60,020 bases of DNA from Actinobacteria bacterium 69-20 (GTDB lineage Bacteria; Actinomycetota; Actinomycetes; Mycobacteriales; Nakamurellaceae), in NCBI GenBank assembly GCA_001897425.1, contig MKSW01000025.1, positions 1 to 60,020 of the forward strand. The letters run 5' to 3'. A program made the translations under genes and the position numbers. Below the pieces are notes generated by a model. The model was not told the DNA's origin, made no database searches, and worked only from the letters and a program-made list of their open reading frames with translations. Shown piece after piece: positions 1 through 60,020 of the stretch; position 1 is the stretch's first letter, and each line of letters starts with the position of its first letter.

Positions 1-241
1 GCGCCGGCTGACTCATGATCTGCCGATACAGACACGGATCCGGCTCCACCACCCCCGCCGGCCGCCACACCTGCTGCGAAGGCGGAACCACCGGCTGGGC
101 GCCTTTATTTGTTAGCACCCAATTGCAGGTGACGTCGAACACGCCACGGCACGAATATGACCATCCTGCGTGGGCAGGCAGTGCGCCAAAGAGTAGGAGT
201 CCCATTACGAGTGCGACGCCCGCAATTGCGCGGCTTAACAT
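1..241 (-). CDS. small secreted protein, cut by the window edge
   Basis: The first 80 codons of a minus-strand gene whose 3' end lies outside the window. The product opens with MLSRAIAGVALVMGLLLFG and a likely signal-peptidase site after ALPAHA near residue 23, then a mature part with at least three cysteines (CRGVFDVTCNW, later PDPCLYRQ), so it is probably exported. The ATG overlaps the last 7 nt of the upstream lipoprotein gene, which suggests translational coupling and a shared envelope role. I do not recognise the family. Confidence 0.7.
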   Translation of the reverse strand, partial: MLSRAIAGVALVMGLLLFGALPAHAGWSYSCRGVFDVTCNWVLTNKGAQPVVPPSQQVWRPAGVVEPDPCLYRQIMSQPA

Positions 242-1113
242 GTTACTCCAGGAAAGCCGTGTATCTCGCGGAGGAACCATGTTCCTGAATCATTTCGTAC
301 CATCGATGCAGACTGTGGGTGATTTCCGTGCTGATCGGCTTTGACTGACTGGCCAGTGCTTCGATTGACTGTATCCAGGCCACTCGAATCTGTGCAGATA
401 CGCAAATTGACTTCATTCAGCCCAACCGAAATAAGCGTAGCGCTGTATTTTGTATGCCCGATAGATCGCACATTCTGTTTGCGCATATTGTTGATCTCGT
501 CAAGTGCATCGGTCACCGCAGGCTCAACCGCGTATTTGCGAATTTCGGATTCCCACTGCTGTGTAGGATCGTGAACGATCTGATCAGAGAGGTTCACGAA
601 CGAGTAGTAGGCCGCTTTGGCGCCTTCGATGTCGATTCCGGTGGTGTCGACGCCGGGTGCGACCGTCATGGTCACCATGAGCGAACTGGCGAGGCTGATG
701 CTGGTCTGCGGGGGCAGCACGGGGCTGGTCGGGGTACCGGTGGTCGGCAGGAGCGAGGTCGAGGACAGCGTCATACCCGTCATGTCCGGCGTGGTGGATG
801 CCGAACCGGACCCGGACGTCGAGCCTGTTGCATCGGTGCCTGACGGGCCGGTCGAGTCGCCGCCGGAAGCGGTGGGGGAGCCGGAGCCGCCCGACCCGGA
901 CGTGCCAGTGGTGGGCACGGTCGACGAGGCCGTCGTATGAGCCGAGATCGTCTGCGGGGCAACACCATCCGACTTCGAACAGGCCGCGGCACCCAGAGCG
1001 AGCATCGCGGCGGCGAGAGTGAGGCCTGCGGTGCGCACACGGCCCGGCCGATGCCCTACCACGCACCGGCGACCGGGAGCACGCGGTGGAGTCGGTGCGC
1101 TCGTGCCGGTCAT
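235..1113 (-). CDS. putative lipoprotein with C-terminal NTF2-like domain
   Basis: 292 residues. A basic N-terminus is followed by a hydrophobic stretch ending LALGAAAC near residue 45, which reads as a lipobox with C45 as the lipidated cysteine. Next comes a Ser/Thr/Gly/Pro-rich linker to about residue 140, probably spanning the periplasm or wall. The last 140 residues have no low complexity and look like the NTF2-like or Mce-associated-type domain common in mycobacterial lipoproteins; this is inferred from pattern only. The start is supported by a G-rich Shine-Dalgarno (SD) sequence about 6 nt upstream. Its stop overlaps the next exported protein by 7 nt. Function unknown. Confidence 0.65.
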   Translation of the reverse strand: MTGTSAPTPPRAPGRRCVVGHRPGRVRTAGLTLAAAMLALGAAACSKSDGVAPQTISAHTTASSTVPTTGTSGSGGSGSPTASGGDSTGPSGTDATGSTSGSGSASTTPDMTGMTLSSTSLLPTTGTPTSPVLPPQTSISLASSLMVTMTVAPGVDTTGIDIEGAKAAYYSFVNLSDQIVHDPTQQWESEIRKYAVEPAVTDALDEINNMRKQNVRSIGHTKYSATLISVGLNEVNLRICTDSSGLDTVNRSTGQSVKADQHGNHPQSASMVRNDSGTWFLREIHGFPGVTC

Positions 1114-1255
1114 CGGTACCCCCGTCGGGTGGCGGTCAGCGGGTCGACTCTAACCCGAATCGCCGCATCTCGCCGAGGTTGTCCACAATCGGCTGTACCT
1201 GCCCGGACAGTCCACCACGGGGCCGTATCACGGAGCCGGCATCAAGGCGCCCGCA

Positions 1256-1903
1256 TCACGTGGCTGGGACCAGCGGAATCGTGCCCTCACCCGAATCGGG
1301 TCCGAGATCCCCCGAGCGATGGTGCGCGCGGCACAGCACCTGGTACCGCACCTCGGCGGTGCCCGTTGCGGTATCGGCAACGACGACTTGGGCGCCCTCG
1401 CGGGCCACCACACCGTCCACCACGCGCGCGTTGAAGCGCGCGGGTCGCCCGCACCAACACAACACCTCGACCTGCAGCGGGATCGACTCGTCGGCCAGTT
1501 CGAACAGGCGCGTGGAGCCCGGGAACATCCGCCCGCGGAAGTCCGTCGCGATCCCGAACGCGTACACGTCCACCTGCACGTCGTCGGCCAGTTGAGTGAG
1601 TTGCTCGATTTGGGCCGGGGTGAAGAACTGCGCCTCGTCGACGATCACGTAGTCGACGCGCCGTCCCGCCGCCCAACACGCCCGTACCAGTTCGGCGATG
1701 TCCAGATCGTCGTCGGCCTCGACGGCGGCGCGGCTCAGGCCCATGCGCGACGAGATCTGGCCGGTGCGCGAACGGTCCAGCCGGGTGAGCAACAGGCCCC
1801 GGCGACCCTGCCGGGAATGGTTGTGGTCGAGTTGCAGGGCGAGCGTCGACTTGCCGCAGTCCATCGGCCCGTAGAAGAACTTGACGCATCCGGTGGGCGG
1901 CAT
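1256..1903 (-). CDS. tdk: thymidine kinase
   Basis: 215 residues. It phosphorylates thymidine to dTMP with ATP in the cytosolic salvage pathway. The Walker A motif GPMDCGKS lies at residues 12-19, the Walker B-like DEAQFF at 89-94, and zinc-ribbon ligands at C149/C151 and C191/H194. Length matches type II bacterial kinases. The frame stays open upstream to a GTG at 2113, but that extension is Pro/Ala/Gly low complexity and would start inside an inverted repeat, so I use the ATG next to the conserved core. With thyA at 22.8 kb the cell has both salvage and de novo dTMP routes. Confidence 0.92.
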   Translation of the reverse strand: MPPTGCVKFFYGPMDCGKSTLALQLDHNHSRQGRRGLLLTRLDRSRTGQISSRMGLSRAAVEADDDLDIAELVRACWAAGRRVDYVIVDEAQFFTPAQIEQLTQLADDVQVDVYAFGIATDFRGRMFPGSTRLFELADESIPLQVEVLCWCGRPARFNARVVDGVVAREGAQVVVADTATGTAEVRYQVLCRAHHRSGDLGPDSGEGTIPLVPAT

Positions 1904-2104
1904 GCCGCGCCTGGAACCGGCGGCCGGGACCGCGGACAGGGCCGAGGCGCGATCAGCACTGCTGTGCTCGGTGCCGGTCGAGGCCGTGCCGACCTGGGCG
2001 CTGCCGGGTGCGGTGCCCGGTCCGGAGCCCGATCCGGGCACGCGGCGACCGGCCGCATCCGCACTATCCACGACGGGCACTTTACGGGGTCCGGCCGCCC
2101 GACT

Positions 2105-2168
2105 GCGCGCCACCTTTACCCACGTTGCGCCCCGAGTTTCCGGCGCGGCGTGGGTAAAGGTGGCGCGC
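2105..2168. repeat. 20-bp perfect inverted repeat with 24-nt loop
   Basis: The left arm (2105-2124) begins GCGCGCCACCTTTACC and the right arm (2149-2168) is its exact reverse complement. The two arms enclose 24 nt. It lies between the stop of the glycerophosphodiester phosphodiesterase gene and the start of tdk, both on the minus strand, so it could terminate the upstream transcript or be a dispersed palindromic repeat. No T-run follows either arm. The rest of 1904-2222 shows only GC-rich noncoding sequence and an unsupported in-frame extension of tdk. Confidence 0.75.
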
Positions 2169-2222
2169 GGCGCGGCTGGGCGCGGGCGTGCACGGGCTGG
2201 GAGCGGCTGGGCGCAGTTCCCG

Positions 2223-2981
2223 CTACTGCCACTGGCCCCGGCGCTGTAGCACTTCGCGCAGGATGTCGGGCCGATCGGTCATGATCCCGTCCACGCCCAT
2301 GTCCAGCAGCCGGTTCATGGCCGCCGGATCGTCGATCGTCCACACGTGCACCTCGATCGAGGCGCGGCGTGCCGCACGGATCATGCGTGGCGTGACGACG
2401 CGCACGTGGCGATGCCGCACGGGGACCTGTGCCGCGACTGCCGCGGTGCGACGCGCGGGGATGCCTGCCTTCGAGCGAAGGACGAGGGACGTCACATCGC
2501 GCTGGCTCAGCGACGTGACGACCGCCGAGCCCGCGATCTGCCGCACGGCCTCGATGCGCTGGTCGGAGAACGACGCCACGCATACGCGGTCCGTCGCGCC
2601 GGCGTCACGCAGCAGAGCCAGCAGCGGGTGCACCGCCGCATCCGCCTTAGGGTCGATGTTGAACCGGGTGCCGGGGCATGCCTCGAGCACCTCGGCCAAC
2701 GTCGGGATCGGCTCCCGGCCGCCGATGCGGGCGCGCCGTATCTCGCGGTAGGTGAGCTCGGCGACGGGGCCGTGGCCGTCGGTCGCGCGGTCCAGTACGT
2801 CGTCATGGAACGCGACGAGCACCCCGTCCGCCGTCACCTGAACATCGGTCTCGATGTAGCGGAATCCTTCATCGACGGCCCGGCGGAACGCGGCGAGCGA
2901 GTTCTCGCATCCGGCGAGGTCGCCGGTATGCCAGCCGCGATGCGCGAAGGCGCGCGGCCGAGGCCCGTCCAGGAATGTCAC
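2223..2981 (-). CDS. glycerophosphodiester phosphodiesterase
   Basis: 252 residues. It hydrolyses glycerophosphodiesters, the deacylated products of phospholipids, to glycerol 3-phosphate and an alcohol. A GDPD TIM barrel is seen, with catalytic H14-R15, E26-N27, metal ligands E44 and D46, and H59-D60 in VAFHDDVLDR. The C-terminus keeps VWTIDDPAAMNRLLDMGVDG, typical of the family. I chose the GTG at 2981 because upstream sequence in frame is not conserved. There is no signal peptide, so it is probably cytosolic. It diverges from the zinc-ribbon gene across about 100 bp. Confidence 0.88.
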   Translation of the reverse strand: MTFLDGPRPRAFAHRGWHTGDLAGCENSLAAFRRAVDEGFRYIETDVQVTADGVLVAFHDDVLDRATDGHGPVAELTYREIRRARIGGREPIPTLAEVLEACPGTRFNIDPKADAAVHPLLALLRDAGATDRVCVASFSDQRIEAVRQIAGSAVVTSLSQRDVTSLVLRSKAGIPARRTAAVAAQVPVRHRHVRVVTPRMIRAARRASIEVHVWTIDDPAAMNRLLDMGVDGIMTDRPDILREVLQRRGQWQ

Positions 2982-3080
2982 CGCCCGAGTCTCGCAGATC
3001 CGGCGCGTGGTCGGCGTCGGGCAGGAGCCCGGGCCTCCCCACACGCAATCTGGAACCGACCACGTACGCTGGCGGGCATC

Positions 3081-3488
3081 ATGGGGCACAGAACGGCGTC
3101 TGGCGGGGCGGCAGCGAACAGCGTCATCTCCGTAGAACGGAACGATCAGGCGAAGCCGACCCGGCGGCGGTCTTCGGAGCGATGCGAGTGGTGTGGGCAG
3201 CATCTGCCCGATCAGGACGGCGTCGGCAGGCGGCGCAGATATTGCGGCCAGTCCTGTCGGCAGCGCGCGTACGAGGATCGCCATGCGCTGTCGCGTCGGG
3301 AACTTCCGCTCGACTCAGTGGTGCTGTCCGTGGCGCAACGTGACGACTTGGCCGACCGGCTCTACCAGGTTTCTTGCGCCGCAGAGGATGTCGCCACCGC
3401 GTTGGCCGAATCGGCCTCGCGCGAGGAGCTGACGGAACTCGTCGGGACGTTGCTCGCCCTTGCCCGGGCGGCAGAACATATCCGCTGA
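3081..3488 (+). CDS. zinc-ribbon protein of unknown function
   Basis: 135 residues. A compact cysteine cluster CEWCGQ (C35, C38) followed by YCGQSCRQRAYE (C54, C58) forms a four-cysteine zinc site with a basic RQRAYE tail, a pattern familiar from small actinobacterial proteins. The C-terminal half is helical and acidic (AEDVATALAESASREELTEL), possibly a protein-interaction segment. The ATG at 3081 gives a start about 100 bp from the divergent phosphodiesterase. It converges tightly with the PRPP-synthetase paralogue, with 8 nt between stop codons. Nucleic-acid binding is only a guess. Confidence 0.7.
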   Translation: MGHRTASGGAAANSVISVERNDQAKPTRRRSSERCEWCGQHLPDQDGVGRRRRYCGQSCRQRAYEDRHALSRRELPLDSVVLSVAQRDDLADRLYQVSCAAEDVATALAESASREELTELVGTLLALARAAEHIR

Positions 3489-3496
3489 GCGGGCCT

Positions 3497-4468
3497 CTAG
3501 AACAGGCCCTTGCCGGTGACCGGCTTCGAGGAATCGAACAGCGCGCTGACGGATTCGCCGTCATGGATGCGGCGCATGGCCTCCGCGATCGCGGGCGCCA
3601 CCGACAGCACGGTCAGTTTCTCGTGCCGGTCCGCATCCGCGATGGGCACGGTGTTGGTGCAGACGATTTCCAGCACGTCCGGTTGGCCGCCGATCCGCTG
3701 TACGGCGCCATCGGCGAAGAGCCCGTGCGTGCAGGCAACCCGGATGCTACGCACGCCGGCATCGCGCAACACCCTGATCAGTTCGAGAATGGTTGACCCC
3801 TTGGCGATCTCGTCATCCAGGACGATCACGTCACGCCCCGTCACGTGTCCGATCACCGAGCTGATCGTCACCTTGTCACCGGGCGTGCGCTCCTTCGCGC
3901 CGGCGGCGACCTCGGTGCCGAGCATGCGGGCGAACGCGGCGGCCTCTTTCGCGTTCCCGAGGTCGGGGGAGACGACCGTGGTATTCGAGAGGTCGTGCGA
4001 CGCAAAGTGTGTGGCCAACTCACGGAGCGCGTGCAGGTGGTCCACCGGGACCGAGAAGAAGCCGTGCACCTGGGGGGAGTGCAGCGTCATGGTCAGCACC
4101 CGGCTGGCGCCCGCCGCGACCATCAAGTCGGCCATCAGGCGTCCGCCGATGGAGATGCGTGGCGCGTCCTTCTTGTCGCTGCGCGCGTAGGCGTAGTGGG
4201 GGAGCACAACGGTAGTGCGGGCCGCCGACGCTCCGCGCGCCGCATCGACCATCAGCAGCAGCTCGACCAGGTTCTCCTGCACCGGCTTGACGAGCGGCTG
4301 GATCAGGAAGACGTCGCGCTCCCGGCAATTGGCCTGCAGTTGCACCTCGAGGCAGTCGTTGGCGAAACGTTGTACCCGGACCGGCAGCAGCGGCACGCCG
4401 AGCTCGGAACATACTTCGCCGGCCAGCTCGGGGTGGGCGCTGCCGGAAAAGACTGCGATATCGCGCAC
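3497..4468 (-). CDS. ribose-phosphate pyrophosphokinase family protein
   Basis: 323 residues, the length of PRPP synthetases, which make phosphoribosyl pyrophosphate from ribose 5-phosphate and ATP. Family landmarks are HSPQVHGFFSVPVDHL near 128-143, SPDLGNAKEAAAFA, and a PRPP-binding loop reading VIVLDDEIAKGSTI near 212-225. The canonical loop has DDxxDTGGT, so this copy lacks the usual second Asp-Thr-Gly and looks like a divergent paralogue, not the house-keeping prs. The start is an ATG; no partner gene is obvious. Activity as a true synthetase is likely but not certain. Confidence 0.82.
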   Translation of the reverse strand: MRDIAVFSGSAHPELAGEVCSELGVPLLPVRVQRFANDCLEVQLQANCRERDVFLIQPLVKPVQENLVELLLMVDAARGASAARTTVVLPHYAYARSDKKDAPRISIGGRLMADLMVAAGASRVLTMTLHSPQVHGFFSVPVDHLHALRELATHFASHDLSNTTVVSPDLGNAKEAAAFARMLGTEVAAGAKERTPGDKVTISSVIGHVTGRDVIVLDDEIAKGSTILELIRVLRDAGVRSIRVACTHGLFADGAVQRIGGQPDVLEIVCTNTVPIADADRHEKLTVLSVAPAIAEAMRRIHDGESVSALFDSSKPVTGKGLF

Positions 4469-4576
4469 CGGATCAGGGTGCCAGATCGCCCCGCTCGGCG
4501 CATCACCGGCACCTCGGTGGGAAACACCCGCGCGGCTTCAGCGGCGTTCTAGAGGGAACCTGGCACAGTTGCTGTC

Positions 4577-5023
4577 ATGGCGAATTCGGGGCGAGAACGA
4601 TCCGTGACGATACGGCGAACGGGCCCGGGCGCATTCGTGGCGCGCAACGCCCGCGGGGGCGAGGTGTCGTTCGGGAGCGGGGATGACGACGCCTTCACTC
4701 CGGTCGAGTTGCTGCTCGCCGCGATCGGCGGGTGCAGCGGGATCGACGTCGACCTGATCACGGGCCGCCGCGCTCAACCGGACTCCTTCGAGGTGACCGT
4801 GTCCGCCACGTCGGCGCGCGGGGGCGGGGGAAGCCACCTCGAGGACATATCGGTGGTCTTCGACCTGGTGTTCCCGCCCGGTGACGCCGGGGACGCCGCG
4901 CGCGCGGTACTCCCGGACGCCGTCCGCAAGTCCCACGATCGACTCTGCACGGTCAGCCGGACAGTGGAGTTGCCTACTCCCGTGTCGATGACGGTGTCGA
5001 CGGCGGTCGCGGATGGCGGATGA
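4577..5023 (+). CDS. OsmC family protein
   Basis: 148 residues. OsmC/Ohr proteins are small cytosolic thiol peroxidases or stress proteins. Visible marks are the early VTIRRTGPGAFVARNARGG strands, the first conserved cysteine in AAIGGCSGIDVD (near C55) and the second in HDRLCTVSRTVE (near C124), at roughly the spacing of the catalytic pair. It is more like the broad YhfA/OsmC group than Ohr. It is divergently placed from the PRPP-synthetase paralogue, with about 108 bp between starts. Confidence 0.82.
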   Translation: MANSGRERSVTIRRTGPGAFVARNARGGEVSFGSGDDDAFTPVELLLAAIGGCSGIDVDLITGRRAQPDSFEVTVSATSARGGGGSHLEDISVVFDLVFPPGDAGDAARAVLPDAVRKSHDRLCTVSRTVELPTPVSMTVSTAVADGG

Positions 5024-5080
5024 CGTGCGGCGTCAGTCATGTGGCACACGGCCGGTGTGACGTGAGAGCGGTGGTGCGCG

Positions 5081-5746
5081 GTGGACGGCCGTCCATCGAT
5101 CGGTGACCCGGTCGTCCTGCGCGACGCGGACGGGCTGGTGTATTCCAGCCGCGTGGAAGACGTCGATGACGACATGATCGCCGTCGCGCGTCCGGCCGAC
5201 CTGCGCGCCGCCCTCGAATACCCCGAGGGCATGGAGTTGGAGCTGGTGTGGACCCTCTCGACGGGCATACATGTGCTCCCGGTCGAGCTGGCGGGCACGT
5301 CGGTCGACAACCACATCCGGCTCTGGCATCTCGCCGTCACCGGTGACGGATGGTCCGAGCAGCGGCGAGATTACGTCAGGGTGCCGGTCGTCGGCCGGAT
5401 CGCGCTGGAGCCGGTCGACGACGAGACGGAGCCGGGGCTGGGCGCCGCGGTTGATCCCGATCGGACACTGCACGGCCAACTGGTCGACCTCAGCGAGGTG
5501 GCGACGCAGTGTGCGATGCCCGTGGCGACCGACGACCCCCGCATCGCGGTGGGCACGCCGGTGCGCTGCGAGTTCGGCGTGAACGGGCAGTCGTTCGACA
5601 TCCGCGGCACCGTCGCGATCGTCCGCATCGGCGCCAGCGCTCGCGATACCCGGGTGGTGGTTCGCTTCGACGGGTCGCGCGCCGTCGCGGATGCATTGCG
5701 CAAGCAGGTCTTCGCCATCCAGATCGCCATGCGCCGCGAACGGTAG
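5081..5746 (+). CDS. PilZ-domain protein
   Basis: 221 residues. An N-terminal YcgR-like strand region (residues 1-90) is followed by a PilZ domain starting with QRRDYVRVPV (R95, R96, R100), the arginine motif that binds cyclic di-GMP. The second PilZ motif, normally [DN]xSxxG, appears as DLSEVA at 136-141, so the glycine is lost. The start is a GTG. No flagellar or cellulose genes are nearby. It probably senses cyclic di-GMP, with possibly weakened binding. Confidence 0.72.
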   Translation: MDGRPSIGDPVVLRDADGLVYSSRVEDVDDDMIAVARPADLRAALEYPEGMELELVWTLSTGIHVLPVELAGTSVDNHIRLWHLAVTGDGWSEQRRDYVRVPVVGRIALEPVDDETEPGLGAAVDPDRTLHGQLVDLSEVATQCAMPVATDDPRIAVGTPVRCEFGVNGQSFDIRGTVAIVRIGASARDTRVVVRFDGSRAVADALRKQVFAIQIAMRRER

Positions 5747-5842
5747 GACACCGCGGGCGCGCCGAGCAGGGCGCGGTTGGGTGGCGAGCTGCGCCGTCAT
5801 ACTCGTGTGCGAAGCGTTGGCCGGCGTGGCAGGATTGTCGGG

Positions 5843-6340
5843 ATGGCAAGCGCGACAACGGATCAGCAGCGGCTACGTGATCTCGCCGTGTTGCGCAGAG
5901 TGCGCGACCGGATCGATCGCGACTTCGACCAGCCGCTCGACGTCGAGGCGCTGGCCCGGGACGCCCATCTGTCCGCCGGGCACCTGTCCCGCGAGTTTCG
6001 GCGGGCCTACGGGGAGCCGCCCTACCAGTACCTGATGACGCGGCGCATCGAACGGGCAATGGCGCTGCTGCGCCGCGGCGATCTGACCGTCACCGAGGTC
6101 TGCTTCGCGGTCGGCTGCTCGTCGCTCGGCACATTCAGCACGCGGTTCACCGAGCTGGTCGGGGTGTCGCCCAGCGCCTACCGGCGAGCCGAGGCGGCGG
6201 CGACCCGCGGGATGCCGGCTTGCGTGGCGAAACAGGTCACCAAACCGGTCAGGACATCGACCGGGAAAACCGCCGGGAAACCGGTTGGTAAATCGGTCAG
6301 GAATCGAGAAGCGCCGGCGCGTGGGTTGTCGATAGCCTGA
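5843..6340 (+). CDS. AraC family transcriptional regulator (DNA-binding domain only)
   Basis: 165 residues. Two helix-turn-helix units typical of AraC are visible: LDVEALARDAHLSAGHLSREF and LTVTEVCFAVGCSSLGTFSTRF, followed by VGVSPSAYRR. There is no sensory domain, so it is a stand-alone DNA-binding type. The last 50 residues form an odd Lys/Pro/Val-rich tail with repeats such as KPVRTSTGKTAGKPVGKSVR. The ATG at 5843 fits the domain start. It is 5 nt upstream of the VOC gene, which overlaps the UvrA-like gene, so the three form one operon that it probably regulates. Confidence 0.88.
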   Translation: MASATTDQQRLRDLAVLRRVRDRIDRDFDQPLDVEALARDAHLSAGHLSREFRRAYGEPPYQYLMTRRIERAMALLRRGDLTVTEVCFAVGCSSLGTFSTRFTELVGVSPSAYRRAEAAATRGMPACVAKQVTKPVRTSTGKTAGKPVGKSVRNREAPARGLSIA

Positions 6341-6345
6341 TCGGC

Positions 6346-6753
6346 ATGGACCTCGCCATTCACAGCGTCATGATCCCGCAGACCGATCCGGACGCGGCCA
6401 CCGCCTTCTACCGTGACACGCTCGGTTTCGAGGTGCGCAACGACGTCGGCTACCAAGGAATGCGGTGGATCACCGTCGGCCCGCCCGCTCAACCGGACAC
6501 CTCGATCGTGCTGTATCCGCCGCAGGCCACGCCGGGCCTCACCGAGGCCGAACGGACCATGATCGCCGAGATGATGGCCAAGGGCACGTTCGCGAGCATC
6601 AACATGGCGACCGCCAATGTCGATGCCACTTTTGACGCGGTGCAGGCTGCCGGCGCGGAGGTGGTGCAGGAGCCGACCGATCAGCCCTACGGTATCCGCG
6701 ACTGCGCTTTCCGTGACCCGTCGGGCAATCTGATCCGGATCCAGCAGGCGTGA
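6346..6753 (+). CDS. VOC family (glyoxalase/bleomycin-resistance-like) protein
   Basis: 135 residues, a single vicinal-oxygen-chelate fold: paired beta-alpha-beta-beta-beta modules begin at [20 protein letters not shown] and at [24 protein letters not shown], ending [12 protein letters not shown] with a metal-ligand glutamine. Such proteins are metal-dependent isomerases or dioxygenases, or bind toxic compounds. Its stop overlaps the start of the UvrA-like gene by 4 nt (GTGA). The genomic company of an AraC regulator and a UvrA2-type ATPase suggests a role in drug or xenobiotic tolerance; the substrate is unknown. Confidence 0.85.
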
Positions 6754-9143
6754 CGGTTTCGAGCGGCGCGGTGGCGGGAGCGGCGGCGTGCGCGGCGGCC
6801 GACGGCCATGACGTGATCCGCGTGGTCGGCGCGCGGGTGAACAACCTGAAGGACGTGGCCGTCGAGATCCCCAAGCGGCGGCTGACGGTGTTCACTGGGG
6901 TCTCCGGCTCGGGCAAGACGTCGCTGGTCTTCGACACCATCGCGGCCGAATCCCAGCGCATGATCAACGAGACCTATAGCGCGTTTCTGCAGGGTTTCAT
7001 GCCTACGCTCGCGCGCCCGGACGTCGACCTCCTGGAGGGGTTGACCCCGGCGATCATCGTGGATCAGGAACGCATGGGCGCGAACCCGCGCTCCACCGTC
7101 GGCACGGTGACCGACGCGAACGCCATGCTCCGGATCCTGTTCAGCCGGCTGGGGACGCCGTACATCGGGCCGCCGACGGCCTTCTCGTTCAACGTGCCGC
7201 GCCGCGTCGCCAGCGGCATCATGACGGATTCCAAGGGCGTGAAGACCGTGGTGCGGAAGGCCGTGTACCACGGCGGCATGTGCCCGCGTTGCGAGGGCAT
7301 GGGGTCGGTCTCGGACTTCGACGTGACGGCACTCTACGACGCGGACAAGTCGCTGAACCAGGGCGCGCTGACGGTGCCCGGCTACAGCATGGACGGCTGG
7401 TACGGGCGGATCTTCCGCGGCTCCGGCTTCTTCGACCCGGACAAGCCGATACGCGACTTCACGCAGAAGGAATTGCACGCCCTGCTGCACCAGGAGCCGA
7501 CGAAGATCAAGGTCGACGGCATCAACCTCACCTACGAGGGGCTGATCCCCAAGATCCGAAAGTCCATGCTGTCCAAGGACATCGAATCACTGCAACCGCA
7601 TATCCGGGCGTTCGTGGAGCGCGCCATCGCCTTTGCCCCGTGCCCGGACTGCGGCGGCACCCGGCTGGCCGCGGAGACGCTGACCTGCCGCATCGAAGGC
7701 AGGAACATCGCCGACGTGTGCGCCATGCAGATCGATGCCCTCGCCGCGTGGCTCCGGACGGTGGACGACGCCTCGGTCGGCCCGTTGGTCGCCGGCCTGC
7801 AGCATTTGCTCGACTCCTTCGTCGCGATCGGGCTCGGCTATCTGTCCCTCGATCGTCCGTCGATGACGCTATCCGGGGGAGAGGCCCAACGCGCGAAGAT
7901 GGTGCGCCATCTCGGTTCGGCGTTGACGGACATCAGCTACGTCTTCGACGAGCCGTCCGCAGGCCTGCACCCGCACGACATCGCCCGGCTGAACGTGGTG
8001 CTGCAACGGATGCGGGACAAGGGGAATACGGTGCTGGTGGTCGAGCACCGGCCGGAGATCATCGAGATCGCGGATCACGTCATCGATCTCGGGCCCGGCG
8101 CCGGGGCTGATGGCGGCGAGGTCGTTTTTGAGGGGTCGGTTGGTGCACTGGCCACCAGCGGCACCGCGACCGGCAATTCACTGCGCGATCGGGCGGCCTT
8201 GAAGCCGTCGGTCCGGTCGTCGACCGGTGTGATCCCGGTCCGCGACGCAACGACTCACAATCTGCGTAGTGTCGACGTCGACATCCCGCTCGGCGTGCTC
8301 TGCGTGGTGACCGGCGTGGCGGGATCCGGCAAGAGCTCCCTGATCCACGGATCGGTCGCCGGGCGTGACGGCGTGGTCGCCATCGACCAGAGCGCGATTC
8401 GGGGCTCTCGGCGCAGCAACCCCGCGACGTACACCGGCCTGCTCGATCCGATCCGGAAGGCCTTCGCGGACGCGAACGGGGTGAAGCCCGCGCTGTTCAG
8501 CTCGAACTCCGAGGGCGCCTGCCCGACGTGTCAGGGCGCCGGCGTGATCTACACCGACCTCGGCGTGATGGCCACGGTGGAGACCGTCTGCGAGGACTGT
8601 GAGGGCAAGCGGTTCGAGGCCTCGGTCCTGGAGTACCGGTTCGGGGACAAGGACATCAGCGAGGTGCTGGCGATGTCCGTCGCCGAGGCTTCGGTGTTCT
8701 TCGCGGCCTCGGCGACCAAACTGCCGGCGGCCACGAAGATCCTGCGACGGCTGGCAGATGTGGGGTTGAGTTATGTCAACCTGGGACAGCCGCTGACCAC
8801 CCTGTCTGGCGGGGAACGACAACGCTTGCGGCTCGCCGCCCAGATCGCCGACAAGGCGAGCGTCTACGTCCTCGACGAGCCGACCATCGGTCTGCACCTG
8901 GCGGATGTGCGGCACCTGCTGGGTCTACTGGACCGGTTGGTGGACGCGGGTACGTCGGTGATCGTCATCGAACATCACCAGGCCGTCATGGCGCATGCCG
9001 ACTGGATCATCGATCTGGGACCGGGCGCCGGCAGCGACGGCGGACGCATCGTCTTCGAAGGAACGCCTGCCGAACTCGTCGCGGACGGCTCCACGCTGAC
9101 CGGCCAGCACCTGGCGCGCTATGTGGCGGCTGTTGACGCGTGA
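6750..9143 (+). CDS. UvrA-like ABC ATPase (UvrA2/DrrC type)
   Basis: 797 residues against about 950 for UvrA. It has the tandem ABC layout of UvrA: Walker [10 protein letters not shown] near 50, CxxC zinc modules (CPRCEG, CPDCGG), signature [11 protein letters not shown], Walker [15 protein letters not shown], then a second Walker [22 protein letters not shown] and [11 protein letters not shown] with [11 protein letters not shown]. The shorter length fits paralogues lacking the UvrB-binding region, known for self-protection against DNA-intercalating drugs. The GTG start overlaps the VOC stop by 4 nt. Probably removes bound ligands from DNA; not the nucleotide-excision-repair UvrA. Confidence 0.88.
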
Positions 9144-9494
9144 CCCGGTGATTGTATTAATGCGTCACCGTGACGATTTAAGGGAACAAGTCTGAGCCTC
9201 AACATGAGGTTCGGGGTGTGGTTGAACGGGTCGGTTGCTTGAGTGACGCCTGGAGGACGTTGAGTGCGTCGACGTCGGGTCGGTCCCGTTCTGGGCTGAG
9301 CCAGCGTTCGCCAGTGCCGCCGGCGGTTCCTGCTTGATGTCGGCGTCGCCGGAATTTCCGCACCCGGTCCGCGCATCGAGCCGTCTCACGGAGATGTAGC
9401 AGCGCAACGGTGATCGTCGGGCGTCGCGGTTCCGCCGACTACCGACCAGGGCCCAAATACTCACCGTCAACCTTAGGTCCAAGGTTCGGGAACG
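9144..9494. other. gene-poor gap left of dif
   Basis: No convincing complete gene in about 350 bp. Just after the UvrA-like stop there is a short palindrome (CGTCAC and GTGACG, 9163-9175) followed by ATTTA. On the minus strand one frame ending with TGA at 9199 reads like coding sequence over about 45 residues (for example GERWLSPERDRPDVDALN) but has no proper start, so it may be a gene relic. Confidence 0.4.
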
Positions 9495-9522
9495 TTCGCC
9501 GATAATGTACATTATGTCAACT
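9495..9522 (+). other. dif: dif site (XerCD chromosome-dimer resolution)
   Basis: A 28-bp site with dif architecture. The 11-bp XerC arm is TTCGCCGATAA (9495-9505), the 6-bp spacer is TGTACA (9506-9511), and the 11-bp XerD arm is TTATGTCAACT (9512-9522). The inner part forms a 14-bp perfect palindrome (9502-9515). It agrees at all but one position with the actinobacterial dif consensus as I remember it, and keeps the ATAA and TTATGT cores of the E. coli site. XerC/XerD recombine here, activated by FtsK, so the site marks the replication terminus. Only one copy is visible in the window, which argues against a pair bounding an integrated element. Confidence 0.87.
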
Positions 9523-9640
9523 TACGACAAAATGGCGAACATTCGCTCTCCGGCTCGCCGCTGCCCTGCTCGCCATCACGCGGCAGGTCGCTTCTGGGAA
9601 TCGGAGGGCGACGAGCGCGGCGCCTCGTAGCAGGACACAC

Positions 9641-10216
9641 CTACCCGGCGGTGTGCCGACACAGATCGCCGAGCTTGCGGACGCGATCATCGTCGGCGCC
9701 CACGAGATCGGTCACCCAGCGAATCGCCTCCGCCAGGTCGAGCGTCGAATCGTGCGCGTCCCGCAAAGCCAGAATGTCCGGCCAGTCCTTCGGGCGATCG
9801 AACAGCGCCTTGAAGACCGCCAGGTCCGTCGCGGACAGTATCTCCACCGACGTCTTGAGCATGGGCACGGTCAGACACCGCTGCGCCGCGACGCGGTGCA
9901 ACTCATCGGATGCGAAGAACAGATCCAACGGGATCGGCACCTGCGAGGCGACGGGCCAAAAGATGCGTACCTGCTCGTCGCGCGCAATCACGGCCAGGGT
10001 CTCGTCGGTCCAGGGCACGTCGGCAGGTAGGGCGTCGAGCACATCCGACGCACGGTCGCCCGGCACCCACACGTTGATATCGATGTCCTGTGTCGCCCGC
10101 GGATCATCGACGTGGTAGGCCAGCGCCAGTGCGCCGCCGACCGCATTCGGGATTCCGGCATCCCGCAGCCGGTGGTGGACGGCGATCGTCCGTTCGAGGA
10201 CGATCGGGCCACTCAT
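9641..10216 (-). CDS. nucleotidyltransferase-fold protein of a two-gene TA-like module
   Basis: 191 residues. The N-terminal region has the nucleotidyltransferase pattern: NAVGGALALAYHVDDPRATQDIDINVWV (residues 24-51), with the GG, then DID acidic motif; this resembles AbiEii-like and other small NTases that transfer nucleotides to tRNA or proteins. Its ATG overlaps the stop of the upstream HTH gene by 4 nt, the usual arrangement of antitoxin first, toxin second. It starts the accessory strip 120 bp from dif. Toxin activity is inferred from family and context only. Confidence 0.75.
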   Translation of the reverse strand: MSGPIVLERTIAVHHRLRDAGIPNAVGGALALAYHVDDPRATQDIDINVWVPGDRASDVLDALPADVPWTDETLAVIARDEQVRIFWPVASQVPIPLDLFFASDELHRVAAQRCLTVPMLKTSVEILSATDLAVFKALFDRPKDWPDILALRDAHDSTLDLAEAIRWVTDLVGADDDRVRKLGDLCRHTAG

Positions 10217-10590
10217 CGCGCTCCCCCGGCGCGGATCGTCCTGAACGGCGGAAATCTCAACGCCCGCTGCTGCCGCCGCGGCAGGGCCATTCCCATGTCG
10301 ACCACCCGCTCCAGCACCTCGGCACGTTGCCGGACCGTCAACGGCGTCGCGTGCATCGCGTCGTTCGGCCGCGCCCAAACCGGAACCCTCTCCGGAACCG
10401 CCGACGACCACGCCAGGTCCAGTTGCAGGCCGACACTCGCGCCGAGTCGGGCCAATTGCGCAACGGACGGCTGGATCCGGCCACTCAAGTAACCGTCCAG
10501 GAGCGACCGCGAGATTCCCGAGCACGCCGCGAGTTCCGATTTCGTCAGGCCGCGAGCCAGTAGCTCCTCGATCGCCTCCGCTGCCGTCAT
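10213..10590 (-). CDS. XRE-type HTH protein, putative antitoxin of the NTase pair
   Basis: 125 residues. It has an early helix-turn-helix: ELLARGLTKSELAACSGISRSLLDGYLSGRIQPSVAQLARLGASVG. The C-terminal part is rich in Arg and probably contacts the partner. An upstream in-frame start exists at 10635 but would run through a likely operator (10599-10620), so the ATG at 10590 is preferred. The stop overlaps the NTase ATG by 4 nt. Probably represses its own promoter. Confidence 0.78.
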   Translation of the reverse strand: MTAAEAIEELLARGLTKSELAACSGISRSLLDGYLSGRIQPSVAQLARLGASVGLQLDLAWSSAVPERVPVWARPNDAMHATPLTVRQRAEVLERVVDMGMALPRRQQRALRFPPFRTIRAGGAR

Positions 10591-10598
10591 ATCGCCAC

Positions 10599-10620
10599 TG
10601 TACGTACTATATTCAGTACA
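10599..10620. promoter_or_regulatory. operator/promoter of the HTH-NTase module
   Basis: Inverted half-sites TGTAC and GTACA separated by 12 nt lie just upstream of the HTH start. On the minus strand the spacer holds TATAGT, a good -10 hexamer, placed to start transcription about a dozen nt before the ATG. Autorepression by the HTH protein is the natural reading, an inference. Confidence 0.5.
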
Positions 10621-10652
10621 TGCAATGCCCCGCACTCGTCGTCCGTGCGCGC

Positions 10653-11006
10653 TTACCGGCGGGTGAAGGTTGCGCCCGCCGCCGTGACTGCAAGGAACAG
10701 GCAGGGCTCGCCATCTCGCGGCCAGCGGTAGCCCCGGAACGGCGTGCCTGCCGGGATGACGAACAGCTCCCCCGCCCGGACGATGACGGGATCACGATCC
10801 TCCAGCTCCAATCGGAGCGTGCCGCGAACCACGAACAGCAGGTCGTCGTGATCCATCACCGACTCGGTCGGTTCGACCTCCTCATGGTCCTTCCAGATCC
10901 ACCACGCTTGGAGATCCGGGCCGTCGTGGAGCACGCCGACCGCACCGTACGTGGAGTCCTGCCTTGATAGCGCTTGAAGCGCGGTCACGTCGAGCGGGTC
11001 CATCAT
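10653..11006 (-). CDS. cupin-domain protein
   Basis: About 117 residues. A single small cupin barrel: HDDLLFVVRGTLRLELEDRDPVIVRAGELFVIPAGTPFRG contains the two cupin motifs with a reduced metal-ligand set. An upstream in-frame start at 11033 is possible; I prefer the double ATG at 11003-11006. There is no partner gene. A decayed copy of the same gene lies about 0.9 kb to the right, so this gene was once duplicated. Function unknown. Confidence 0.75.
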   Translation of the reverse strand: MMDPLDVTALQALSRQDSTYGAVGVLHDGPDLQAWWIWKDHEEVEPTESVMDHDDLLFVVRGTLRLELEDRDPVIVRAGELFVIPAGTPFRGYRWPRDGEPCLFLAVTAAGATFTRR

Positions 11007-11040
11007 CGGATTTTTGCACTCCGCGGGCGACACGCAAGCA

Positions 11041-11328
11041 CAATAAAGACCGCCCGCAGCCGGATGTACTCACGAACGACGGCAACGAGAACTGACGAAA
11101 GCAAGCCGACCGGGCTGGCGTCCCGTATGCCACACGACAGCGGGATGCCAGCCCGTCCGCACCTCATACGTCAAAATCGTCACCATTCAAGCTCGGCTGC
11201 AGAACAACCTGGGGGCTTGCAGCGCTATTGGCCGGCGAAGTGGTCGAGTACCCGCGGCCGCGTTACCGACAGCTCATCAACAATCCCATTCAGGTATCGA
11301 TCGGCCGATCACGACCTAAGCACGCCGT
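11041..11328. other. gap with a coding-like relic
   Basis: No intact gene. On the plus strand the frame ending at the TGA at 11345-11347 reads as plausible protein over about 40 residues (from ALLAGEVVEYPRPRYRQLIN to a lysine-histidine end) without a start codon. It could be the 3' remnant of a lost gene. The base composition is lower in GC than neighbouring genes. Confidence 0.3.
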
Positions 11329-11750
11329 TGATCTCGGAAATGGCTGACCGCCTACTACGCTCGAGAGATAGCACGGGCACTCATCAACGATGTGGGGGCT
11401 CCCGGCGGGCTCGTGTGAACCGGGCGAGGACTTTACCGGCGCTGCGATCCACGAGCTTGCCCAGGAATCCGGGCTTCGCGTGACCCGTGAGGACCTGGTG
11501 TCGTTCGGCAGCCTGTCCGACCCGCGTGTGCACACGCTGCACTACCCGAATGGCGACGTGGTGCATGCGTTCGCGATGTGTTTCGTCACTCGCAACTGGT
11601 CAGGACAACTCCGTGCAAATCCAGACGAGGTCCTTAACCATCAGTTCGCCGACCTCAAGTCTCCGCCCACACCGACGCACCCACCCACATGCACAGTCCT
11701 GCAGATGTACGACGCGTTCGCATTGACAGGCTGTTTCCAAGCCCGCTTAG
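11329..11750 (+). pseudogene. Nudix hydrolase pseudogene (frameshifted)
   Basis: From 11390 one frame reads WGLPAGSCEPGEDFTGAAIH and goes on through ELAQESGL, the Nudix box, but with the conserved Arg as His and one catalytic Glu as Gln. It continues through HYPNGDVVHAFAMCFVTR to the family-typical C-terminus THPPTCTVLQMYDAFALTGC. The preceding strand of the fold (ADRLLRSRDSTGT) lies in a different frame just upstream, so a frameshift separates N-terminus and box. The original stop is lost and the frame runs on to 12391. No intact protein can be made. Confidence 0.7.
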
Positions 11751-11943
11751 CACGTGGGACGACGGCGGGTCACGTTGCGCCAGATTCAATAGGAGCGTGC
11801 CGCCAAGCACGAAGAGCAGGTCGTTGTGGCCATCACCGATTCGGTCGCTTCGACATCCTCGTAGCCCTTCCGGATCCACCACGCCCGGGCCGTCGTGGAT
11901 CCTGCGGACCGCACAGTACACGGTACGAGACACTGCCTAGTGC
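11740..11943 (-). pseudogene. degenerate second copy of the cupin gene
   Basis: Fragments matching the intact cupin at 10653-11006 are scattered over frames: IHDGPG (intact LHDGPD), EDVEATESVM (intact EEVEPTESVM), and NDLLFVLGGTLLLNLAQRDP (intact DDLLFVVRGTLRLELEDRDP). At DNA level the two loci align over about 150 bp with several small deletions, one of about 9 bp. Frameshifts and lost ends make it a pseudogene. It sits directly behind the Nudix relic. Confidence 0.75.
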
Positions 11944-12030
11944 GACTGGTGATCGTCCTCGACTCCTCCGGCATCGAACGCAACGACTGCTTCGTCACCG
12001 CCGACCTGGCCGCCGCAGGCTCCGGGGTCG

Positions 12031-12555
12031 TCACACGCTGTGCGGGATGCTGGCCGAGCCGCTGCCAGGATTCGTCTCCACCAGCGCGAGCAGCTGCCGT
12101 GTGTGGCCGGGGATCTCCTGCTCTGCCAAACCTGCGATCAACTCTCGCAACGGAATCTGCATATCGACCAAGAGCGTGCCCTTCGACACCAGCAGCGTCG
12201 GGATCGGCGTGTCGAGATCGCTGTCGCCGAGAACGGGGCGGCCAAGCGCACCCAGCGCGTCGCATTGCCCCCGGATCCGCGCCACCAATCCTGCCGTGCC
12301 TCCGGCACGGTCGATGGTGCGGCCGATGGTCCACGTGTCCTGGGCGATCCGGTTGTCACACGTGGGACTGCACCCGGAGGCCACCGCGTAGGCGGTCGCG
12401 ATGGTCATCGCGTTCACCATGCTGACGTGGGCCAGGATCTGGTCGGCATCCCATTCACCCGGCGGCGGTGGGGTTCTGCGGTCGCCGGCGTTGGTGACCA
12501 CGTCGGCGGCATCCAGCAGCGAGTCGATAGCGCGGCGAAGTTGTGCGGTATCCAC
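12031..12555 (-). CDS. DinB/maleylpyruvate-isomerase-N-like protein
   Basis: 174 residues. A four-helix-bundle protein of the DinB/MDMPI group: LRRAIDSLLDAADVV, PPPPGEWDADQILAHVSMVNAM with the first metal-binding His, and the late LRELIAGLAEQEIPGHTRQL with another. Such proteins are often mycothiol-dependent transferases or isomerases in actinomycetes. The start is a GTG preceded by an AAGGA-type SD sequence. It is 98 bp downstream of, and probably cotranscribed with, the ArsR-SRPBCC gene. Substrate unknown. Confidence 0.7.
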   Translation of the reverse strand: MDTAQLRRAIDSLLDAADVVTNAGDRRTPPPPGEWDADQILAHVSMVNAMTIATAYAVASGCSPTCDNRIAQDTWTIGRTIDRAGGTAGLVARIRGQCDALGALGRPVLGDSDLDTPIPTLLVSKGTLLVDMQIPLRELIAGLAEQEIPGHTRQLLALVETNPGSGSASIPHSV

Positions 12556-12653
12556 GATGACGCAGTCCTTGTCTCCAGTAGGCTTCGAGGGTGCTGGGGC
12601 GAGATTTCCCGGTTCGAGATTCCGGTGTCGGCAGGGTGCCGACGACGAAGGTG

Positions 12654-13484
12654 TCAGTGGCCAAATTCCATCTCCCAGGGAGCCTGCGGTAGGGTCTCCC
12701 CCGTCTCGAGCAGCGACTTGAGGTTGGCCAGGACGGCGGGCCAACCGCTGGAGATTCCTTCCAGCATCTCGACATTGGGCAGATTCTCGTGAGTGACGGT
12801 CAACCTCACGATGTCCTGATGTCGCTCTATCCGGAACGTGACGACGGAGGCCTCCCGCCGGCCGACCTCGGCCGGGGAATCCTCGAAGGTCATCACCAAA
12901 AGGGTTGGGGGCGTGGCCTGCAGAACCCTCCCGGTGACATCGACGGTGCCGGATCCGTCGGCCCTCCGATGCTCCCAGGCCGAACCGGGCTGCCAATCGG
13001 AGACATTTGCATGGCCCCAGTACCGGGCTGTCAGGTCGGCGTCGGTTAGCGCACGCCACACCTGCTCCGGCGTCGCGCGGATGTAGGTGACGTAGACGTA
13101 GGTGGGGATGGTGGCCCTGGTGGATTCAGTGGACTCGGTGGTCATGGCATCTTCCTCTGCGTGATCCTTGATCGCCTGCAGTGCAGTCAATCGGGGCTTG
13201 TCGAAACCGGATATCCAACGCCGGTCGATCTGCTGGATCGGAACCGGGTTGAGGTAGTGCAGCCGCGTGCGCCCCCGCCGGACGGCGGTGACGAGGTTGG
13301 CGCGCACCAGGATGTCGAGGTGCTGGGTGACGGACTGCCGCGCCATGTGCAGGTCGGCACACATCTCCCCCAGCGTCTGGCCGTTGCGCTCCCGCAGGCG
13401 GTCCAGCAGTTGCCGGCGGGTGCGGTCAGCCAGGGCGCGGAACACCGCGTCCTGGGCCACCCGCTCCCCGTTCACGCCAATCAT
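12654..13484 (-). CDS. ArsR-type HTH regulator fused to SRPBCC (AHSA1) domain
   Basis: 276 residues. An N-terminal winged helix (residues 5-90, FRALADRTRRQLLDRLRERN and CADLHMARQSVTQHLDIL) is followed by an SRPBCC ligand-binding barrel (about 125-270, YVYVTYIRATPEQVWRALTD). In many relatives these are two adjacent genes; here they form one open frame across the junction at MTTESTESTRAT. No cysteine metal site is evident, so it probably senses an organic ligand. The ATG at 13484 overlaps the likely -10, and a GTG three codons later would suit a leaderless transcript. Likely represses itself and the downstream DinB-like gene. Confidence 0.85.
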   Translation of the reverse strand: MIGVNGERVAQDAVFRALADRTRRQLLDRLRERNGQTLGEMCADLHMARQSVTQHLDILVRANLVTAVRRGRTRLHYLNPVPIQQIDRRWISGFDKPRLTALQAIKDHAEEDAMTTESTESTRATIPTYVYVTYIRATPEQVWRALTDADLTARYWGHANVSDWQPGSAWEHRRADGSGTVDVTGRVLQATPPTLLVMTFEDSPAEVGRREASVVTFRIERHQDIVRLTVTHENLPNVEMLEGISSGWPAVLANLKSLLETGETLPQAPWEMEFGH

Positions 13485-13526
13485 TATGCAGGTAACTGGC
13501 TGCGTATTGCAAGAACAGGAGTTACC
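13483..13526 (-). promoter_or_regulatory. promoter and operator of the ArsR-SRPBCC gene
   Basis: On the minus strand TTGCAA (13507-13512) and CATAAT (13483-13488) stand 18 bp apart, a good sigma70-type promoter. An inverted repeat GGTAACT (13491-13497) and AGTTACC (13520-13526) encloses the -35 element, the expected place for an ArsR-family repressor site. Transcription would begin at or just before the GTG at 13475. Confidence 0.55.
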
Positions 13527-13561
13527 CAGACAATGTCCGGGCCAGATCTCTCGCCCGCGTG

Positions 13562-13990
13562 TCAGGACCTGGACGCGTCTTCTGGCGGCGGCAACGCGAC
13601 GACCTCGAGGTCGTCGATTCCGTCGAAGCCAGCGGCGTTGAAGGTATAGACGGGCAGCCCAGCCGCCATCGCCGTCGCAGCGATTAACGCGTCGAACGCC
13701 CGGGCTTTCGGTTTTCGTCCACCCGCTCGTTGGCCACTGGCTACGTGGCCGAAAGCTTGAGCCGCCGCGGTGTCGAACGGCAGTGGGTCGCCGTAATTCG
13801 TCTCGGCGTTCTGCAACTGGGCCTGTCGTGCCGCGCGGGTCGCGAGGTCGTCGGTCACGAGCGGCCCCACGGTCAGTTCCGCCAAAGTCACAGTGGTGAT
13901 CACAGCCTCGTCGGGCAGATCGCCTTCGCTCAACTCCCCCAGGCGAAGCACTGCCGAAGTGTCGAGGATACCCTTCGCGTGCCTCACCAC
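13562..13990 (-). CDS. VapC-type PIN-domain ribonuclease toxin
   Basis: 142 residues. PIN fold: ILDTSAVLRLGEL carries the first acidic residue, TLAELTVGP the conserved Glu, and KARAFDALIAATAMAAGLPVYTFN the Asp pair near residues 99-120. Such toxins cut tRNA or rRNA. The GTG start overlaps the antitoxin stop by 7 nt. Belongs to the first of three VapBC modules in this strip. Confidence 0.87.
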   Translation of the reverse strand: MVRHAKGILDTSAVLRLGELSEGDLPDEAVITTVTLAELTVGPLVTDDLATRAARQAQLQNAETNYGDPLPFDTAAAQAFGHVASGQRAGGRKPKARAFDALIAATAMAAGLPVYTFNAAGFDGIDDLEVVALPPPEDASRS

Positions 13991-14229
13991 CGTTGATCCA
14001 CTACGGCATCGATATCGCGCCGTAGCCGGTCAGCGTCGACGGCTGGTAGCTGCCTCGCCCGTGCGATGAGTTCGGCCGGGACGAGACTTCTCCGGCGAAG
14101 CGGGCGAAGTTCGGCAACGGGACTGCCGTCCTTCGTCACCGTGACACTCTCACCTCGCGCCACTCGGTCCAGCACCCGCCCGCCGTGGTTTCGGAGGTCG
14201 CGGACACTGACTTCATGCGCGTTATTCAT
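13984..14229 (-). CDS. Phd/YefM-type antitoxin
   Basis: 81 residues. MNNAHEVSVRDLRNHGGRVLDRV and ESVTVTKDGSPVAELRPL match the Phd/YefM DNA-binding fold, and the C-terminal LIARARQLPAVDADRLRRD region would bind and neutralise the PIN toxin encoded immediately downstream. It lies inside a much longer antisense frame that shadows the neighbouring aldo/keto reductase gene; the ATG at 14229 is the real start. Confidence 0.85.
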   Translation of the reverse strand: MNNAHEVSVRDLRNHGGRVLDRVARGESVTVTKDGSPVAELRPLRRRSLVPAELIARARQLPAVDADRLRRDIDAVVDQRW

Positions 14230-14238
14230 GGTCGCAAT

Positions 14239-14254
14239 GTATCGCGGGTGATAC
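14239..14254. promoter_or_regulatory. operator candidate of the Phd-VapC module
   Basis: Inverted half-sites GTATC and GATAC, 6 nt apart, lie 10 nt before the antitoxin ATG. On the minus strand TACATT sits 6 nt from the ATG, suggesting a leaderless transcript with the operator over the -10. Autoregulation is inferred. The rest of 14255-14505 is noncoding apart from the SD sequence of the next gene. Confidence 0.45.
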
Positions 14255-14505
14255 GCGCGCAATCTGCGAGCGATATTGCGATCAAGACCAGCACGGCGAC
14301 GGCACAGCGCACAGGGGTCGGTTATGTCCGCAATACCGCAGCTCGTGCGGCGCCGGGTGCGTCTGCATCGCCCGATGACGAAGCTCGCCGCCGTAGCGGC
14401 GAAACGGTGCCCGGGAGTCCTGGCGATCGACCGTCTTCGGTCGATGGTTGACTGATCATCGTAGCGCCGCGCGACGGAGCGCGGAGAGTGAAGGAGGTCG
14501 CTGCG

Positions 14506-15564
14506 GTGGAATACCGGTATCTGGGACGGTCGGGGCTGCGGGTCTCGGCGCTGACCATGGGCACGATGACGTTCGGCGGCGTCGGCTGGGCGAGCATGGT
14601 GGGGTCGGCAGGTATCGACGAGGCGACACGGCAAGTGGACATGTGCCTCGATGCCGGCGTCACGTTGTTCGACACGGCGAACTCGTATTCCACAGGCCTG
14701 TCCGAGGAGATCCTGGGCGAGGCGCTCGGCGGCCGGCGCGACGAGGTACTGATCGCGACCAAGGTCCGAATGCGCATGGGCGACGGCCCCAACGAACAGG
14801 GCTTGTCCCGATACTCCGTCATCCGCGAATGCGAGGCGAGCCTCAAGCGCCTGGGCACCGACCACATCGACCTGTACCAGGTGCACGAGTGGGACGGCCG
14901 GACGCCGCTCGACGAAACGCTTGGTGCGCTCGACGATCTCGTTCGCGCCGGCAAGGTGCGCTACATCGGCGTCTCCAACCATGCGGCGTGGCAGCTGATG
15001 AAGGCGCTCGGCGTCTCCGACCGTGCCGGACTCGCCCGGTTCGCCAGCCAGCAGATCCACTACTCGCTGCAGGCGCGGGACGCGGAGTACGAACTCCTGC
15101 CGGCCGCGCTGGACCAGGGGCTCGGCGTACTGGTGTGGAGCCCGCTCGCGGGCGGGCTGCTCACCGGCAAGTACCGGCGCGGTGAGGCACCGCCGGACGG
15201 GACCCGGCGCTTTGCCGGCTGGACCGAGCCACCGGTCGAGGACGAGGGCAAGCTCTACGCGATCGTCGATGCGCTCGTGGAAATCGCTGCCGCACACGGT
15301 GTTTCGGCCGCACAGGTGGCGTTGGCGTGGCTCTTGCAGCGTCCCGCCGTGACCTCCGTGATCATCGGCGCGCGCACCGGTGAACAGCTCGCGGACAACC
15401 TCGCGGCCGCCGACCTGGTGCTCGCGCCGGACGAGGTCGCCGCCCTTGACGCCGTGTCGGCGATCCCGCTGCTCTATCCGTACTGGCACCAGGCCCGCAC
15501 GGTGTCCGATCGCCTCTCCCCCGCCGAACTCAGCCTGATTCAGCGCTACCTCGACGAAGGCTGA
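14506..15564 (+). CDS. aldo/keto reductase
   Basis: 352 residues. NADPH-dependent carbonyl reductase of the AKR TIM-barrel family. The catalytic tetrad is present: Asp and Tyr in FDTANSYSTG, Lys in LIATKVR, and His in YQVHEWD; the cofactor end SVIIGARTGEQLADNL is typical. The start at GTG 14506 is set by an AAGGAGG SD sequence at 14491-14497, 8 nt upstream; an earlier GTG at 14488 has none. Substrate unknown; similar to general-stress AKRs. Confidence 0.9.
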   Translation: MEYRYLGRSGLRVSALTMGTMTFGGVGWASMVGSAGIDEATRQVDMCLDAGVTLFDTANSYSTGLSEEILGEALGGRRDEVLIATKVRMRMGDGPNEQGLSRYSVIRECEASLKRLGTDHIDLYQVHEWDGRTPLDETLGALDDLVRAGKVRYIGVSNHAAWQLMKALGVSDRAGLARFASQQIHYSLQARDAEYELLPAALDQGLGVLVWSPLAGGLLTGKYRRGEAPPDGTRRFAGWTEPPVEDEGKLYAIVDALVEIAAAHGVSAAQVALAWLLQRPAVTSVIIGARTGEQLADNLAAADLVLAPDEVAALDAVSAIPLLYPYWHQARTVSDRLSPAELSLIQRYLDEG

Positions 15565-15648
15565 GCGCCACCGACCGCGTGATCACCGGGTATCGCGATG
15601 TCCGAGCGCGCGGCGCCGCAGGCCCGCTCGTCGGGCTGTTTCATCGGG

Positions 15649-16044
15649 CTAAGGGACTTCGACGAAGGTCACGTCGCACGGTGGCTTCGCGCGGGCGAGC
15701 CGGCCGTCGGTGGTGACGAGCCGGCAGCGGTGCCTCTCGGCGAGTGCCACGTACAGCCCATCCAGAACCCTGATCGAATCGCGAAGCTCGAACGCGCGCC
15801 GCAGCTGATCGTGATCGGTCGGGACGACCTCTTGAACGAGGGCAGCCGCATCGGCCAGGGCGCGCCGCGCCTGCACAGCGCTGAGTTCGTCGGCGCGGAG
15901 CAGGCGGATCACCGCGGAGCTCACTTCGGCGAGCTGGTGCCCCGGCGCGATGATGTGCTCACCCTCCATCTGCGCCAGCACCGCATCTTTCGCCGGGCGG
16001 TCGGCGACCACGTCCACGAGCGCCGACGCATCCAGCACGATCAC
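15649..16044 (-). CDS. VapC-type PIN-domain toxin (second module)
   Basis: 131 residues. MIVLDASALVDVVAD carries the first catalytic Asp, QLAEVSSAVIRLL the Glu, and RVLDGLYVALAERHRCRLVTTDGRL the later acidic residues of the PIN active site. Length is standard for VapC. Its ATG overlaps the antitoxin stop by 4 nt. Confidence 0.9.
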   Translation of the reverse strand: MIVLDASALVDVVADRPAKDAVLAQMEGEHIIAPGHQLAEVSSAVIRLLRADELSAVQARRALADAAALVQEVVPTDHDQLRRAFELRDSIRVLDGLYVALAERHRCRLVTTDGRLARAKPPCDVTFVEVP

Positions 16045-16268
16045 GCCCCGAACTCCTCGTCAACGTCGGACATCAGCTCCTCCGTACCGATGGCGCCCAC
16101 CGCGTCCGAACGGACCGGGCGGCGCCGCGCGGCGGCGATCCACGACGAGTTCTCGTCCGCGGAGAGTGCCTCGGCGAACGCGCGCTGCGCCAGCTGTGAG
16201 AGCGGCAACTCGCGGCGGCGCATCTCGTCGTACATCGCGTCCGGGATGTAGATGCTGACCTTGGGCAT
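16041..16268 (-). CDS. VapB-type antitoxin (second module)
   Basis: 75 residues. The N-terminal MPKVSIYIPDAMYDEMRRRELPL is the strand-helix start of a ribbon-helix-helix DNA-binding domain, and the acidic C-terminus ELMSDVDEEFGA is the usual toxin-binding tail. On the minus strand TACATT stands 6 nt before the ATG, the same spacing as at the first module, so the message is probably leaderless. Confidence 0.85.
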   Translation of the reverse strand: MPKVSIYIPDAMYDEMRRRELPLSQLAQRAFAEALSADENSSWIAAARRRPVRSDAVGAIGTEELMSDVDEEFGA

Positions 16269-16337
16269 ACCCCCAATGTACCCCTAGCAACGGCCACGAT
16301 GGGTCCTGCCGATCCACCACGTGCCGCCCAGCAGCCC

Positions 16338-17183
16338 CTATTTAATGCCCTGGTCGATGAGGGCCTGCACAGCGGCCACGCCAGCCGGGTCTCCGTCGAT
16401 CTGCACGTCACCGCCGCGGGTCCAGGCCCACAGTGCGAGGTCCTGCAGCGGTCCGGTCACCGTCACGGCGGCGGTGGCGTCCGGCTGGGCTCGCACGGCG
16501 CGCCACATATCGAACGCGGTGCCGGACTCCGGCCCGGTGCCGGTCCAGTGCCCCACCTCCACCACGCAGCGGTAGTCCGAGTCCGTGGCCAGGATCCCGG
16601 CGACGGTGAGCGGCTCGTACACCGCCCAGTCGGGCAACCAGCCCCACATCACGTCCACGCAGTGGTCGACCGCCCCTGCGGCGACGGCTGCGTCGATGGG
16701 CGAAACGGCAACGCCTCCAGCGAGTTCCGCGTCCACGCGGTGCATCGTCGCCTCGTAGGTCTGCATGCGACGGGTGAATCCCACGGTCTGATCCGCCGGC
16801 CACCACGTCCAGCGCGGCGCAGCGTCGTCCAGTGCCTGCAACTGCGCCAGAAGACTCTCGGTCGCGTGGGCGCGAACGGGCAGCATCTCCGCCATCGTGC
16901 CGGGCCGCTCGGGAGCGGCCTTGTCCACGGCATCGGCATCCTCGTCCGAGGTCACGTTCCCGCCGAGGATGCGCGCCCAGAAGGTGTGCACCTCGGTGAG
17001 ATGCCAGAGCAGATCCGCGGCCGTCCATTCCGGGCAGGTCGGGCAGTGCGCGTCCGGCGCCGTGTCTGCCAGCACATCGGCGAAACGCTGCGCCTCGGCG
17101 CGGATCACGGCGATTCGGTCGATCGGGTCGGTGTCGGTGCCGTTGTGGTTGTCGGGTTCGGGGCTGCTGTGTGCGTCGGTCAT
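16338..17183 (-). CDS. maleylpyruvate-isomerase-N family (TIGR03083-like) protein
   Basis: 281 residues. An actinobacterial MDMPI-type helical bundle: CPTCPEWTAADLLWHLTEVHTFWARIL with the His-containing motif, TMHRVDAELAGG with the second His, and a C-terminal sterol-carrier-like part (VGHWTGTGPESG to the end). These proteins commonly use mycothiol, whose ligase mshC is in this window. The ATG at 17183 fits the family; a start 10 codons earlier is possible. Function unknown. Confidence 0.82.
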   Translation of the reverse strand: MTDAHSSPEPDNHNGTDTDPIDRIAVIRAEAQRFADVLADTAPDAHCPTCPEWTAADLLWHLTEVHTFWARILGGNVTSDEDADAVDKAAPERPGTMAEMLPVRAHATESLLAQLQALDDAAPRWTWWPADQTVGFTRRMQTYEATMHRVDAELAGGVAVSPIDAAVAAGAVDHCVDVMWGWLPDWAVYEPLTVAGILATDSDYRCVVEVGHWTGTGPESGTAFDMWRAVRAQPDATAAVTVTGPLQDLALWAWTRGGDVQIDGDPAGVAAVQALIDQGIK

Positions 17184-17241
17184 GCCCGCCACCATAGGCG
17201 CCCTCTCCGACATTCACGCTCGATCGGCGGAGTCCGCGCGC

Positions 17242-17313
17242 TTACCCCCCGGAGATCGAGCCGACCAGGAGCAGCGGCTCACGCCCCTCGGCCACCGGCG
17301 CAAGCACCGACAC
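17242..17313 (-). pseudogene. 3' relic of a MoaD/ThiS-like gene
   Basis: Twenty-three codons and a stop read VSVLAPVAEGREPLLLVGSI then SGG. They match the end of the intact MoaD-like protein at 18179-18535 ([15 protein letters not shown] then SGG), and the DNA agrees at about four of five bases over roughly 70 bp. The rest of the gene is missing. With the intact copy it brackets the third VapBC module in direct orientation. Confidence 0.7.
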
Positions 17314-17343
17314 CATGGCCGCCCGCCGCCGCACGCTACTCAT

Positions 17344-17369
17344 GCAGGCATGAATGCATTCATGCCTGC
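17344..17369. promoter_or_regulatory. 26-bp perfect palindrome, VapBC operator
   Basis: The half-site GCAGGCATGAATG is followed directly by its reverse complement, giving an uninterrupted 26-bp palindrome. It ends 12 nt before the antitoxin ATG. TAATCT right after it (6 nt from the ATG) would serve as the -10 of a leaderless message, so a protein bound here would block the promoter. The obvious binder is the ribbon-helix-helix antitoxin of the module. Confidence 0.75.
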
Positions 17370-17381
17370 TAATCTTGAGCC

Positions 17382-17681
17382 ATGGGGCAGCTGACCGTCA
17401 GGATCCCGGATGACCTGCTGGATCGAGTCCGCACCGTGGCCCGTTCCCGCGGATTCAGCATGAACGAATACGCCGTCCGCGTGCTCGGTGCCGCAACCGA
17501 TCCGGACCTCGCCGGATCCGAGATCGACCGTTTGCGGGAGCGCCTGGCGTCGGCAGGCCTTCTCGAACCGCCGCAACCGCGCCGAGCCGGAAGACCCACC
17601 AGAGCCCGGCTCGACGCGGCGCGCGCAGCCGCGGGCGCCGGACGAACCCTCGCCGACATCGTGTCCGACGGACGCGGGTGA
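17382..17681 (+). CDS. ribbon-helix-helix antitoxin (third VapBC module)
   Basis: 99 residues. MGQLTVRIPDDLLDRVRTVARSRGFSMNEYAVRVLG is an Arc/CopG-type DNA-binding domain; the basic, Ala/Arg-rich C-terminus ends with RTLADIVSDGRG. It differs from the second module's VapB in having a long basic tail. Its stop overlaps the toxin GTG by 4 nt. Confidence 0.85.
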   Translation: MGQLTVRIPDDLLDRVRTVARSRGFSMNEYAVRVLGAATDPDLAGSEIDRLRERLASAGLLEPPQPRRAGRPTRARLDAARAAAGAGRTLADIVSDGRG

Positions 17682-18124
17682 GCGTCTTCGCGGATTCGTC
17701 GGCCTTGGTGAAGTTGTACGCCGACGAGCCGGGGTATCGAGAGATCCGCCGGTTGCCGGGCATGCTCGTGAGCGTGCTTGCCCGGGTGGAAGTGCCGGCA
17801 GCGATGTGGCGTAAAAGCCGGACAGGGGAACTGGACTCCGACGCTGCGTCAGTTCTCGTCGCGGAATTCGAGGCCGACTATTTCGGGACGCACACAACGG
17901 CGCCGCGCTTCGTGGCCGTGACGACGGCACCTGCCGTGCTAGACACTGCGGCACGCCTGAGCGCGGTGCACGGGCTGCGGGCCTACGGCGCGGTGCAGCT
18001 CGCGTCGGCGGTCGCCGCTCGCGATGCGGACCCGGGGTGCGACGAGTTAGCGGTGTTCGACGCGCAGCTCCGCACCGCCGCGGCGATCGAGCGATTCCGG
18101 CTCCTCCCAGCCGAGATCTCCTGA
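17678..18124 (+). CDS. VapC-type PIN-domain toxin (third module)
   Basis: 148 residues. VFADSSALVKLYADEPG has the first acidic residue, VSVLARVEVPAAMW the conserved Glu, and LRAYGAVQLASAVAARD plus ELAVFDAQL the later Asp residues. It starts with GTG in a 4-nt overlap with the antitoxin. It is the only plus-strand TA pair here and lies between the MoaD-like relic and the intact MoaD-like gene. Confidence 0.88.
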   Translation: MSVFADSSALVKLYADEPGYREIRRLPGMLVSVLARVEVPAAMWRKSRTGELDSDAASVLVAEFEADYFGTHTTAPRFVAVTTAPAVLDTAARLSAVHGLRAYGAVQLASAVAARDADPGCDELAVFDAQLRTAAAIERFRLLPAEIS

Positions 18125-18140
18125 TCCGCAGGGCATCTCG

Positions 18141-18196
18141 CCACCGAAAAGCAGTCCCCGAAAATCAGCGCCCGAGAATCAGCCCCCGGAGATCGA
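18141..18196. repeat. four degenerate 14-bp tandem units
   Basis: Units start at 18141, 18155, 18169 and 18183, with the shared core CCGAAAATCAG or close variants. The last unit covers the stop and final codons of the MoaD-like gene, so the array seems to have grown out of that 3' end, next to the VapBC module. Confidence 0.55.
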
Positions 18197-18535
18197 GCCG
18201 ACCACGAGTAGCGGCTCGCGGCCTTCGACGACCGGCGGAGGCACCGGCGCGTCCCACCCGTCGAAGGACAGGTCTTCCTCGCAGGCGAACAGCCGGACAT
18301 AGGGCCGCCGCGCGCCGGCGCCGTGGTCCCGGATCGCGCCGCGCAGCACCGGGCACTCGCGCTCCACGGCGTCCAGCACCGAGCCGATCGTCACCGGCGC
18401 GGATGCCTTGACCAGCAGCTCCCCCGGCACGTTCGCCAGGGCCCGCAGATGACCGGGCAGCGCCACCCGAACGGTGACCGGGCCGGGAACAGCGTCATAC
18501 CCGGTCACCTCGGTGCCAATCGCGTCCGCACTCAT
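18179..18535 (-). CDS. MoaD/ThiS-like ubiquitin-fold protein
   Basis: 118 residues. A beta-grasp protein: [20 protein letters not shown] opens the fold, [20 protein letters not shown] is the helix, [17 protein letters not shown] the later strands, and the chain ends VVGSISGG with the free Gly-Gly typical of sulfur carriers. Classic partners (MoaE, MoeB, ThiF/G) are absent. Its ATG overlaps the stop of the beta-propeller gene by 4 nt, so the two are tightly coupled. A role as a sulfur carrier or protein modifier is inferred. Confidence 0.78.
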
Positions 18536-19644
18536 GGCAGGGTCTGCACCTCGACGGAGAGCACCGACGGCAGGTCGCGGACGATCGGCTGCCAGGTATT
18601 CCCCGAATCCGCCGACGCGTACACCTGCCCGCCGGTGGTGCCGAAATAGACACCGCAGGACTCCAGCGAGTCGACGGCCATGGCGTCGCGCAACACGTCC
18701 ACGTAGCAATCCCGTTGCGGCAGACCAGTTGTCAGGGGCTCCCATTCGCCGCCGCCGCTGCGGCTGCGGTACACGCGCAACTTGCCCTCAAACGCCACGT
18801 GGAACTCGTCGCTGGTGATCGGCACCACGTACACGGTCTCCGGCTCGTGCGCGTGCACCTGCACGGCGAACCCGAAGTCGGTGGGCAGATCCCCGCTGAC
18901 CTCGTACCAGTTCTCGCCGGCGTCGTCGGTGCGCATCACGTCCCAATGTTTCTGCATGTACAGCGTCGACGGCCGCTCCGGATGCATCGCGATCCGATGC
19001 ACGCAATGGCCGATCTCGGCATCCTGGTCCGGAAGATGCCCGGAGCGCAGACCCTTGTTGATCGCGCGCCAACTCTCGCCGCCGTCGTCGGTGCGGAAGA
19101 CCCCGGCCGCCGAGATCGCCGCGAACATCCGCTGCGGATCGGCGTGGTCCAGCACGAGGGTGTGCAGGCCGAGACCGCCAGCTCCGGGCATCCACTCGTG
19201 GCCCCGGACCTCCCGCAACGCGGGCAGCTCCTGCCACGACGCACCGCCGTCGCCGGACCGGAAGAGCGCGGCGTCCTCGACACCGGCCCACACCACCTCC
19301 GGATCGGTGAGCGACGGCTCAAAATGCCAGACCCGGGTGAACTTCCACGGTTTCGGCGTGCCGTCATACCACAGATGATCGCCGGGATCGCCGACGTAGC
19401 CGAACTCGTTGCCGACCGGCTGCCAGCTCGCCCCGCCGTCGTCGGATCGCTGCACCTGCTGGCCGAACCAACTCGTGGACTGCGACGCCCACAGCCGGTT
19501 CGGATCGGCTGGCGACCCGGCCACATGGAAGATCTCCCATCCGTTGAAGAACGGGCCGTCGACCTTCCAGTCTTTGCGTGTCCCGTCGGATGTCAGGACG
19601 AATGCGCCCTTGCGGGTGCCGACCAGTACTCGAACACTACTCAT
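18532..19644 (-). CDS. BNR/Asp-box beta-propeller protein (sialidase-like fold)
   Basis: 370 residues. At least six Asp-box repeats are visible: [60 protein letters not shown] and [12 protein letters not shown], indicating a beta-propeller of the BNR/sortilin type. There is no signal peptide (start [17 protein letters not shown]), so it appears cytosolic. No sialidase catalytic set is evident. Cotranscribed with the MoaD-like gene, whose start it overlaps; the pair recurs in actinomycetes as far as I recall, but its role is unknown. Confidence 0.82.
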
Positions 19645-19811
19645 GGTGCACCCCTGATCTCTCGCTGATGTCTCGCTGCCGTTGCCCGCCGATCAAAGCG
19701 CATCGCGGACCGGAAGTCCAGAAGAATCTGACACTCTGACGCATCATGCATGCTCCTCACATCATGGCATCCGCAGCAGGCGGATCGGGCCTCCTCAGTA
19801 GGCTCTCGGCT

Positions 19812-20654
19812 GTGAGCGAGTTGCAGCGCGAGATCATCGCCGCCCTGTCCGTGCGCGAGTCCGTAGATCCGGCCGCGGAGATCGAGCACCGGGTAGGTTT
19901 CCTCGTCGACTATCTCGGTGCGACCGGTGCACGCGGGTATGTGCTCGGCGTCAGCGGCGGCCAGGACAGCTCGCTCGCCGGCCGCCTGTGCCAGCTGGCG
20001 GTGCAGCGCAGTAGGGCCGCGGGCCGCGAGGTGACCTTCGTCGCGATGCGTCTGCCGTACGGCGTCCAGGCCGACGAGGGCGACGCCCGGACGGCGCTGG
20101 CGTTCATCGAACCGGACAAGGTGGTGACCGTCGATATCAAGGCCGGGTCCGACACGATGTGCACAGACGTCACACGCGGCATGCTCGGCGAGTATGACGA
20201 TGTTCCGGGGCTGAGCGATTTCGTCCGCGGCAACGTCAAGGCGCGCATGCGGATGGTGGCCCAGTACGCGCTGGCCGGCCAACTCGGGCTGATCGTCGCG
20301 GGAACCGACCACGCGGCCGAGGCCGTGACGGGCTTCTATACGAAGTTCGGCGACGGAGCGGTGGATGTCACTCCGCTGTCCGGACTGAACAAGCGCCAGG
20401 GCGCGGCGCTGTTGCGGCATCTCGGCGCGCCGGACGCGTTGTGGCAGAAGGTGCCGACGGCCGATCTGGAGGACGACAACCCGGGCCAGCCGGACGAAGT
20501 CGCGCTCGGCGTGAGCTACCGCGACATCGACGACTACCTCGAAGGCCGGGACGTGCCCGCAGCCTCGGCGGCCCGCATCGAGCAGCTGTATCGCGCCACG
20601 CGGCATAAGCGGGCGCTCCCAGTGATGCCCGTCGACACCTGGTGGCGTAGCTGA
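19812..20654 (+). CDS. nadE: ammonia-dependent NAD+ synthetase
   Basis: 280 residues. It amidates nicotinate-adenine dinucleotide to NAD+ using ammonia and ATP, the last step of NAD synthesis. The pyrophosphatase loop [35 protein letters not shown], and [10 protein letters not shown] at the end match the E. coli enzyme. The length and the opening [12 protein letters not shown] fit the GTG at 19812; in-frame ATGs at 19746 and 19764 add an unconserved tail. There is no glutaminase domain, unlike the long mycobacterial NadE. Confidence 0.92.
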
Positions 20655-20717
20655 GTCACTCCGGGTCCCCCCAGCGAACAGGGGCGACTCAGCCACGCCA
20701 AGGAACGCACTAAGGAA

Positions 20718-22169
20718 TCAGCGCGCGGCGCGCACCGCGGACTCGATGTTCTCGCCGACAGCCCGATCGACCGATTTCCAGTAGCCGAACGCTCGCTCGC
20801 GCACCTCGCCTCGCACACCGGCCAGGGCACCGGAGACCTGCGCCACCAACGCGGCGCGTTGCGCCTCGTTGAACACCTCGCGGACCAATGTTCCGGCCTG
20901 ACCGAAGTCGTCGTCCTCGGCGTGCAGCGTGTAGGCGGCCCGCACCATCTCCGGGTCGGTCTCCCACGTCTCCTCCGGCGCGGCCGGGCCGTCGGCGTAC
21001 GGTCGGCCGGCCGAGTTCGGCGCGTAGACGGCCTGCGACCCGGAGTGCTCGTACGTCATCTGCCCGTCGAACATGTAGGTGTTCACCGGAACGAGGGGCT
21101 TGTTCACCGGAAGCTGGTGGAAGTTGGTGCCGATCCGGTTGCGCTGCGCGTCGTTGTAGGCGAAGGAGCGGCCCAGCAGCATCTTGTCGGGCGAGAGGCC
21201 GATGCCGGGCACCGTATTCCCCGGGGAGAACGCGGCCTGCTCGATCTGCGCGAAGAAGTTCTCCGGGTTCCTGTTCAACGTGAACCGGCCGACCTCGATC
21301 AGCGGGTAGTCCGTGTGCGGCCAGGTCTTGGTGAGATCGAACGGGTTGAACCGGTAGGTCGCCGCCTCGGCGTACGGCATCACCTGGACGGACACCTTCC
21401 AGCTCGGGAACTCGCCCCTAGCGATCGCGTCGAAGAGGTCGCGCCGGTGGTAGTCGGCGTCCGAACCGGCCAGCCGGGCGGCCTCCTCGTTGCTGAGGAA
21501 CGCCATGCCCTGCTGCGTGTGGAAGTGATACTTCACCCAGAACTTCTCGCCGGCCGCATTGACCCACATGAAGGTGTGCGAACCGTACCCGTTCATGTGC
21601 CGCCACGACTTCGGCAGCCCGCGCTCGCCCATCAGGTAGGTGACCTGGTGCGCGGACTCGGGGTTCAAGGTCCAGAAGTCCCACTGCATCTGCGCCGAGC
21701 GCAGGCCCGAGTCCGGGGTGCGCTTCTGGCTGCGGATGAAGTGCGGGAACTTGATCGGGTCGCGCAGGAAGAAGATCGGCGTGTTGTTGCCGACGATGTC
21801 GTAGTTGCCCTCGGTCGTGTAGAACTTAAGCGCGAAACCGCGCACGTCCCGCCAGGTGTCGGGGCTGCCCTGCTCCCCCGCCACGGTCGAGAACCGGGCC
21901 AGCATGGGGGTTTTCGCGCCGGGCTGGAACAGCGCGGCCTTGGTGAATCGCGACACGTCCGCCGTCACCTCGAGTTCGCCGAAGGCGCCGCCGCCCTTGG
22001 CATGCGGGCTGCGCTCCGGCACCCGCTCACGGTTGAAATGCGCCATCTGCTCAAGGAAATGAACATCGTGCAGCAGCAGCGGGCCGTTCGGCCCCATGGT
22101 CAAGGAGTTGCGATCGGAGGGCGCCGGCGCGCCGGAGCCCGTGGTCGAGGGGGTGTCGGTGGTCGTCAT
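20718..22169 (-). CDS. katA: catalase, heme type (clade 3-like)
   Basis: 483 residues. Decomposes hydrogen peroxide in the cytosol. The distal His is in [10 protein letters not shown] (H56), the distal Asn in [19 protein letters not shown], and the heme-ligand Tyr in [14 protein letters not shown]. Length is typical of small-subunit catalases. The ATG at 22169 follows a clear GGAG SD sequence. It lies 32 bp downstream of the Fur-family gene in the same direction, the usual furA-katA operon. Confidence 0.96.
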
Positions 22170-22201
22170 GGCTGGGTATCTCCTTCGATCATGGTGAAGC
22201 A

Positions 22202-22639
22202 CTAGCCGGCGGGTGCCGGCCCCTTCGATTGGCAATCCGGGCAATAGCCCCAGAAGATGACTTCGGCCTCGGTGACCGAAAAGCCTTGGGCAGCAACGGG
22301 TTCCAGGCATGGGGCGGCGCCCGTGGCGCAGTCGACGTCGACCATCCGGCCGCACCGCCGACAGACCAGGTGGTGGTGGTTGTCCCCCACGCGCGGGTCG
22401 TAGCGAGCGGGCGATCCCGCCGGCGCCACGCGACGAACCAGCCCCATCTCGTCCAGTGCGTGCAGCACGTCGTAAACGGCCTGGGTCGAGACACGACCCA
22501 GCTCCCCGCGCACGTCGGCGATGATGGTGTCCGCATCGGCATGGGGATGCCGGCGCACGGCATCCAGAACCGCCACCCGCTGCTTGGTGACACGCACGGC
22601 CGCGCCCCGCAGATCGCGTTCGGCGGCGGACGTCGTCAT
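22202..22639 (-). CDS. furA: Fur family peroxide-responsive regulator
   Basis: 145 residues. Winged helix ([23 protein letters not shown] and [19 protein letters not shown]) followed by the dimer domain with [11 protein letters not shown] and GYCPDCQ, two CxxC pairs for structural zinc. In operon with katA, it most likely represses katA and itself, relieved by peroxide. The ATG at 22639 sits 6 nt from TATCAT, suggesting a leaderless message as in mycobacterial furA. Confidence 0.9.
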
Positions 22640-22661
22640 ACCCGAATGATACGGCATAAAA

Positions 22662-22674
22662 TGGAATTGTTCCA
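22662..22674. promoter_or_regulatory. Fur-type operator upstream of furA-katA
   Basis: A 13-bp palindrome, TGGAA-TTG-TTCCA, lies about 23 bp upstream of the furA start, over the expected -35 region; TATCAT (-10 like) follows on the minus strand, 6 nt before the ATG. This is the position for an autoregulatory FurA box. Confidence 0.55.
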
Positions 22675-22752
22675 GTTAACGAACTGAGCGGTAGGCGGCG
22701 CGAGCCCGGTCCGCCGGTGACCGCTGTCGCCCCCTGCCGCTACTGTCGGCGT

Positions 22753-23547
22753 ATGCAGCAGTACCTCGATCTCCTCGACCGCATCCTCCAAGGCGGGCAC
22801 CGAAAGTCCGACCGGACGGGCACTGGCACATTGTCGATCTTCGGGCACCAGATGCGCTTCGACCTGGCCGACGGCTTCCCGGTGGTGACGACGAAGAAGC
22901 TGCACATGCGGTCGGTGATTGTCGAGCTGCTGTGGTTCCTGTCCGGCTCGACCAACGTGCACTGGCTGCAAGAACGGGGCGTGACGATCTGGGACGAGTG
23001 GGCCGACGCCGACGGGGATCTCGGGCCGGTGTACGGGCATCAGTGGCGGTCGTGGCCGGCGCCGGACGGGCGGCACATCGACCAGATCGCGGCGGTGATC
23101 GAGTCGATCCGGACGAAGCCCGACTCGCGGCGGCACATCGTGTCGGCGTGGAACGTCGCGGAGGTGGCGGATATGGCGCTGCCGCCCTGCCACACGTTGT
23201 TCCAGTTCTACGTCGCGGACGGCCGACTGTCCTGCCAGCTGTATCAGCGGAGCGCGGACGTTTTCCTGGGTGTGCCGTTCAACATCGCGTCCTACGCGCT
23301 GCTCACGATGATGGTGGCGAAGGTGACGGGCCTCGAGCCGGGTGAGTTCGTGCACACGTTCGGCGACGCGCACCTCTACCTCAACCATCTGGACCAAGCG
23401 CGGTTGCAGCTCAGCCGCACGCCGCGCGCGCTGCCCCGGATGGAGCTGGCGGACGGGGTGCGCGATATCGACGGTTTCGTTTATGACGATTTCACGTTGA
23501 CGGGCTATGACCCGTATCCCGCGATCAAGGCGCCGATCGCCGTATGA
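22753..23547 (+). CDS. thyA: thymidylate synthase
   Basis: 264 residues, exactly the E. coli length. It methylates dUMP to dTMP with methylenetetrahydrofolate. The nucleophile is C146 in [12 protein letters not shown], and the phosphate-binding arginines lie in [10 protein letters not shown] and in [12 protein letters not shown]. Its stop overlaps the next ATG by 4 nt, making a thyA-dfrA operon that regenerates the dihydrofolate it produces. Confidence 0.97.
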
Positions 23548-24092
23548 CGCGCTCGTCACGCCCGATCATGACGGCACGGCCGACCATGACGGTGGTCGCG
23601 GCGGTCGCCGCCAACGGTGTGATCGGCGCCGACGGCGACCTCGCCTGGCGCAACTCCGCAGATCTGCGCCGGCTCAAGGCGCTGACCATGGGGCACACGC
23701 TGGTGATGGGGCGGAAGAACTTCGACGCGATCGGCCGGCCGCTGCCGGGACGGCGCACCGTGGTCCTCACCCGACGGGCCGACTGGGCAGCCGACGGGGT
23801 GACCGTCGTGCATGACGCCGGTGCGGAGTTGGATGCGGCGCTGGCGGCGATCGTCGCGGACACCGGCGATACCGACGTCTTCGTCTTCGGTGGTGGTGAG
23901 ATCTACGCCGAGTTGATCGGGCGAGCAGACGCCTTGGAGCTGACGGAGATCGACGCGGAACTGCCGGGAGACGTCTTCTTCCCACCGGTCGACTGGGCCG
24001 AGTGGACGGAAGTCCGTCGCGAAGCGCAGGACGGGTTCGCGTGGGTGCGCTATGAGCGCCGGCCGGGCGGCGACGCGCACACGGCCAACTGA
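23544..24092 (+). CDS. dfrA: dihydrofolate reductase
   Basis: 182 residues. It reduces dihydrofolate to tetrahydrofolate with [26 protein letters not shown] holds the substrate loop, [30 protein letters not shown] the cofactor loop, and [14 protein letters not shown] the GG motif. The ATG overlapping the thyA stop is chosen; it adds about 14 residues before the conserved core, where another ATG (23586) lies. The acidic residue usual in the folate pocket is Asp in the ADGDLAW region or the nearby NSADLRRLK. Confidence 0.95.
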
Positions 24093-24141
24093 GGCGCCAG
24101 CCGTTGTCTCGCGCGCCGCGCCGCGCCGCGCGACCGGTTCG

Positions 24142-24465
24142 TCAGACGACGGACGGCGCGGACGGCGTCCGTCGGTACGGCATGACGATGCGCAGGTCGT
24201 TCGCACCGGAGCGGACCGCGGCGTCGGGCATCGCGCGCCCATGCCGCATGGTGACGCTGGCGGAGTCGAGCACATCCGAGACATCGAGGTCGAGGGCCAC
24301 ACAGATCGCCGCGAGTAACTCGCTGGATGCCTCCTTGCGGCCGCGCTCAACCTCCGAGAGGTAGCCGAGAGACACGTTCGCCGCGGTAGACACATCGCGC
24401 AGCGTCCGGTTCTGGCCCACGCGGGCATGCCGCAGCGTCCCACCCAGTGCGTCGCGCAGCAGCAT
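24142..24465 (-). CDS. clgR: ClgR-type regulator of Clp proteases
   Basis: 107 residues. The XRE-type [23 protein letters not shown] with [19 protein letters not shown] matches the highly conserved ClgR core of corynebacteria and mycobacteria, which activates clp and other proteolysis genes. It is downstream of pgsA and cinA, as in M. tuberculosis. An AGGAGGGG SD sequence lies 6 nt before the ATG. A separate promoter in the 214-bp gap after cinA is possible. Confidence 0.9.
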
Positions 24466-24588
24466 CTCGCCCCTCCTGATGACTCGCGCCGAGCCTTCTG
24501 GTTCTACGGTACCCGCTGGGTCCGACGGTCATGCCCGTTCGCCCACCGTACTCGAAACGCTTGCGGTGGGGTGATTGTTCCCGGCACC

Positions 24589-24675
24589 GTCGTGTCGCGC
24601 CGGGCTCGGCATGTCGCTGCCATGTCGCAGTCAGGTCCCGGTCAGGTCCCAGTCGTGTCGCGCCGGGCTCGGCAT
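24589..24675. repeat. 24-bp direct repeat between cinA and clgR
   Basis: Two identical 24-bp copies, at 24589-24612 and 24652-24675, share the core GTCGTGTCGCGCCGGGCT. Between them are shorter echoes (two close copies of GGTCCC). The second copy ends 4 bp before the cinA stop codon. A nearby hairpin, CCCACCG and CGGTGGG (24542-24570), may end the cinA transcript. Confidence 0.6.
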
Positions 24676-24679
24676 ACCG

Positions 24680-25225
24680 TCATCCGCGGACAGTTCCTTC
24701 ACCAACCAAGCGTTCGAGTTCCTCGACGGCGCAGCGCACCGCCGCCGCCCGGACGTCGAAGCGCGTCACGGGTGCCACGCTCAGCCGGCGGACCGTCGAG
24801 CCGGCCGGCGACGCGAGACCGACGAAGACCGTGCCCGGCGGCTGTCCCCCCTGGGACGTGGGGCCGGCGACGCCGGTCAGCCCAATGCCGATCCGCGCCG
24901 CGCAACGATCGCGGATGCCGGTCGCCAGTTGGCGCGCGACGTCCGGATCGACGGGCCCCACACACTCCAGCAGACCCGGGTCGACGCCCACCAGGGTGGA
25001 TTTGAGATCTGTTGCATAGCAGACGATTCCACCGCGGAGCACGGCAGACGAGCCGGGCACTTCGGTCAACGCCGCGGTCAACAGCCCGGCGGTCAGGGAT
25101 TCCGCGGCGGCCACCGTCCACCGGCGCGCGGCAAGGGCCTCGATCAGCGCCGTCATCCGCTGCAGGTCGAGGCCGAGCAGCGGGCACAGCCCCGCACCGG
25201 TGCCATGCACCGCGCTGCCGCTCAT
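24680..25225 (-). CDS. cinA: CinA C-terminal domain protein (NMN amidohydrolase type)
   Basis: 181 residues. It contains only the CinA_C (PncC-like) domain: WTVAAAESLTAGLLTAALTEVPGSS, GIVCYATDLKSTLVGV, and GLTGVAGPTSQGGQPPGTVFVG. The E. coli enzyme deamidates nicotinamide mononucleotide to recycle NAD. The ATG overlaps the pgsA stop by 4 nt; an internal ATG at residue 24 would remove an unconserved tail. The N-terminal MoCF domain of longer CinA proteins is absent, as usual for this locus. Confidence 0.9.
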   Translation of the reverse strand: MSGSAVHGTGAGLCPLLGLDLQRMTALIEALAARRWTVAAAESLTAGLLTAALTEVPGSSAVLRGGIVCYATDLKSTLVGVDPGLLECVGPVDPDVARQLATGIRDRCAARIGIGLTGVAGPTSQGGQPPGTVFVGLASPAGSTVRRLSVAPVTRFDVRAAAVRCAVEELERLVGEGTVRG

Positions 25226-25842
25226 GTCCGGTCGGAGCGCCCGGCCCGCCGCGCCCGGCTGACCAGCGCGCCGGCGCGGGCGAGGTAGTCCAGGCCCGTC
25301 GCGATCGTCAGGATGATCGCGGCCGCCATCAGGATGCCGCGCCCCCAATCGATGGCGGAATGCGGTAGTGGCAGCGAGGCGAGAGGCAGCACGTACAGCC
25401 CGATCGCGACGATCTGCACGAGGGTCTTGACCTTGCCGCCCGGGCTCGCCGCGATCACTCCGTACCGGATCACCGCCAATCGCAGCAGCGTGATCCCGAT
25501 CTCCCGGGTGAGAATGACAACCGTAATCCACCAATAGATCTCGCCGAGCAACGCGAGGCCGACCAGCGCGGAGCCGATCAGTGCCTTGTCCGCGATCGGA
25601 TCGGCGATCTTGCCGAAGTCGGTGACCTGCCCGCGGCGCCGTGCGATCCGCCCGTCATACCTATCGGTGATGGCGGCGACCGCGAAGATGCCCCCGGCCA
25701 CCCACCGTGCCGCCGGAACGTGCCCGCCCCCCGCGAAGAGTGCCAGCAGGAAGACCGGAACCAGGATCAACCGGAGGATCGTCAGCATGTTCGGCAGATT
25801 GACCAACGTCAGGCGGCCGGGCAGGTGACTGGGCGACGTCAT
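25222..25842 (-). CDS. pgsA: CDP-diacylglycerol-glycerol-3-phosphate phosphatidyltransferase
   Basis: 206 residues, integral membrane. The CDP-alcohol transferase signature is complete: D60, D63-G64, A67-R68, G77, D81 and D85 at the exact family spacing. Several hydrophobic segments (for example LILVPVFLLALFA, ALVGLALLGEIYWWITVVIL) follow. It makes phosphatidylglycerol phosphate for cardiolipin synthesis, or is the PgsA3 paralogue of this neighbourhood, whose substrate is less certain. It leads the pgsA-cinA-clgR operon. Confidence 0.92.
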   Translation of the reverse strand: MTSPSHLPGRLTLVNLPNMLTILRLILVPVFLLALFAGGGHVPAARWVAGGIFAVAAITDRYDGRIARRRGQVTDFGKIADPIADKALIGSALVGLALLGEIYWWITVVILTREIGITLLRLAVIRYGVIAASPGGKVKTLVQIVAIGLYVLPLASLPLPHSAIDWGRGILMAAAIILTIATGLDYLARAGALVSRARRAGRSDRT

Positions 25843-26056
25843 GCGGAGCCCTCCGAGCGTGCAGGCGTGCGGCTGGAGTCATCTCCTCGCGGCCGAACGG
25901 CGCGATCGGCCCCGGCACGCGGCGCTTCGTCGCGAACGCGTCGCATGGCACTGCGCGAAGGGGTCGGCATCCCCCAAGGGTAGTCGGCACCGAACCGGCA
26001 GCGGCGCAGGGAGCCTGTTGCCGGAAGCGATCCGGCGGTGATTACGCTGATCGAAC

Positions 26057-26575
26057 ATGACGCCATCCCCCGCCGGCAGCGATTCCATCGTGGTCCGGCG
26101 CGCCCGGGTGGCCGACGTTCGCCGCGTCAAGGAACTGGTCGACTGCTACGCGGGGCCGATCCTGCTGGAGAAGTCGCTGGCGAACCTGTTCGAGGACGTC
26201 ACGGAGTTCTGGGTCGCCGAGGTCGACGGCGAGGTGCAGGGATGCGGCGCGCTGCATGTGCTGTGGGAGGACCTGGGCGAGATCCGGACGGTGGCCACCA
26301 ATCCGGAGCTGCGTGGCCGCGGCATCGGTGGCGCGCTCTGCCGCGCGGTGATCGCGGAGGCGCAGCGGCTCGGCATCGCCCGGCTGTTCGTGCTGACGTT
26401 CGAGGTGAGCTTCTTCGCCGGCCTAGGGTTCGAACCGATCTCGGAGCTCGGGCTGTCGCCCGAGGGCTTCGCCGAACTTCGCCGGTCCTACGATGCGGGC
26501 GTCGCCGAGTTCCTCGATCTGCCCTATGTCAAGCCGAACACGCTCGGTAACACGCGAATGCTGAAGTACCTGTAG
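26057..26575 (+). CDS. argA: GNAT acetyltransferase, short ArgA-like
   Basis: 172 residues. A single GNAT domain: VRRARVADVRRVKELVDCY opens, WEDLGEIRTVATNPELRGRGIGGALCRAVI holds the acetyl-CoA loop (RGRGIG), and VSFFAGLGFEPI closes. It resembles the short N-acetylglutamate synthase next to pgsA3 in M. tuberculosis, which starts arginine synthesis. The 214-bp gap to pgsA is divergent and carries no recognisable gene. Confidence 0.82.
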   Translation: MTPSPAGSDSIVVRRARVADVRRVKELVDCYAGPILLEKSLANLFEDVTEFWVAEVDGEVQGCGALHVLWEDLGEIRTVATNPELRGRGIGGALCRAVIAEAQRLGIARLFVLTFEVSFFAGLGFEPISELGLSPEGFAELRRSYDAGVAEFLDLPYVKPNTLGNTRMLKYL

Positions 26576-26624
26576 TACCTGCCTGCACCGCCGGAGGGGC
26601 CCCGGTCCGCTGTGCCCTGAACTG

Positions 26625-26861
26625 CTATGCCCCGACCTTGATCATCAGGCCCACGCCGAAGATGCAGACGAGCCAGATCAGCGCCACGAACAGCGTGATG
26701 CGATCCAGGTTTTTCTCCACCACGCTCGACCCGGAGAGGGTGGACTGCATACCCCCGCCGAACAGCGAGGTGAGCCCGCCACCCTTTCCCTTGTGCAACA
26801 GGATCAGCGCCATCAGGGCCAGGCTGGTGATCACCAGCACGATATCGAGAAACAGTGACAT
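26625..26861 (-). CDS. secG: preprotein translocase subunit SecG
   Basis: 78 residues with two hydrophobic spans (LDIVLVITSLALMALILL and ITLFVALIWLVCIFGVGLMI) and the cytosolic loop HKGKGGGLTSLFGGGMQ between them, diagnostic of SecG. It assists SecYE in protein export. It is the last gene of the glycolytic cluster, as usual in actinobacteria. Confidence 0.95.
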   Translation of the reverse strand: MSLFLDIVLVITSLALMALILLHKGKGGGLTSLFGGGMQSTLSGSSVVEKNLDRITLFVALIWLVCIFGVGLMIKVGA

Positions 26862-26935
26862 GGAGAGGCGGCCTTTGCGCGTGCGTTGTCTGGAGTGAGG
26901 GTCTTGAAGGGCGGTTCGACAGGCAGTTTACCCTG

Positions 26936-27745
26936 TTACGCGAGGATGCCGACCGCGTTGGCCGCCAGCGTCGCGAACTCGGTGCCGTCCAGGGACGCCC
27001 CGCCGACCAGCGCGCCGTCCACATCGGGCTGCGCCATGATCTCGGCGACGTTGCTCGACTTGACCGAGCCGCCGTACAGGATCCGGATCGCCGCGGCCGT
27101 CTTCGGCCCGTATAGGTCGATCAACGTCTGCCGCAGCGCGGCGCAGACCTCCTGGGCGTCCGCCGGGGTCGCCACCCGGCCCGTCCCGATCGCCCACACC
27201 GGCTCGTACGCCAGCACCACGTTCTCGGCATCGTCGGCGCCGACCGACGCGAGCGCCACGCGCAGCTGGGCGGTGGCGTGCTCGCAATGGCGCGCGGCCT
27301 CGCGGACGTCCAGCCCCTCCCCCACGCACAGGATCGGGCGCAGCCCGTTGCGAAGCGCCGCCGTCACCTTGGCGGCGACCACGTCATCGGTCTCGTCGTG
27401 GTACTGGCGCCGCTCCGAGTGACCGACCGTGACGTACGTGCAGCCGAGCTTCGCCAACATCGCCCCGGATACCTCGCCGGTGTAGGCACCCGAGTCGTGC
27501 ACGGACAGATCCTGTGCGCCGTAGGCGATCTCGAGCTTGTCGCCGTCCACCAGTGTCTGCACCGACCGCAGATCCGTGAACGGCGGAAGCACCGCGACCT
27601 CGACCCGGGCGAGGTACTTCTCCGGCAAGGTGAAGGCGATCTTCTGCACCAGCGCAATCGCCTCGAGATGGTTCAGGTTCATCTTCCAGTTGCCGGCGAT
27701 GAGCAGCTTGCGCGCCGCTGCGCCGCTCTGGTTCTTGGCGGCCAT
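26936..27745 (-). CDS. tpiA: triosephosphate isomerase
   Basis: 269 residues. Interconverts dihydroxyacetone phosphate and glyceraldehyde 3-phosphate. Catalytic residues: Lys in [10 protein letters not shown], His in [10 protein letters not shown], Glu in [12 protein letters not shown]; the phosphate loop is LYGGSVK. The start is 1 nt after the pgk stop, so the two are translationally linked. Confidence 0.97.
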
Positions 27746-27746
27746 G

Positions 27747-28952
27747 TCAGTTCTCCAAGACGGTGATGCCGGGCAGTTCGGCACCTTCGAGGAACTCCAG
27801 CGACGCACCTCCGCCGGTCGAGATGTGGCTGAATCCGGCTTCGTCGATGCCGAGTTGCCGGACGGCCGCCGCCGAATCACCGCCGCCGACCACGGAGAAG
27901 GCCGAGCTGTCGGCGATCGCCTGCGCGACCGCGCGCGTCCCCTCCGCGAACGGCGCCATCTCGAACACGCCGACCGGTCCGTTCCAGAAGATCGTCCGCG
28001 CGTTCGCGATCACCGCCGCGAACGCCTCCCGGGTCGCCGGGCCGATGTCCAGACCCTGCCAGCCGTCGGGGATCTCGGTCGCCGCGACGACCCGCGTGGC
28101 GGCATCCGCCGAGAAACCATCGGCGATGACGATGTCCCGGGGCAGGACGATCTTCTTCGCGTGTTGTGCCAGCAGCTCGCGACAGGTGTCGATCTGGTCC
28201 GCCTGCAGCAGCGAGCCGCCCACCCCGTGGCCCTGGGCCGCCAGGAACGTGTAGGCCATCCCGCCGCCGATCAGCAGCGTGTCGACCTTGGCCAGCAGTG
28301 CGGTGATGACGCCGAGTTTGTCGGACACCTTGGCGCCGCCGAGAACGACGACATATGGACGGTCCGGGTCGCCGGTGAGCTTGCGGAGCACCGCGGTCTC
28401 GGCCGTGACCAGATAGCCGGCGTAGTGCGGCAGCCGCTGCGCGACGTCGTAGACGGACGCCTGCTTGCGGTGGACCACGCCGAACCCGTCGGACACGAAC
28501 GCCGCGTCGGCACCGACCGACGCGACGAGTTCATCGGCGAGGGCGGCGCGTTCCGCCGCGTCCTTGCTCGTCTCGCGCGCGTCGAACCGGACGTTCTCCA
28601 GGAGCGTGACCGGGTTGAGGCCGTCCATCTGCGCCACGGCCTGTCGGACGTCGTCCAGGTTCTTAGCGAGGAAGACCGTCTTGCCCAGCAGTTCGCACAG
28701 CCGCTTCGCCACGGGTTCGAGGGACAGCGTCGGATCGGGCGCGCCTTTGGGACGGCCCAGATGTGCCATCACCACCACATGGGCGCCGCCGTCGGTCAGT
28801 GCCTTGATAGTTGGCACGCTCGCCCGAATCCGCCCGTCGTCGGTGATCACCGGGGTGGCGCCGGACCGATCGAGCGGGACGTTCAGGTCCGAACGGACCA
28901 GCACCGTCCGGCCGGTGACGCCGGTGGCGAGCAGGTCATCGAGGGTCTGCAC
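27747..28952 (-). CDS. pgk: phosphoglycerate kinase
   Basis: 401 residues. Transfers phosphate from 1,3-bisphosphoglycerate to ADP. Landmarks are [55 protein letters not shown] and [15 protein letters not shown]. The GTG at 28952 fits the family start and has AGAGGA 8 nt upstream. It is 135 bp after gap, across a strong hairpin. Confidence 0.97.
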
Positions 28953-28995
28953 GGGAATCCTCTCGCGAAGCGGATGGGGCGGACGGGCGACTCGC

Positions 28996-29034
28996 GCCGG
29001 TGACGGGCCGCGACTGTCGCGGTCCGTCACCGGC
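28996..29034 (-). terminator. hairpin between gap and pgk
   Basis: GCCGGTGACGG (28996-29006) pairs perfectly with CCGTCACCGGC (29024-29034), and inside it CCGCGA pairs with TCGCGG around a 3-nt loop. There is no T-run, so it may be a partial terminator, an RNA-processing site or a stabiliser that lets gap be expressed above pgk and tpiA. Confidence 0.5.
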
Positions 29035-29087
29035 GTGCGGTGCCGGTCCGGGGCGTCTGACAGGGAGGCAGCGCCAGGGAGACGCGG

Positions 29088-30098
<1,011 letters not shown>

Positions 30099-30182
30099 TC
30101 AGGTCTCCTTGCGTGGTAGTGGTTCGCCGTGCCGCCACGGCGGCGTTTCGCGGGCCATTCAGCGCTATCCTAACCGGACTGA

Positions 30183-30198
30183 GCTGTATCGATACAGC
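30183..30198. promoter_or_regulatory. 16-bp perfect palindrome upstream of gap
   Basis: GCTGTATCGATACAGC lies 88 bp before the gap start. On the minus strand TAGGAT, a possible -10, follows at a distance that puts the palindrome on the -35 region, so it looks like a repressor or activator site for glycolysis. No regulator gene sits beside it. Confidence 0.5.
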
Positions 30199-30246
30199 AC
30201 CGTCACCCTGTGACAAAGCCGATAGCGCGACCAGCGGAGACAGGCG

Positions 30247-31227
30247 TCACATGTCGAGCATCTCGGGGGTCACCGCGGACTCGGTGCCCGGCAACCCCAG
30301 TTGGCGTGCACGCCGATCGGCGATCGTCAGCAGGCGTCGGATGCGCCCGGCGATGGCGTCCTTCGTCATCGGCGGATCGGCGAGCTGGCCGAGTTCTTCG
30401 AGGGAGACCTGCCCATGGGCGATGCGCAGGCGTCCGGCCTCGGCCAGGTGTTCGGGGGCGCCATCACCGAGGATGTCCAGCGCGCGACTCACCCGAGCAG
30501 CCGCGGCGACCGCCGCGCGCGCCGACCGGCGCAGGTTGGCGTCATCGAAGTTGGCGAGGCGGTTGGCGGTGGCCCGCACCTCCCGGTGCTCCCGACGGTC
30601 CTGCCAGGTGACCACCGAGCGGCTGGCACCCATCCGGCCGAGTAGCGTCGCGATGGCGTCGCCGTCCCGGATCACCACCCGATCCGCGCCGCGCACCTCC
30701 CGGGCCTTCGCGGCCACTCCGAGACGGCGGGCGGCGCCCACCAGTGCCAGTGCGGCCTCCGGGCCCGGGCAGGTGACCTCGAGCGCGACCGAACGCCCCG
30801 GCTCGGTGAGCGATCCGTGCGCCAGGAACGCGCCGCGCCACGCGGCCTCGGCGTCGACCACCGAGCCGGCGACGATCTGCGGCGGCAGCCCGCGTACCGG
30901 CCTGCCGCGCTGATCCAGCAGGCCTGTCTGGCGGGCGAGCGTGTCGCCGCCGGCGACCACCCGGACCAGGTAGTGCGTGCTCTTCCGCAGCCCGGTCGGT
31001 GCGACGGACTGCAACATCGCGGCCTGCCCGTACAGCTCCCCGATATCGCGCCGCACCCGCTGGGCCGTGGGCGCATGATCGAGTTCCGCCTCGACCACCA
31101 CCCGGCCGGCGACGATGTGCAGGCCGCCGGCGAATCGGAGGATCGTCGCGATCTCGGCCTTGCGCGCGGAGGCCTTCGCGATCGGAACCCTGCAGAGTTC
31201 ATCCTTCACGTCACCGGTCATCGCCAT
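30247..31227 (-). CDS. whiA: WhiA sporulation/cell-division regulator
   Basis: 326 residues. N-terminal LAGLIDADG-derived domain ([39 protein letters not shown]) and a C-terminal HTH ([31 protein letters not shown] region). In actinobacteria it regulates cell-division genes together with WhiB. The M-A-M-T start at 31227 matches mycobacterial WhiA. It begins the conserved whiA-yvcK-rapZ-uvrC run, read in the order uvrC to whiA. Confidence 0.95.
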
Positions 31228-31282
31228 GGATCTGCCACGCTCCTGTCTAGGGGCCACTTGCCCGGGGGCCACTCGTGATCGG

Positions 31283-32338
31283 TCATTGTGTCGGGGCGCC
31301 GACCGGGAGGCTCGGAATGCTGCGGCCCGGCTGATAATCGCCGAACCCGGCGAGCACACTGCCCAACACCGCGGACAGCGAGGGCGCATGGTGCCGCGGG
31401 CTCGTGCCGTCGGCGATGTCCTCGAGGAGCAGTCGGGCACCGAGCCGCTTCGCCGCGGAGGTCAGGCGTTGCGGCAGCGCAACGGCCCTGCGGTCGGCGA
31501 GCACGGTGTCGATGGTCAGCCCCGGGGCGTGCACCCTGAGCACGTCGAGATGCTGTTCGGGCGAGAACCCCTCGGTCTCACCGGGCTGCGGCGCCAGGTT
31601 GAGGACGACCAGCCGGTGCGCCCGGGCGGAGGCGATGGCCGCGCCCAGCTCCGGGACCAGCAGATGCGGCAGCACACTGGTGAACCACGAACCCGGCCCC
31701 AGGGTGATCAGGTCCGCCGCCGCGATCGCCGCCAGCGCCTCGGGGCAGGCCGGGACGTCCGCGGGTGTGAGCCGCACCGATTGCACGTCCCCCGGTGTGG
31801 CCGCAACAGCGACCTGACCGCGGATCTGGCGCACGGCGGCGGGGTCCTCGTCCAGGCCCGTGACGTCGGCTATGAGATCGAGCGGCTGGCACGCCATGGG
31901 CAGCACGCGGCCGCGCGCGTGCAGCAGCCGAGCCGCGGCGTCCAGCGCCGCGACGGGATCGCCGAGAACCTGCGACAGCCCCACGAGCACGATATTGCCG
32001 ACGGGGTGGCCGGTGAGCGCGCCCTGCCCGCTGAACCGATGCTGGAAGGTGCGCCCGAGCAGGTCCGCGTCCGCGTCGTCCCCGGCCAGCGCCGCCAGCG
32101 CCATGCGCAGATCGCCGGGCGGCAGGATCCCCGGCACGTCACGCCGTAGGCGGCCCGAGGAGCCGCCGTCGTCGGCCACGGTGACCACCGCCGTGATGTC
32201 CACATCGAGACCGCGCAGCGCCGTCAGCATGACGAACAGCCCGTGCCCGCCGCCGATCGTGACAACCTTGGCCCTGTGGGCGGAAGCGGTGTCAGGTCGC
32301 GTCATCAACGGCGCGGACTGCGCCGGCAGGCCGGTCAT
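31283..32338 (-). CDS. yvcK: YvcK/CofD-like gluconeogenesis factor
   Basis: 351 residues. The motif [20 protein letters not shown] starts a CofD-like fold; [15 protein letters not shown] and [18 protein letters not shown] are conserved YvcK blocks. The family binds UDP-sugars and affects cell-wall metabolism on gluconeogenic carbon. The ATG overlaps the rapZ stop by 4 nt. Not to be confused with F420-making CofD. Confidence 0.92.
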
Positions 32339-33243
32339 TCCCGCCCCAGGTCGCGGTGGACGACCTTGACGGTGCGCCCGCGTCCACCCAGCCGCCGGCC
32401 GATCTCCTCGGCGACGGCGACGCTCCGGTGCTTTCCGCCGGTGCAACCGATCGCCAGCGTGAGGTAGCGCTTACCCTCCCGCTCGTACCCGTCGCCGATC
32501 AAAGCCAGCAGGTCCAGATACCGGTCGATGAATTCGCGCGCCCCCGGTCGGGTCAGGACGTAGTCGGACACCGCATGGTCCGTCCCGTCCAGTTTGCGGA
32601 GCTCGGGCACCCAGTAGGGATTCGGCAGGAATCGCATGTCGACGACGAGGTCCGCGTCGAGCGGCAGCCCGTATTTGAATCCGAAGGAAAGGATCGTCAT
32701 CGACGCAGTCGGGCGGACATGCGGGAAGGCCTCGATGATGCGATCGCGCAATTCGTGCACGGACAGATCGCTCGTGTCGATCACCAGATCGGCCTCGTGC
32801 CGCAGCGGCCCCAGCAGTTTCCGCTCGGCGGCGAGACCGTCGACAAGGCGACCCTCGCCCTGCAGCGGGTGTGCCCGCCGGTTCGCCTCGTACCGTCGGA
32901 TGAGGGCCTCGTCACTGGCATCCAAGTAGAGCACCCGCGGTCGATATCCGCGGGCGTCGAGGGATTTGATGACTCCGGCCAGATCGGCGGTGAACACCCG
33001 GGCTCGTACGTCGAGAACCACGGCGATCCGATTGACCGCGCCGCCGGCGCGCGTGCCGAGATCGACCATGGTGCCGATGAGTTCGGCGGGCAGGTTGTCC
33101 ACCACGAACCAACCGAGATCCTCGAGACACTTCGCCGCCGTGGACCGACCAGCGCCCGAAAGTCCGGATATCACGGCAACTTCGATGCCGGGGAGGGGCG
33201 CGGCGCCGCCGGTCGGCGGGTCGGTGGGGGGCTCAGCGGTCAC
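32335..33243 (-). CDS. rapZ: RNase adapter/nucleotide-binding protein RapZ
   Basis: 302 residues. P-loop SGLSGAGRSTAAKCLEDLGW near 26-45, then VVDNLPAELI, and the C-terminal domain ending with IGCTGGKHRSVAVAEEIG. In E. coli it controls glucosamine-6-phosphate synthase through small RNAs; in actinobacteria its role is unclear. GTG start. It is 57 bp downstream of uvrC. Confidence 0.94.
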   Translation of the reverse strand: MTAEPPTDPPTGGAAPLPGIEVAVISGLSGAGRSTAAKCLEDLGWFVVDNLPAELIGTMVDLGTRAGGAVNRIAVVLDVRARVFTADLAGVIKSLDARGYRPRVLYLDASDEALIRRYEANRRAHPLQGEGRLVDGLAAERKLLGPLRHEADLVIDTSDLSVHELRDRIIEAFPHVRPTASMTILSFGFKYGLPLDADLVVDMRFLPNPYWVPELRKLDGTDHAVSDYVLTRPGAREFIDRYLDLLALIGDGYEREGKRYLTLAIGCTGGKHRSVAVAEEIGRRLGGRGRTVKVVHRDLGRE

Positions 33244-33300
33244 CCCTGTGATCCTGCCAGCTTCGCGACCGGGGCCGCTACCGGCCGGTGATGCGGGCGA

Positions 33301-35319
33301 CTACCGTGCTTCGGCCAAGGCCGCGACGATCGTCTCGGCCGTCCGGACGCCGATGCCGGGGACCGCCGCGATCTCGTCGGCGGTGGCCGCACGGATCTTC
33401 GCGACCGACCCGAACTGCTTCATCAGGGCCTGGCGACGCACCGACCCGAGGCCGGGGATGGCGTCGAGCGCGGAGGCCGTCATCGCCGTGGATCGTTTCG
33501 ACCGGTGGTAGGTGATGGCGAACCGGTGCGCCTCGTCGCGCAGGCGCTGCAACAGATACAGCGCCTCGCTCGACCGGGGGAAAATCACCGGGTCGTCCTG
33601 GCCGGGCAGCCATACCTCCTCCAGCCGTTTGGCGAGGCCGCACACCGTGATGTCGGTGATGCCGAGGTCGGTCAGCACGGCGGCGGCCGCGTTGACCTGC
33701 GGGGCCCCGCCGTCCACGACGAGGAGCTGCGGCGGGTACGCGAACCGGCGGGGCCGGCCGGTCTCCGGGTTGATGCCCGCGGTGGGCTGCAGCTCCGCGC
33801 GCCCGCCGGCACCGTGGGTCAATCGGCGGCGCACCACCTCCGCGATCGACGCGACATCGTCGCCGGGATGCTCGCGGATCGCGAAATGCCGGTAGTCGCT
33901 ACGTTTCGGCAGCGCGTCCTCGAAGACCACCAGCGACGCGACCACGTTCGTGCCCTGTACGTGCGAGATGTCGATGCATTCGATGCGGAGCGGGCTCGCG
34001 TCCATGCCGAGCGTGTCCGCGATCTCGTCCAGCGCGGCGGACCGGGCGGTGAGGTCGGAGGCGCGCCGCAGCCGGTGCTGGCGCAGCATCTCGGCTGCGT
34101 TGCGGGTGACCGTTTCGGCGAGTGCACGCTTGTCGCCACGCTGTGGCACGCGCAACCGGACGTTCGATCCCCGCAGCGCCGACAGCCAGGCGCGGACCTC
34201 CTCCGCCTGCGGCGGCAGGGTCGGCACCAGGATGTCGTGCGGCACCGCCGTGGCGCCGTCGTCGGCTGCCCGCCCCCCGTAGAACTGCGTCAGGAAGCCC
34301 TCCACGATGGTGCCGAGGCGGCCCTCGTCCAACGCCGCGCCCGGGGCTAGCAGCGGGGCCGCCTGGCCGTCGGTGTCCCCCGGCCGGTCACCGGTATGGT
34401 CCCCGGGCGCGTCCGCTGGTGAATCCTCCGGCGCGTCGTCGACCGGGATCTCCACGATCCACCCACGCTGTCCGCGCACCCGCCCGTCGCGCACGTGGAA
34501 CACGTGGACGGCCGCCTCGAGCTCATCGCCCACCACGCCGACCACATCCGCGTTCGTCCCGTCGGAGAGCACCACGGCTTGCTTCTCCATGGCGCGGTGC
34601 ACCGCGGACAAGTCGTCCCGCAGCCGCGCGGCCCGTTCGAAATCGAGGGCGTCGGACGCCTCGGCCATCTCCCGCTCGAGACGTCTGATGAGCGGTTTCG
34701 TCCGGCCGGACATGAACTCGCAGAAGTCGTCGACGATCTTCCGGTGCTGCTCCTCGGAGACCCATCCGACACACGGCGCGGAGCACTTTCCGATGTACGC
34801 CAACAGGCACGGCCGGCCGGTGCGCTGCGCCCGGCGGAACACGGCCGCCGAACACGTCCGCGCCGGGAAGACGCGCAGCAGCAGGTCGAGCGTCTCCCGG
34901 ATGGCCCACGCGTGCGCATACGGCCCGAAGTACTTGACGCCCTTCTTGTGCGGCCCACGCGTCACCTGCAGCCGCGGGAACTGCTCCCCCACCGTGACCG
35001 CGAGTTCCGGATACGACTTGTCGTCCCGGAACTTCACGTTGAACCGCGGATCGAATTCCTTGATCCAATTGAACTCGAGTTGCAGCGCCTCGACCTCGGT
35101 GCCGACCACGGTCCATTCCACCGACGCCGCGGTGGTCACCATCTGCGCGGTCCGTGGGTGCAGGCCGGACAGGTCGGCGAAATACGAATTCAGGCGCTGG
35201 CGAAGGCTTTTCGCCTTGCCGACATAGATCACCCGGCCATCGGGATCCCGGAACCTGTAGACACCGGGTGAGGTCGGGATGCTCCCCGGTGCCGGTCGGT
35301 ACGTGGTCGGGTCGGGCAC
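33301..35319 (-). CDS. uvrC: excinuclease ABC subunit C
   Basis: 672 residues. N-terminal GIY-YIG nuclease ([20 protein letters not shown]), a Cys-rich region ([17 protein letters not shown]), the UVR motif, the RNase-H-like second nuclease ([22 protein letters not shown] with its catalytic Asp) and tandem HhH at the C-terminus ([18 protein letters not shown]). It makes both incisions in nucleotide-excision repair with UvrA and UvrB. An acidic linker rich in Asp/Pro/Gly near 300-330 is unusual but typical of actinobacteria. Confidence 0.96.
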
Positions 35320-35483
35320 ATCTGCAGGGTAGTTCAGCGCGGTCGCGCACCTATGACGCCGCCCATGACGCTGTCCGGGGCGATACGCCGGTCGTTAGGG
35401 TGAATCAGGCGCGGGCGCCCGGGAGTGGCTCAGCAGTGGCCCGACAGTGGCGCCGCACCGTATGCGCCAGGACGGGGGAATAG

Positions 35484-37700
35484 GTGGAGATCTGGCCCGG
35501 GCAGGCGTATCCGTTGGGCGCGACGTTCGACGGCTCCGGAACGAACTTCTCGCTGTTCAGCGAGGTGGCCGAGCGTGTCGAACTGTGCCTGTTCGATGCG
35601 GACGGCACCGAGACGCGGGTTACCCTGCCCGAGATGGACGGCTATGTCTGGCACTGCTACCTGCCGTCCGTGCAGCCGGGGCAGCGGTATGGGTACCGCG
35701 TGCACGGGCCGTACGACCCCGCACGCGGGCTGCGCTGCAACCCGGCGAAGCTGTTGCTCGACCCGTACGCGAAGGCGGTCGACGGCGTTCTCGACTGGAA
35801 CCCGGCGTTGTTCTCCTACCCGCCCGGCTATCCGGACGCGGCCGGCGAAGCGAGCGGCATCGAGACCACGGACTCCGCACCGCACATGGTCAAGGGCGTG
35901 GTCATCAACCCGTACTTCGACTGGAGCGGCGAGGCCCGGCCCCGCACGTGGTACCACGACACCGTCATCTACGAGGCCCACGTCAAGGGGCTGACCGCGC
36001 GGCACCCGGACCTGCCGGACGAGATTCGCGGCACGTACGCCGGTCTCGCGCACCCGGCCATCGTGGACCATCTCACGCGCCTCGGCGTGACGGCCGTCGA
36101 GCTGATGCCGGTGCACGAGTTCGTCAGCGACCAGCATTTGCTGGATGCGGGACTGACCAACTACTGGGGCTACAACACCATCGGCTTCTTCGCCCCGCAT
36201 CACGCGTACTCGGCATCGGGGGCGCTCGGAAGCCAGGTGCAGGAGTTCAAGTCCATGGTCAAGACGCTGCACAGCGCCGGCATCGAGGTGATCCTCGACG
36301 TCGTCTACAACCACACCGCCGAGGGCAATGAACTCGGTCCGACGCTCTCCTTCCGCGGCATCGACAACGCCGCCTACTACCGGCTGATGGACGACGACCC
36401 GCGCTACTACCGGGATTACACCGGGACCGGGAACTCCCTGAACGCCCGATCGCCACACGCGCTGCAACTGCTGATGGACTCGCTGCGTTACTGGATCACG
36501 GATATGCACGTGGACGGGTTCCGATTCGATCTCGCCGCGACGCTGGCGCGAGAGTTCTACGACGTGGACCGGCTCTCCAGCTTCTTCGATCTCGTCCAGC
36601 AGGATCCGGAAGTCAGCCAGGTCAAGCTCATCGCCGAGCCGTGGGATGTCGGCCCCGGCGGGTACCAGGTCGGCAATTTCCCGCCGCGCTGGACGGAGTG
36701 GAACGGCAAGTACCGGGACACCGTCCGGGACTTCTGGCGCGGGCAGCCGGCCACGCTCGGCGAGTTCGCGGCGCGACTCACCGGCTCCGCCGATCTGTAC
36801 GAGCAGGACGGGCGCCGTCCGGTGGCATCGATCAACTTCGTCACGGCGCACGACGGGTTCACCCTCAAGGATCTGGTGTCCTACAACGACAAGCACAACG
36901 AGGCGAACGGTGAGGACGGCCGCGACGGCACCGACGACAACCGGTCATGGAACTGCGGCGTCGAGGGGCCGACCCACGATCCGGAGGTCACGGCCCTCAG
37001 AGCGCGGCAGCAGCGCAACTTCATCGCGACATTGCTGCTGAGCCAAGGCGTTCCGATGATCTCGCACGGCGACGAGCTCGGGCGCACGCAGCAGGGCAAC
37101 AACAACGCGTATTGCCAGGATTCCCCGCTGACGTGGGTGGACTGGGGTGGCGCCGACGCGAACCTCATCGAGTTCACCGCCGCGGTGGCCCGGTTGCGTC
37201 GGCATCATCCGACGTTCCGGCGTCGGCGCTTCTTCGACGGCCGGCCGGCCGCCCGCGGCGAGGGCGAGCCGTTGCCCGACATTGTCTGGATGACGCCGTC
37301 CGGGGATGTCATGACGCGCGCGGACTGGGACTCGGATTTCGTCCGGTCGATCGCCGTCTTTCTCAACGGCCGTGGGATCCGGGGCACCGACGAGCGAGGC
37401 CGGCCGATCGTTGACGACTCGTTCCTGCTGCTGTTCAACGCTCACCATGAGGACCTCGAGTTCGCCCTCCCGCCGGAGGAGTACGGCGCGGCGTGGAACG
37501 TCGTCATCGACACCTCGGGCATCGACGTGGCGGCGCAGGTGCACGCGGCGCAGACGGCGCTCACCGTGACCGCGCGCAGCACCGTCGTGCTGCAGGCCGC
37601 GACGGGTGAACCGGCCGGCGAACCCGAGGAGCCACCGGCAGCGGTCGTGCCGGACGTGCCGCCCAGCGCGGCGTTCGGCGTCGGGAACGGAGACCGCTGA
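35484..37700 (+). CDS. treX: glycogen debranching enzyme
   Basis: 738 residues. Cuts alpha-1,6 branches of glycogen, supplying linear chains to TreY. An N-terminal CBM48-type domain is followed by a GH13 barrel: catalytic Asp in VDGFRFDLAAT near 349, Glu in KLIAEPWDVG near 384, Asp in TAHDGFTLKDLVSYN near 457. GTG start with a G-rich SD sequence. A Pro/Glu tail ends the protein. First gene of the treX-treY-treZ operon. Confidence 0.95.
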   Translation: MEIWPGQAYPLGATFDGSGTNFSLFSEVAERVELCLFDADGTETRVTLPEMDGYVWHCYLPSVQPGQRYGYRVHGPYDPARGLRCNPAKLLLDPYAKAVDGVLDWNPALFSYPPGYPDAAGEASGIETTDSAPHMVKGVVINPYFDWSGEARPRTWYHDTVIYEAHVKGLTARHPDLPDEIRGTYAGLAHPAIVDHLTRLGVTAVELMPVHEFVSDQHLLDAGLTNYWGYNTIGFFAPHHAYSASGALGSQVQEFKSMVKTLHSAGIEVILDVVYNHTAEGNELGPTLSFRGIDNAAYYRLMDDDPRYYRDYTGTGNSLNARSPHALQLLMDSLRYWITDMHVDGFRFDLAATLAREFYDVDRLSSFFDLVQQDPEVSQVKLIAEPWDVGPGGYQVGNFPPRWTEWNGKYRDTVRDFWRGQPATLGEFAARLTGSADLYEQDGRRPVASINFVTAHDGFTLKDLVSYNDKHNEANGEDGRDGTDDNRSWNCGVEGPTHDPEVTALRARQQRNFIATLLLSQGVPMISHGDELGRTQQGNNNAYCQDSPLTWVDWGGADANLIEFTAAVARLRRHHPTFRRRRFFDGRPAARGEGEPLPDIVWMTPSGDVMTRADWDSDFVRSIAVFLNGRGIRGTDERGRPIVDDSFLLLFNAHHEDLEFALPPEEYGAAWNVVIDTSGIDVAAQVHAAQTALTVTARSTVVLQAATGEPAGEPEEPPAAVVPDVPPSAAFGVGNGDR

Positions 37701-37732
37701 CGGGCGTCGGATCGGCAGGGGCGGAGGATTGA

Positions 37733-37768
37733 ATGGGCTCGCAGTTTCCGATGGGCTCGCAGTTTCCG
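37733..37768 (+). repeat. two 18-bp tandem units at the treY start
   Basis: ATGGGCTCGCAGTTTCCG occurs twice in direct tandem (37733-37750, 37751-37768), followed by a partial third (ATAGGC). Each full unit starts with an in-frame ATG, so the repeat doubles the initiation codon and encodes MGSQFP twice. Confidence 0.85.
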
Positions 37769-40264
37769 ATAGGCACAGAAACGGATATGACGCTGTTCGT
37801 AGCCGATGCGCTGTCCGACCGGCCGCCGCCCGGATCGGTGCCGCGGTCGACGTACCGGTTGCAGATCACGCCGGCCTTCACGCTTCATGACGCGGCCGGC
37901 TGGGTCGACTACCTGCGTCGCCTCGGCGTGGACTGGGTGTACTGCTCGCCGCTGTTGCAGGCGGCGTCCGGGTCCGATCACGGATACGACGTGGTGGACC
38001 ATTCCCGTACCGACGCGGCGCGCGGCGGGCAGGCCGGCCTGCGAGCTCTCGCGGACGCCGCGCACGGCGCCGGCATGGGCATGCTCGTCGACATTGTCCC
38101 GAATCACGTCGGCGTCGCCCGGGCGCTGGAATCGGTGTGGTGGTGCGATGTGCTCACTTATGGGCGGCGTTCGCGGCATGCGGTCGCCTTCGACATCGAT
38201 TGGGCCGCAGGTGGAGACAAGGTACTGCTGCCCGTCCTCGGGGACGGGCCCGACGAACTGGCCGCGCTGCGCGTGGTCGATGGACGGCTGCACTACTACG
38301 AGCACGTCTTCCCGCTCGCGCCGGGCAGCGTCCGGGACGGTGACACCCCGCAGCAGGTGCACGAGCGGCAGCACTACCGGCTGGTGAACTTCCGGCTCGC
38401 CGACACCGACCTCAACTACCGCCGATTCTTCGCGGTGAGTTCGCTGGCGGCGGTGCGGGTCGAGAAGCCGGGCGTGTTCGCCGGCTCCCACGCGGAGATC
38501 CGGCACTGGATCGAATCGGGCTGGGTGGACGGGCTGCGCGTGGATCACCCCGATGGGCTGAAGGATCCCGCGGGTTACCTCCGGGATCTCGCGGAACTCT
38601 CGGGCGGGTGCTACACGGTGGTGGAGAAGATCCTCGAACCCGGTGAGGATCTGCCGGCCGATTGGGGTTGCGCCGGCACGACCGGGTACGACACCCTGGC
38701 GCTCATCGATCGGCTGCTGGTCGACCCGGCCGGGCTGACCGCGTGCGACGCCGCAGCGAATCAGGGCCGTCGCGACGAAGTCGCAGGCCCGATGAGCGGA
38801 GCGCGGAGCGAGCAATACAGTACCGCGCTGGACAGGCTTGACGCCCAGCTTCGCGGCACCGGTACCGCGAGCGACGCCGGAGCGGCCGTGGGTTGGGCGG
38901 ATCTAGTGCACGGCACGAAACGCGCGGTGGCGGACGGGATTCTGGGCTCCGAGGTCCGCCGGCTGGCACGGATGGTGCCCCGCGCGAGTCCCACGGATCA
39001 GGTGATCGACGCGATCGCGGAGCTGTCGGCCTGCTTCCCCGTCTACCGCACATACCTGCCGACCGGCGCGCACCACCTCGCAACCGCGCTCGCCGAAGCG
39101 CAGGCCCGCCGCCCTGACCTGTCGGAGACGCTCGCGCTGGTCGGGCTGTGCGCGTCGGAACCGGACTCCGAGTTCGCCGCCCGGTTCCAGCAGACATCGG
39201 GTGCGGTGATGGCGAAGGGAGTCGAGGACTGCGCCTTCTACCGCTACCCGCGCCTGACCTCGCTGACCGAGGTGGGCGGCGACCCGTCGATCTTCTCGGT
39301 GGCACCCGCGGAGTTCCATGCGGCGCAACGGTTCCGCCTGGCGGCCTGGCCGGACGGCATGACGACGCTGTCCACCCACGACACCAAGCGTGGCGAAGAT
39401 GTGCGCGCGCGGATCGACGTGTTGGCCGAGGTTGCCGACGACTGGGGGCAGGCCGTCCAAAGCTGGGTCGGCCGGCTGGACTTCCCCGACGGCGCGCTGG
39501 CCAACCTGCTGTTCCAGACGGCGGTGGGCGCTTGGCCCATCGAAGCGGAGCGCCTGCACGCCTATGCGGAGAAGGCTGCCCGGGAGGCGAGCGACTCCAC
39601 CGGATGGATCGATCCCGACGCCCGATTCGAGGAGGCGCTCCACCGCCTTGTCGACGCCTGCTTCGAGGACGGCGTCATCGCGGTGGAGCTCGCCGCGTTC
39701 GCCGACCGCATCCGACCCGCCGGATGGTCGAACTCGCTGGCGGCGAAGCTGATCCAGCTCACCGTCCCCGGTGTGCCGGACGTGTATCGCGGAACCGAAT
39801 TGTGGCGCAACGACCTGGTGGATCCGGACAACCGGCGCCCGTTCGACGCATTCGCCGACGGTGGTGCCGCAGAGATGCTCGCCCGGCTCGACGACGGCTG
39901 GCTGCCGCCGATCGACACCACGGGCGCCGTCAAGCTTCTGGTGACATCCCGCGCGCTACGAGCCCGGCGGGACCAGCCGGAGCTATTCACCGACTACCGC
40001 GCGATCACGCCGGCCGGCCCTGCCGCCGATCACCTCGTGGCGTTCGACCGGGGCGGTGCGGTGACGCTCGCCACCAGGCTGCCGGTCGGCCTCGCCGAGC
40101 GCGGCGGCTGGGCCGGTACCACCATCTCACTACCGGCCGGGCAGTGGCGGGATGCATTGACGGGCAACGAGTTCGGGGCGAGAGCCCGGCCTGGGAACTC
40201 CGTCATCCTCGATGTCGCGGAGGTCCTGGACCGGTACCCCGTCGCGCTGCTGCTGCGAGCCTGA
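37733..40264 (+). CDS. treY: maltooligosyl trehalose synthase
   Basis: 843 residues. Converts the reducing end of maltodextrins to a trehalosyl unit. GH13 hallmarks: DIVPNHVGVA, catalytic Asp in DGLRVDHPDGLKDPA near 270, Glu in VVEKILEPGE near 300, HDTKRGEDVR near 549. A GGAGG SD sequence 5 nt upstream supports the first ATG; later ATGs at 37751 and 37787 are alternatives, the last of which would remove the repeated MGSQFP peptide. 32 bp after treX, 24 bp before treZ. Confidence 0.95.
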   Translation: MGSQFPMGSQFPIGTETDMTLFVADALSDRPPPGSVPRSTYRLQITPAFTLHDAAGWVDYLRRLGVDWVYCSPLLQAASGSDHGYDVVDHSRTDAARGGQAGLRALADAAHGAGMGMLVDIVPNHVGVARALESVWWCDVLTYGRRSRHAVAFDIDWAAGGDKVLLPVLGDGPDELAALRVVDGRLHYYEHVFPLAPGSVRDGDTPQQVHERQHYRLVNFRLADTDLNYRRFFAVSSLAAVRVEKPGVFAGSHAEIRHWIESGWVDGLRVDHPDGLKDPAGYLRDLAELSGGCYTVVEKILEPGEDLPADWGCAGTTGYDTLALIDRLLVDPAGLTACDAAANQGRRDEVAGPMSGARSEQYSTALDRLDAQLRGTGTASDAGAAVGWADLVHGTKRAVADGILGSEVRRLARMVPRASPTDQVIDAIAELSACFPVYRTYLPTGAHHLATALAEAQARRPDLSETLALVGLCASEPDSEFAARFQQTSGAVMAKGVEDCAFYRYPRLTSLTEVGGDPSIFSVAPAEFHAAQRFRLAAWPDGMTTLSTHDTKRGEDVRARIDVLAEVADDWGQAVQSWVGRLDFPDGALANLLFQTAVGAWPIEAERLHAYAEKAAREASDSTGWIDPDARFEEALHRLVDACFEDGVIAVELAAFADRIRPAGWSNSLAAKLIQLTVPGVPDVYRGTELWRNDLVDPDNRRPFDAFADGGAAEMLARLDDGWLPPIDTTGAVKLLVTSRALRARRDQPELFTDYRAITPAGPAADHLVAFDRGGAVTLATRLPVGLAERGGWAGTTISLPAGQWRDALTGNEFGARARPGNSVILDVAEVLDRYPVALLLRA

Positions 40265-40288
40265 CGGGCCGCCCGTACCGTGAACGGC

Positions 40289-42061
40289 ATGCGACGATTC
40301 CGGGTGTGGGCGCCGCGGGCGCACCGGGTCGACCTCGCCACTGGCAGCGGCACTGACACCGACAAGGTCCCGATGGAGCGATCCGCCGACGGCTGGTGGT
40401 CTGTCGAGATCGACTGCGGCGACGACGATGTCGACTACGGCTTCGCGATCGACGGCGGGCCGGTGCGCCCCGACCCACGGTCGAGGCGTCAGCCGCGCGG
40501 CGTGCACGGCCCGTCCCGCACCTTCGACCCTGCTCGGCACGTCTGGGGCGACGGCTCCTGGACCGGGCGGCAACTCGCCGGCGCGGTGATCTACGAACTG
40601 CACATCGGGACGTTCACGCAGGGCGGCACGTTGGACGCGGCGAGCGAGAAGCTGGACCATCTCGTCGATCTCGGCGTGGACTTCGTCGAACTGCTGCCGG
40701 CAGGCGCCTTCAACGGACCGCGGGGCTGGGGGTACGACGGGGTGCTGTGGTTCGCGGTGCACGAGCCCTACGGCGGCCCTGCGGCCTACCAGCGATTCGT
40801 CGACGCCTGCCACGCGCGGGGGCTGGGCGTGATCCAGGACGTGGTCTACAACCACCTCGGACCGTCGGGCAATTATCTGCCCGAGTTCGGCCCCTACCTG
40901 CGCGACGATGCCGCCAATACCTGGGGCGCCGCAGTGAACCTGGACGGGCCCGGGTCCGACGAGGTGCGCCGCTACATCCTGGATAACGCGCACATGTGGT
41001 TCGCGGACTACCACGTCGACGGGCTGCGACTGGACGCGGTGCACGCCTTGCGGGATACGCGCGCCGTGCCGATCCTGGAGGAGCTCGCGATCGAGACCGA
41101 TGCGCTGTCGGCCCATCTGGGCAGGCCGCTGTCTCTGATCGCGGAATCGGACCTGAACGATCCGGCGCTCTTCACAGCGCGGGAGGCGGGCGGATCGGGG
41201 CTCACTGCGGCCTGGAACGACGATGTCCATCACGCGGTACACGTGGCGGTGACCGACGAGACCTCCGGCTACTACGCGGATTTCGCGCCGCTGGCCGCGT
41301 TGGCCAAGGTACTCACCGGCGGCTTCTTCCACGACGGGAGCTACTCCAGCTTCCGCGGCCGGCATCACGGCCGGCCGATCCGGACCGACGTCACCCCGGC
41401 CTGGCGGCTCGTGGCAAGCATCCAGAACCACGACCAGATCGGCAATCGGGCAACCGGCGACCGGCTGGCCGCACAGGCCGACGCTGCCGCACAGGCGATC
41501 GCGGCCGTGCTGCTGCTCACGTCGCCGTTCACGCCCATGCTGTTCATGGGCGAGGAATGGGGCGCCAGCACTCCGTGGCAATTCTTCACCTCTCATCCGG
41601 AGGCCGACCTCGGGGAGCGCACCCGGCAGGGCCGCCTTGCCGAGTTCGACCGGCACGACTGGAATCTCGCGGCGGTGCCGGACCCGCAGGATCCGGCCAC
41701 CTTCGAACGGTCGCGACTCGACTGGGCCGAACTTGGCGCGCCCGACCATGTCGCGATGTGGGAGCTCTACCGGCGGCTGATCGCGCTGCGCCGGACACGG
41801 CCCGAGCTGACGGACCCCCGCCTGCGCCGGGCACGAGTAGAGATCGACGAGGCGGATCGGTGGATCGTCGTCGACCGGGCCGGGCTCGTGATCGTCGCGA
41901 ACCTGGCCGATGAGCCGCGGACCGTCCCGCTCCCCCGTTCCGGCAGCAGTGGTGGACGGGAGGTCCTGCTGGCGACGACGCCCGGCGTGCACATCGACAA
42001 TGCCGGGCCTGCGGTCACGATGCCGGCCCGCTGCGCCGCCGTGGTCGGCGAAGTTCAATGA
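40289..42061 (+). CDS. treZ: maltooligosyl trehalose trehalohydrolase
   Basis: 590 residues. Releases trehalose from the TreY product. It opens with a CBM48-type strand set ([15 protein letters not shown]). The GH13 barrel shows [14 protein letters not shown], catalytic Asp in [11 protein letters not shown] near 249, Glu in LIAESDLND near 285, and NHDQIGNR near 381. The ATG at 40289 is preferred to the GTG three codons earlier. Completes trehalose formation from glycogen, a main route in mycolic-acid bacteria. Confidence 0.95.
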
Positions 42062-42104
42062 AGTGAACCGGTGCCGGGATCGCGCCGGCGGTCCTGATCT
42101 ACTC

Positions 42105-42773
42105 CTACCGTCCGAGCAACAGGGCTTGGAGATCCGCGACGGTCACGCCGACCAGGCTCGGCCGGATAGTGAGAAGCGGCGCGGGTTCGACCGGGACTTC
42201 CAGCGGCACTACGAGTGTCGCGATGCCGGCGGTGCGCGCCGACGTGGAGCCCGCCGGGGAGTCCTCGATGGCTACCGTCGCGTCCGCCGTGACATCGAGT
42301 TCGCGCAGCGCCTTGCGGTACGGCTCCGGGTGGGGCTTCGTGTGCGCGACATCGTCACCGCAGACGATGATGTCGAAATTGTCCCGGCCGATGGTCTCCA
42401 GCGCCACCGACGTGAGATTCCGATGGGTGGACGTCACCAGGCCGGTGCGCAACCCCGCGGCGCGCACCGCCTTCAGCAGGTCTTCCGCGCCCGGGCGCCA
42501 CTCCAGGGCGTTGGCGAACTCTCGGGCCATGGCCGAGACCAGCAGCCGCTGGACCACCGCCGGCTCGCCCGTCACACCCAGGTCCGCCATCAGCATGCGG
42601 ACCGAGCTGACCAGATCCTTGCCGACCATGGACGCCCGTGTCTCGGCGGACAGGCTGCCGCCGAGTTCGTCGGCGACCTCGACAAGCCCTATGCTCCACA
42701 GCTTCTCGGAGTCGATCAGGGTGCCGTCCATATCGAACAGGACAGCCTGCAAGGGCGCCATATCCGTGCTCAT
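42105..42773 (-). CDS. HAD family hydrolase (beta-phosphoglucomutase-like)
   Basis: 222 residues. HAD motif I is AVLFDMDGTLIDSEKLW (nucleophile D within DMDGT), motif II GLVTSTHRN, motif III KPHPEPYRKALRELD, motif IV VAIEDSPAGSTSARTAG. The cap is the small helical type of phosphoglucomutase and phosphoglycolate phosphatases. Its ATG overlaps the metH stop by 4 nt, and it is cotranscribed with metH. Substrate unknown. Confidence 0.88.
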   Translation of the reverse strand: MSTDMAPLQAVLFDMDGTLIDSEKLWSIGLVEVADELGGSLSAETRASMVGKDLVSSVRMLMADLGVTGEPAVVQRLLVSAMAREFANALEWRPGAEDLLKAVRAAGLRTGLVTSTHRNLTSVALETIGRDNFDIIVCGDDVAHTKPHPEPYRKALRELDVTADATVAIEDSPAGSTSARTAGIATLVVPLEVPVEPAPLLTIRPSLVGVTVADLQALLLGR

Positions 42774-45700
42774 CGTGCCGCGAAGTAGGTGGCCTCGGGG
42801 TGGTGCGCGACCACCGCCGCGGTCGACTGCTCCGGATGCCACTGGAACTCCTCGGACAGCTCCACGCCGATCGACTCCGGCTTGAGCAGGGGCACCATCT
42901 TCTGCTGTTCGGCGACGTCCGGACAGGCGGGATATCCGAACGAGTATCGGCAGCCGCGGTAGTCCAGATCGAAGAATCGGGCCACGTTCGGGGCGTCCGC
43001 GTCGCCCACGGCGCCGCCGTCCGCGAAGCGGAGCTCAGCGCGGATCCGCTGGTGCCAGTACTCGGCCAGCGCCTCCGTCAACTGCACCGACAGCCCGTGC
43101 GCCTCCAGATAGTCGCGATAGGCGTTGCCGGCGAACAGGTTCGCCGTGAACCTCGAGATCTCCGAACCCATCGTCACCAATTGGAACGCGACCACGTCCA
43201 CCTCGCCGCTCTCCCGCGGGCGGAAATAGTCGGCGAGGCACAGGTGCTTGTCGCGCTGCTGCCGCGGGAAGGTGAAGCGCGCCACCTCGGGGGCCGCGGG
43301 GTCTGGTTCGGCCAGCACGATCAACGAATCACCCTCGGACACGCACGGGAAATAGCCGTAGGACACCGCCGCGCGCAAGATCTTCTCGGTCGCGAGGCGT
43401 TCCAACCAGGCACGCAGCCTCGGCCTGCCCTCGGACTCGACCAGCTCCTCGTAGGACGGGCCGTCGCCGCCGCGCTGCCCGCGCAGGCCCCACTGGCCGA
43501 GGAAGAGAGCACGTTCGTCCAGCAGAGCAGCGAAGTCCGCCTGCGGGATGCCCTTGATCACCCGCTGCCCCCAGAACGGCGGCTTGGGAATCGGGTTGTC
43601 GGTCGTCGTCGCCGACCGGGCCGGGACCTCCGCCGGGATCTCGCTCGCCTTGCGCTGCGCCGCGATCCGCGCGGACCGCTCGTGCCGGGCGCGTCGCTCG
43701 GCGGCCTTGGCCCGTTCGGCCGCGTCGGCGGCGGTGTCCGTGCCGGAGACCAGCCCCTTCTTCTTCGTCATGACGCGGTCCATCAGGCGCAGCCCCTCGA
43801 ACGCGTCCCGCGCGTAGCTGACGTCGCCCTCGAACAGGTCCGCGAGATCGTTCTCGACGTAGGCGCGGGTGAGCGCCGCGCCGCCGAGCAGCACCGGGTA
43901 CCGATCGGCGAGTCCGCGTGAGTTGATCTCGGCGAGGTTGTCGCGCATCACGACGGTGGACTTGACGAGCAGCCCGGACATGCCGATGGCGTCCGCGTGC
44001 GCCTCGTCCGCGGCATCCAGGATCGCCGTGATGGGCTGCTTGATGCCGATGTTCTTCACCGTGTAGCCGTTGTTCGACAGGATGATGTCGACCAGGTTCT
44101 TGCCGATGTCGTGCACGTCGCCCTTCACCGTGGCGAGCACGATCGAGCCCTTGCTCATCGACCCGCCGTTACTCTCGGTCCGTTCCATGTGTGGTTCGAG
44201 GTACGCGACAGCGGCCTTCATCACCTCCGCGGAGGTGAGCACGAACGGCAGTTGCATCTTGCCGGCGCCGAACAACTCCCCCACCGTCTTCATGCCGGCG
44301 AGCAGCGTGTCGTTGATGATCGTCAGCGCCGGCCGCGTTCGCAGCGCCTCGTCGAGATCGGCTTCGAGTCCCGTCCGTTCGCCGTCGACGATGCGCCGCT
44401 GCAGGCGCTCGTCGAGTGGTAGCGCGGCGAGCTCCGCGGTGCGGTTCGCCCGGCTGCTCGCGGCGGTGGCTCCCTCGAACAGGGTCAGGATCTCGGCCAG
44501 CGGGTCGTAGCCCTCGCGGCGCCGGTCGTAGACGAGATCCAGCGCGGCGGTGCGCTGGCGTTCCGGGATCTGCGCCATCGGCAGGATCTTCGACGGGTGC
44601 ACGATCGCCGAATCCAACCCAGCCGCGACGCATTCCGCCAGGAACACCGAGTTGAGCACCTGCCGGGCGGCCGGGTTGAGCCCGAACGAGATGTTCGAGA
44701 TGCCCAGTGTCGTATGGACACTCGGGTGCCGCCGCTTGATCTCCCGGATGGCCTCGATCGTCTCGATGCCGTCGCGTCGCGTCTCCTTCTGGCCGGTGGC
44801 GATCGGGAACGTCAAACAGTCGATGACGATGTCGCTCTCGGTGAGCCCCCACCCGCCGGTGAGCTCGTCGATCAGCCGCTCTGCGATCGCCACCTTGTGG
44901 TCCCGCGTCCGTGCCTGCCCCTGCTCGTCGATGGTCAGCGCCACCACGGCCGCGCCGTGCTCCACCACCATCGGCATCACCGTGCCGAATCGCGACTCCG
45001 GTCCGTCGCCGTCCTCGAAGTTGACGGAGTTGATGATGCAGCGGCCGCCAAGCCGCTCCAGGCCCGCTCGGATCACCGGCGGCTCGGTGGAATCGAGCAT
45101 GATCGGCAATGTGGAGGCCGTCGCCATCCGCCCGGCGAGTTCGGCCATGTCCAGCGCGCCGTCACGGCCCACGTAGTCGACGCAGAGGTCGAGCAGGTGT
45201 GCGCCCTCGCGGGTCTGCGCCTTGGCAATCTCGATGCAGTCGTCCCATGATCCGGACAGCATCGCCTCACGAAACGCCTTGGAGCCGTTGGAGTTCGTGC
45301 GTTCCCCGATCATCAGGAACGAGGCGTCCTGATCGAACGACACCGGCTGGTACAGCGAGGAGATGCCCGGTTCGGGCTGCGCCTGCCGGACCGCCGGTGA
45401 CGCCGCCTGCACCGCCTGCACCACCGCCGCGAGGTGCTCCGGGGTGGTACCGCAGCAACCGCCGACGAGCCGCGTGCCGAACTCCGTCACGAACCCGGCG
45501 AGCGCCTCGGCCAGTTCGTCCGGGGTGAGCGGATAGACGGCGCCGTTCGGCCCGAGTTCGGGCAGCCCGGCGTTCGGCATGACGGAGACCCCGATGCGGG
45601 CATGACGCGACAGGTACCGCAGATGCTCGCTCATCTCGGCGGGCCCCGTCGCGCAGTTCAGACCGATCGAATCGATCCCGAGCCCTTCCAGGGCGGTGAG

Positions 45701-46363
45701 CGCGGCGCCGATCTCGCTGCCGAGCAACATCGTCCCGGTGGTCTCCACTGTGACATGTACGAACACCGGAACACGCCGGCCGCTCGCCGTCATGGCGCGC
45801 TTCGCGCCGATCACCGCCGACTTCGCCTGCAGCAGATCCTGGCTCGTCTCGACGAGGACGGCGTCGATGCCGCCGTCGAGCATCCCGGCCACCTGCTCGG
45901 CATAGGCGTCGCGCAGCGCGGCGAAGGTCGTGTGCCCGAGCGTCGGGAGCTTGGTGCCGGGACCGACCGACCCCAGCACGAACCTCGGCGAGGCGGGCGT
46001 CGCGTACTCGTCGGCGGCGCGCCGGGCGATCTCGGCCCCGGCCCGGGCCAACTCGGCAATACGGTTCGAAATGCCGTATTCGCCGAGGTTCGCCAGATTG
46101 GCGCCGAACGTGTTCGTCTCGATGGCGTCGACGCCGGCGTCGAGGTACGCGCGGTGCACCGACGCGACGAGTTCGGGCCGGGTGACGTTCAGGATCTCGT
46201 TGCAGCCCTCGAAACCGGCGAAATCGTCGAGGCTGGGATCGGCCGCCTGAAGCATGGTGCCCATCGCCCCGTCCGCCACGATCACGCGTAGGGCCATCGC
46301 GTCGAGCAGCGATGACGTGTCGGTTCCGGAGTGCGGTGATGCGTTGATCTGGCGGTCGGTCAC
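42770..46363 (-). CDS. metH: cobalamin-dependent methionine synthase
   Basis: 1197 residues with all five modules in order: homocysteine binding (to about 330, zinc Cys in VGGCCGTTPEHL), methyltetrahydrofolate binding (about 345-620, MIGERTNSNGSKAFREA), cobalamin cap, B12 domain (DVHDIGKNLVDIILSNNGYT near 750, the His that ligates cobalt), and the SAM-dependent reactivation domain at the end (YFDLDYRGCRYSFGYPACPD-like). GTG start. It diverges from the PAC2 gene across only 38 bp, so no room exists for a riboswitch. Confidence 0.97.
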   Translation of the reverse strand: MTDRQINASPHSGTDTSSLLDAMALRVIVADGAMGTMLQAADPSLDDFAGFEGCNEILNVTRPELVASVHRAYLDAGVDAIETNTFGANLANLGEYGISNRIAELARAGAEIARRAADEYATPASPRFVLGSVGPGTKLPTLGHTTFAALRDAYAEQVAGMLDGGIDAVLVETSQDLLQAKSAVIGAKRAMTASGRRVPVFVHVTVETTGTMLLGSEIGAALTALEGLGIDSIGLNCATGPAEMSEHLRYLSRHARIGVSVMPNAGLPELGPNGAVYPLTPDELAEALAGFVTEFGTRLVGGCCGTTPEHLAAVVQAVQAASPAVRQAQPEPGISSLYQPVSFDQDASFLMIGERTNSNGSKAFREAMLSGSWDDCIEIAKAQTREGAHLLDLCVDYVGRDGALDMAELAGRMATASTLPIMLDSTEPPVIRAGLERLGGRCIINSVNFEDGDGPESRFGTVMPMVVEHGAAVVALTIDEQGQARTRDHKVAIAERLIDELTGGWGLTESDIVIDCLTFPIATGQKETRRDGIETIEAIREIKRRHPSVHTTLGISNISFGLNPAARQVLNSVFLAECVAAGLDSAIVHPSKILPMAQIPERQRTAALDLVYDRRREGYDPLAEILTLFEGATAASSRANRTAELAALPLDERLQRRIVDGERTGLEADLDEALRTRPALTIINDTLLAGMKTVGELFGAGKMQLPFVLTSAEVMKAAVAYLEPHMERTESNGGSMSKGSIVLATVKGDVHDIGKNLVDIILSNNGYTVKNIGIKQPITAILDAADEAHADAIGMSGLLVKSTVVMRDNLAEINSRGLADRYPVLLGGAALTRAYVENDLADLFEGDVSYARDAFEGLRLMDRVMTKKKGLVSGTDTAADAAERAKAAERRARHERSARIAAQRKASEIPAEVPARSATTTDNPIPKPPFWGQRVIKGIPQADFAALLDERALFLGQWGLRGQRGGDGPSYEELVESEGRPRLRAWLERLATEKILRAAVSYGYFPCVSEGDSLIVLAEPDPAAPEVARFTFPRQQRDKHLCLADYFRPRESGEVDVVAFQLVTMGSEISRFTANLFAGNAYRDYLEAHGLSVQLTEALAEYWHQRIRAELRFADGGAVGDADAPNVARFFDLDYRGCRYSFGYPACPDVAEQQKMVPLLKPESIGVELSEEFQWHPEQSTAAVVAHHPEATYFAAR

Positions 46364-46401
46364 CTGACCAGGGTAGTGGGCGCCCCACGTAGGCTTACAC
46401 C

Positions 46402-47256
46402 GTGATGCGTGAGCGCCCCCTGCGCGATCCCGTGATGGTCGCGGCGTTCGAGGGCTGGAACGATGCGGCCGATGCGGCGAGTGCGGCCGTCGAGCATCTG
46501 AGCCTCACCTGGGATGCCGAGGAGTTCGCGGAATTCGATCCGGAACGCTTCTACGATTTCCAGGTCAGCCGCCCGGTGGTGACGATCCGTGACGGCGTGA
46601 CGCGAGACTTCTCCTGGCCGACCACGCGGATCACCGCCTGCTACCTCCCCCACGCCCCCCATGACGTGCTGTTGGTGCACGGGATTGAGCCGAGTTTCGC
46701 GTGGCGCACCTACTGTCGTGCGCTCATCGATGTAGCCCTGAGCGCGGACGTCTCGATGATCGTGACCCTCGGCGCGCTCCTCGCCGACGTCGCCCACACC
46801 ACGCCGATCCAGATCACCGGGTCGGCCCACGATGCACCGACCGCGGATCGGCTCGGGCTCGCCGCGTCCAGCTACGAGGGCCCGACCGGCATCACCTCGG
46901 CCGTGCAGGTCGCCGCGGTGGCCGCCGGTATTCCGGCGATCACCCTGTGGGCCGCCGTGCCGCATTATGTGTCGGATCCGCCGTCGCCGAAGGTCACGCT
47001 GGCGCTGCTGCGTACCGTCGAGGAGGCGCTGGACATCGAGGTTCCGGTCGGCGGTCTTCCCGAGCAAGCGGACGAGTGGGTGGAGCAAGTCACGCAGCTC
47101 GCGGCCGAGGACTCGGAGATCAGCGACTACGTGCGGGCACTGCAGGAGCGTGACGACGAGGCCGTGGCGATCGAACCGATGTCCGGCGACACGATCGCCG
47201 AGGAGTTCCAGCGGTACCTGCGGCGTCGCCGGCCGAAGCCGGGCAGCGCTCGCTGA
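46402..47256 (+). CDS. PAC2 (proteasome assembly chaperone) family protein
   Basis: 284 residues. MVAAFEGWNDAADAASAAVEHL is the PAC2 opening, and VHGIEPSFAWRTYCRALIDVA and PTGITSAVQVAAVAAGIP are conserved. It corresponds to the gene beside metH in M. tuberculosis (Rv2125). A GTG start 38 bp from the metH start, with TAGGCT 6 nt before it, suggests a leaderless message. Function not established. Confidence 0.88.
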   Translation: MMRERPLRDPVMVAAFEGWNDAADAASAAVEHLSLTWDAEEFAEFDPERFYDFQVSRPVVTIRDGVTRDFSWPTTRITACYLPHAPHDVLLVHGIEPSFAWRTYCRALIDVALSADVSMIVTLGALLADVAHTTPIQITGSAHDAPTADRLGLAASSYEGPTGITSAVQVAAVAAGIPAITLWAAVPHYVSDPPSPKVTLALLRTVEEALDIEVPVGGLPEQADEWVEQVTQLAAEDSEISDYVRALQERDDEAVAIEPMSGDTIAEEFQRYLRRRRPKPGSAR

Positions 47257-47296
47257 GCCCGCCGCACGCGACAGACGCTGCGCGCTCAGCGACCGG

Positions 47297-48514
47297 TCAC
47301 ACGAGGTCGATGCCCAACAGGGCGTCTACCGTGCGCGCCATCTCCGCCCCGGCCAGCGAGTCGTCACCGGCCCAGTCGTCGAGGACGGACAGCGCCTGTG
47401 GCGTATCGAGGTCATCCGCGAGCGCGGCCACGAACGTCGTCATCTCCGTTTCCGGCGCCGCTCCAAGCCGGGCAGCGGCCGCACGCCACCGCCCCAATCG
47501 GGCCGCGGCCCGCGCCAGCAGATCGTCCGACCATGGCCGGTCGCTGCGGTAGTGCGCCGCGAGCAGCGCCACCCGGATCGCGGTCGGGTCGGCGCCGCCG
47601 GCCACCAGCTTCGAGACGAACGCGAGGTTGCCGAGAGATTTCGACATCTTCTCGCCGCCCTGCTCCATCATTCCGGCGTGCACGTAGTGGCCGGCGAACG
47701 GATACCGCCCGGTCCATGCCTCGGCGTGCGCCGCGGAGCATTCGTGGTGCGGGAAGATCAGGTCGGAACCGCCGCCCTGCACGTCGATCTGAGGCCCGAG
47801 GCGGTTGACGGCGATCGCCGCGCATTCGATGTGCCAGCCGGGCCGGCCGCGTCCCATCGGCGCGTCCCACGCTGGCTCGCCCGGCCGCGCCAGGCGCCAT
47901 AGCAGGGGGTCCAGCGGCTGCCGTTTGCCCGGCCGCGACGGATCCCCGCCGCGTTCGGCCGACAGGCGCAGCATGGTCGGTTCGTCGTAACTCGACTCGT
48001 AGCCGAAGCGGCCGGTCGTGCGAATGTCGAAGTACACGTCCGGGTAGGTGTCGTCGTCCACGCGGTAGGCGGCGCCGGAGGCCAGCAGCTTGTCCACGGC
48101 ATCGACCACTTCGCCGACGGCTTCCACCGCGCCGACGTAGTGCGTCGGCGGGACGACCCGCAGCTCCGTCATATCCGATCGGAACAGTTGGATCTGTTCG
48201 GCGGCCAGGTCGCGCCAATCGATGCCGTCCCGCTGCGCCCGTTCGAGCAGCGGATCGTCGACATCGGTCACGTTCTGGACGTAGTCGACCGCGCGCCCGG
48301 CGGCGAGCCAGTACCGGTGCACGAGGTCAAATGCGAGGTAGGTCGCGGCATGGCCGATGTGCGTCGCGTCGTAGGGCGTGATTCCGCAGACGTACATGCG
48401 CGCTGTCGGCCCCGGCGCCGTCGTGCGCACCGCACGGGTGGAGGTGTCGAACAGGGCGAGATCCGGCAGCGGTCGGGTGAACGGTGGAATCGCCGGAGGA
48501 GACCAAGCCTGCAC
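47297..48514 (-). CDS. mshC: cysteine:glucosaminyl-inositol ligase (mycothiol synthesis)
   Basis: 405 residues. Joins Cys to GlcN-inositol, the third step of mycothiol synthesis. It resembles cysteinyl-tRNA synthetase but is shorter: [20 protein letters not shown] carries the HIGH-like signature, [14 protein letters not shown] the zinc ligands, and [10 protein letters not shown] the KMSKS loop. The GTG start VQAWSPP matches the mycobacterial enzyme. Its presence implies a mycothiol-making actinomycete. Confidence 0.94.
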
Positions 48515-48549
48515 GCCGACCAGCCTATCGGCACGCGTCGGCGTCAAGA

Positions 48550-49380
48550 TCACGACGGGGGGACGAGGTGCCGGTTGACGTGCAGGACGGCGCGTTGCCA
48601 GGGGTGGAGCGCGGTGCCCCGGACGTCGTCCGGCGGTGACGAGACCGGGAACATCAGGTTGCTGCGGTTGTGGTGGTGCGGCAGGTTCAGCGCGTGGCCG
48701 AGCTCGTGCGCGAGCACCGTCTCGTCATAGGTGCGCGGACTGCTGGCGTCGAAAAGGTTTGCCTGGCAGATGACCCAGTCGGCGGACATCCCCAGCGAGC
48801 AGCCCGTGGTTCGTCCGGCGATCGTGCGAACCACGACGACGGTGACGGGGTCGCCGACCACGGACAGAGCGGGGCGCCGCGCGAGATGTCGTCGGAGAAA
48901 GGCCGTGTGGCCGCGGATGTCGTCCAGCAGCAGGCGTCGGTTCGATCGCGGGTCGAGCGCGGCGGCGGGCGCGGGCTCGTCGATCGTGTCGACGCCGGTG
49001 ATCCGCAGGCGAACCGAGGCGCCCGTTCGCAGCGCCCGGTCCGCATTCTCCAAGGATGGCGCCACGGCGTCGGGCGTGGTCAGTGGGCGGCCGTTCTCGT
49101 CGGAGAGGATCAGCACTCGGACGGGCAGGGTGAACGACCGGCGATTCGCCGGGATGGCCGATGCCGGGCGGCGCAGCGCGGTGTCGGCAGCGGCGGCGGC
49201 GTCGAGCAGGAGCGCGCGGGCGGTCGAGCCGAGGACGCGCGCGGCGCCGCCGAGTGAGGTCCCGGCCCCCGCCGAGACCGCCGCTATCGACGTCCACCGG
49301 AAAGCGGGCTCGGCGGAACCGTCTGGGCTTACGTCCGCGCCCACATCGGCGCTCACGTCGGTTCCCGCGTCGGGGCTCAC
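48550..49380 (-). CDS. metzincin-like metalloprotease with no visible signal peptide
   Basis: 276 residues. The metzincin zinc signature [12 protein letters not shown] lies near residue 219, with the Met-turn in [11 protein letters not shown], so this is a matrixin/reprolysin-type protease. The N-terminus is acidic and repetitive ([20 protein letters not shown]) without a hydrophobic leader, unlike exported relatives. The GTG start overlaps the stop of the upstream SCO1664-family gene by 4 nt; longer upstream frame is antisense noise of that gene. It sits between mshC and a conserved cluster. Target unknown; inactive-looking features were not found. Confidence 0.75.
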
Positions 49381-50198
49381 AGCGGCGGCCAGGGGATCGC
49401 CGTGCGGTCCGTCGGCGGAAGCGGAAAGACCGGTTCGGCGAGCAGGCGCCTGATCCGTGTCCGCAGGGCCGCGATCTCCGCGTCCGAGATCAGCGCCGAG
49501 AGGGACTTCGACAGCGACACCGCCAGGTCTGCGTCCGAGGCATCCATGGCATCCGCCAAGCGCCGCAACCCGTCGACGGCGTTCGCCGGCAGCGGCCGGC
49601 CGGCCCAGCCCCACAGGATTGTGCGCAGTTTCGGCTCCTGGTGGAACGTCAGGCCATGGTCCACGCCGCGGATCCGTCCGTCCGCGGTGGCCAGGATGTG
49701 TGAGGCCTTCCGATCCGCGTTGTTCACCGCCAGATCGAACGCGGCGAGCGTGGCGAGGGCCGGCTCGTCCGCATGCGCAACGAGCAGGCGGCGGCCGGCC
49801 TCGTCGCGCGCCGCGAGCACCGGTAGCCACGAGTCCGGGACGTCGGCGGCGGGCAGCAGGTCCGCGACTCGATCGGGCGCGGCATCCGCGATCCACTCCT
49901 GCACCATGCCCGGCCCGAGCGGACCGTCCCGGAACACGGTGGCGGGCACGCAGTCCCAGCCGGCGGTCTGGGCCACCAGCGAGGCCGCCACCTCGCGCGC
50001 GGCGAGGGTGCCGTCCGGGAAGTCCCAGAGCGGCCGCTCACCCCGGATCGGCTTGTAGACGCAGCGCACCGTGATGCCACCCCGCGTCACGCTGCCGACC
50101 AAGGCACGGTTCGACGAATCGACCAGCACACCGTCCGGCACGAGCTCGCCGCGCCGTAAGACGTCGCCGATCTCCGCCCCACCACGAATCGTCGTCAT
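49377..50198 (-). CDS. SCO1664 family protein
   Basis: 273 residues. YKPIRGERPLWDFPDGTLAAREVAASLV, FDLAVNNADRKASHIL and GVDHGLTFHQEPKLRTILW form a kinase-like pattern distantly related to PI3/4-kinases, the hallmark of this actinobacterial family (Rv2133c in M. tuberculosis). A longer start at 50246 would overlap the DUF3090 gene by 14 nt. It is in the DUF3090-phosphomutase cluster. Activity unproven. Confidence 0.85.
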   Translation of the reverse strand: MTTIRGGAEIGDVLRRGELVPDGVLVDSSNRALVGSVTRGGITVRCVYKPIRGERPLWDFPDGTLAAREVAASLVAQTAGWDCVPATVFRDGPLGPGMVQEWIADAAPDRVADLLPAADVPDSWLPVLAARDEAGRRLLVAHADEPALATLAAFDLAVNNADRKASHILATADGRIRGVDHGLTFHQEPKLRTILWGWAGRPLPANAVDGLRRLADAMDASDADLAVSLSKSLSALISDAEIAALRTRIRRLLAEPVFPLPPTDRTAIPWPPL

Positions 50199-50232
50199 AG
50201 GCGGATGGAATGGCGGAGCCGGGGCCGACGTT

Positions 50233-50796
50233 TCAGGCGCGCGCACCGCGGTGATATCCGTTCAGCCGCGGGCAGATGTGGCCGGACGGGTCGAGCGGGT
50301 TTCCGCACAGCGGGCACGGCGGCCGGCCCGCTGCCACGATGCTCTGCGCATGCTTCGCGAAATCCTGAGCCTCGGCGAGCGTCAGGAAGACCCGCAGCGC
50401 GTCGGGCGCGTCCTCACGATCCTCGAGGACGACGTCCTCGCCGACCTCCTCGTCGGTCAGCGCGAGAAGCTCGACGATTACCTGCGATCCGGCGCCGTCC
50501 CACGCGAGACCCATGGTGCCCACGCGGAACTCCGCATCCACCGGTGTCGCCAAGGTCCCCTCGAGTTGAACCTTCCCGCCGATCTCCCCCGGCACCGCCC
50601 CGAATCGTTTACCGACCTCGGCGATCAACAGCCCGAGCCGGTCGGCGAGTATCGCGACCTGCTGTTTCTCGCACGCGACGGAGATGACGCGCGTTCCGTC
50701 CACGGCCTGCACGTAGAACTCGCGCTCGCCGGGCTGCCCGATCGTTCCGGCGAGGAATCGCTCGGGCGAGCGGAAGATATAGACCTGTCGAGACAT
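50233..50796 (-). CDS. DUF3090 family protein
   Basis: 187 residues. RQVYIFRSPERFLAGTIGQPGEREFYVQ opens the conserved DUF3090 block and the C-terminal zinc ribbon reads CPLCGNPLDPSGHICP. The family is confined to actinobacteria and sits beside SCO1664 and phosphomutase families; function unknown. Confidence 0.88.
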   Translation of the reverse strand: MSRQVYIFRSPERFLAGTIGQPGEREFYVQAVDGTRVISVACEKQQVAILADRLGLLIAEVGKRFGAVPGEIGGKVQLEGTLATPVDAEFRVGTMGLAWDGAGSQVIVELLALTDEEVGEDVVLEDREDAPDALRVFLTLAEAQDFAKHAQSIVAAGRPPCPLCGNPLDPSGHICPRLNGYHRGARA

Positions 50797-50866
50797 GGCA
50801 CCGTCGAGTCTAGGTCACCGATCCTGCGAAGGGACTCGGTCGCGTCTGTGTGTCAGATGCGGACGG

Positions 50867-51748
50867 TCAGATGCGGACGCCGGGATCGCCGCCCAACATG
50901 CCGTCGTTTGCCGCGCCGAAGACCCCGTCCGTCGCGGCGTTCGCCGGGTCGCCTGGGACCGCAATAGATTCCGCAGCAGGTGCAGCACCGGACCCATCTG
51001 CGGACACGTGGGGCGCGGGCTCCGTCATCGGCATGGTCGCCGGCGGCGTCGACGCCGGCGTCGACGGCGGTGCCACGGGCGGCGCGCCGAGACCGGCCAG
51101 CGTGCCGGTGTCGTTGATCCGCTCCACGAAGGTGCGCAGCGGCGTGTATCGGATCACCGATACCGATGCCGGGCTAACGACCAGGCGCTGGAACAGGTCC
51201 AGGTGCATGCCGAGTGCATCGGCCAGGATCGAGGCGATCACGTCGCCGTGCGAGCAGATCAGGACCGCGCCGGTCTCCCCGGTGACCGCCGCGTGCGCAC
51301 GTGCGGCGGCGACCGCCCGCGCCGAAACCGCCGCCAACGCCTCACCGTTCGGGAAGACCGCGGCCGACGGGTGCGTCTGCACCGTCCGCCACAGCGGCTC
51401 CTGCGCCAACTCGCTCAGCGGCCGCCCGGTCCAGTCGCCGTAGTCGACCTCCGCGAGCCGTTCGTCGATGGTCACCGCCAACCCGAGCGACGCCGCCAGC
51501 GGCGCGACCGTGCTGCGGCAGCGCAGCAGCGGCGACGAGACGATGCGAGCGATCCGGCACCCGGCGAGGCGGTCGACCAGCGTGGCCGCCTGCTCCGCCC
51601 CGGTCGCATCCACGTCGACGCCGGCCGACCGGCCGGCGAGAATGCCGGCGCTGTTGGCGGTCGATCGGCCGTGCCGCAGCAGTATCAGCGTCGCCGGGTA
51701 GCGGTGCCCGCCGTCGGGCCCGGCCGGGCCGCCGTGTGGCGTGTTCAT
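50867..51748 (-). CDS. histidine phosphatase (putative phosphomutase, MSMEG_4193 type)
   Basis: 293 residues. LILLRHGRSTAN carries the catalytic His; the second His is in LICSHGDVIASILADALG; RIVSSPLLRC adds the phosphate-binding Arg. A Pro/Ala/Gly-rich C-terminal tail of about 70 residues follows the 220-residue domain. The ATG overlaps the LLM gene stop by 4 nt. It is the homologue of Rv2135c by neighbourhood. Substrate unclear. Confidence 0.88.
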   Translation of the reverse strand: MNTPHGGPAGPDGGHRYPATLILLRHGRSTANSAGILAGRSAGVDVDATGAEQAATLVDRLAGCRIARIVSSPLLRCRSTVAPLAASLGLAVTIDERLAEVDYGDWTGRPLSELAQEPLWRTVQTHPSAAVFPNGEALAAVSARAVAAARAHAAVTGETGAVLICSHGDVIASILADALGMHLDLFQRLVVSPASVSVIRYTPLRTFVERINDTGTLAGLGAPPVAPPSTPASTPPATMPMTEPAPHVSADGSGAAPAAESIAVPGDPANAATDGVFGAANDGMLGGDPGVRI

Positions 51749-52797
51749 GAAACGAGCGCCTCCCGGCGTGCGAGGACGACGACGTTCCGCAGCGCCTCGA
51801 TCTGGTCGGCGAGCGGTAGACCTACCGGGTTGATGTTCACCGACCGCACCCCTGCCGCCGCCAATCGGCGCAGCCCGGCTGCCACGGTGGCGTCGTCGCC
51901 GAGCAGGCAGGTCCGCTGCAGGAACTCGCTCGGCACGGCCTGCGCCGCGCCGGAGTAATCGCGGGCCAGGAATCGCTCCTGCACCAGGTCCGCCTCCGCC
52001 TCGTACCCCATGCGGGCGGCGATCTCGTGGTAGTAGTTCGCCTTCTTCGAGCCCATCCCGCCGATGTACAGCGCCGCGTACGGGCGCAGGCGCGCCTCGG
52101 CGCGCCGAACGTCGTCATCGAAGGACAGCGGCACCTGCACCGCCGTGTCGATCGCGGACGCGTCGCGGCCCGCCGCCGCCGCGGCTTCGGCGATCGCGCG
52201 GATCTGTCCCGCGCCGTCCTGCGTGTCGAAGAAGATGCCCAGCCAGCCGTCCGCGAGCCGCCCCACCAGCTCCAGGTTCCGCGGGCCGACGGCCGCCAGA
52301 TACAGCGGTAGGTGCGGCCGCTCCGGTTGGAAGGCCAGCACCAGCGATTTGCCCGGGCCGTCCGGCAGCGGCAGGGTGAAGTGCTTCCCGTCCGCGCGCA
52401 CCCGGCGGCGCGCGAGCGCGTCCCGCACGATGCCGACGTACTCGGCGATGCGGCCGATCGGATCCGCGAACCGGACGCCGTGCCAGCCCTCGGAGACCTG
52501 CGGCCCGGACACCCCCAGGCCGAGCCGGAACCGACCGCCCGACAACGCATCGAGTCCGGTCGCGGTCATTGCGGTCAGCGCGGGGGTGCGCGCCGGGATC
52601 TGCAGCACCGCGGAGCCGATGTCTATCCGCTCGGTGCGGGCCGCGATGGTCGCCAGCACGCTGACCGCGTCCGCCCCGTACGCCTCCGGCACCCACACGG
52701 CGTCATATCCGAGGGCATCGGCAGCGACCGCGAGCGACACCTGATCCCGCAACGCGCTCGCGGTGGACACCAACGGCAGCGACAGGCCGAGCCGCAT
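51745..52797 (-). CDS. LLM class F420-dependent oxidoreductase
   Basis: 350 residues. MRLGLSLPLVSTASALRDQV starts a luciferase-like barrel; VLQIPARTPALTAMTATGLDALSGGRFRLGLG and YLAAVGPRNLELVGRLADGW are standard LLM blocks. F420 use is inferred from the subfamily. It is the first gene of the run down to mshC and is cotranscribed with the phosphomutase. Confidence 0.88.
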   Translation of the reverse strand: MRLGLSLPLVSTASALRDQVSLAVAADALGYDAVWVPEAYGADAVSVLATIAARTERIDIGSAVLQIPARTPALTAMTATGLDALSGGRFRLGLGVSGPQVSEGWHGVRFADPIGRIAEYVGIVRDALARRRVRADGKHFTLPLPDGPGKSLVLAFQPERPHLPLYLAAVGPRNLELVGRLADGWLGIFFDTQDGAGQIRAIAEAAAAAGRDASAIDTAVQVPLSFDDDVRRAEARLRPYAALYIGGMGSKKANYYHEIAARMGYEAEADLVQERFLARDYSGAAQAVPSEFLQRTCLLGDDATVAAGLRRLAAAGVRSVNINPVGLPLADQIEALRNVVVLARREALVS

Positions 52798-52937
52798 CGG
52801 TCACCACCCTTTCGGAACACATCGCGAGGCGCACCGCCAGCACTGGCGCACCGATCGTCGCTGTCGCATCGGGACACGTCCACGGTAGCCGCCGGCCGCG
52901 CCGCCCGCCGCATGGCCGGCCACGTAAGTTCTCCCCT

Positions 52938-53858
52938 ATGGAACAACGTCGAGTCGGTCGCAGCGGCCTCGAAGTCTCCCGCCTCGGGCTGGGCACCATG
53001 ACCTGGGGGCGGGACACCGATGCGGACGAGGCGGCCGCGCAGCTGGAGGCGTTCGTCGGCGCCGGTGGCACGCTCATCGATACCGCGAACATCTACGGCG
53101 ATGGTGACGCCGAATCGATCCTCGGAACGCTGATCCCGGATGTGGTGCCGCGCTCGTCGGTCGTGCTGGCGACCACCACCGTCGGGGTGAGCGGGCGCGG
53201 ACGGCTGCTCACCGCACTCGACGCCTCGCTGCGGCGGCTCGGAACCGACACGGTCGATCTGTGGCTGGTGCACGGGTTCGACGCCGCGGTTCCGTTCGAG
53301 GAGACCTGCTCCGCGTTGCAGGCGGCCGTCGATTCGGGCCGCGCGGCCTATGCCGGTGTGTCCGGGCACACCGGCTGGCAGCTGGCTACCGAGGCGGCGC
53401 ACCTGCGCGCGACCGGGGTGCCGTTGGTCGCGGTCGAGGCGGAGTATTCGCTGGTCGCCCGCGGGCCGGAGGATTCGATCCTGCCCGCGGCGGCCACGTT
53501 CAGCATGGGCCTACTGGCCTGGGCACCGCTCGGACGCGGCGTGCTGACCGGCAAGTACCGGCACGGGACGCCCGCCGACTCGCGGGGCGCCTCGGCTCAT
53601 TTCGAGAAATACGTGGGCCACCATCGCACCGAGGCCGCGGCACGAATCGTGGAGGCGGTGGCCACGGCCGCCGATGGGCTCGGCACCTCCCCGCTCGCGG
53701 TCGCCTGCGCGTGGGTCCGGGACCGCCCGGGGGTGGCCAGCGCCATCATCGGGGCGCGGGACGCGGCGCAGCTGCTCGGCGGCCTCGCGGCCGAAGACGT
53801 CACCCTGCCCGCCGAGATCCGGCGCGCGCTCGACGACGTCAGCGGGCCGGGCCGCTGA
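52938..53858 (+). CDS. aldo/keto reductase family protein lacking the catalytic lysine
   Basis: 306 residues. The fold is clear (RVGRSGLEVSRLGLGTM, DTANIYGDGDAE, SAIIGARDAAQLLGG). Of the catalytic tetrad D48, Y53 and H112 (LWLVHGFD) are in place, but the Lys of the usual ATK motif is replaced: VVLATTTVG has T80. It may therefore be a weak or non-catalytic member. It diverges from the LLM gene across 140 bp. Confidence 0.85.
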   Translation: MEQRRVGRSGLEVSRLGLGTMTWGRDTDADEAAAQLEAFVGAGGTLIDTANIYGDGDAESILGTLIPDVVPRSSVVLATTTVGVSGRGRLLTALDASLRRLGTDTVDLWLVHGFDAAVPFEETCSALQAAVDSGRAAYAGVSGHTGWQLATEAAHLRATGVPLVAVEAEYSLVARGPEDSILPAAATFSMGLLAWAPLGRGVLTGKYRHGTPADSRGASAHFEKYVGHHRTEAAARIVEAVATAADGLGTSPLAVACAWVRDRPGVASAIIGARDAAQLLGGLAAEDVTLPAEIRRALDDVSGPGR

Positions 53859-54002
53859 GTCGATCCGCGTATGACGGCGCGCCGGGTCGGTTGCGTCGGC
53901 AGCGCTCCCCCGCGGCCGGCGGTTGGTGCCTTGTATTCACTGGTATGACGTAGTTCTCGTCCGCACCACGCTCGGGAACGCAGCGCGCCCGCGAGCGGTG
54001 CT

Positions 54003-56201
54003 GTGCACAACCCCGACGGCGTGTCCGGCCGGCACGCTACCGTGCGAGTCGTGAATCGTGCTGCGTCATCGAGGGTTTCGCGGTCCGATACGCCTACGGG
54101 ATCGCACGCGACCTCGGTCTTCGCGGAGTTCTGCGCATCCGGGCTGTGGCCGGGCGTCGGCCCCGCCGTCGCCGCCCAGCTCGCGGAGGCCGGCATCGAC
54201 CACCCGGCGAAGGTCACCGAGGCAGGCCTGGCCGACCTCCCGGGCGTTACAGACAAGCGCGCGCGGCGGCTCTACAGCGCGTGGATCGCGGCAGCGCCGC
54301 TGTACGACCTCGCGATGCTGCTGGTGCCGCACGGGTTTCCGGCTCGTTGGGCCTGGCGGCTCGCCGACGCCCTGGGCGATGACGCCGCCGCCGCGCTCGC
54401 CGCCGATCCGTGGCAGCTCCTCGCGCTGCCGGACGCCTCGATCCCGGATGCGGACCGGCTGGCGCGAAGCATCCAGCCCGATGTGCGCGCCGACGATCCG
54501 CGACGCACCCGGGCCCTGGTGGACTGGGCGCTCGGCCGCGAGGCGCGCAGCGGGCACACTGCCTGCCCCATTCCGACGATCGCCGAGGCGCTGCGCCTCT
54601 ACGGCGTGGCAGACGGTGCGGACGCCGCGGCCGCGATGGGCGCGGCGGTGGATGCCGCGGTCGATGCGGGACTGGCCCGGCGTGTCGGAGATCCAGCGGG
54701 CTCGGCGGAGCCGTGGGTGGCGCGGCGCACTCTCGCCGATGCGGAGGACGCCATCGCCCGTCATCTCCGTCGGCTGGTCGCGAGCGCGCGGCCGTTGGCG
54801 TCCGCTGCGAGCCCCGGCGGCGCCGGCGCTTCCGACACTTCCGGTGCTCAGGGCGATGTGCGCGGTGACAACGGTCTGGATGCGGTGCAGCGCGGAGCCG
54901 TCGCCGCGGCGTGGGAGCACGGTGTCTCCGTGCTGACCGGCGGCCCCGGGACCGGCAAGTCGCGCACGGTGACCTCGGTCGTGCGCCGCTGCCGCCGCGC
55001 CGGGGTGACGGTCGCGCTCGCCGCGCCGACCGGCCGGGCGGCGAAGCGGCTCGCCGAACTCCTCTCGGAAGCCGGAATCGCGGCGGCATCCGGAGACCAG
55101 TCGGGAGACCAGCAGGAAGACGGCGCCGGCGATTCCGTGAGCGCCATGACGATCCACCGGCTGCTCGGCGCCCGGCCGGCCGCCGGCGGGCGCGGCAGCA
55201 CCTTCGAGTACGACGCCGACAACCGGCTCGACGCCGACATGCTGGTGGTGGACGAGGCGTCGATGGTGGACGTGGAGCTCGCTGCGGCGCTGCTCGGCGC
55301 CATCCCGGACGGCGCGCACCTGCTGATCGTCGGCGACCCGGCGCAGCTGCCCTCGATCGGCGCCGGCCGCGTTCTCGGCGACGTCCTCGAGTCCGGAATG
55401 TTCCCCACCACCGAACTCTCGACGCTGTACCGGCAGGCCGAGGGCGGCGCCATCGCGCGGCTCGCCACCGCCGTTCGTGAGGGCGATCTGGTCGCCCCGG
55501 ACAGCGCCGATCGTGAGGTGGTGATCGTGCCTGCCGACGGCTCCGCGGCGGCGCGGACGCGCGTAGTGCAGCTGGTCACCGACTCGATCCCGCGGGTGTT
55601 CGACCTGCCGGCGGACCAGATCCAGGTGATCACCCCGATCCATGCGGGCGCTGCCGGGACCAAGGCGCTGAACCAGGCGCTGAAGGCGGTGCTCAACCCC
55701 GGCTCCAGGTCCGGCGGGACGGTGCGCGGCTTCGATGTCGGCGACCGGGTCGTGGCCACCGCCAACCACTTCGAGGCCGAGCCCAACGGGTATGCCAACG
55801 GGGAGGTCGGCACGGTCGTCGATGCCGCCGGCAAGTCCCTGCTCGTCGCGTTCCCCTCCGGCGAGGCGGAGATCTCGGGCAAGGCACTCGGCGATCTGCT
55901 GCACGGCTGGGCCATCACGGTGCACCGCGCGCAGGGGTCCGAGTGGCCTGCCGTGGTCGTCGTTCTCCCACCGGACGCGGGCCGGATGCTGTCGCGCCCC
56001 TTGGTGTACACGGCGTTGACCCGGGCGCGGCGGCACCTGTCCGTGGTGCACGCGGCCGGTCCGCTGCTGGCCCGCGCGGTGCGCTACTCGGGCGCTACGC
56101 CCCGCCGCACCCGGCTGGTCTCGCTGCTCGCCGCGGGCGACGCGCGGGGTCGCCGCACGGGTGCACCGGGGACCGTGATCGGGCAGACTGACCGAATATG
56201 A
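54003..56201 (+). CDS. RecD2-type DNA helicase
   Basis: 732 residues. N-terminal helix-hairpin-helix region (GVGPAVAAQLAEAGIDHPAKV and ADLPGVTDKRARRLYSAW), then SF1 helicase: VSVLTGGPGTGKSRTV (Walker A near 318), MLVVDEASMVDVELAAALL, LIVGDPAQLPSIGAG, and YTALTRARRHLSVV near 665. There is no RecB/RecC partner, so it is the stand-alone 5'-3' RecD2 class. The start is uncertain: GTGs at 54003, 54042 and 54051 are possible. It is the first gene of a plus-strand pair with DUF5703. Confidence 0.9.
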   Translation: MHNPDGVSGRHATVRVVNRAASSRVSRSDTPTGSHATSVFAEFCASGLWPGVGPAVAAQLAEAGIDHPAKVTEAGLADLPGVTDKRARRLYSAWIAAAPLYDLAMLLVPHGFPARWAWRLADALGDDAAAALAADPWQLLALPDASIPDADRLARSIQPDVRADDPRRTRALVDWALGREARSGHTACPIPTIAEALRLYGVADGADAAAAMGAAVDAAVDAGLARRVGDPAGSAEPWVARRTLADAEDAIARHLRRLVASARPLASAASPGGAGASDTSGAQGDVRGDNGLDAVQRGAVAAAWEHGVSVLTGGPGTGKSRTVTSVVRRCRRAGVTVALAAPTGRAAKRLAELLSEAGIAAASGDQSGDQQEDGAGDSVSAMTIHRLLGARPAAGGRGSTFEYDADNRLDADMLVVDEASMVDVELAAALLGAIPDGAHLLIVGDPAQLPSIGAGRVLGDVLESGMFPTTELSTLYRQAEGGAIARLATAVREGDLVAPDSADREVVIVPADGSAAARTRVVQLVTDSIPRVFDLPADQIQVITPIHAGAAGTKALNQALKAVLNPGSRSGGTVRGFDVGDRVVATANHFEAEPNGYANGEVGTVVDAAGKSLLVAFPSGEAEISGKALGDLLHGWAITVHRAQGSEWPAVVVVLPPDAGRMLSRPLVYTALTRARRHLSVVHAAGPLLARAVRYSGATPRRTRLVSLLAAGDARGRRTGAPGTVIGQTDRI

Positions 56202-56229
56202 CGCACCTTGCGACCCGGAGGAGCACACG

Positions 56230-56466
56230 ATGACAGTGGAAGATGCCGGGTCTTGGCAGTGGACACGCGACGAGTACGAATATTGCCCGCTGCGGATCGA
56301 CGGCGGCACCTCCCGGTCGGCCGCGGCCGTGATGCTCTCGGTCCGCGCCGAGTTCACCGGCTGGGAACTCGCGCACGTGCTGCGCTACCCGGACGGGTCG
56401 CGGCGAGTCACGTTGCGCCGCAGGCGATCCCCCGGCCCGTCGCCCGCGCCGGCGCTGTGCCTTTGA
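56230..56466 (+). CDS. DUF5703 family protein
   Basis: 78 residues. WQWTRDEYEYCPLRIDGGTSRSAAAVMLSVRAEFTGWELAHVLRYPDGSRRVTLRRR matches the short actinobacterial DUF5703 family, seen here split at positions 9-65. ATG with AGGAG-type sequence upstream. It converges with the M20 peptidase gene, its usual neighbour. Function unknown. Confidence 0.85.
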   Translation: MTVEDAGSWQWTRDEYEYCPLRIDGGTSRSAAAVMLSVRAEFTGWELAHVLRYPDGSRRVTLRRRRSPGPSPAPALCL

Positions 56467-56534
56467 TATCTAGCCCGGGCGGTGCCGCCACGACTCGGCC
56501 GCACGCGGCGGCGTTCAGTGATGTCCAGCGGCAT

Positions 56535-57869
56535 TCAGCAATTTTGCAGCAGCCGGGACAGCACCCGCGTGCCGAAGTGCAGCGCGTCGACCGGGACGCG
56601 CTCGTCAACCCCGTGGAACAGAGCGGAGAAGTCCAGGTCGGGCGGCAGCCGCAGCGGCGAGAATCCATAGCCGGCGATGCCGAGTTCCGCGAACGCCTTG
56701 TTGTCGGTGCCGCCGGAGAGCACATACGGGATCGGCCGGCCCTCTGGATCCTCCGCCCGTAGCGCCGCCGCCATCGCGTCGACCAGCGGGCCTTCGAACG
56801 GGTATTCCAGCGGCGGGGCCTCCACCCAGTCGATATCGATGCCGTCACCGACGATCTCGGCAACCTGCGCCTTAAAATCCGCCTCGGCGCCCGGCAGAAC
56901 GCGGCAATCGACCGTCGCCTGCGCCACCGACGGGATCACGTTGGCCTTGTATCCGGCGTTCAGCATGGTGGGGTTCGCGGTGTTTCGGAGCGTGGCGAGC
57001 ACCAGCCGGGAGAACGGCCCCAGCTTTCGGACCGCCCCTTCGAGGTCGTCCGCCGGGAACTCCAGGCCGGTGAGCTCCGTCACCGCCGCGAAGAACGCAT
57101 CCACTGTTGCCGTCCGGTGCAGCGGGAACTCGTGCCGCCCGAGGCGCGCCACGGCCTCGGCGAGACGGGTGATCGCGTTGTCGCTGTTGGCCATCGACCC
57201 GTGGCCGGCCGTGCCGTGAGCGGTGAGCGTCGCCCAGGCGATGCCCTTCTCCGCCGCCGCGACCGGGTAGGCGCGCCGGTCCCCCTCCAGTGTCACCGAG
57301 AATCCGCCCACCTCGCTGATCGCCTCGGTGGCTCCGGCGAACCATTCCGGATGGTTCTGCACCAACCACAGCGCGCCGTGGAATCCGCCGGCCTCCTCGT
57401 CGGAGACGAACGCGAAGATCAGGTCGCGTGGCGGCACGACGCCGCGCCGCTTCAGGTCCCGCGCGACGGCGAGCGTCATCGCCACCATGTCCTTCATGTC
57501 GACCGCGCCGCGACCCCACACGTAGCCGTCCTGGATGGCGCCGGAGAACGGGTCGACCTGCCACTCCGCCGGATCGGCCGGCACCACGTCCACATGCCCG
57601 TGGATCAGCAGCGCCCCGCGCGACGGGTCCGCGCCCGCGAGCCGGCAGACCACATTGCCCCGGCCCGGCGCGGATTCCACGTACTCGGTCCGGTAGCCGA
57701 CCTCCTCCAGCTTCTGCTGGATGTACTTCGCGGCCCGCGCCTCGCCGTCGCCGATGGTGGCCGGATCACCGGTGTTCACCGAGGGGATACGGATCAGCTC
57801 GCTGCAGAACTGGACGGCCTCGGCCTCCGCGGTGTCCGGAGGGGCGGCGTCGTCAAGGGTGCTCGTCAT
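56535..57869 (-). CDS. M20 family metallopeptidase (dipeptidase-like)
   Basis: 444 residues. LLIHGHVDVVPADPAEW has the first zinc His, GRGAVDMKDMVAM the bridging Asp, and FVSDEEAGGFHGA the catalytic Glu; a dimerisation lid domain lies in the middle (ATLTAHGTAGHGSMAN). Corresponds to the M20 dipeptidase of this neighbourhood in mycobacteria (Rv2141c). Divergent from the PAP2 gene. Confidence 0.93.
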   Translation of the reverse strand: MTSTLDDAAPPDTAEAEAVQFCSELIRIPSVNTGDPATIGDGEARAAKYIQQKLEEVGYRTEYVESAPGRGNVVCRLAGADPSRGALLIHGHVDVVPADPAEWQVDPFSGAIQDGYVWGRGAVDMKDMVAMTLAVARDLKRRGVVPPRDLIFAFVSDEEAGGFHGALWLVQNHPEWFAGATEAISEVGGFSVTLEGDRRAYPVAAAEKGIAWATLTAHGTAGHGSMANSDNAITRLAEAVARLGRHEFPLHRTATVDAFFAAVTELTGLEFPADDLEGAVRKLGPFSRLVLATLRNTANPTMLNAGYKANVIPSVAQATVDCRVLPGAEADFKAQVAEIVGDGIDIDWVEAPPLEYPFEGPLVDAMAAALRAEDPEGRPIPYVLSGGTDNKAFAELGIAGYGFSPLRLPPDLDFSALFHGVDERVPVDALHFGTRVLSRLLQNC

Positions 57870-57939
57870 ACGCCTTTCCTACCATCGACGCCGCCCCGCG
57901 CCGAAACGCGCTCGGCCGATTGCGGCATAGTTGTCCATC

Positions 57940-58827
57940 ATGGCGTTGGCACTGCCCTGGGACTACGCGCTCGGCATTGCGGGTGCCTGCGCGGTCGCCG
58001 GGGTCGGGGCGACGGTTCTCGCTGGCGGGCGGGAGTCGCGCCGGATGCAGGCGACCGGGGCGTTCCTGCGGGAGGCCGCCGTGGTCATCGGCCTGTACGC
58101 GCTGTGGCAGGCGGTCGGCGGGCTCTCCCGCGGCGATACGGCGGGAGCCTTCGCGCGCGCCGCTTGGATCGACCACGCCCAATCCACGATCGGCCTGCCC
58201 AGCGAGGCTGCGATGCAGCACCTGGTGTTGTGGTCTTCAGCCCTCACCCAGGGCGCGAACATCTACTACGCGGTGGTGCATTTCCCGGCCACGATCGCGC
58301 TGCTCATTTGGCTGTTCGTGCGGCACCGCGCCGACTACGCCCGCGCCCGCACCGTGCTCGCGCTCACCACGTTCCTCTGTCTGGCGATCCAGCTCGTGCC
58401 GGTCGCGCCGCCCCGACTCACTCCCGGCATCGTGGACACCGCGGTCTTGTACGGGCAGTCGGTCTACGGGGGCGGCGTCGGCGCGGACGAGTTGTCCGCC
58501 ATGCCGTCGGTGCATGTGGCGTGGGCACTCGCCGTCGGCTGGTACGTGTGGCGCGTGGCCGCCGGACGGTGGCGGGTGACCGGCCCGATACATGCGGGGA
58601 TGACGCTGTTCGTGGTCATAGTGACCGGGAATCATTGGTGGCTCGACGGTGTCGCCGCCGCGCTCGTCCTGGTGGTGAGCGGTCTTGCGGTGGCCGGTGC
58701 CTACCGGGCCGTGGCGCTGCGAAGCATTCGCGGGAGCGAACAGCATCATAGGCGGTGGAGACCCGTGACGGACGCGGCATGGTTGCCGGACGACGCCGGA
58801 CCCTTCCCGTCGAGCGAGAGTGGTTGA
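57940..58827 (+). CDS. PAP2 superfamily membrane phosphatase
   Basis: 295 residues with about five or six hydrophobic spans. The PAP2 pattern is partial: LSAMPSVHVAWALAVGWYVWR gives the SxxH-type second motif and VIVTGNHWWLDGVAAAL the third His (H in NHWWLD). The first KxxxxxxRP motif is replaced by a region with PVAPPRLTPG, as in the inositolphosphoryl-lipid (Aur1-like) branch. The ATG at 57940 is preferred to the upstream TTG. Likely acts on a lipid phosphate at the membrane. Confidence 0.85.
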   Translation: MALALPWDYALGIAGACAVAGVGATVLAGGRESRRMQATGAFLREAAVVIGLYALWQAVGGLSRGDTAGAFARAAWIDHAQSTIGLPSEAAMQHLVLWSSALTQGANIYYAVVHFPATIALLIWLFVRHRADYARARTVLALTTFLCLAIQLVPVAPPRLTPGIVDTAVLYGQSVYGGGVGADELSAMPSVHVAWALAVGWYVWRVAAGRWRVTGPIHAGMTLFVVIVTGNHWWLDGVAAALVLVVSGLAVAGAYRAVALRSIRGSEQHHRRWRPVTDAAWLPDDAGPFPSSESG

Positions 58828-58869
58828 TACCGACCCTATTTCGCCATTTCAAACAAGCTGACGCAGGGA

Positions 58870-58888
58870 CGATGCGGCTCGCGCATCG
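58870..58888. terminator. hairpin between convergent PAP2 and SDR genes
   Basis: CGATGCG (58870-58876) and CGCATCG (58882-58888) enclose a 5-nt loop in the gap between two converging genes. No T-run. It could serve both as a terminator. Confidence 0.4.
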
Positions 58889-58912
58889 GGCGGGCTGACC
58901 GTGCGCAGCTGC

Positions 58913-59629
58913 TCAGCGCCCGGCGAATCCGTCGGGTGTGAGACGTGCCTCTTCCGCCCCGGACCTGATGACGTCCAGGATCACGTCCGCGACATGCTCG
59001 GCCGTGTCGGCCGTCGGGATCGGCCGGCCGGGTGCCGTGCGGCGAGCACCGGCGCGCAGGGATTGGTGGAACTCCGTCGCCGTGATGTAGGGGTACACGG
59101 TTGACACGGTGATGCCATCGGCCGCGAGCTCCTTCCGTGCGACGGCCGAGAGCATGTTCAGCCCCGCCTTCGACGCGGCATAGGCGCCGGCCCCGGGCAG
59201 CACCGTCAGCGTGGTGCCCGAGCTGATGTTGACGATGCTCCCCCGGCCCTGCGTGCGCATCATCGGAATTACCGCCTGCATCGCGACGAGCGGAGCGACC
59301 AGGTTGAGTTCGAGGATCGCGCGGAAGTCCGCCGGATCGACCTCGTCGAGCGGCAGGTGCAGGCCCTGGCCCGCGTTGTTGACGAGCACGTCGACGCGCC
59401 CGAATTCATTGACGGCCGAGCGGATGGCCCCGGACACCTGCCCGTCGTCCGTCACGTCGCACGGGAGCGCGATCGCCCCGGGCAGCTCCGCGGCGAGGCT
59501 CCGGATCCGATCCTCGCGACGGGCGAGCAGCACCAGCGTGGCACCCGCGCGCGCCGCCGCCCGGGCGATGGCCTCGCCGATCCCGGACGATGCGCCGGTG
59601 ACGACGATGACCGCGTCGGAGATCTCCAT
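58913..59629 (-). CDS. short-chain dehydrogenase/reductase
   Basis: 238 residues. VIVVTGASSGIGEAIARAAA is the cofactor motif, VDVLVNNAGQGLHL the NNAG, IVNISSGTTL the catalytic Ser, and GAYAASKAGLNM the YxxxK. Classical NADP-dependent SDR; substrate unknown. The ATG at 59629 follows AGGAG by 8 nt; a GTG three codons earlier is possible. Confidence 0.9.
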   Translation of the reverse strand: MEISDAVIVVTGASSGIGEAIARAAARAGATLVLLARREDRIRSLAAELPGAIALPCDVTDDGQVSGAIRSAVNEFGRVDVLVNNAGQGLHLPLDEVDPADFRAILELNLVAPLVAMQAVIPMMRTQGRGSIVNISSGTTLTVLPGAGAYAASKAGLNMLSAVARKELAADGITVSTVYPYITATEFHQSLRAGARRTAPGRPIPTADTAEHVADVILDVIRSGAEEARLTPDGFAGR

Positions 59630-60020
59630 GATGCCCACTCCTGACCGCGCGCTGGGTGCGCGCCGTTGGGATCATGTCTACCCGCGGCGGGAGTGTGGCG
59701 CCGTGCTGCACGTGAGAACCCTCGGACCTCGCCCACGGGCTCCCAATCACCTTTGCCGAGGCTCGGCGATGAGCGTTGGATCAAAATCGAACCGATGGCG
59801 GGATATCGCATCACAGACGAGCAGATGATCTTTGATGTTGTCGTAGTGGACTTTGCCTTCTTTGTCGGTTCTGGGTTCCTTCCCAGTCGTAACGCTGCGA
59901 AGCCTCAACTGACCCGAACATCCGGCAGATGGGCATCGACCCGAGATCCTGGTCAGCATCGTAGGGCTCGGGTGTCCGCTGTGGCGGGCGCAGATTTTTC
60001 TGTGGCTGGGTCTCGCGCGT
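59630..60020. other. lower-GC end of the window without a firm gene
   Basis: About 390 bp with composition lower in GC than the rest, especially 59770-59900. A minus-strand frame (59747-59959, 70 codons, CPSAGCSGQLRLRSVTTG, later NIKDHLLVCDAISRHRF) reads fairly like protein and could be a short or relic gene; two other frames compete. A stem GCCGA and TCGGC (59756-59768) lies at its 3' end. I cannot assign a function. Confidence 0.3.

Follow-up and report, generated by a model that had tools for sequence, protein, structure and literature searches.

Chromosomal dif in a Nakamurella species: a single actinobacterial-type site on which polar octamers converge

We propose that the 28 bp at positions 9495–9522 (+ strand) of the window, by which we mean the whole stretch of DNA analysed here (60,020 bases, the whole of contig C25), are almost certainly the chromosomal dif site of this Nakamurella species, at which the two replichores meet and at which chromosome dimers would be resolved by XerC and XerD under the guidance of FtsK and of the octamer YGGGGGAG. 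The site is an ordinary, well-conserved actinobacterial dif at the terminus of the chromosome, as an earlier note on this DNA had correctly observed, and that placement is supported by the single match in the genome, by the corresponding sites of the whole genus, by the position opposite dnaA in relatives, by the GC skew of one relative and by the polarity of every octamer in the window. The terminus of the chromosome is thereby placed within 2.3 kb. Neither the type of the site nor the octamer is new, and the interest of the analysis lies mainly in two by-products, an element inserted at the dif of a sister genome and a possible terminus on a plasmid.

Results

A Single dif Site in the Window and Its Counterparts in the Genus

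The letters of the site, read directly, are exactly those that the earlier note gave: an XerC-side arm TTCGCCGATAA (9495–9505), a 6-bp centre TGTACA (9506–9511) and an XerD-side arm TTATGTCAACT (9512–9522), all on the + strand. They agree at all but one position with what we take to be the actinobacterial dif consensus. A search of the whole window with up to 3 mismatches returned this one match, and none was found in dinucleotide shuffles (n = 100). The same tolerance gave one match in the complete draft of the genome (43 contigs, 4.48 Mb, 98% complete) and none for a reversed control pattern, so that the single copy expected genome-wide was found. With a shorter core pattern and 2 mismatches one further, looser site appears in the same genome, on contig C42, and no better dif match was found elsewhere in the draft. 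The window has no match in Rfam.

The site lies in a gap in the gene calls (9144–9640) between a UvrA-like gene and the next frame, which begins at 9641. Besides dif the gap contains one ORF of 115 amino acids (9165–9512, − strand), which starts inside dif, was accepted by a simple gene caller and has no Pfam family match. The left neighbour of dif is the UvrA-like ABC ATPase gene (6750–9143, + strand), whose product Pfam itself assigns to ABC_tran and which we presume to be UvrA; a protein 98% identical to it is encoded in the sister genome G014, on the contig that carries half a dif site. To the right, two overlapping frames on the − strand occupy 9641–10635 and encode proteins of 294 amino acids (no Pfam match) and 140 amino acids (an HTH match), and proteins similar to these are encoded near dif on contigs C130 and C133 of G014. 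A conserved gene neighbourhood around dif was looked for in 12 relatives and rejected: G014 has most of the right-hand genes in common with the window, and the others few. G006 has UvrA-like (72%) and glyoxalase-like (59%) genes next to dif, and the other relatives have single shared genes; the best UvrA-like match lies about 15 kb from dif in N. lactea, about 28 kb in N. aerolata and far off in G016.

A dif-type core, sought with the shorter pattern and 2 mismatches, is present in 17 of 17 Nakamurella genomes. Within the XerC-side arm GCCGATAA is identical in all 17 genus sites and within the XerD-side arm TTATGTCA is identical in 13, and the centre is TGTACA in seven and another sequence in ten, both arm cores being identical in six of these ten. 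Across the 17 sites the three outermost bases at either end are variable, so that matches there carry little weight, and it is because of the variable positions that a search with the exact 28-mer and 3 mismatches finds a site in only 4 of the 17 genomes. The core search returned 26 sites in all (reversed control, 0), that is, nine beyond one per genome, distributed over six genomes, and one of these nine is probably contamination.

Position of dif Relative to dnaA and Strand Composition

The position of dif was calculated arithmetically from the dif and dnaA positions in the six relatives that are assembled as one contig. Expressed as a fraction of the chromosome, the distance from dnaA is 0.476 in G003, 0.477 in G007, 0.517 in G010, 0.476 in G011, 0.502 in G013 and 0.477 in G016, and dif is thus roughly opposite dnaA in all six (range 0.476–0.517). 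The orientation of dif relative to dnaA is the same in five of the six and reversed in G010 (C1, near 3130808). A second dif-like site of G007 has the same single mismatch and lies at about 0.03 of the chromosome from dnaA; because the two sites tie in mismatches and one of them is opposite dnaA, the choice of dif in this genome rests on position. For G016, four further, less good dif-like sites were set aside.

DNA primase-like and helicase-like genes lie around the second site of G007 (C1, 2557143). The two G016 regions that contain extra sites (C1, 4468000–4487999 and 1119000–1138999) are among the samples of lowest GC content (0.652 and 0.653); both have a pair of dif-like sites in the same direction, 7.8 and 15 kb apart respectively. 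One of these regions (1119000–1138999) has a ThiF-domain gene and genes for an rve-type integrase and for an RHS-repeat protein predicted to end in a nuclease toxin.

The contig analysed here ends at 60,020, and the switch of strand bias was followed in one sampled relative, G016, and in the octamers of the window. Forty-three samples of 20 kb were taken from G016, two of them on the islands that contain extra dif-like sites. Of the 22 samples that run as far as dif, the dif-holding one included, 18 have positive GC skew, as against 3 of the 21 beyond it, and the best single breakpoint falls between the dif-holding sample and the next. In the window itself GC skew is +0.035 to the left of dif and −0.004 to the right, which has the right sign and is too weak to be used alone. 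The earlier note had also argued for a terminus from the strands of the flanking genes, and this part of its case did not hold: by a simple gene caller 6 of 9 genes on the left are on the + strand and only 23 of 46 on the right are on the − strand, an even division that makes gene orientation uninformative.

Polar Octamers Around dif

The polarity of YGGGGGAG is the best local evidence that dif marks the terminus. All 20 copies in the window point toward dif, the four on the left being forward and the 16 on the right reverse, and the switch falls between 7874 and 10221. The forward copies are at 873–880, 3964–3971, 4197–4204 and 7874–7881, the last before dif; the first reverse copy after dif is at 10221–10228, and the remaining 15, all on the − strand within 10767–59245, are at 10767, 12696, 13365, 13934, 15516, 18419, 21873, 27317, 34984, 41930, 44276, 46645, 50584, 53905 and 59238.

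The motif was found de novo in G016, where CGGGGGAG (75:3) is the most leading-strand-biased of all octamers that occur 60 times or more in 40 of the 43 samples. Around the dif of the 16 other genomes, which include the window, CGGGGGAG occurs 54 times toward dif and once away from it, the window (60 kb, as against 20 kb or less for the others) supplying 12 of the 54 and G013 having no copy. A related octamer, TGGGGGAG, is polar in the same way (33:3 in G016 and 26:1 in the dif regions of the 16 other genomes), and CGGGGGAT is partly skewed in G016 (30:9); most one-base variants are about even there (CGGCGGAG 87:86, CGGGGGTG 48:49), with a few partly skewed. Among the top ten octamers of G016, only CGGGGGAG and GCGGGGGA, which overlap, are polar in the test set. 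We gave up CGGGGGAG as a candidate for a new guide motif, as it had already been printed for Corynebacterium.

The polarity holds regardless of gene strand. For 13 of the 17 Nakamurella genomes the genes around dif were called, and there YGGGGGAG points toward dif in 71 copies (34 sense, 31 antisense, 6 intergenic) and away from it in 2. The polarity also extends beyond the genus: the dif regions of other actinobacteria (24, left from 26 loci after two of Nakamurella were set aside; 176 kb in total) give 88:1, two of them having no copy, and among octamers with 12 or more copies CGGGGGAG ranks first once more. At these 24 loci the other octamers of the same composition, 55 in number, give a total of 436:396; GCGGGGGA, GGGGGAGC and GGGGAGCG, all of which overlap the motif, are polar as well, and some lean the opposite way (for example, GGAGGCGG 7:29). 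The octamer counts per 20 kb of G016 look higher near dif than near dnaA. In the regions of G016 and G007 that carry extra dif-like sites the octamer is too scarce for a judgement (0 to 3 copies per region).

An Insertion at the dif Site of a Sister Genome

The sister genome G014 is an assembly of 260 contigs, 96% complete and with 3% contamination, in which the flanks of the window dif are found on two different contigs. The right flank corresponds to contig C130, with main pieces 87–95% identical that begin 26 bases before a complete dif, and the left flank corresponds to contig C191, in which the XerC arm, TGTACA and one further base are followed, in place of the XerD arm, by DNA that has no match in the window. 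To the left of its dif, C130 also has no match in the window except for the approximately 26–31 bases that adjoin dif, and the two half sites, taken together with this flank, share 92% identity over 50 bases. Because one junction is complete and the other is without an XerD arm, something has joined at the centre of the G014 dif, in the sequence that corresponds to 9506–9511 of the window. G014 thus has an integration at dif with hybrid att sites, and this insertion supports the view, as natural evidence, that the site recombines.

The two ends of the element are positions 1–1665 of C191 and 1–2111 of C130, and its middle is absent from these contigs. As judged from its predicted proteins, and with moderate confidence on our part, the element is probably filamentous-phage-like, and we have not filed it as an inovirus. 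It encodes a replication-like protein of 400 amino acids with a faint likeness to RstA of the filamentous phage SMA6: at E values up to 10 three phage records match, of which two are this RstA (E 7) and the best is a hypothetical protein from Sphingopyxis phage VSN-002 (E 3). Compared with SMA6 RstA among 11 proteins the value is 9.9e-6, where SMA6 was chosen after the collection search and is not an independent choice. Phage B5 Orf9 was tried as a relative in a pairwise test and rejected. The replication-like protein has no match in the phage collection at 1e-5, in viral_contigs, among plasmids or solved structures, or in Pfam, PHROGs and NCBIfam. It is found in 1 of the 17 genus genomes, G014, and across the order 3 of 397 genomes give a match, G014 and two at 1e-4 to 4e-4, which we dismissed as chance, the frames having stops and no dif nearby. 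A 101-amino-acid protein of the element has a weak likeness to phage ssDNA-binding proteins (phrog_2866, 4.9e-4) and no counterpart in viral_contigs or the phage collection, and four frames of 35–55 codons appear by eye to encode single-span membrane-like proteins and have no family match. A search of G014, whose contigs here lack the middle of the element, for Zot, the morphogenesis ATPase, gave nothing over the cut-off.

A third contig, C133 (3,211 bp), has a second complete dif of G014 and pieces 72–86% identical to the window. It was considered as a part of the element and rejected: its flanks are those of another species and, given the 3% contamination of G014, it is probably a contaminant contig.

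dif-Like Sites on Plasmids

The looser site of the genome analysed here is at 3451–3471 of contig C42 (55,456 bases), within a frame of low score; about 400 bases further along, past a small frame, is the start of a zeta-toxin gene, and the contig also carries a ParA-like gene at about 22.2–23.0 kb and a TraG/TraD-like gene. C42 has 17 copies of YGGGGGAG, of which the six within 3943–20319 are all reverse and the 11 within 24625–53826 are all forward, and if the contig is circular then all 17 point toward the dif-like site, and the place from which they diverge is near the ParA gene. The ends of the contig have no overlap, and we infer the circle; the divergence point was fitted rather than predicted. 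The GC skew of C42 stays above zero between about 7.5 and 47 kb, contrary to what its reverse octamers between 4 and 20 kb would lead one to expect, and so does not switch with the octamers. C42 is a probable plasmid with a possible terminus at its dif-like site, with which its GC skew does not fit.

Two plasmid-like contigs of other Nakamurella genomes (G005:C13 and G012:C177) have their nearest octamers pointing toward the dif-like sites and the further ones mixed. The dif-like pattern matched 213 records, mainly from Enterococcus, and out of 40 of them we selected ten actinobacterial plasmids by hand; the ten (L151–L160) are from Gordonia, Arthrobacter, Rhodococcus, Mycolicibacterium, Curtobacterium and Citricoccus. 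Their octamers are 63:13 toward versus away from the dif-like site within 20 kb, 35:3 within 10 kb and 24:0 within 5 kb. Five of the plasmids have no exception, three have one exception each, and two are mixed (Citricoccus 10:8, Gordonia YC-JH1 2:2). No listed gene lies beneath the dif-like sites of the ten. In three of them (L153, L155 and L156) a tyrosine-recombinase/integrase gene, an HTH gene and a third gene adjoin the site, the third gene being annotated as a recombinase in L155 and L156.

The Xer and FtsK Machinery

The genome encodes one FtsK-gamma domain (2.3e-23), an XerD above the NCBIfam cut-off (339.2 versus 329.6) and an XerC candidate that scores below its own cut-off (306.9 versus 335.15). 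The FtsK gamma domain aligns with solved FtsK gamma domains, and the presumed reading helix is GYNRAARIIEQME in chain 2ius and GFAKAGRLMDLME here, where we take 2ius to be the FtsK of E. coli and the compared helix to be the one that reads DNA. This difference would be compatible with the recognition of a different octamer and proves nothing.

Discussion

The arrangement of the terminus leads us to propose a conventional mechanism. FtsK at the closing septum would be steered by the YGGGGGAG octamers, which point inward on both sides of dif, and would then reach XerC and XerD bound to the two dif arms and trigger strand exchange across TGTACA, by which chromosome dimers would be resolved. We infer the reading of YGGGGGAG by FtsK, the binding of these arms by the Xer proteins and dimer resolution itself, and the dif site and the true meeting point of the forks may not coincide. 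The weak points of the proposal are the draft in 43 contigs, a skew test in one relative, the tied second site of G007, the weak GC skew of the window, the even gene orientation to the right of dif and an XerC candidate below its cut-off.

That the site might instead be a dif-like copy brought in by a plasmid or another mobile element, with the true dif in an assembly gap, is given some plausibility by the extra dif-like sites of the genus, which are not rare (nine in 6 of 17 genomes, even if one is probably contamination), and by those of actinobacterial plasmids. We regard this as highly improbable, since the site is the only match within 3 mismatches in its own genome, in G014 the flanks of both sides adjoin the corresponding site, and 20 of 20 octamers converge on it over 60 kb. 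It is barely conceivable that the core is the binding site of another regulator and resembles dif by chance: ATAATGTACATTAT is perfectly palindromic, like many operators, but ten of the 17 genus sites have a centre other than TGTACA, with the arm cores unchanged in six of them as would be expected of dif, and the neighbouring genes vary by species (of 12 relatives G014 shares most and G006 two). The position roughly opposite dnaA in all six relatives and the flip of octamer polarity at the site also argue against a regulator.

A different objection leaves the terminus where we place it and treats the polarity of the octamer as nothing but the G-richness of the leading strand, with no role in guiding FtsK. 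The leading strand of G016 is indeed slightly G-rich, the related octamers TGGGGGAG and CGGGGGAT are skewed too, and the binding of the octamer by FtsK is presumed here. We nevertheless consider the objection unlikely to be right, given that most one-base variants are even in G016 and that the 55 octamers of the same composition are nearly balanced in sum outside the genus, where the three polar ones overlap the motif and a few are skewed oppositely. Our preferred reading is that 9495–9522 is the chromosomal dif and that the octamers around it would guide FtsK.

In practical terms, the actinobacterial dif core and (T/C)GGGGGAG can together call the terminus in a draft genome from a single contig. 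It is possible, if somewhat short of probable, that even modest plasmids of Actinomycetota (55 kb) carry a chromosome-like terminus and that the same sites admit an undescribed filamentous-phage-like lineage into chromosomes; if so, plasmid and chromosome dimers would be resolved by the same septum-coupled machine. C42 thus makes a testable question of FtsK control over the dimers of Actinomycetota plasmids well below the 250-kb rule of Enterobacteriaceae, and the G014 element does the same for the existence of Xer-integrating filamentous phages in this phylum.

Comparison With Known Systems

The octamer has a well-known analog in E. coli, where the KOPS GGGNAGGG, which is like YGGGGGAG a G-rich polar octamer, converges on dif. 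At the actinobacterial sites KOPS itself is only 31:19 in the 24 dif regions outside Nakamurella and 42:32 at the ten plasmids. The closer precedent is in Corynebacterium, whose architecture imparting sequences (AIMS) are G(A/T/C)GGGGGA and (T/C)GGGGGAG (PMC2830990, PMC3219685, PMC3022926, PMC3350403), the second of which is the octamer found here. As reported for C. aurimucosum, the two octamers number 856 on the leading strand versus 61 on the lagging strand, and the switch in their strand bias marks its dif (PMC2830990). Unlike in those reports, the octamer is seen here in Nakamurella, in the dif regions of other genera and at the dif-like sites of plasmids.

The dif site itself has the features of the Frankia alni dif and of the 66 predicted actinobacterial dif sites of Kono et al. 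(2011; PMC3025954), with which it has in common the length of 28 bp, the arm cores GCCGATAA and TTATGTCA, the 6-bp centre and the position at the terminus. By our own count it is identical to the F. alni dif, as printed there, at 24 of 28 bases and differs at 4, and Nakamurella has no mention in the main text of that paper (PMC3025954).

The junctions in G014 resemble those of IMEX, among them filamentous phages that use dif by means of Xer, such as VGJphi (PMC5357621): there is one complete dif, and the other junction has the XerC arm and the centre only, a layout described in that source for Xer-exploiting elements with a poor XerD arm of their own. The differences from the IMEX are an actinobacterial host, a replication-like protein that finds nothing in the phage collection at E 1e-5, and the missing middle of the element. 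For the plasmid-like contig C42 the comparison is with the large replicons of enterobacteria, where the clustering of KOPS is reported to be significant in 41% of plasmids above 75 kb and FtsK-controlled Xer sites are described as the rule above 250 kb (PMC11724359). In both cases, provided that C42 is a circle, a secondary replicon has an Xer site on which polar octamers converge, and C42 differs in its size of 55 kb and in the octamer that it carries.
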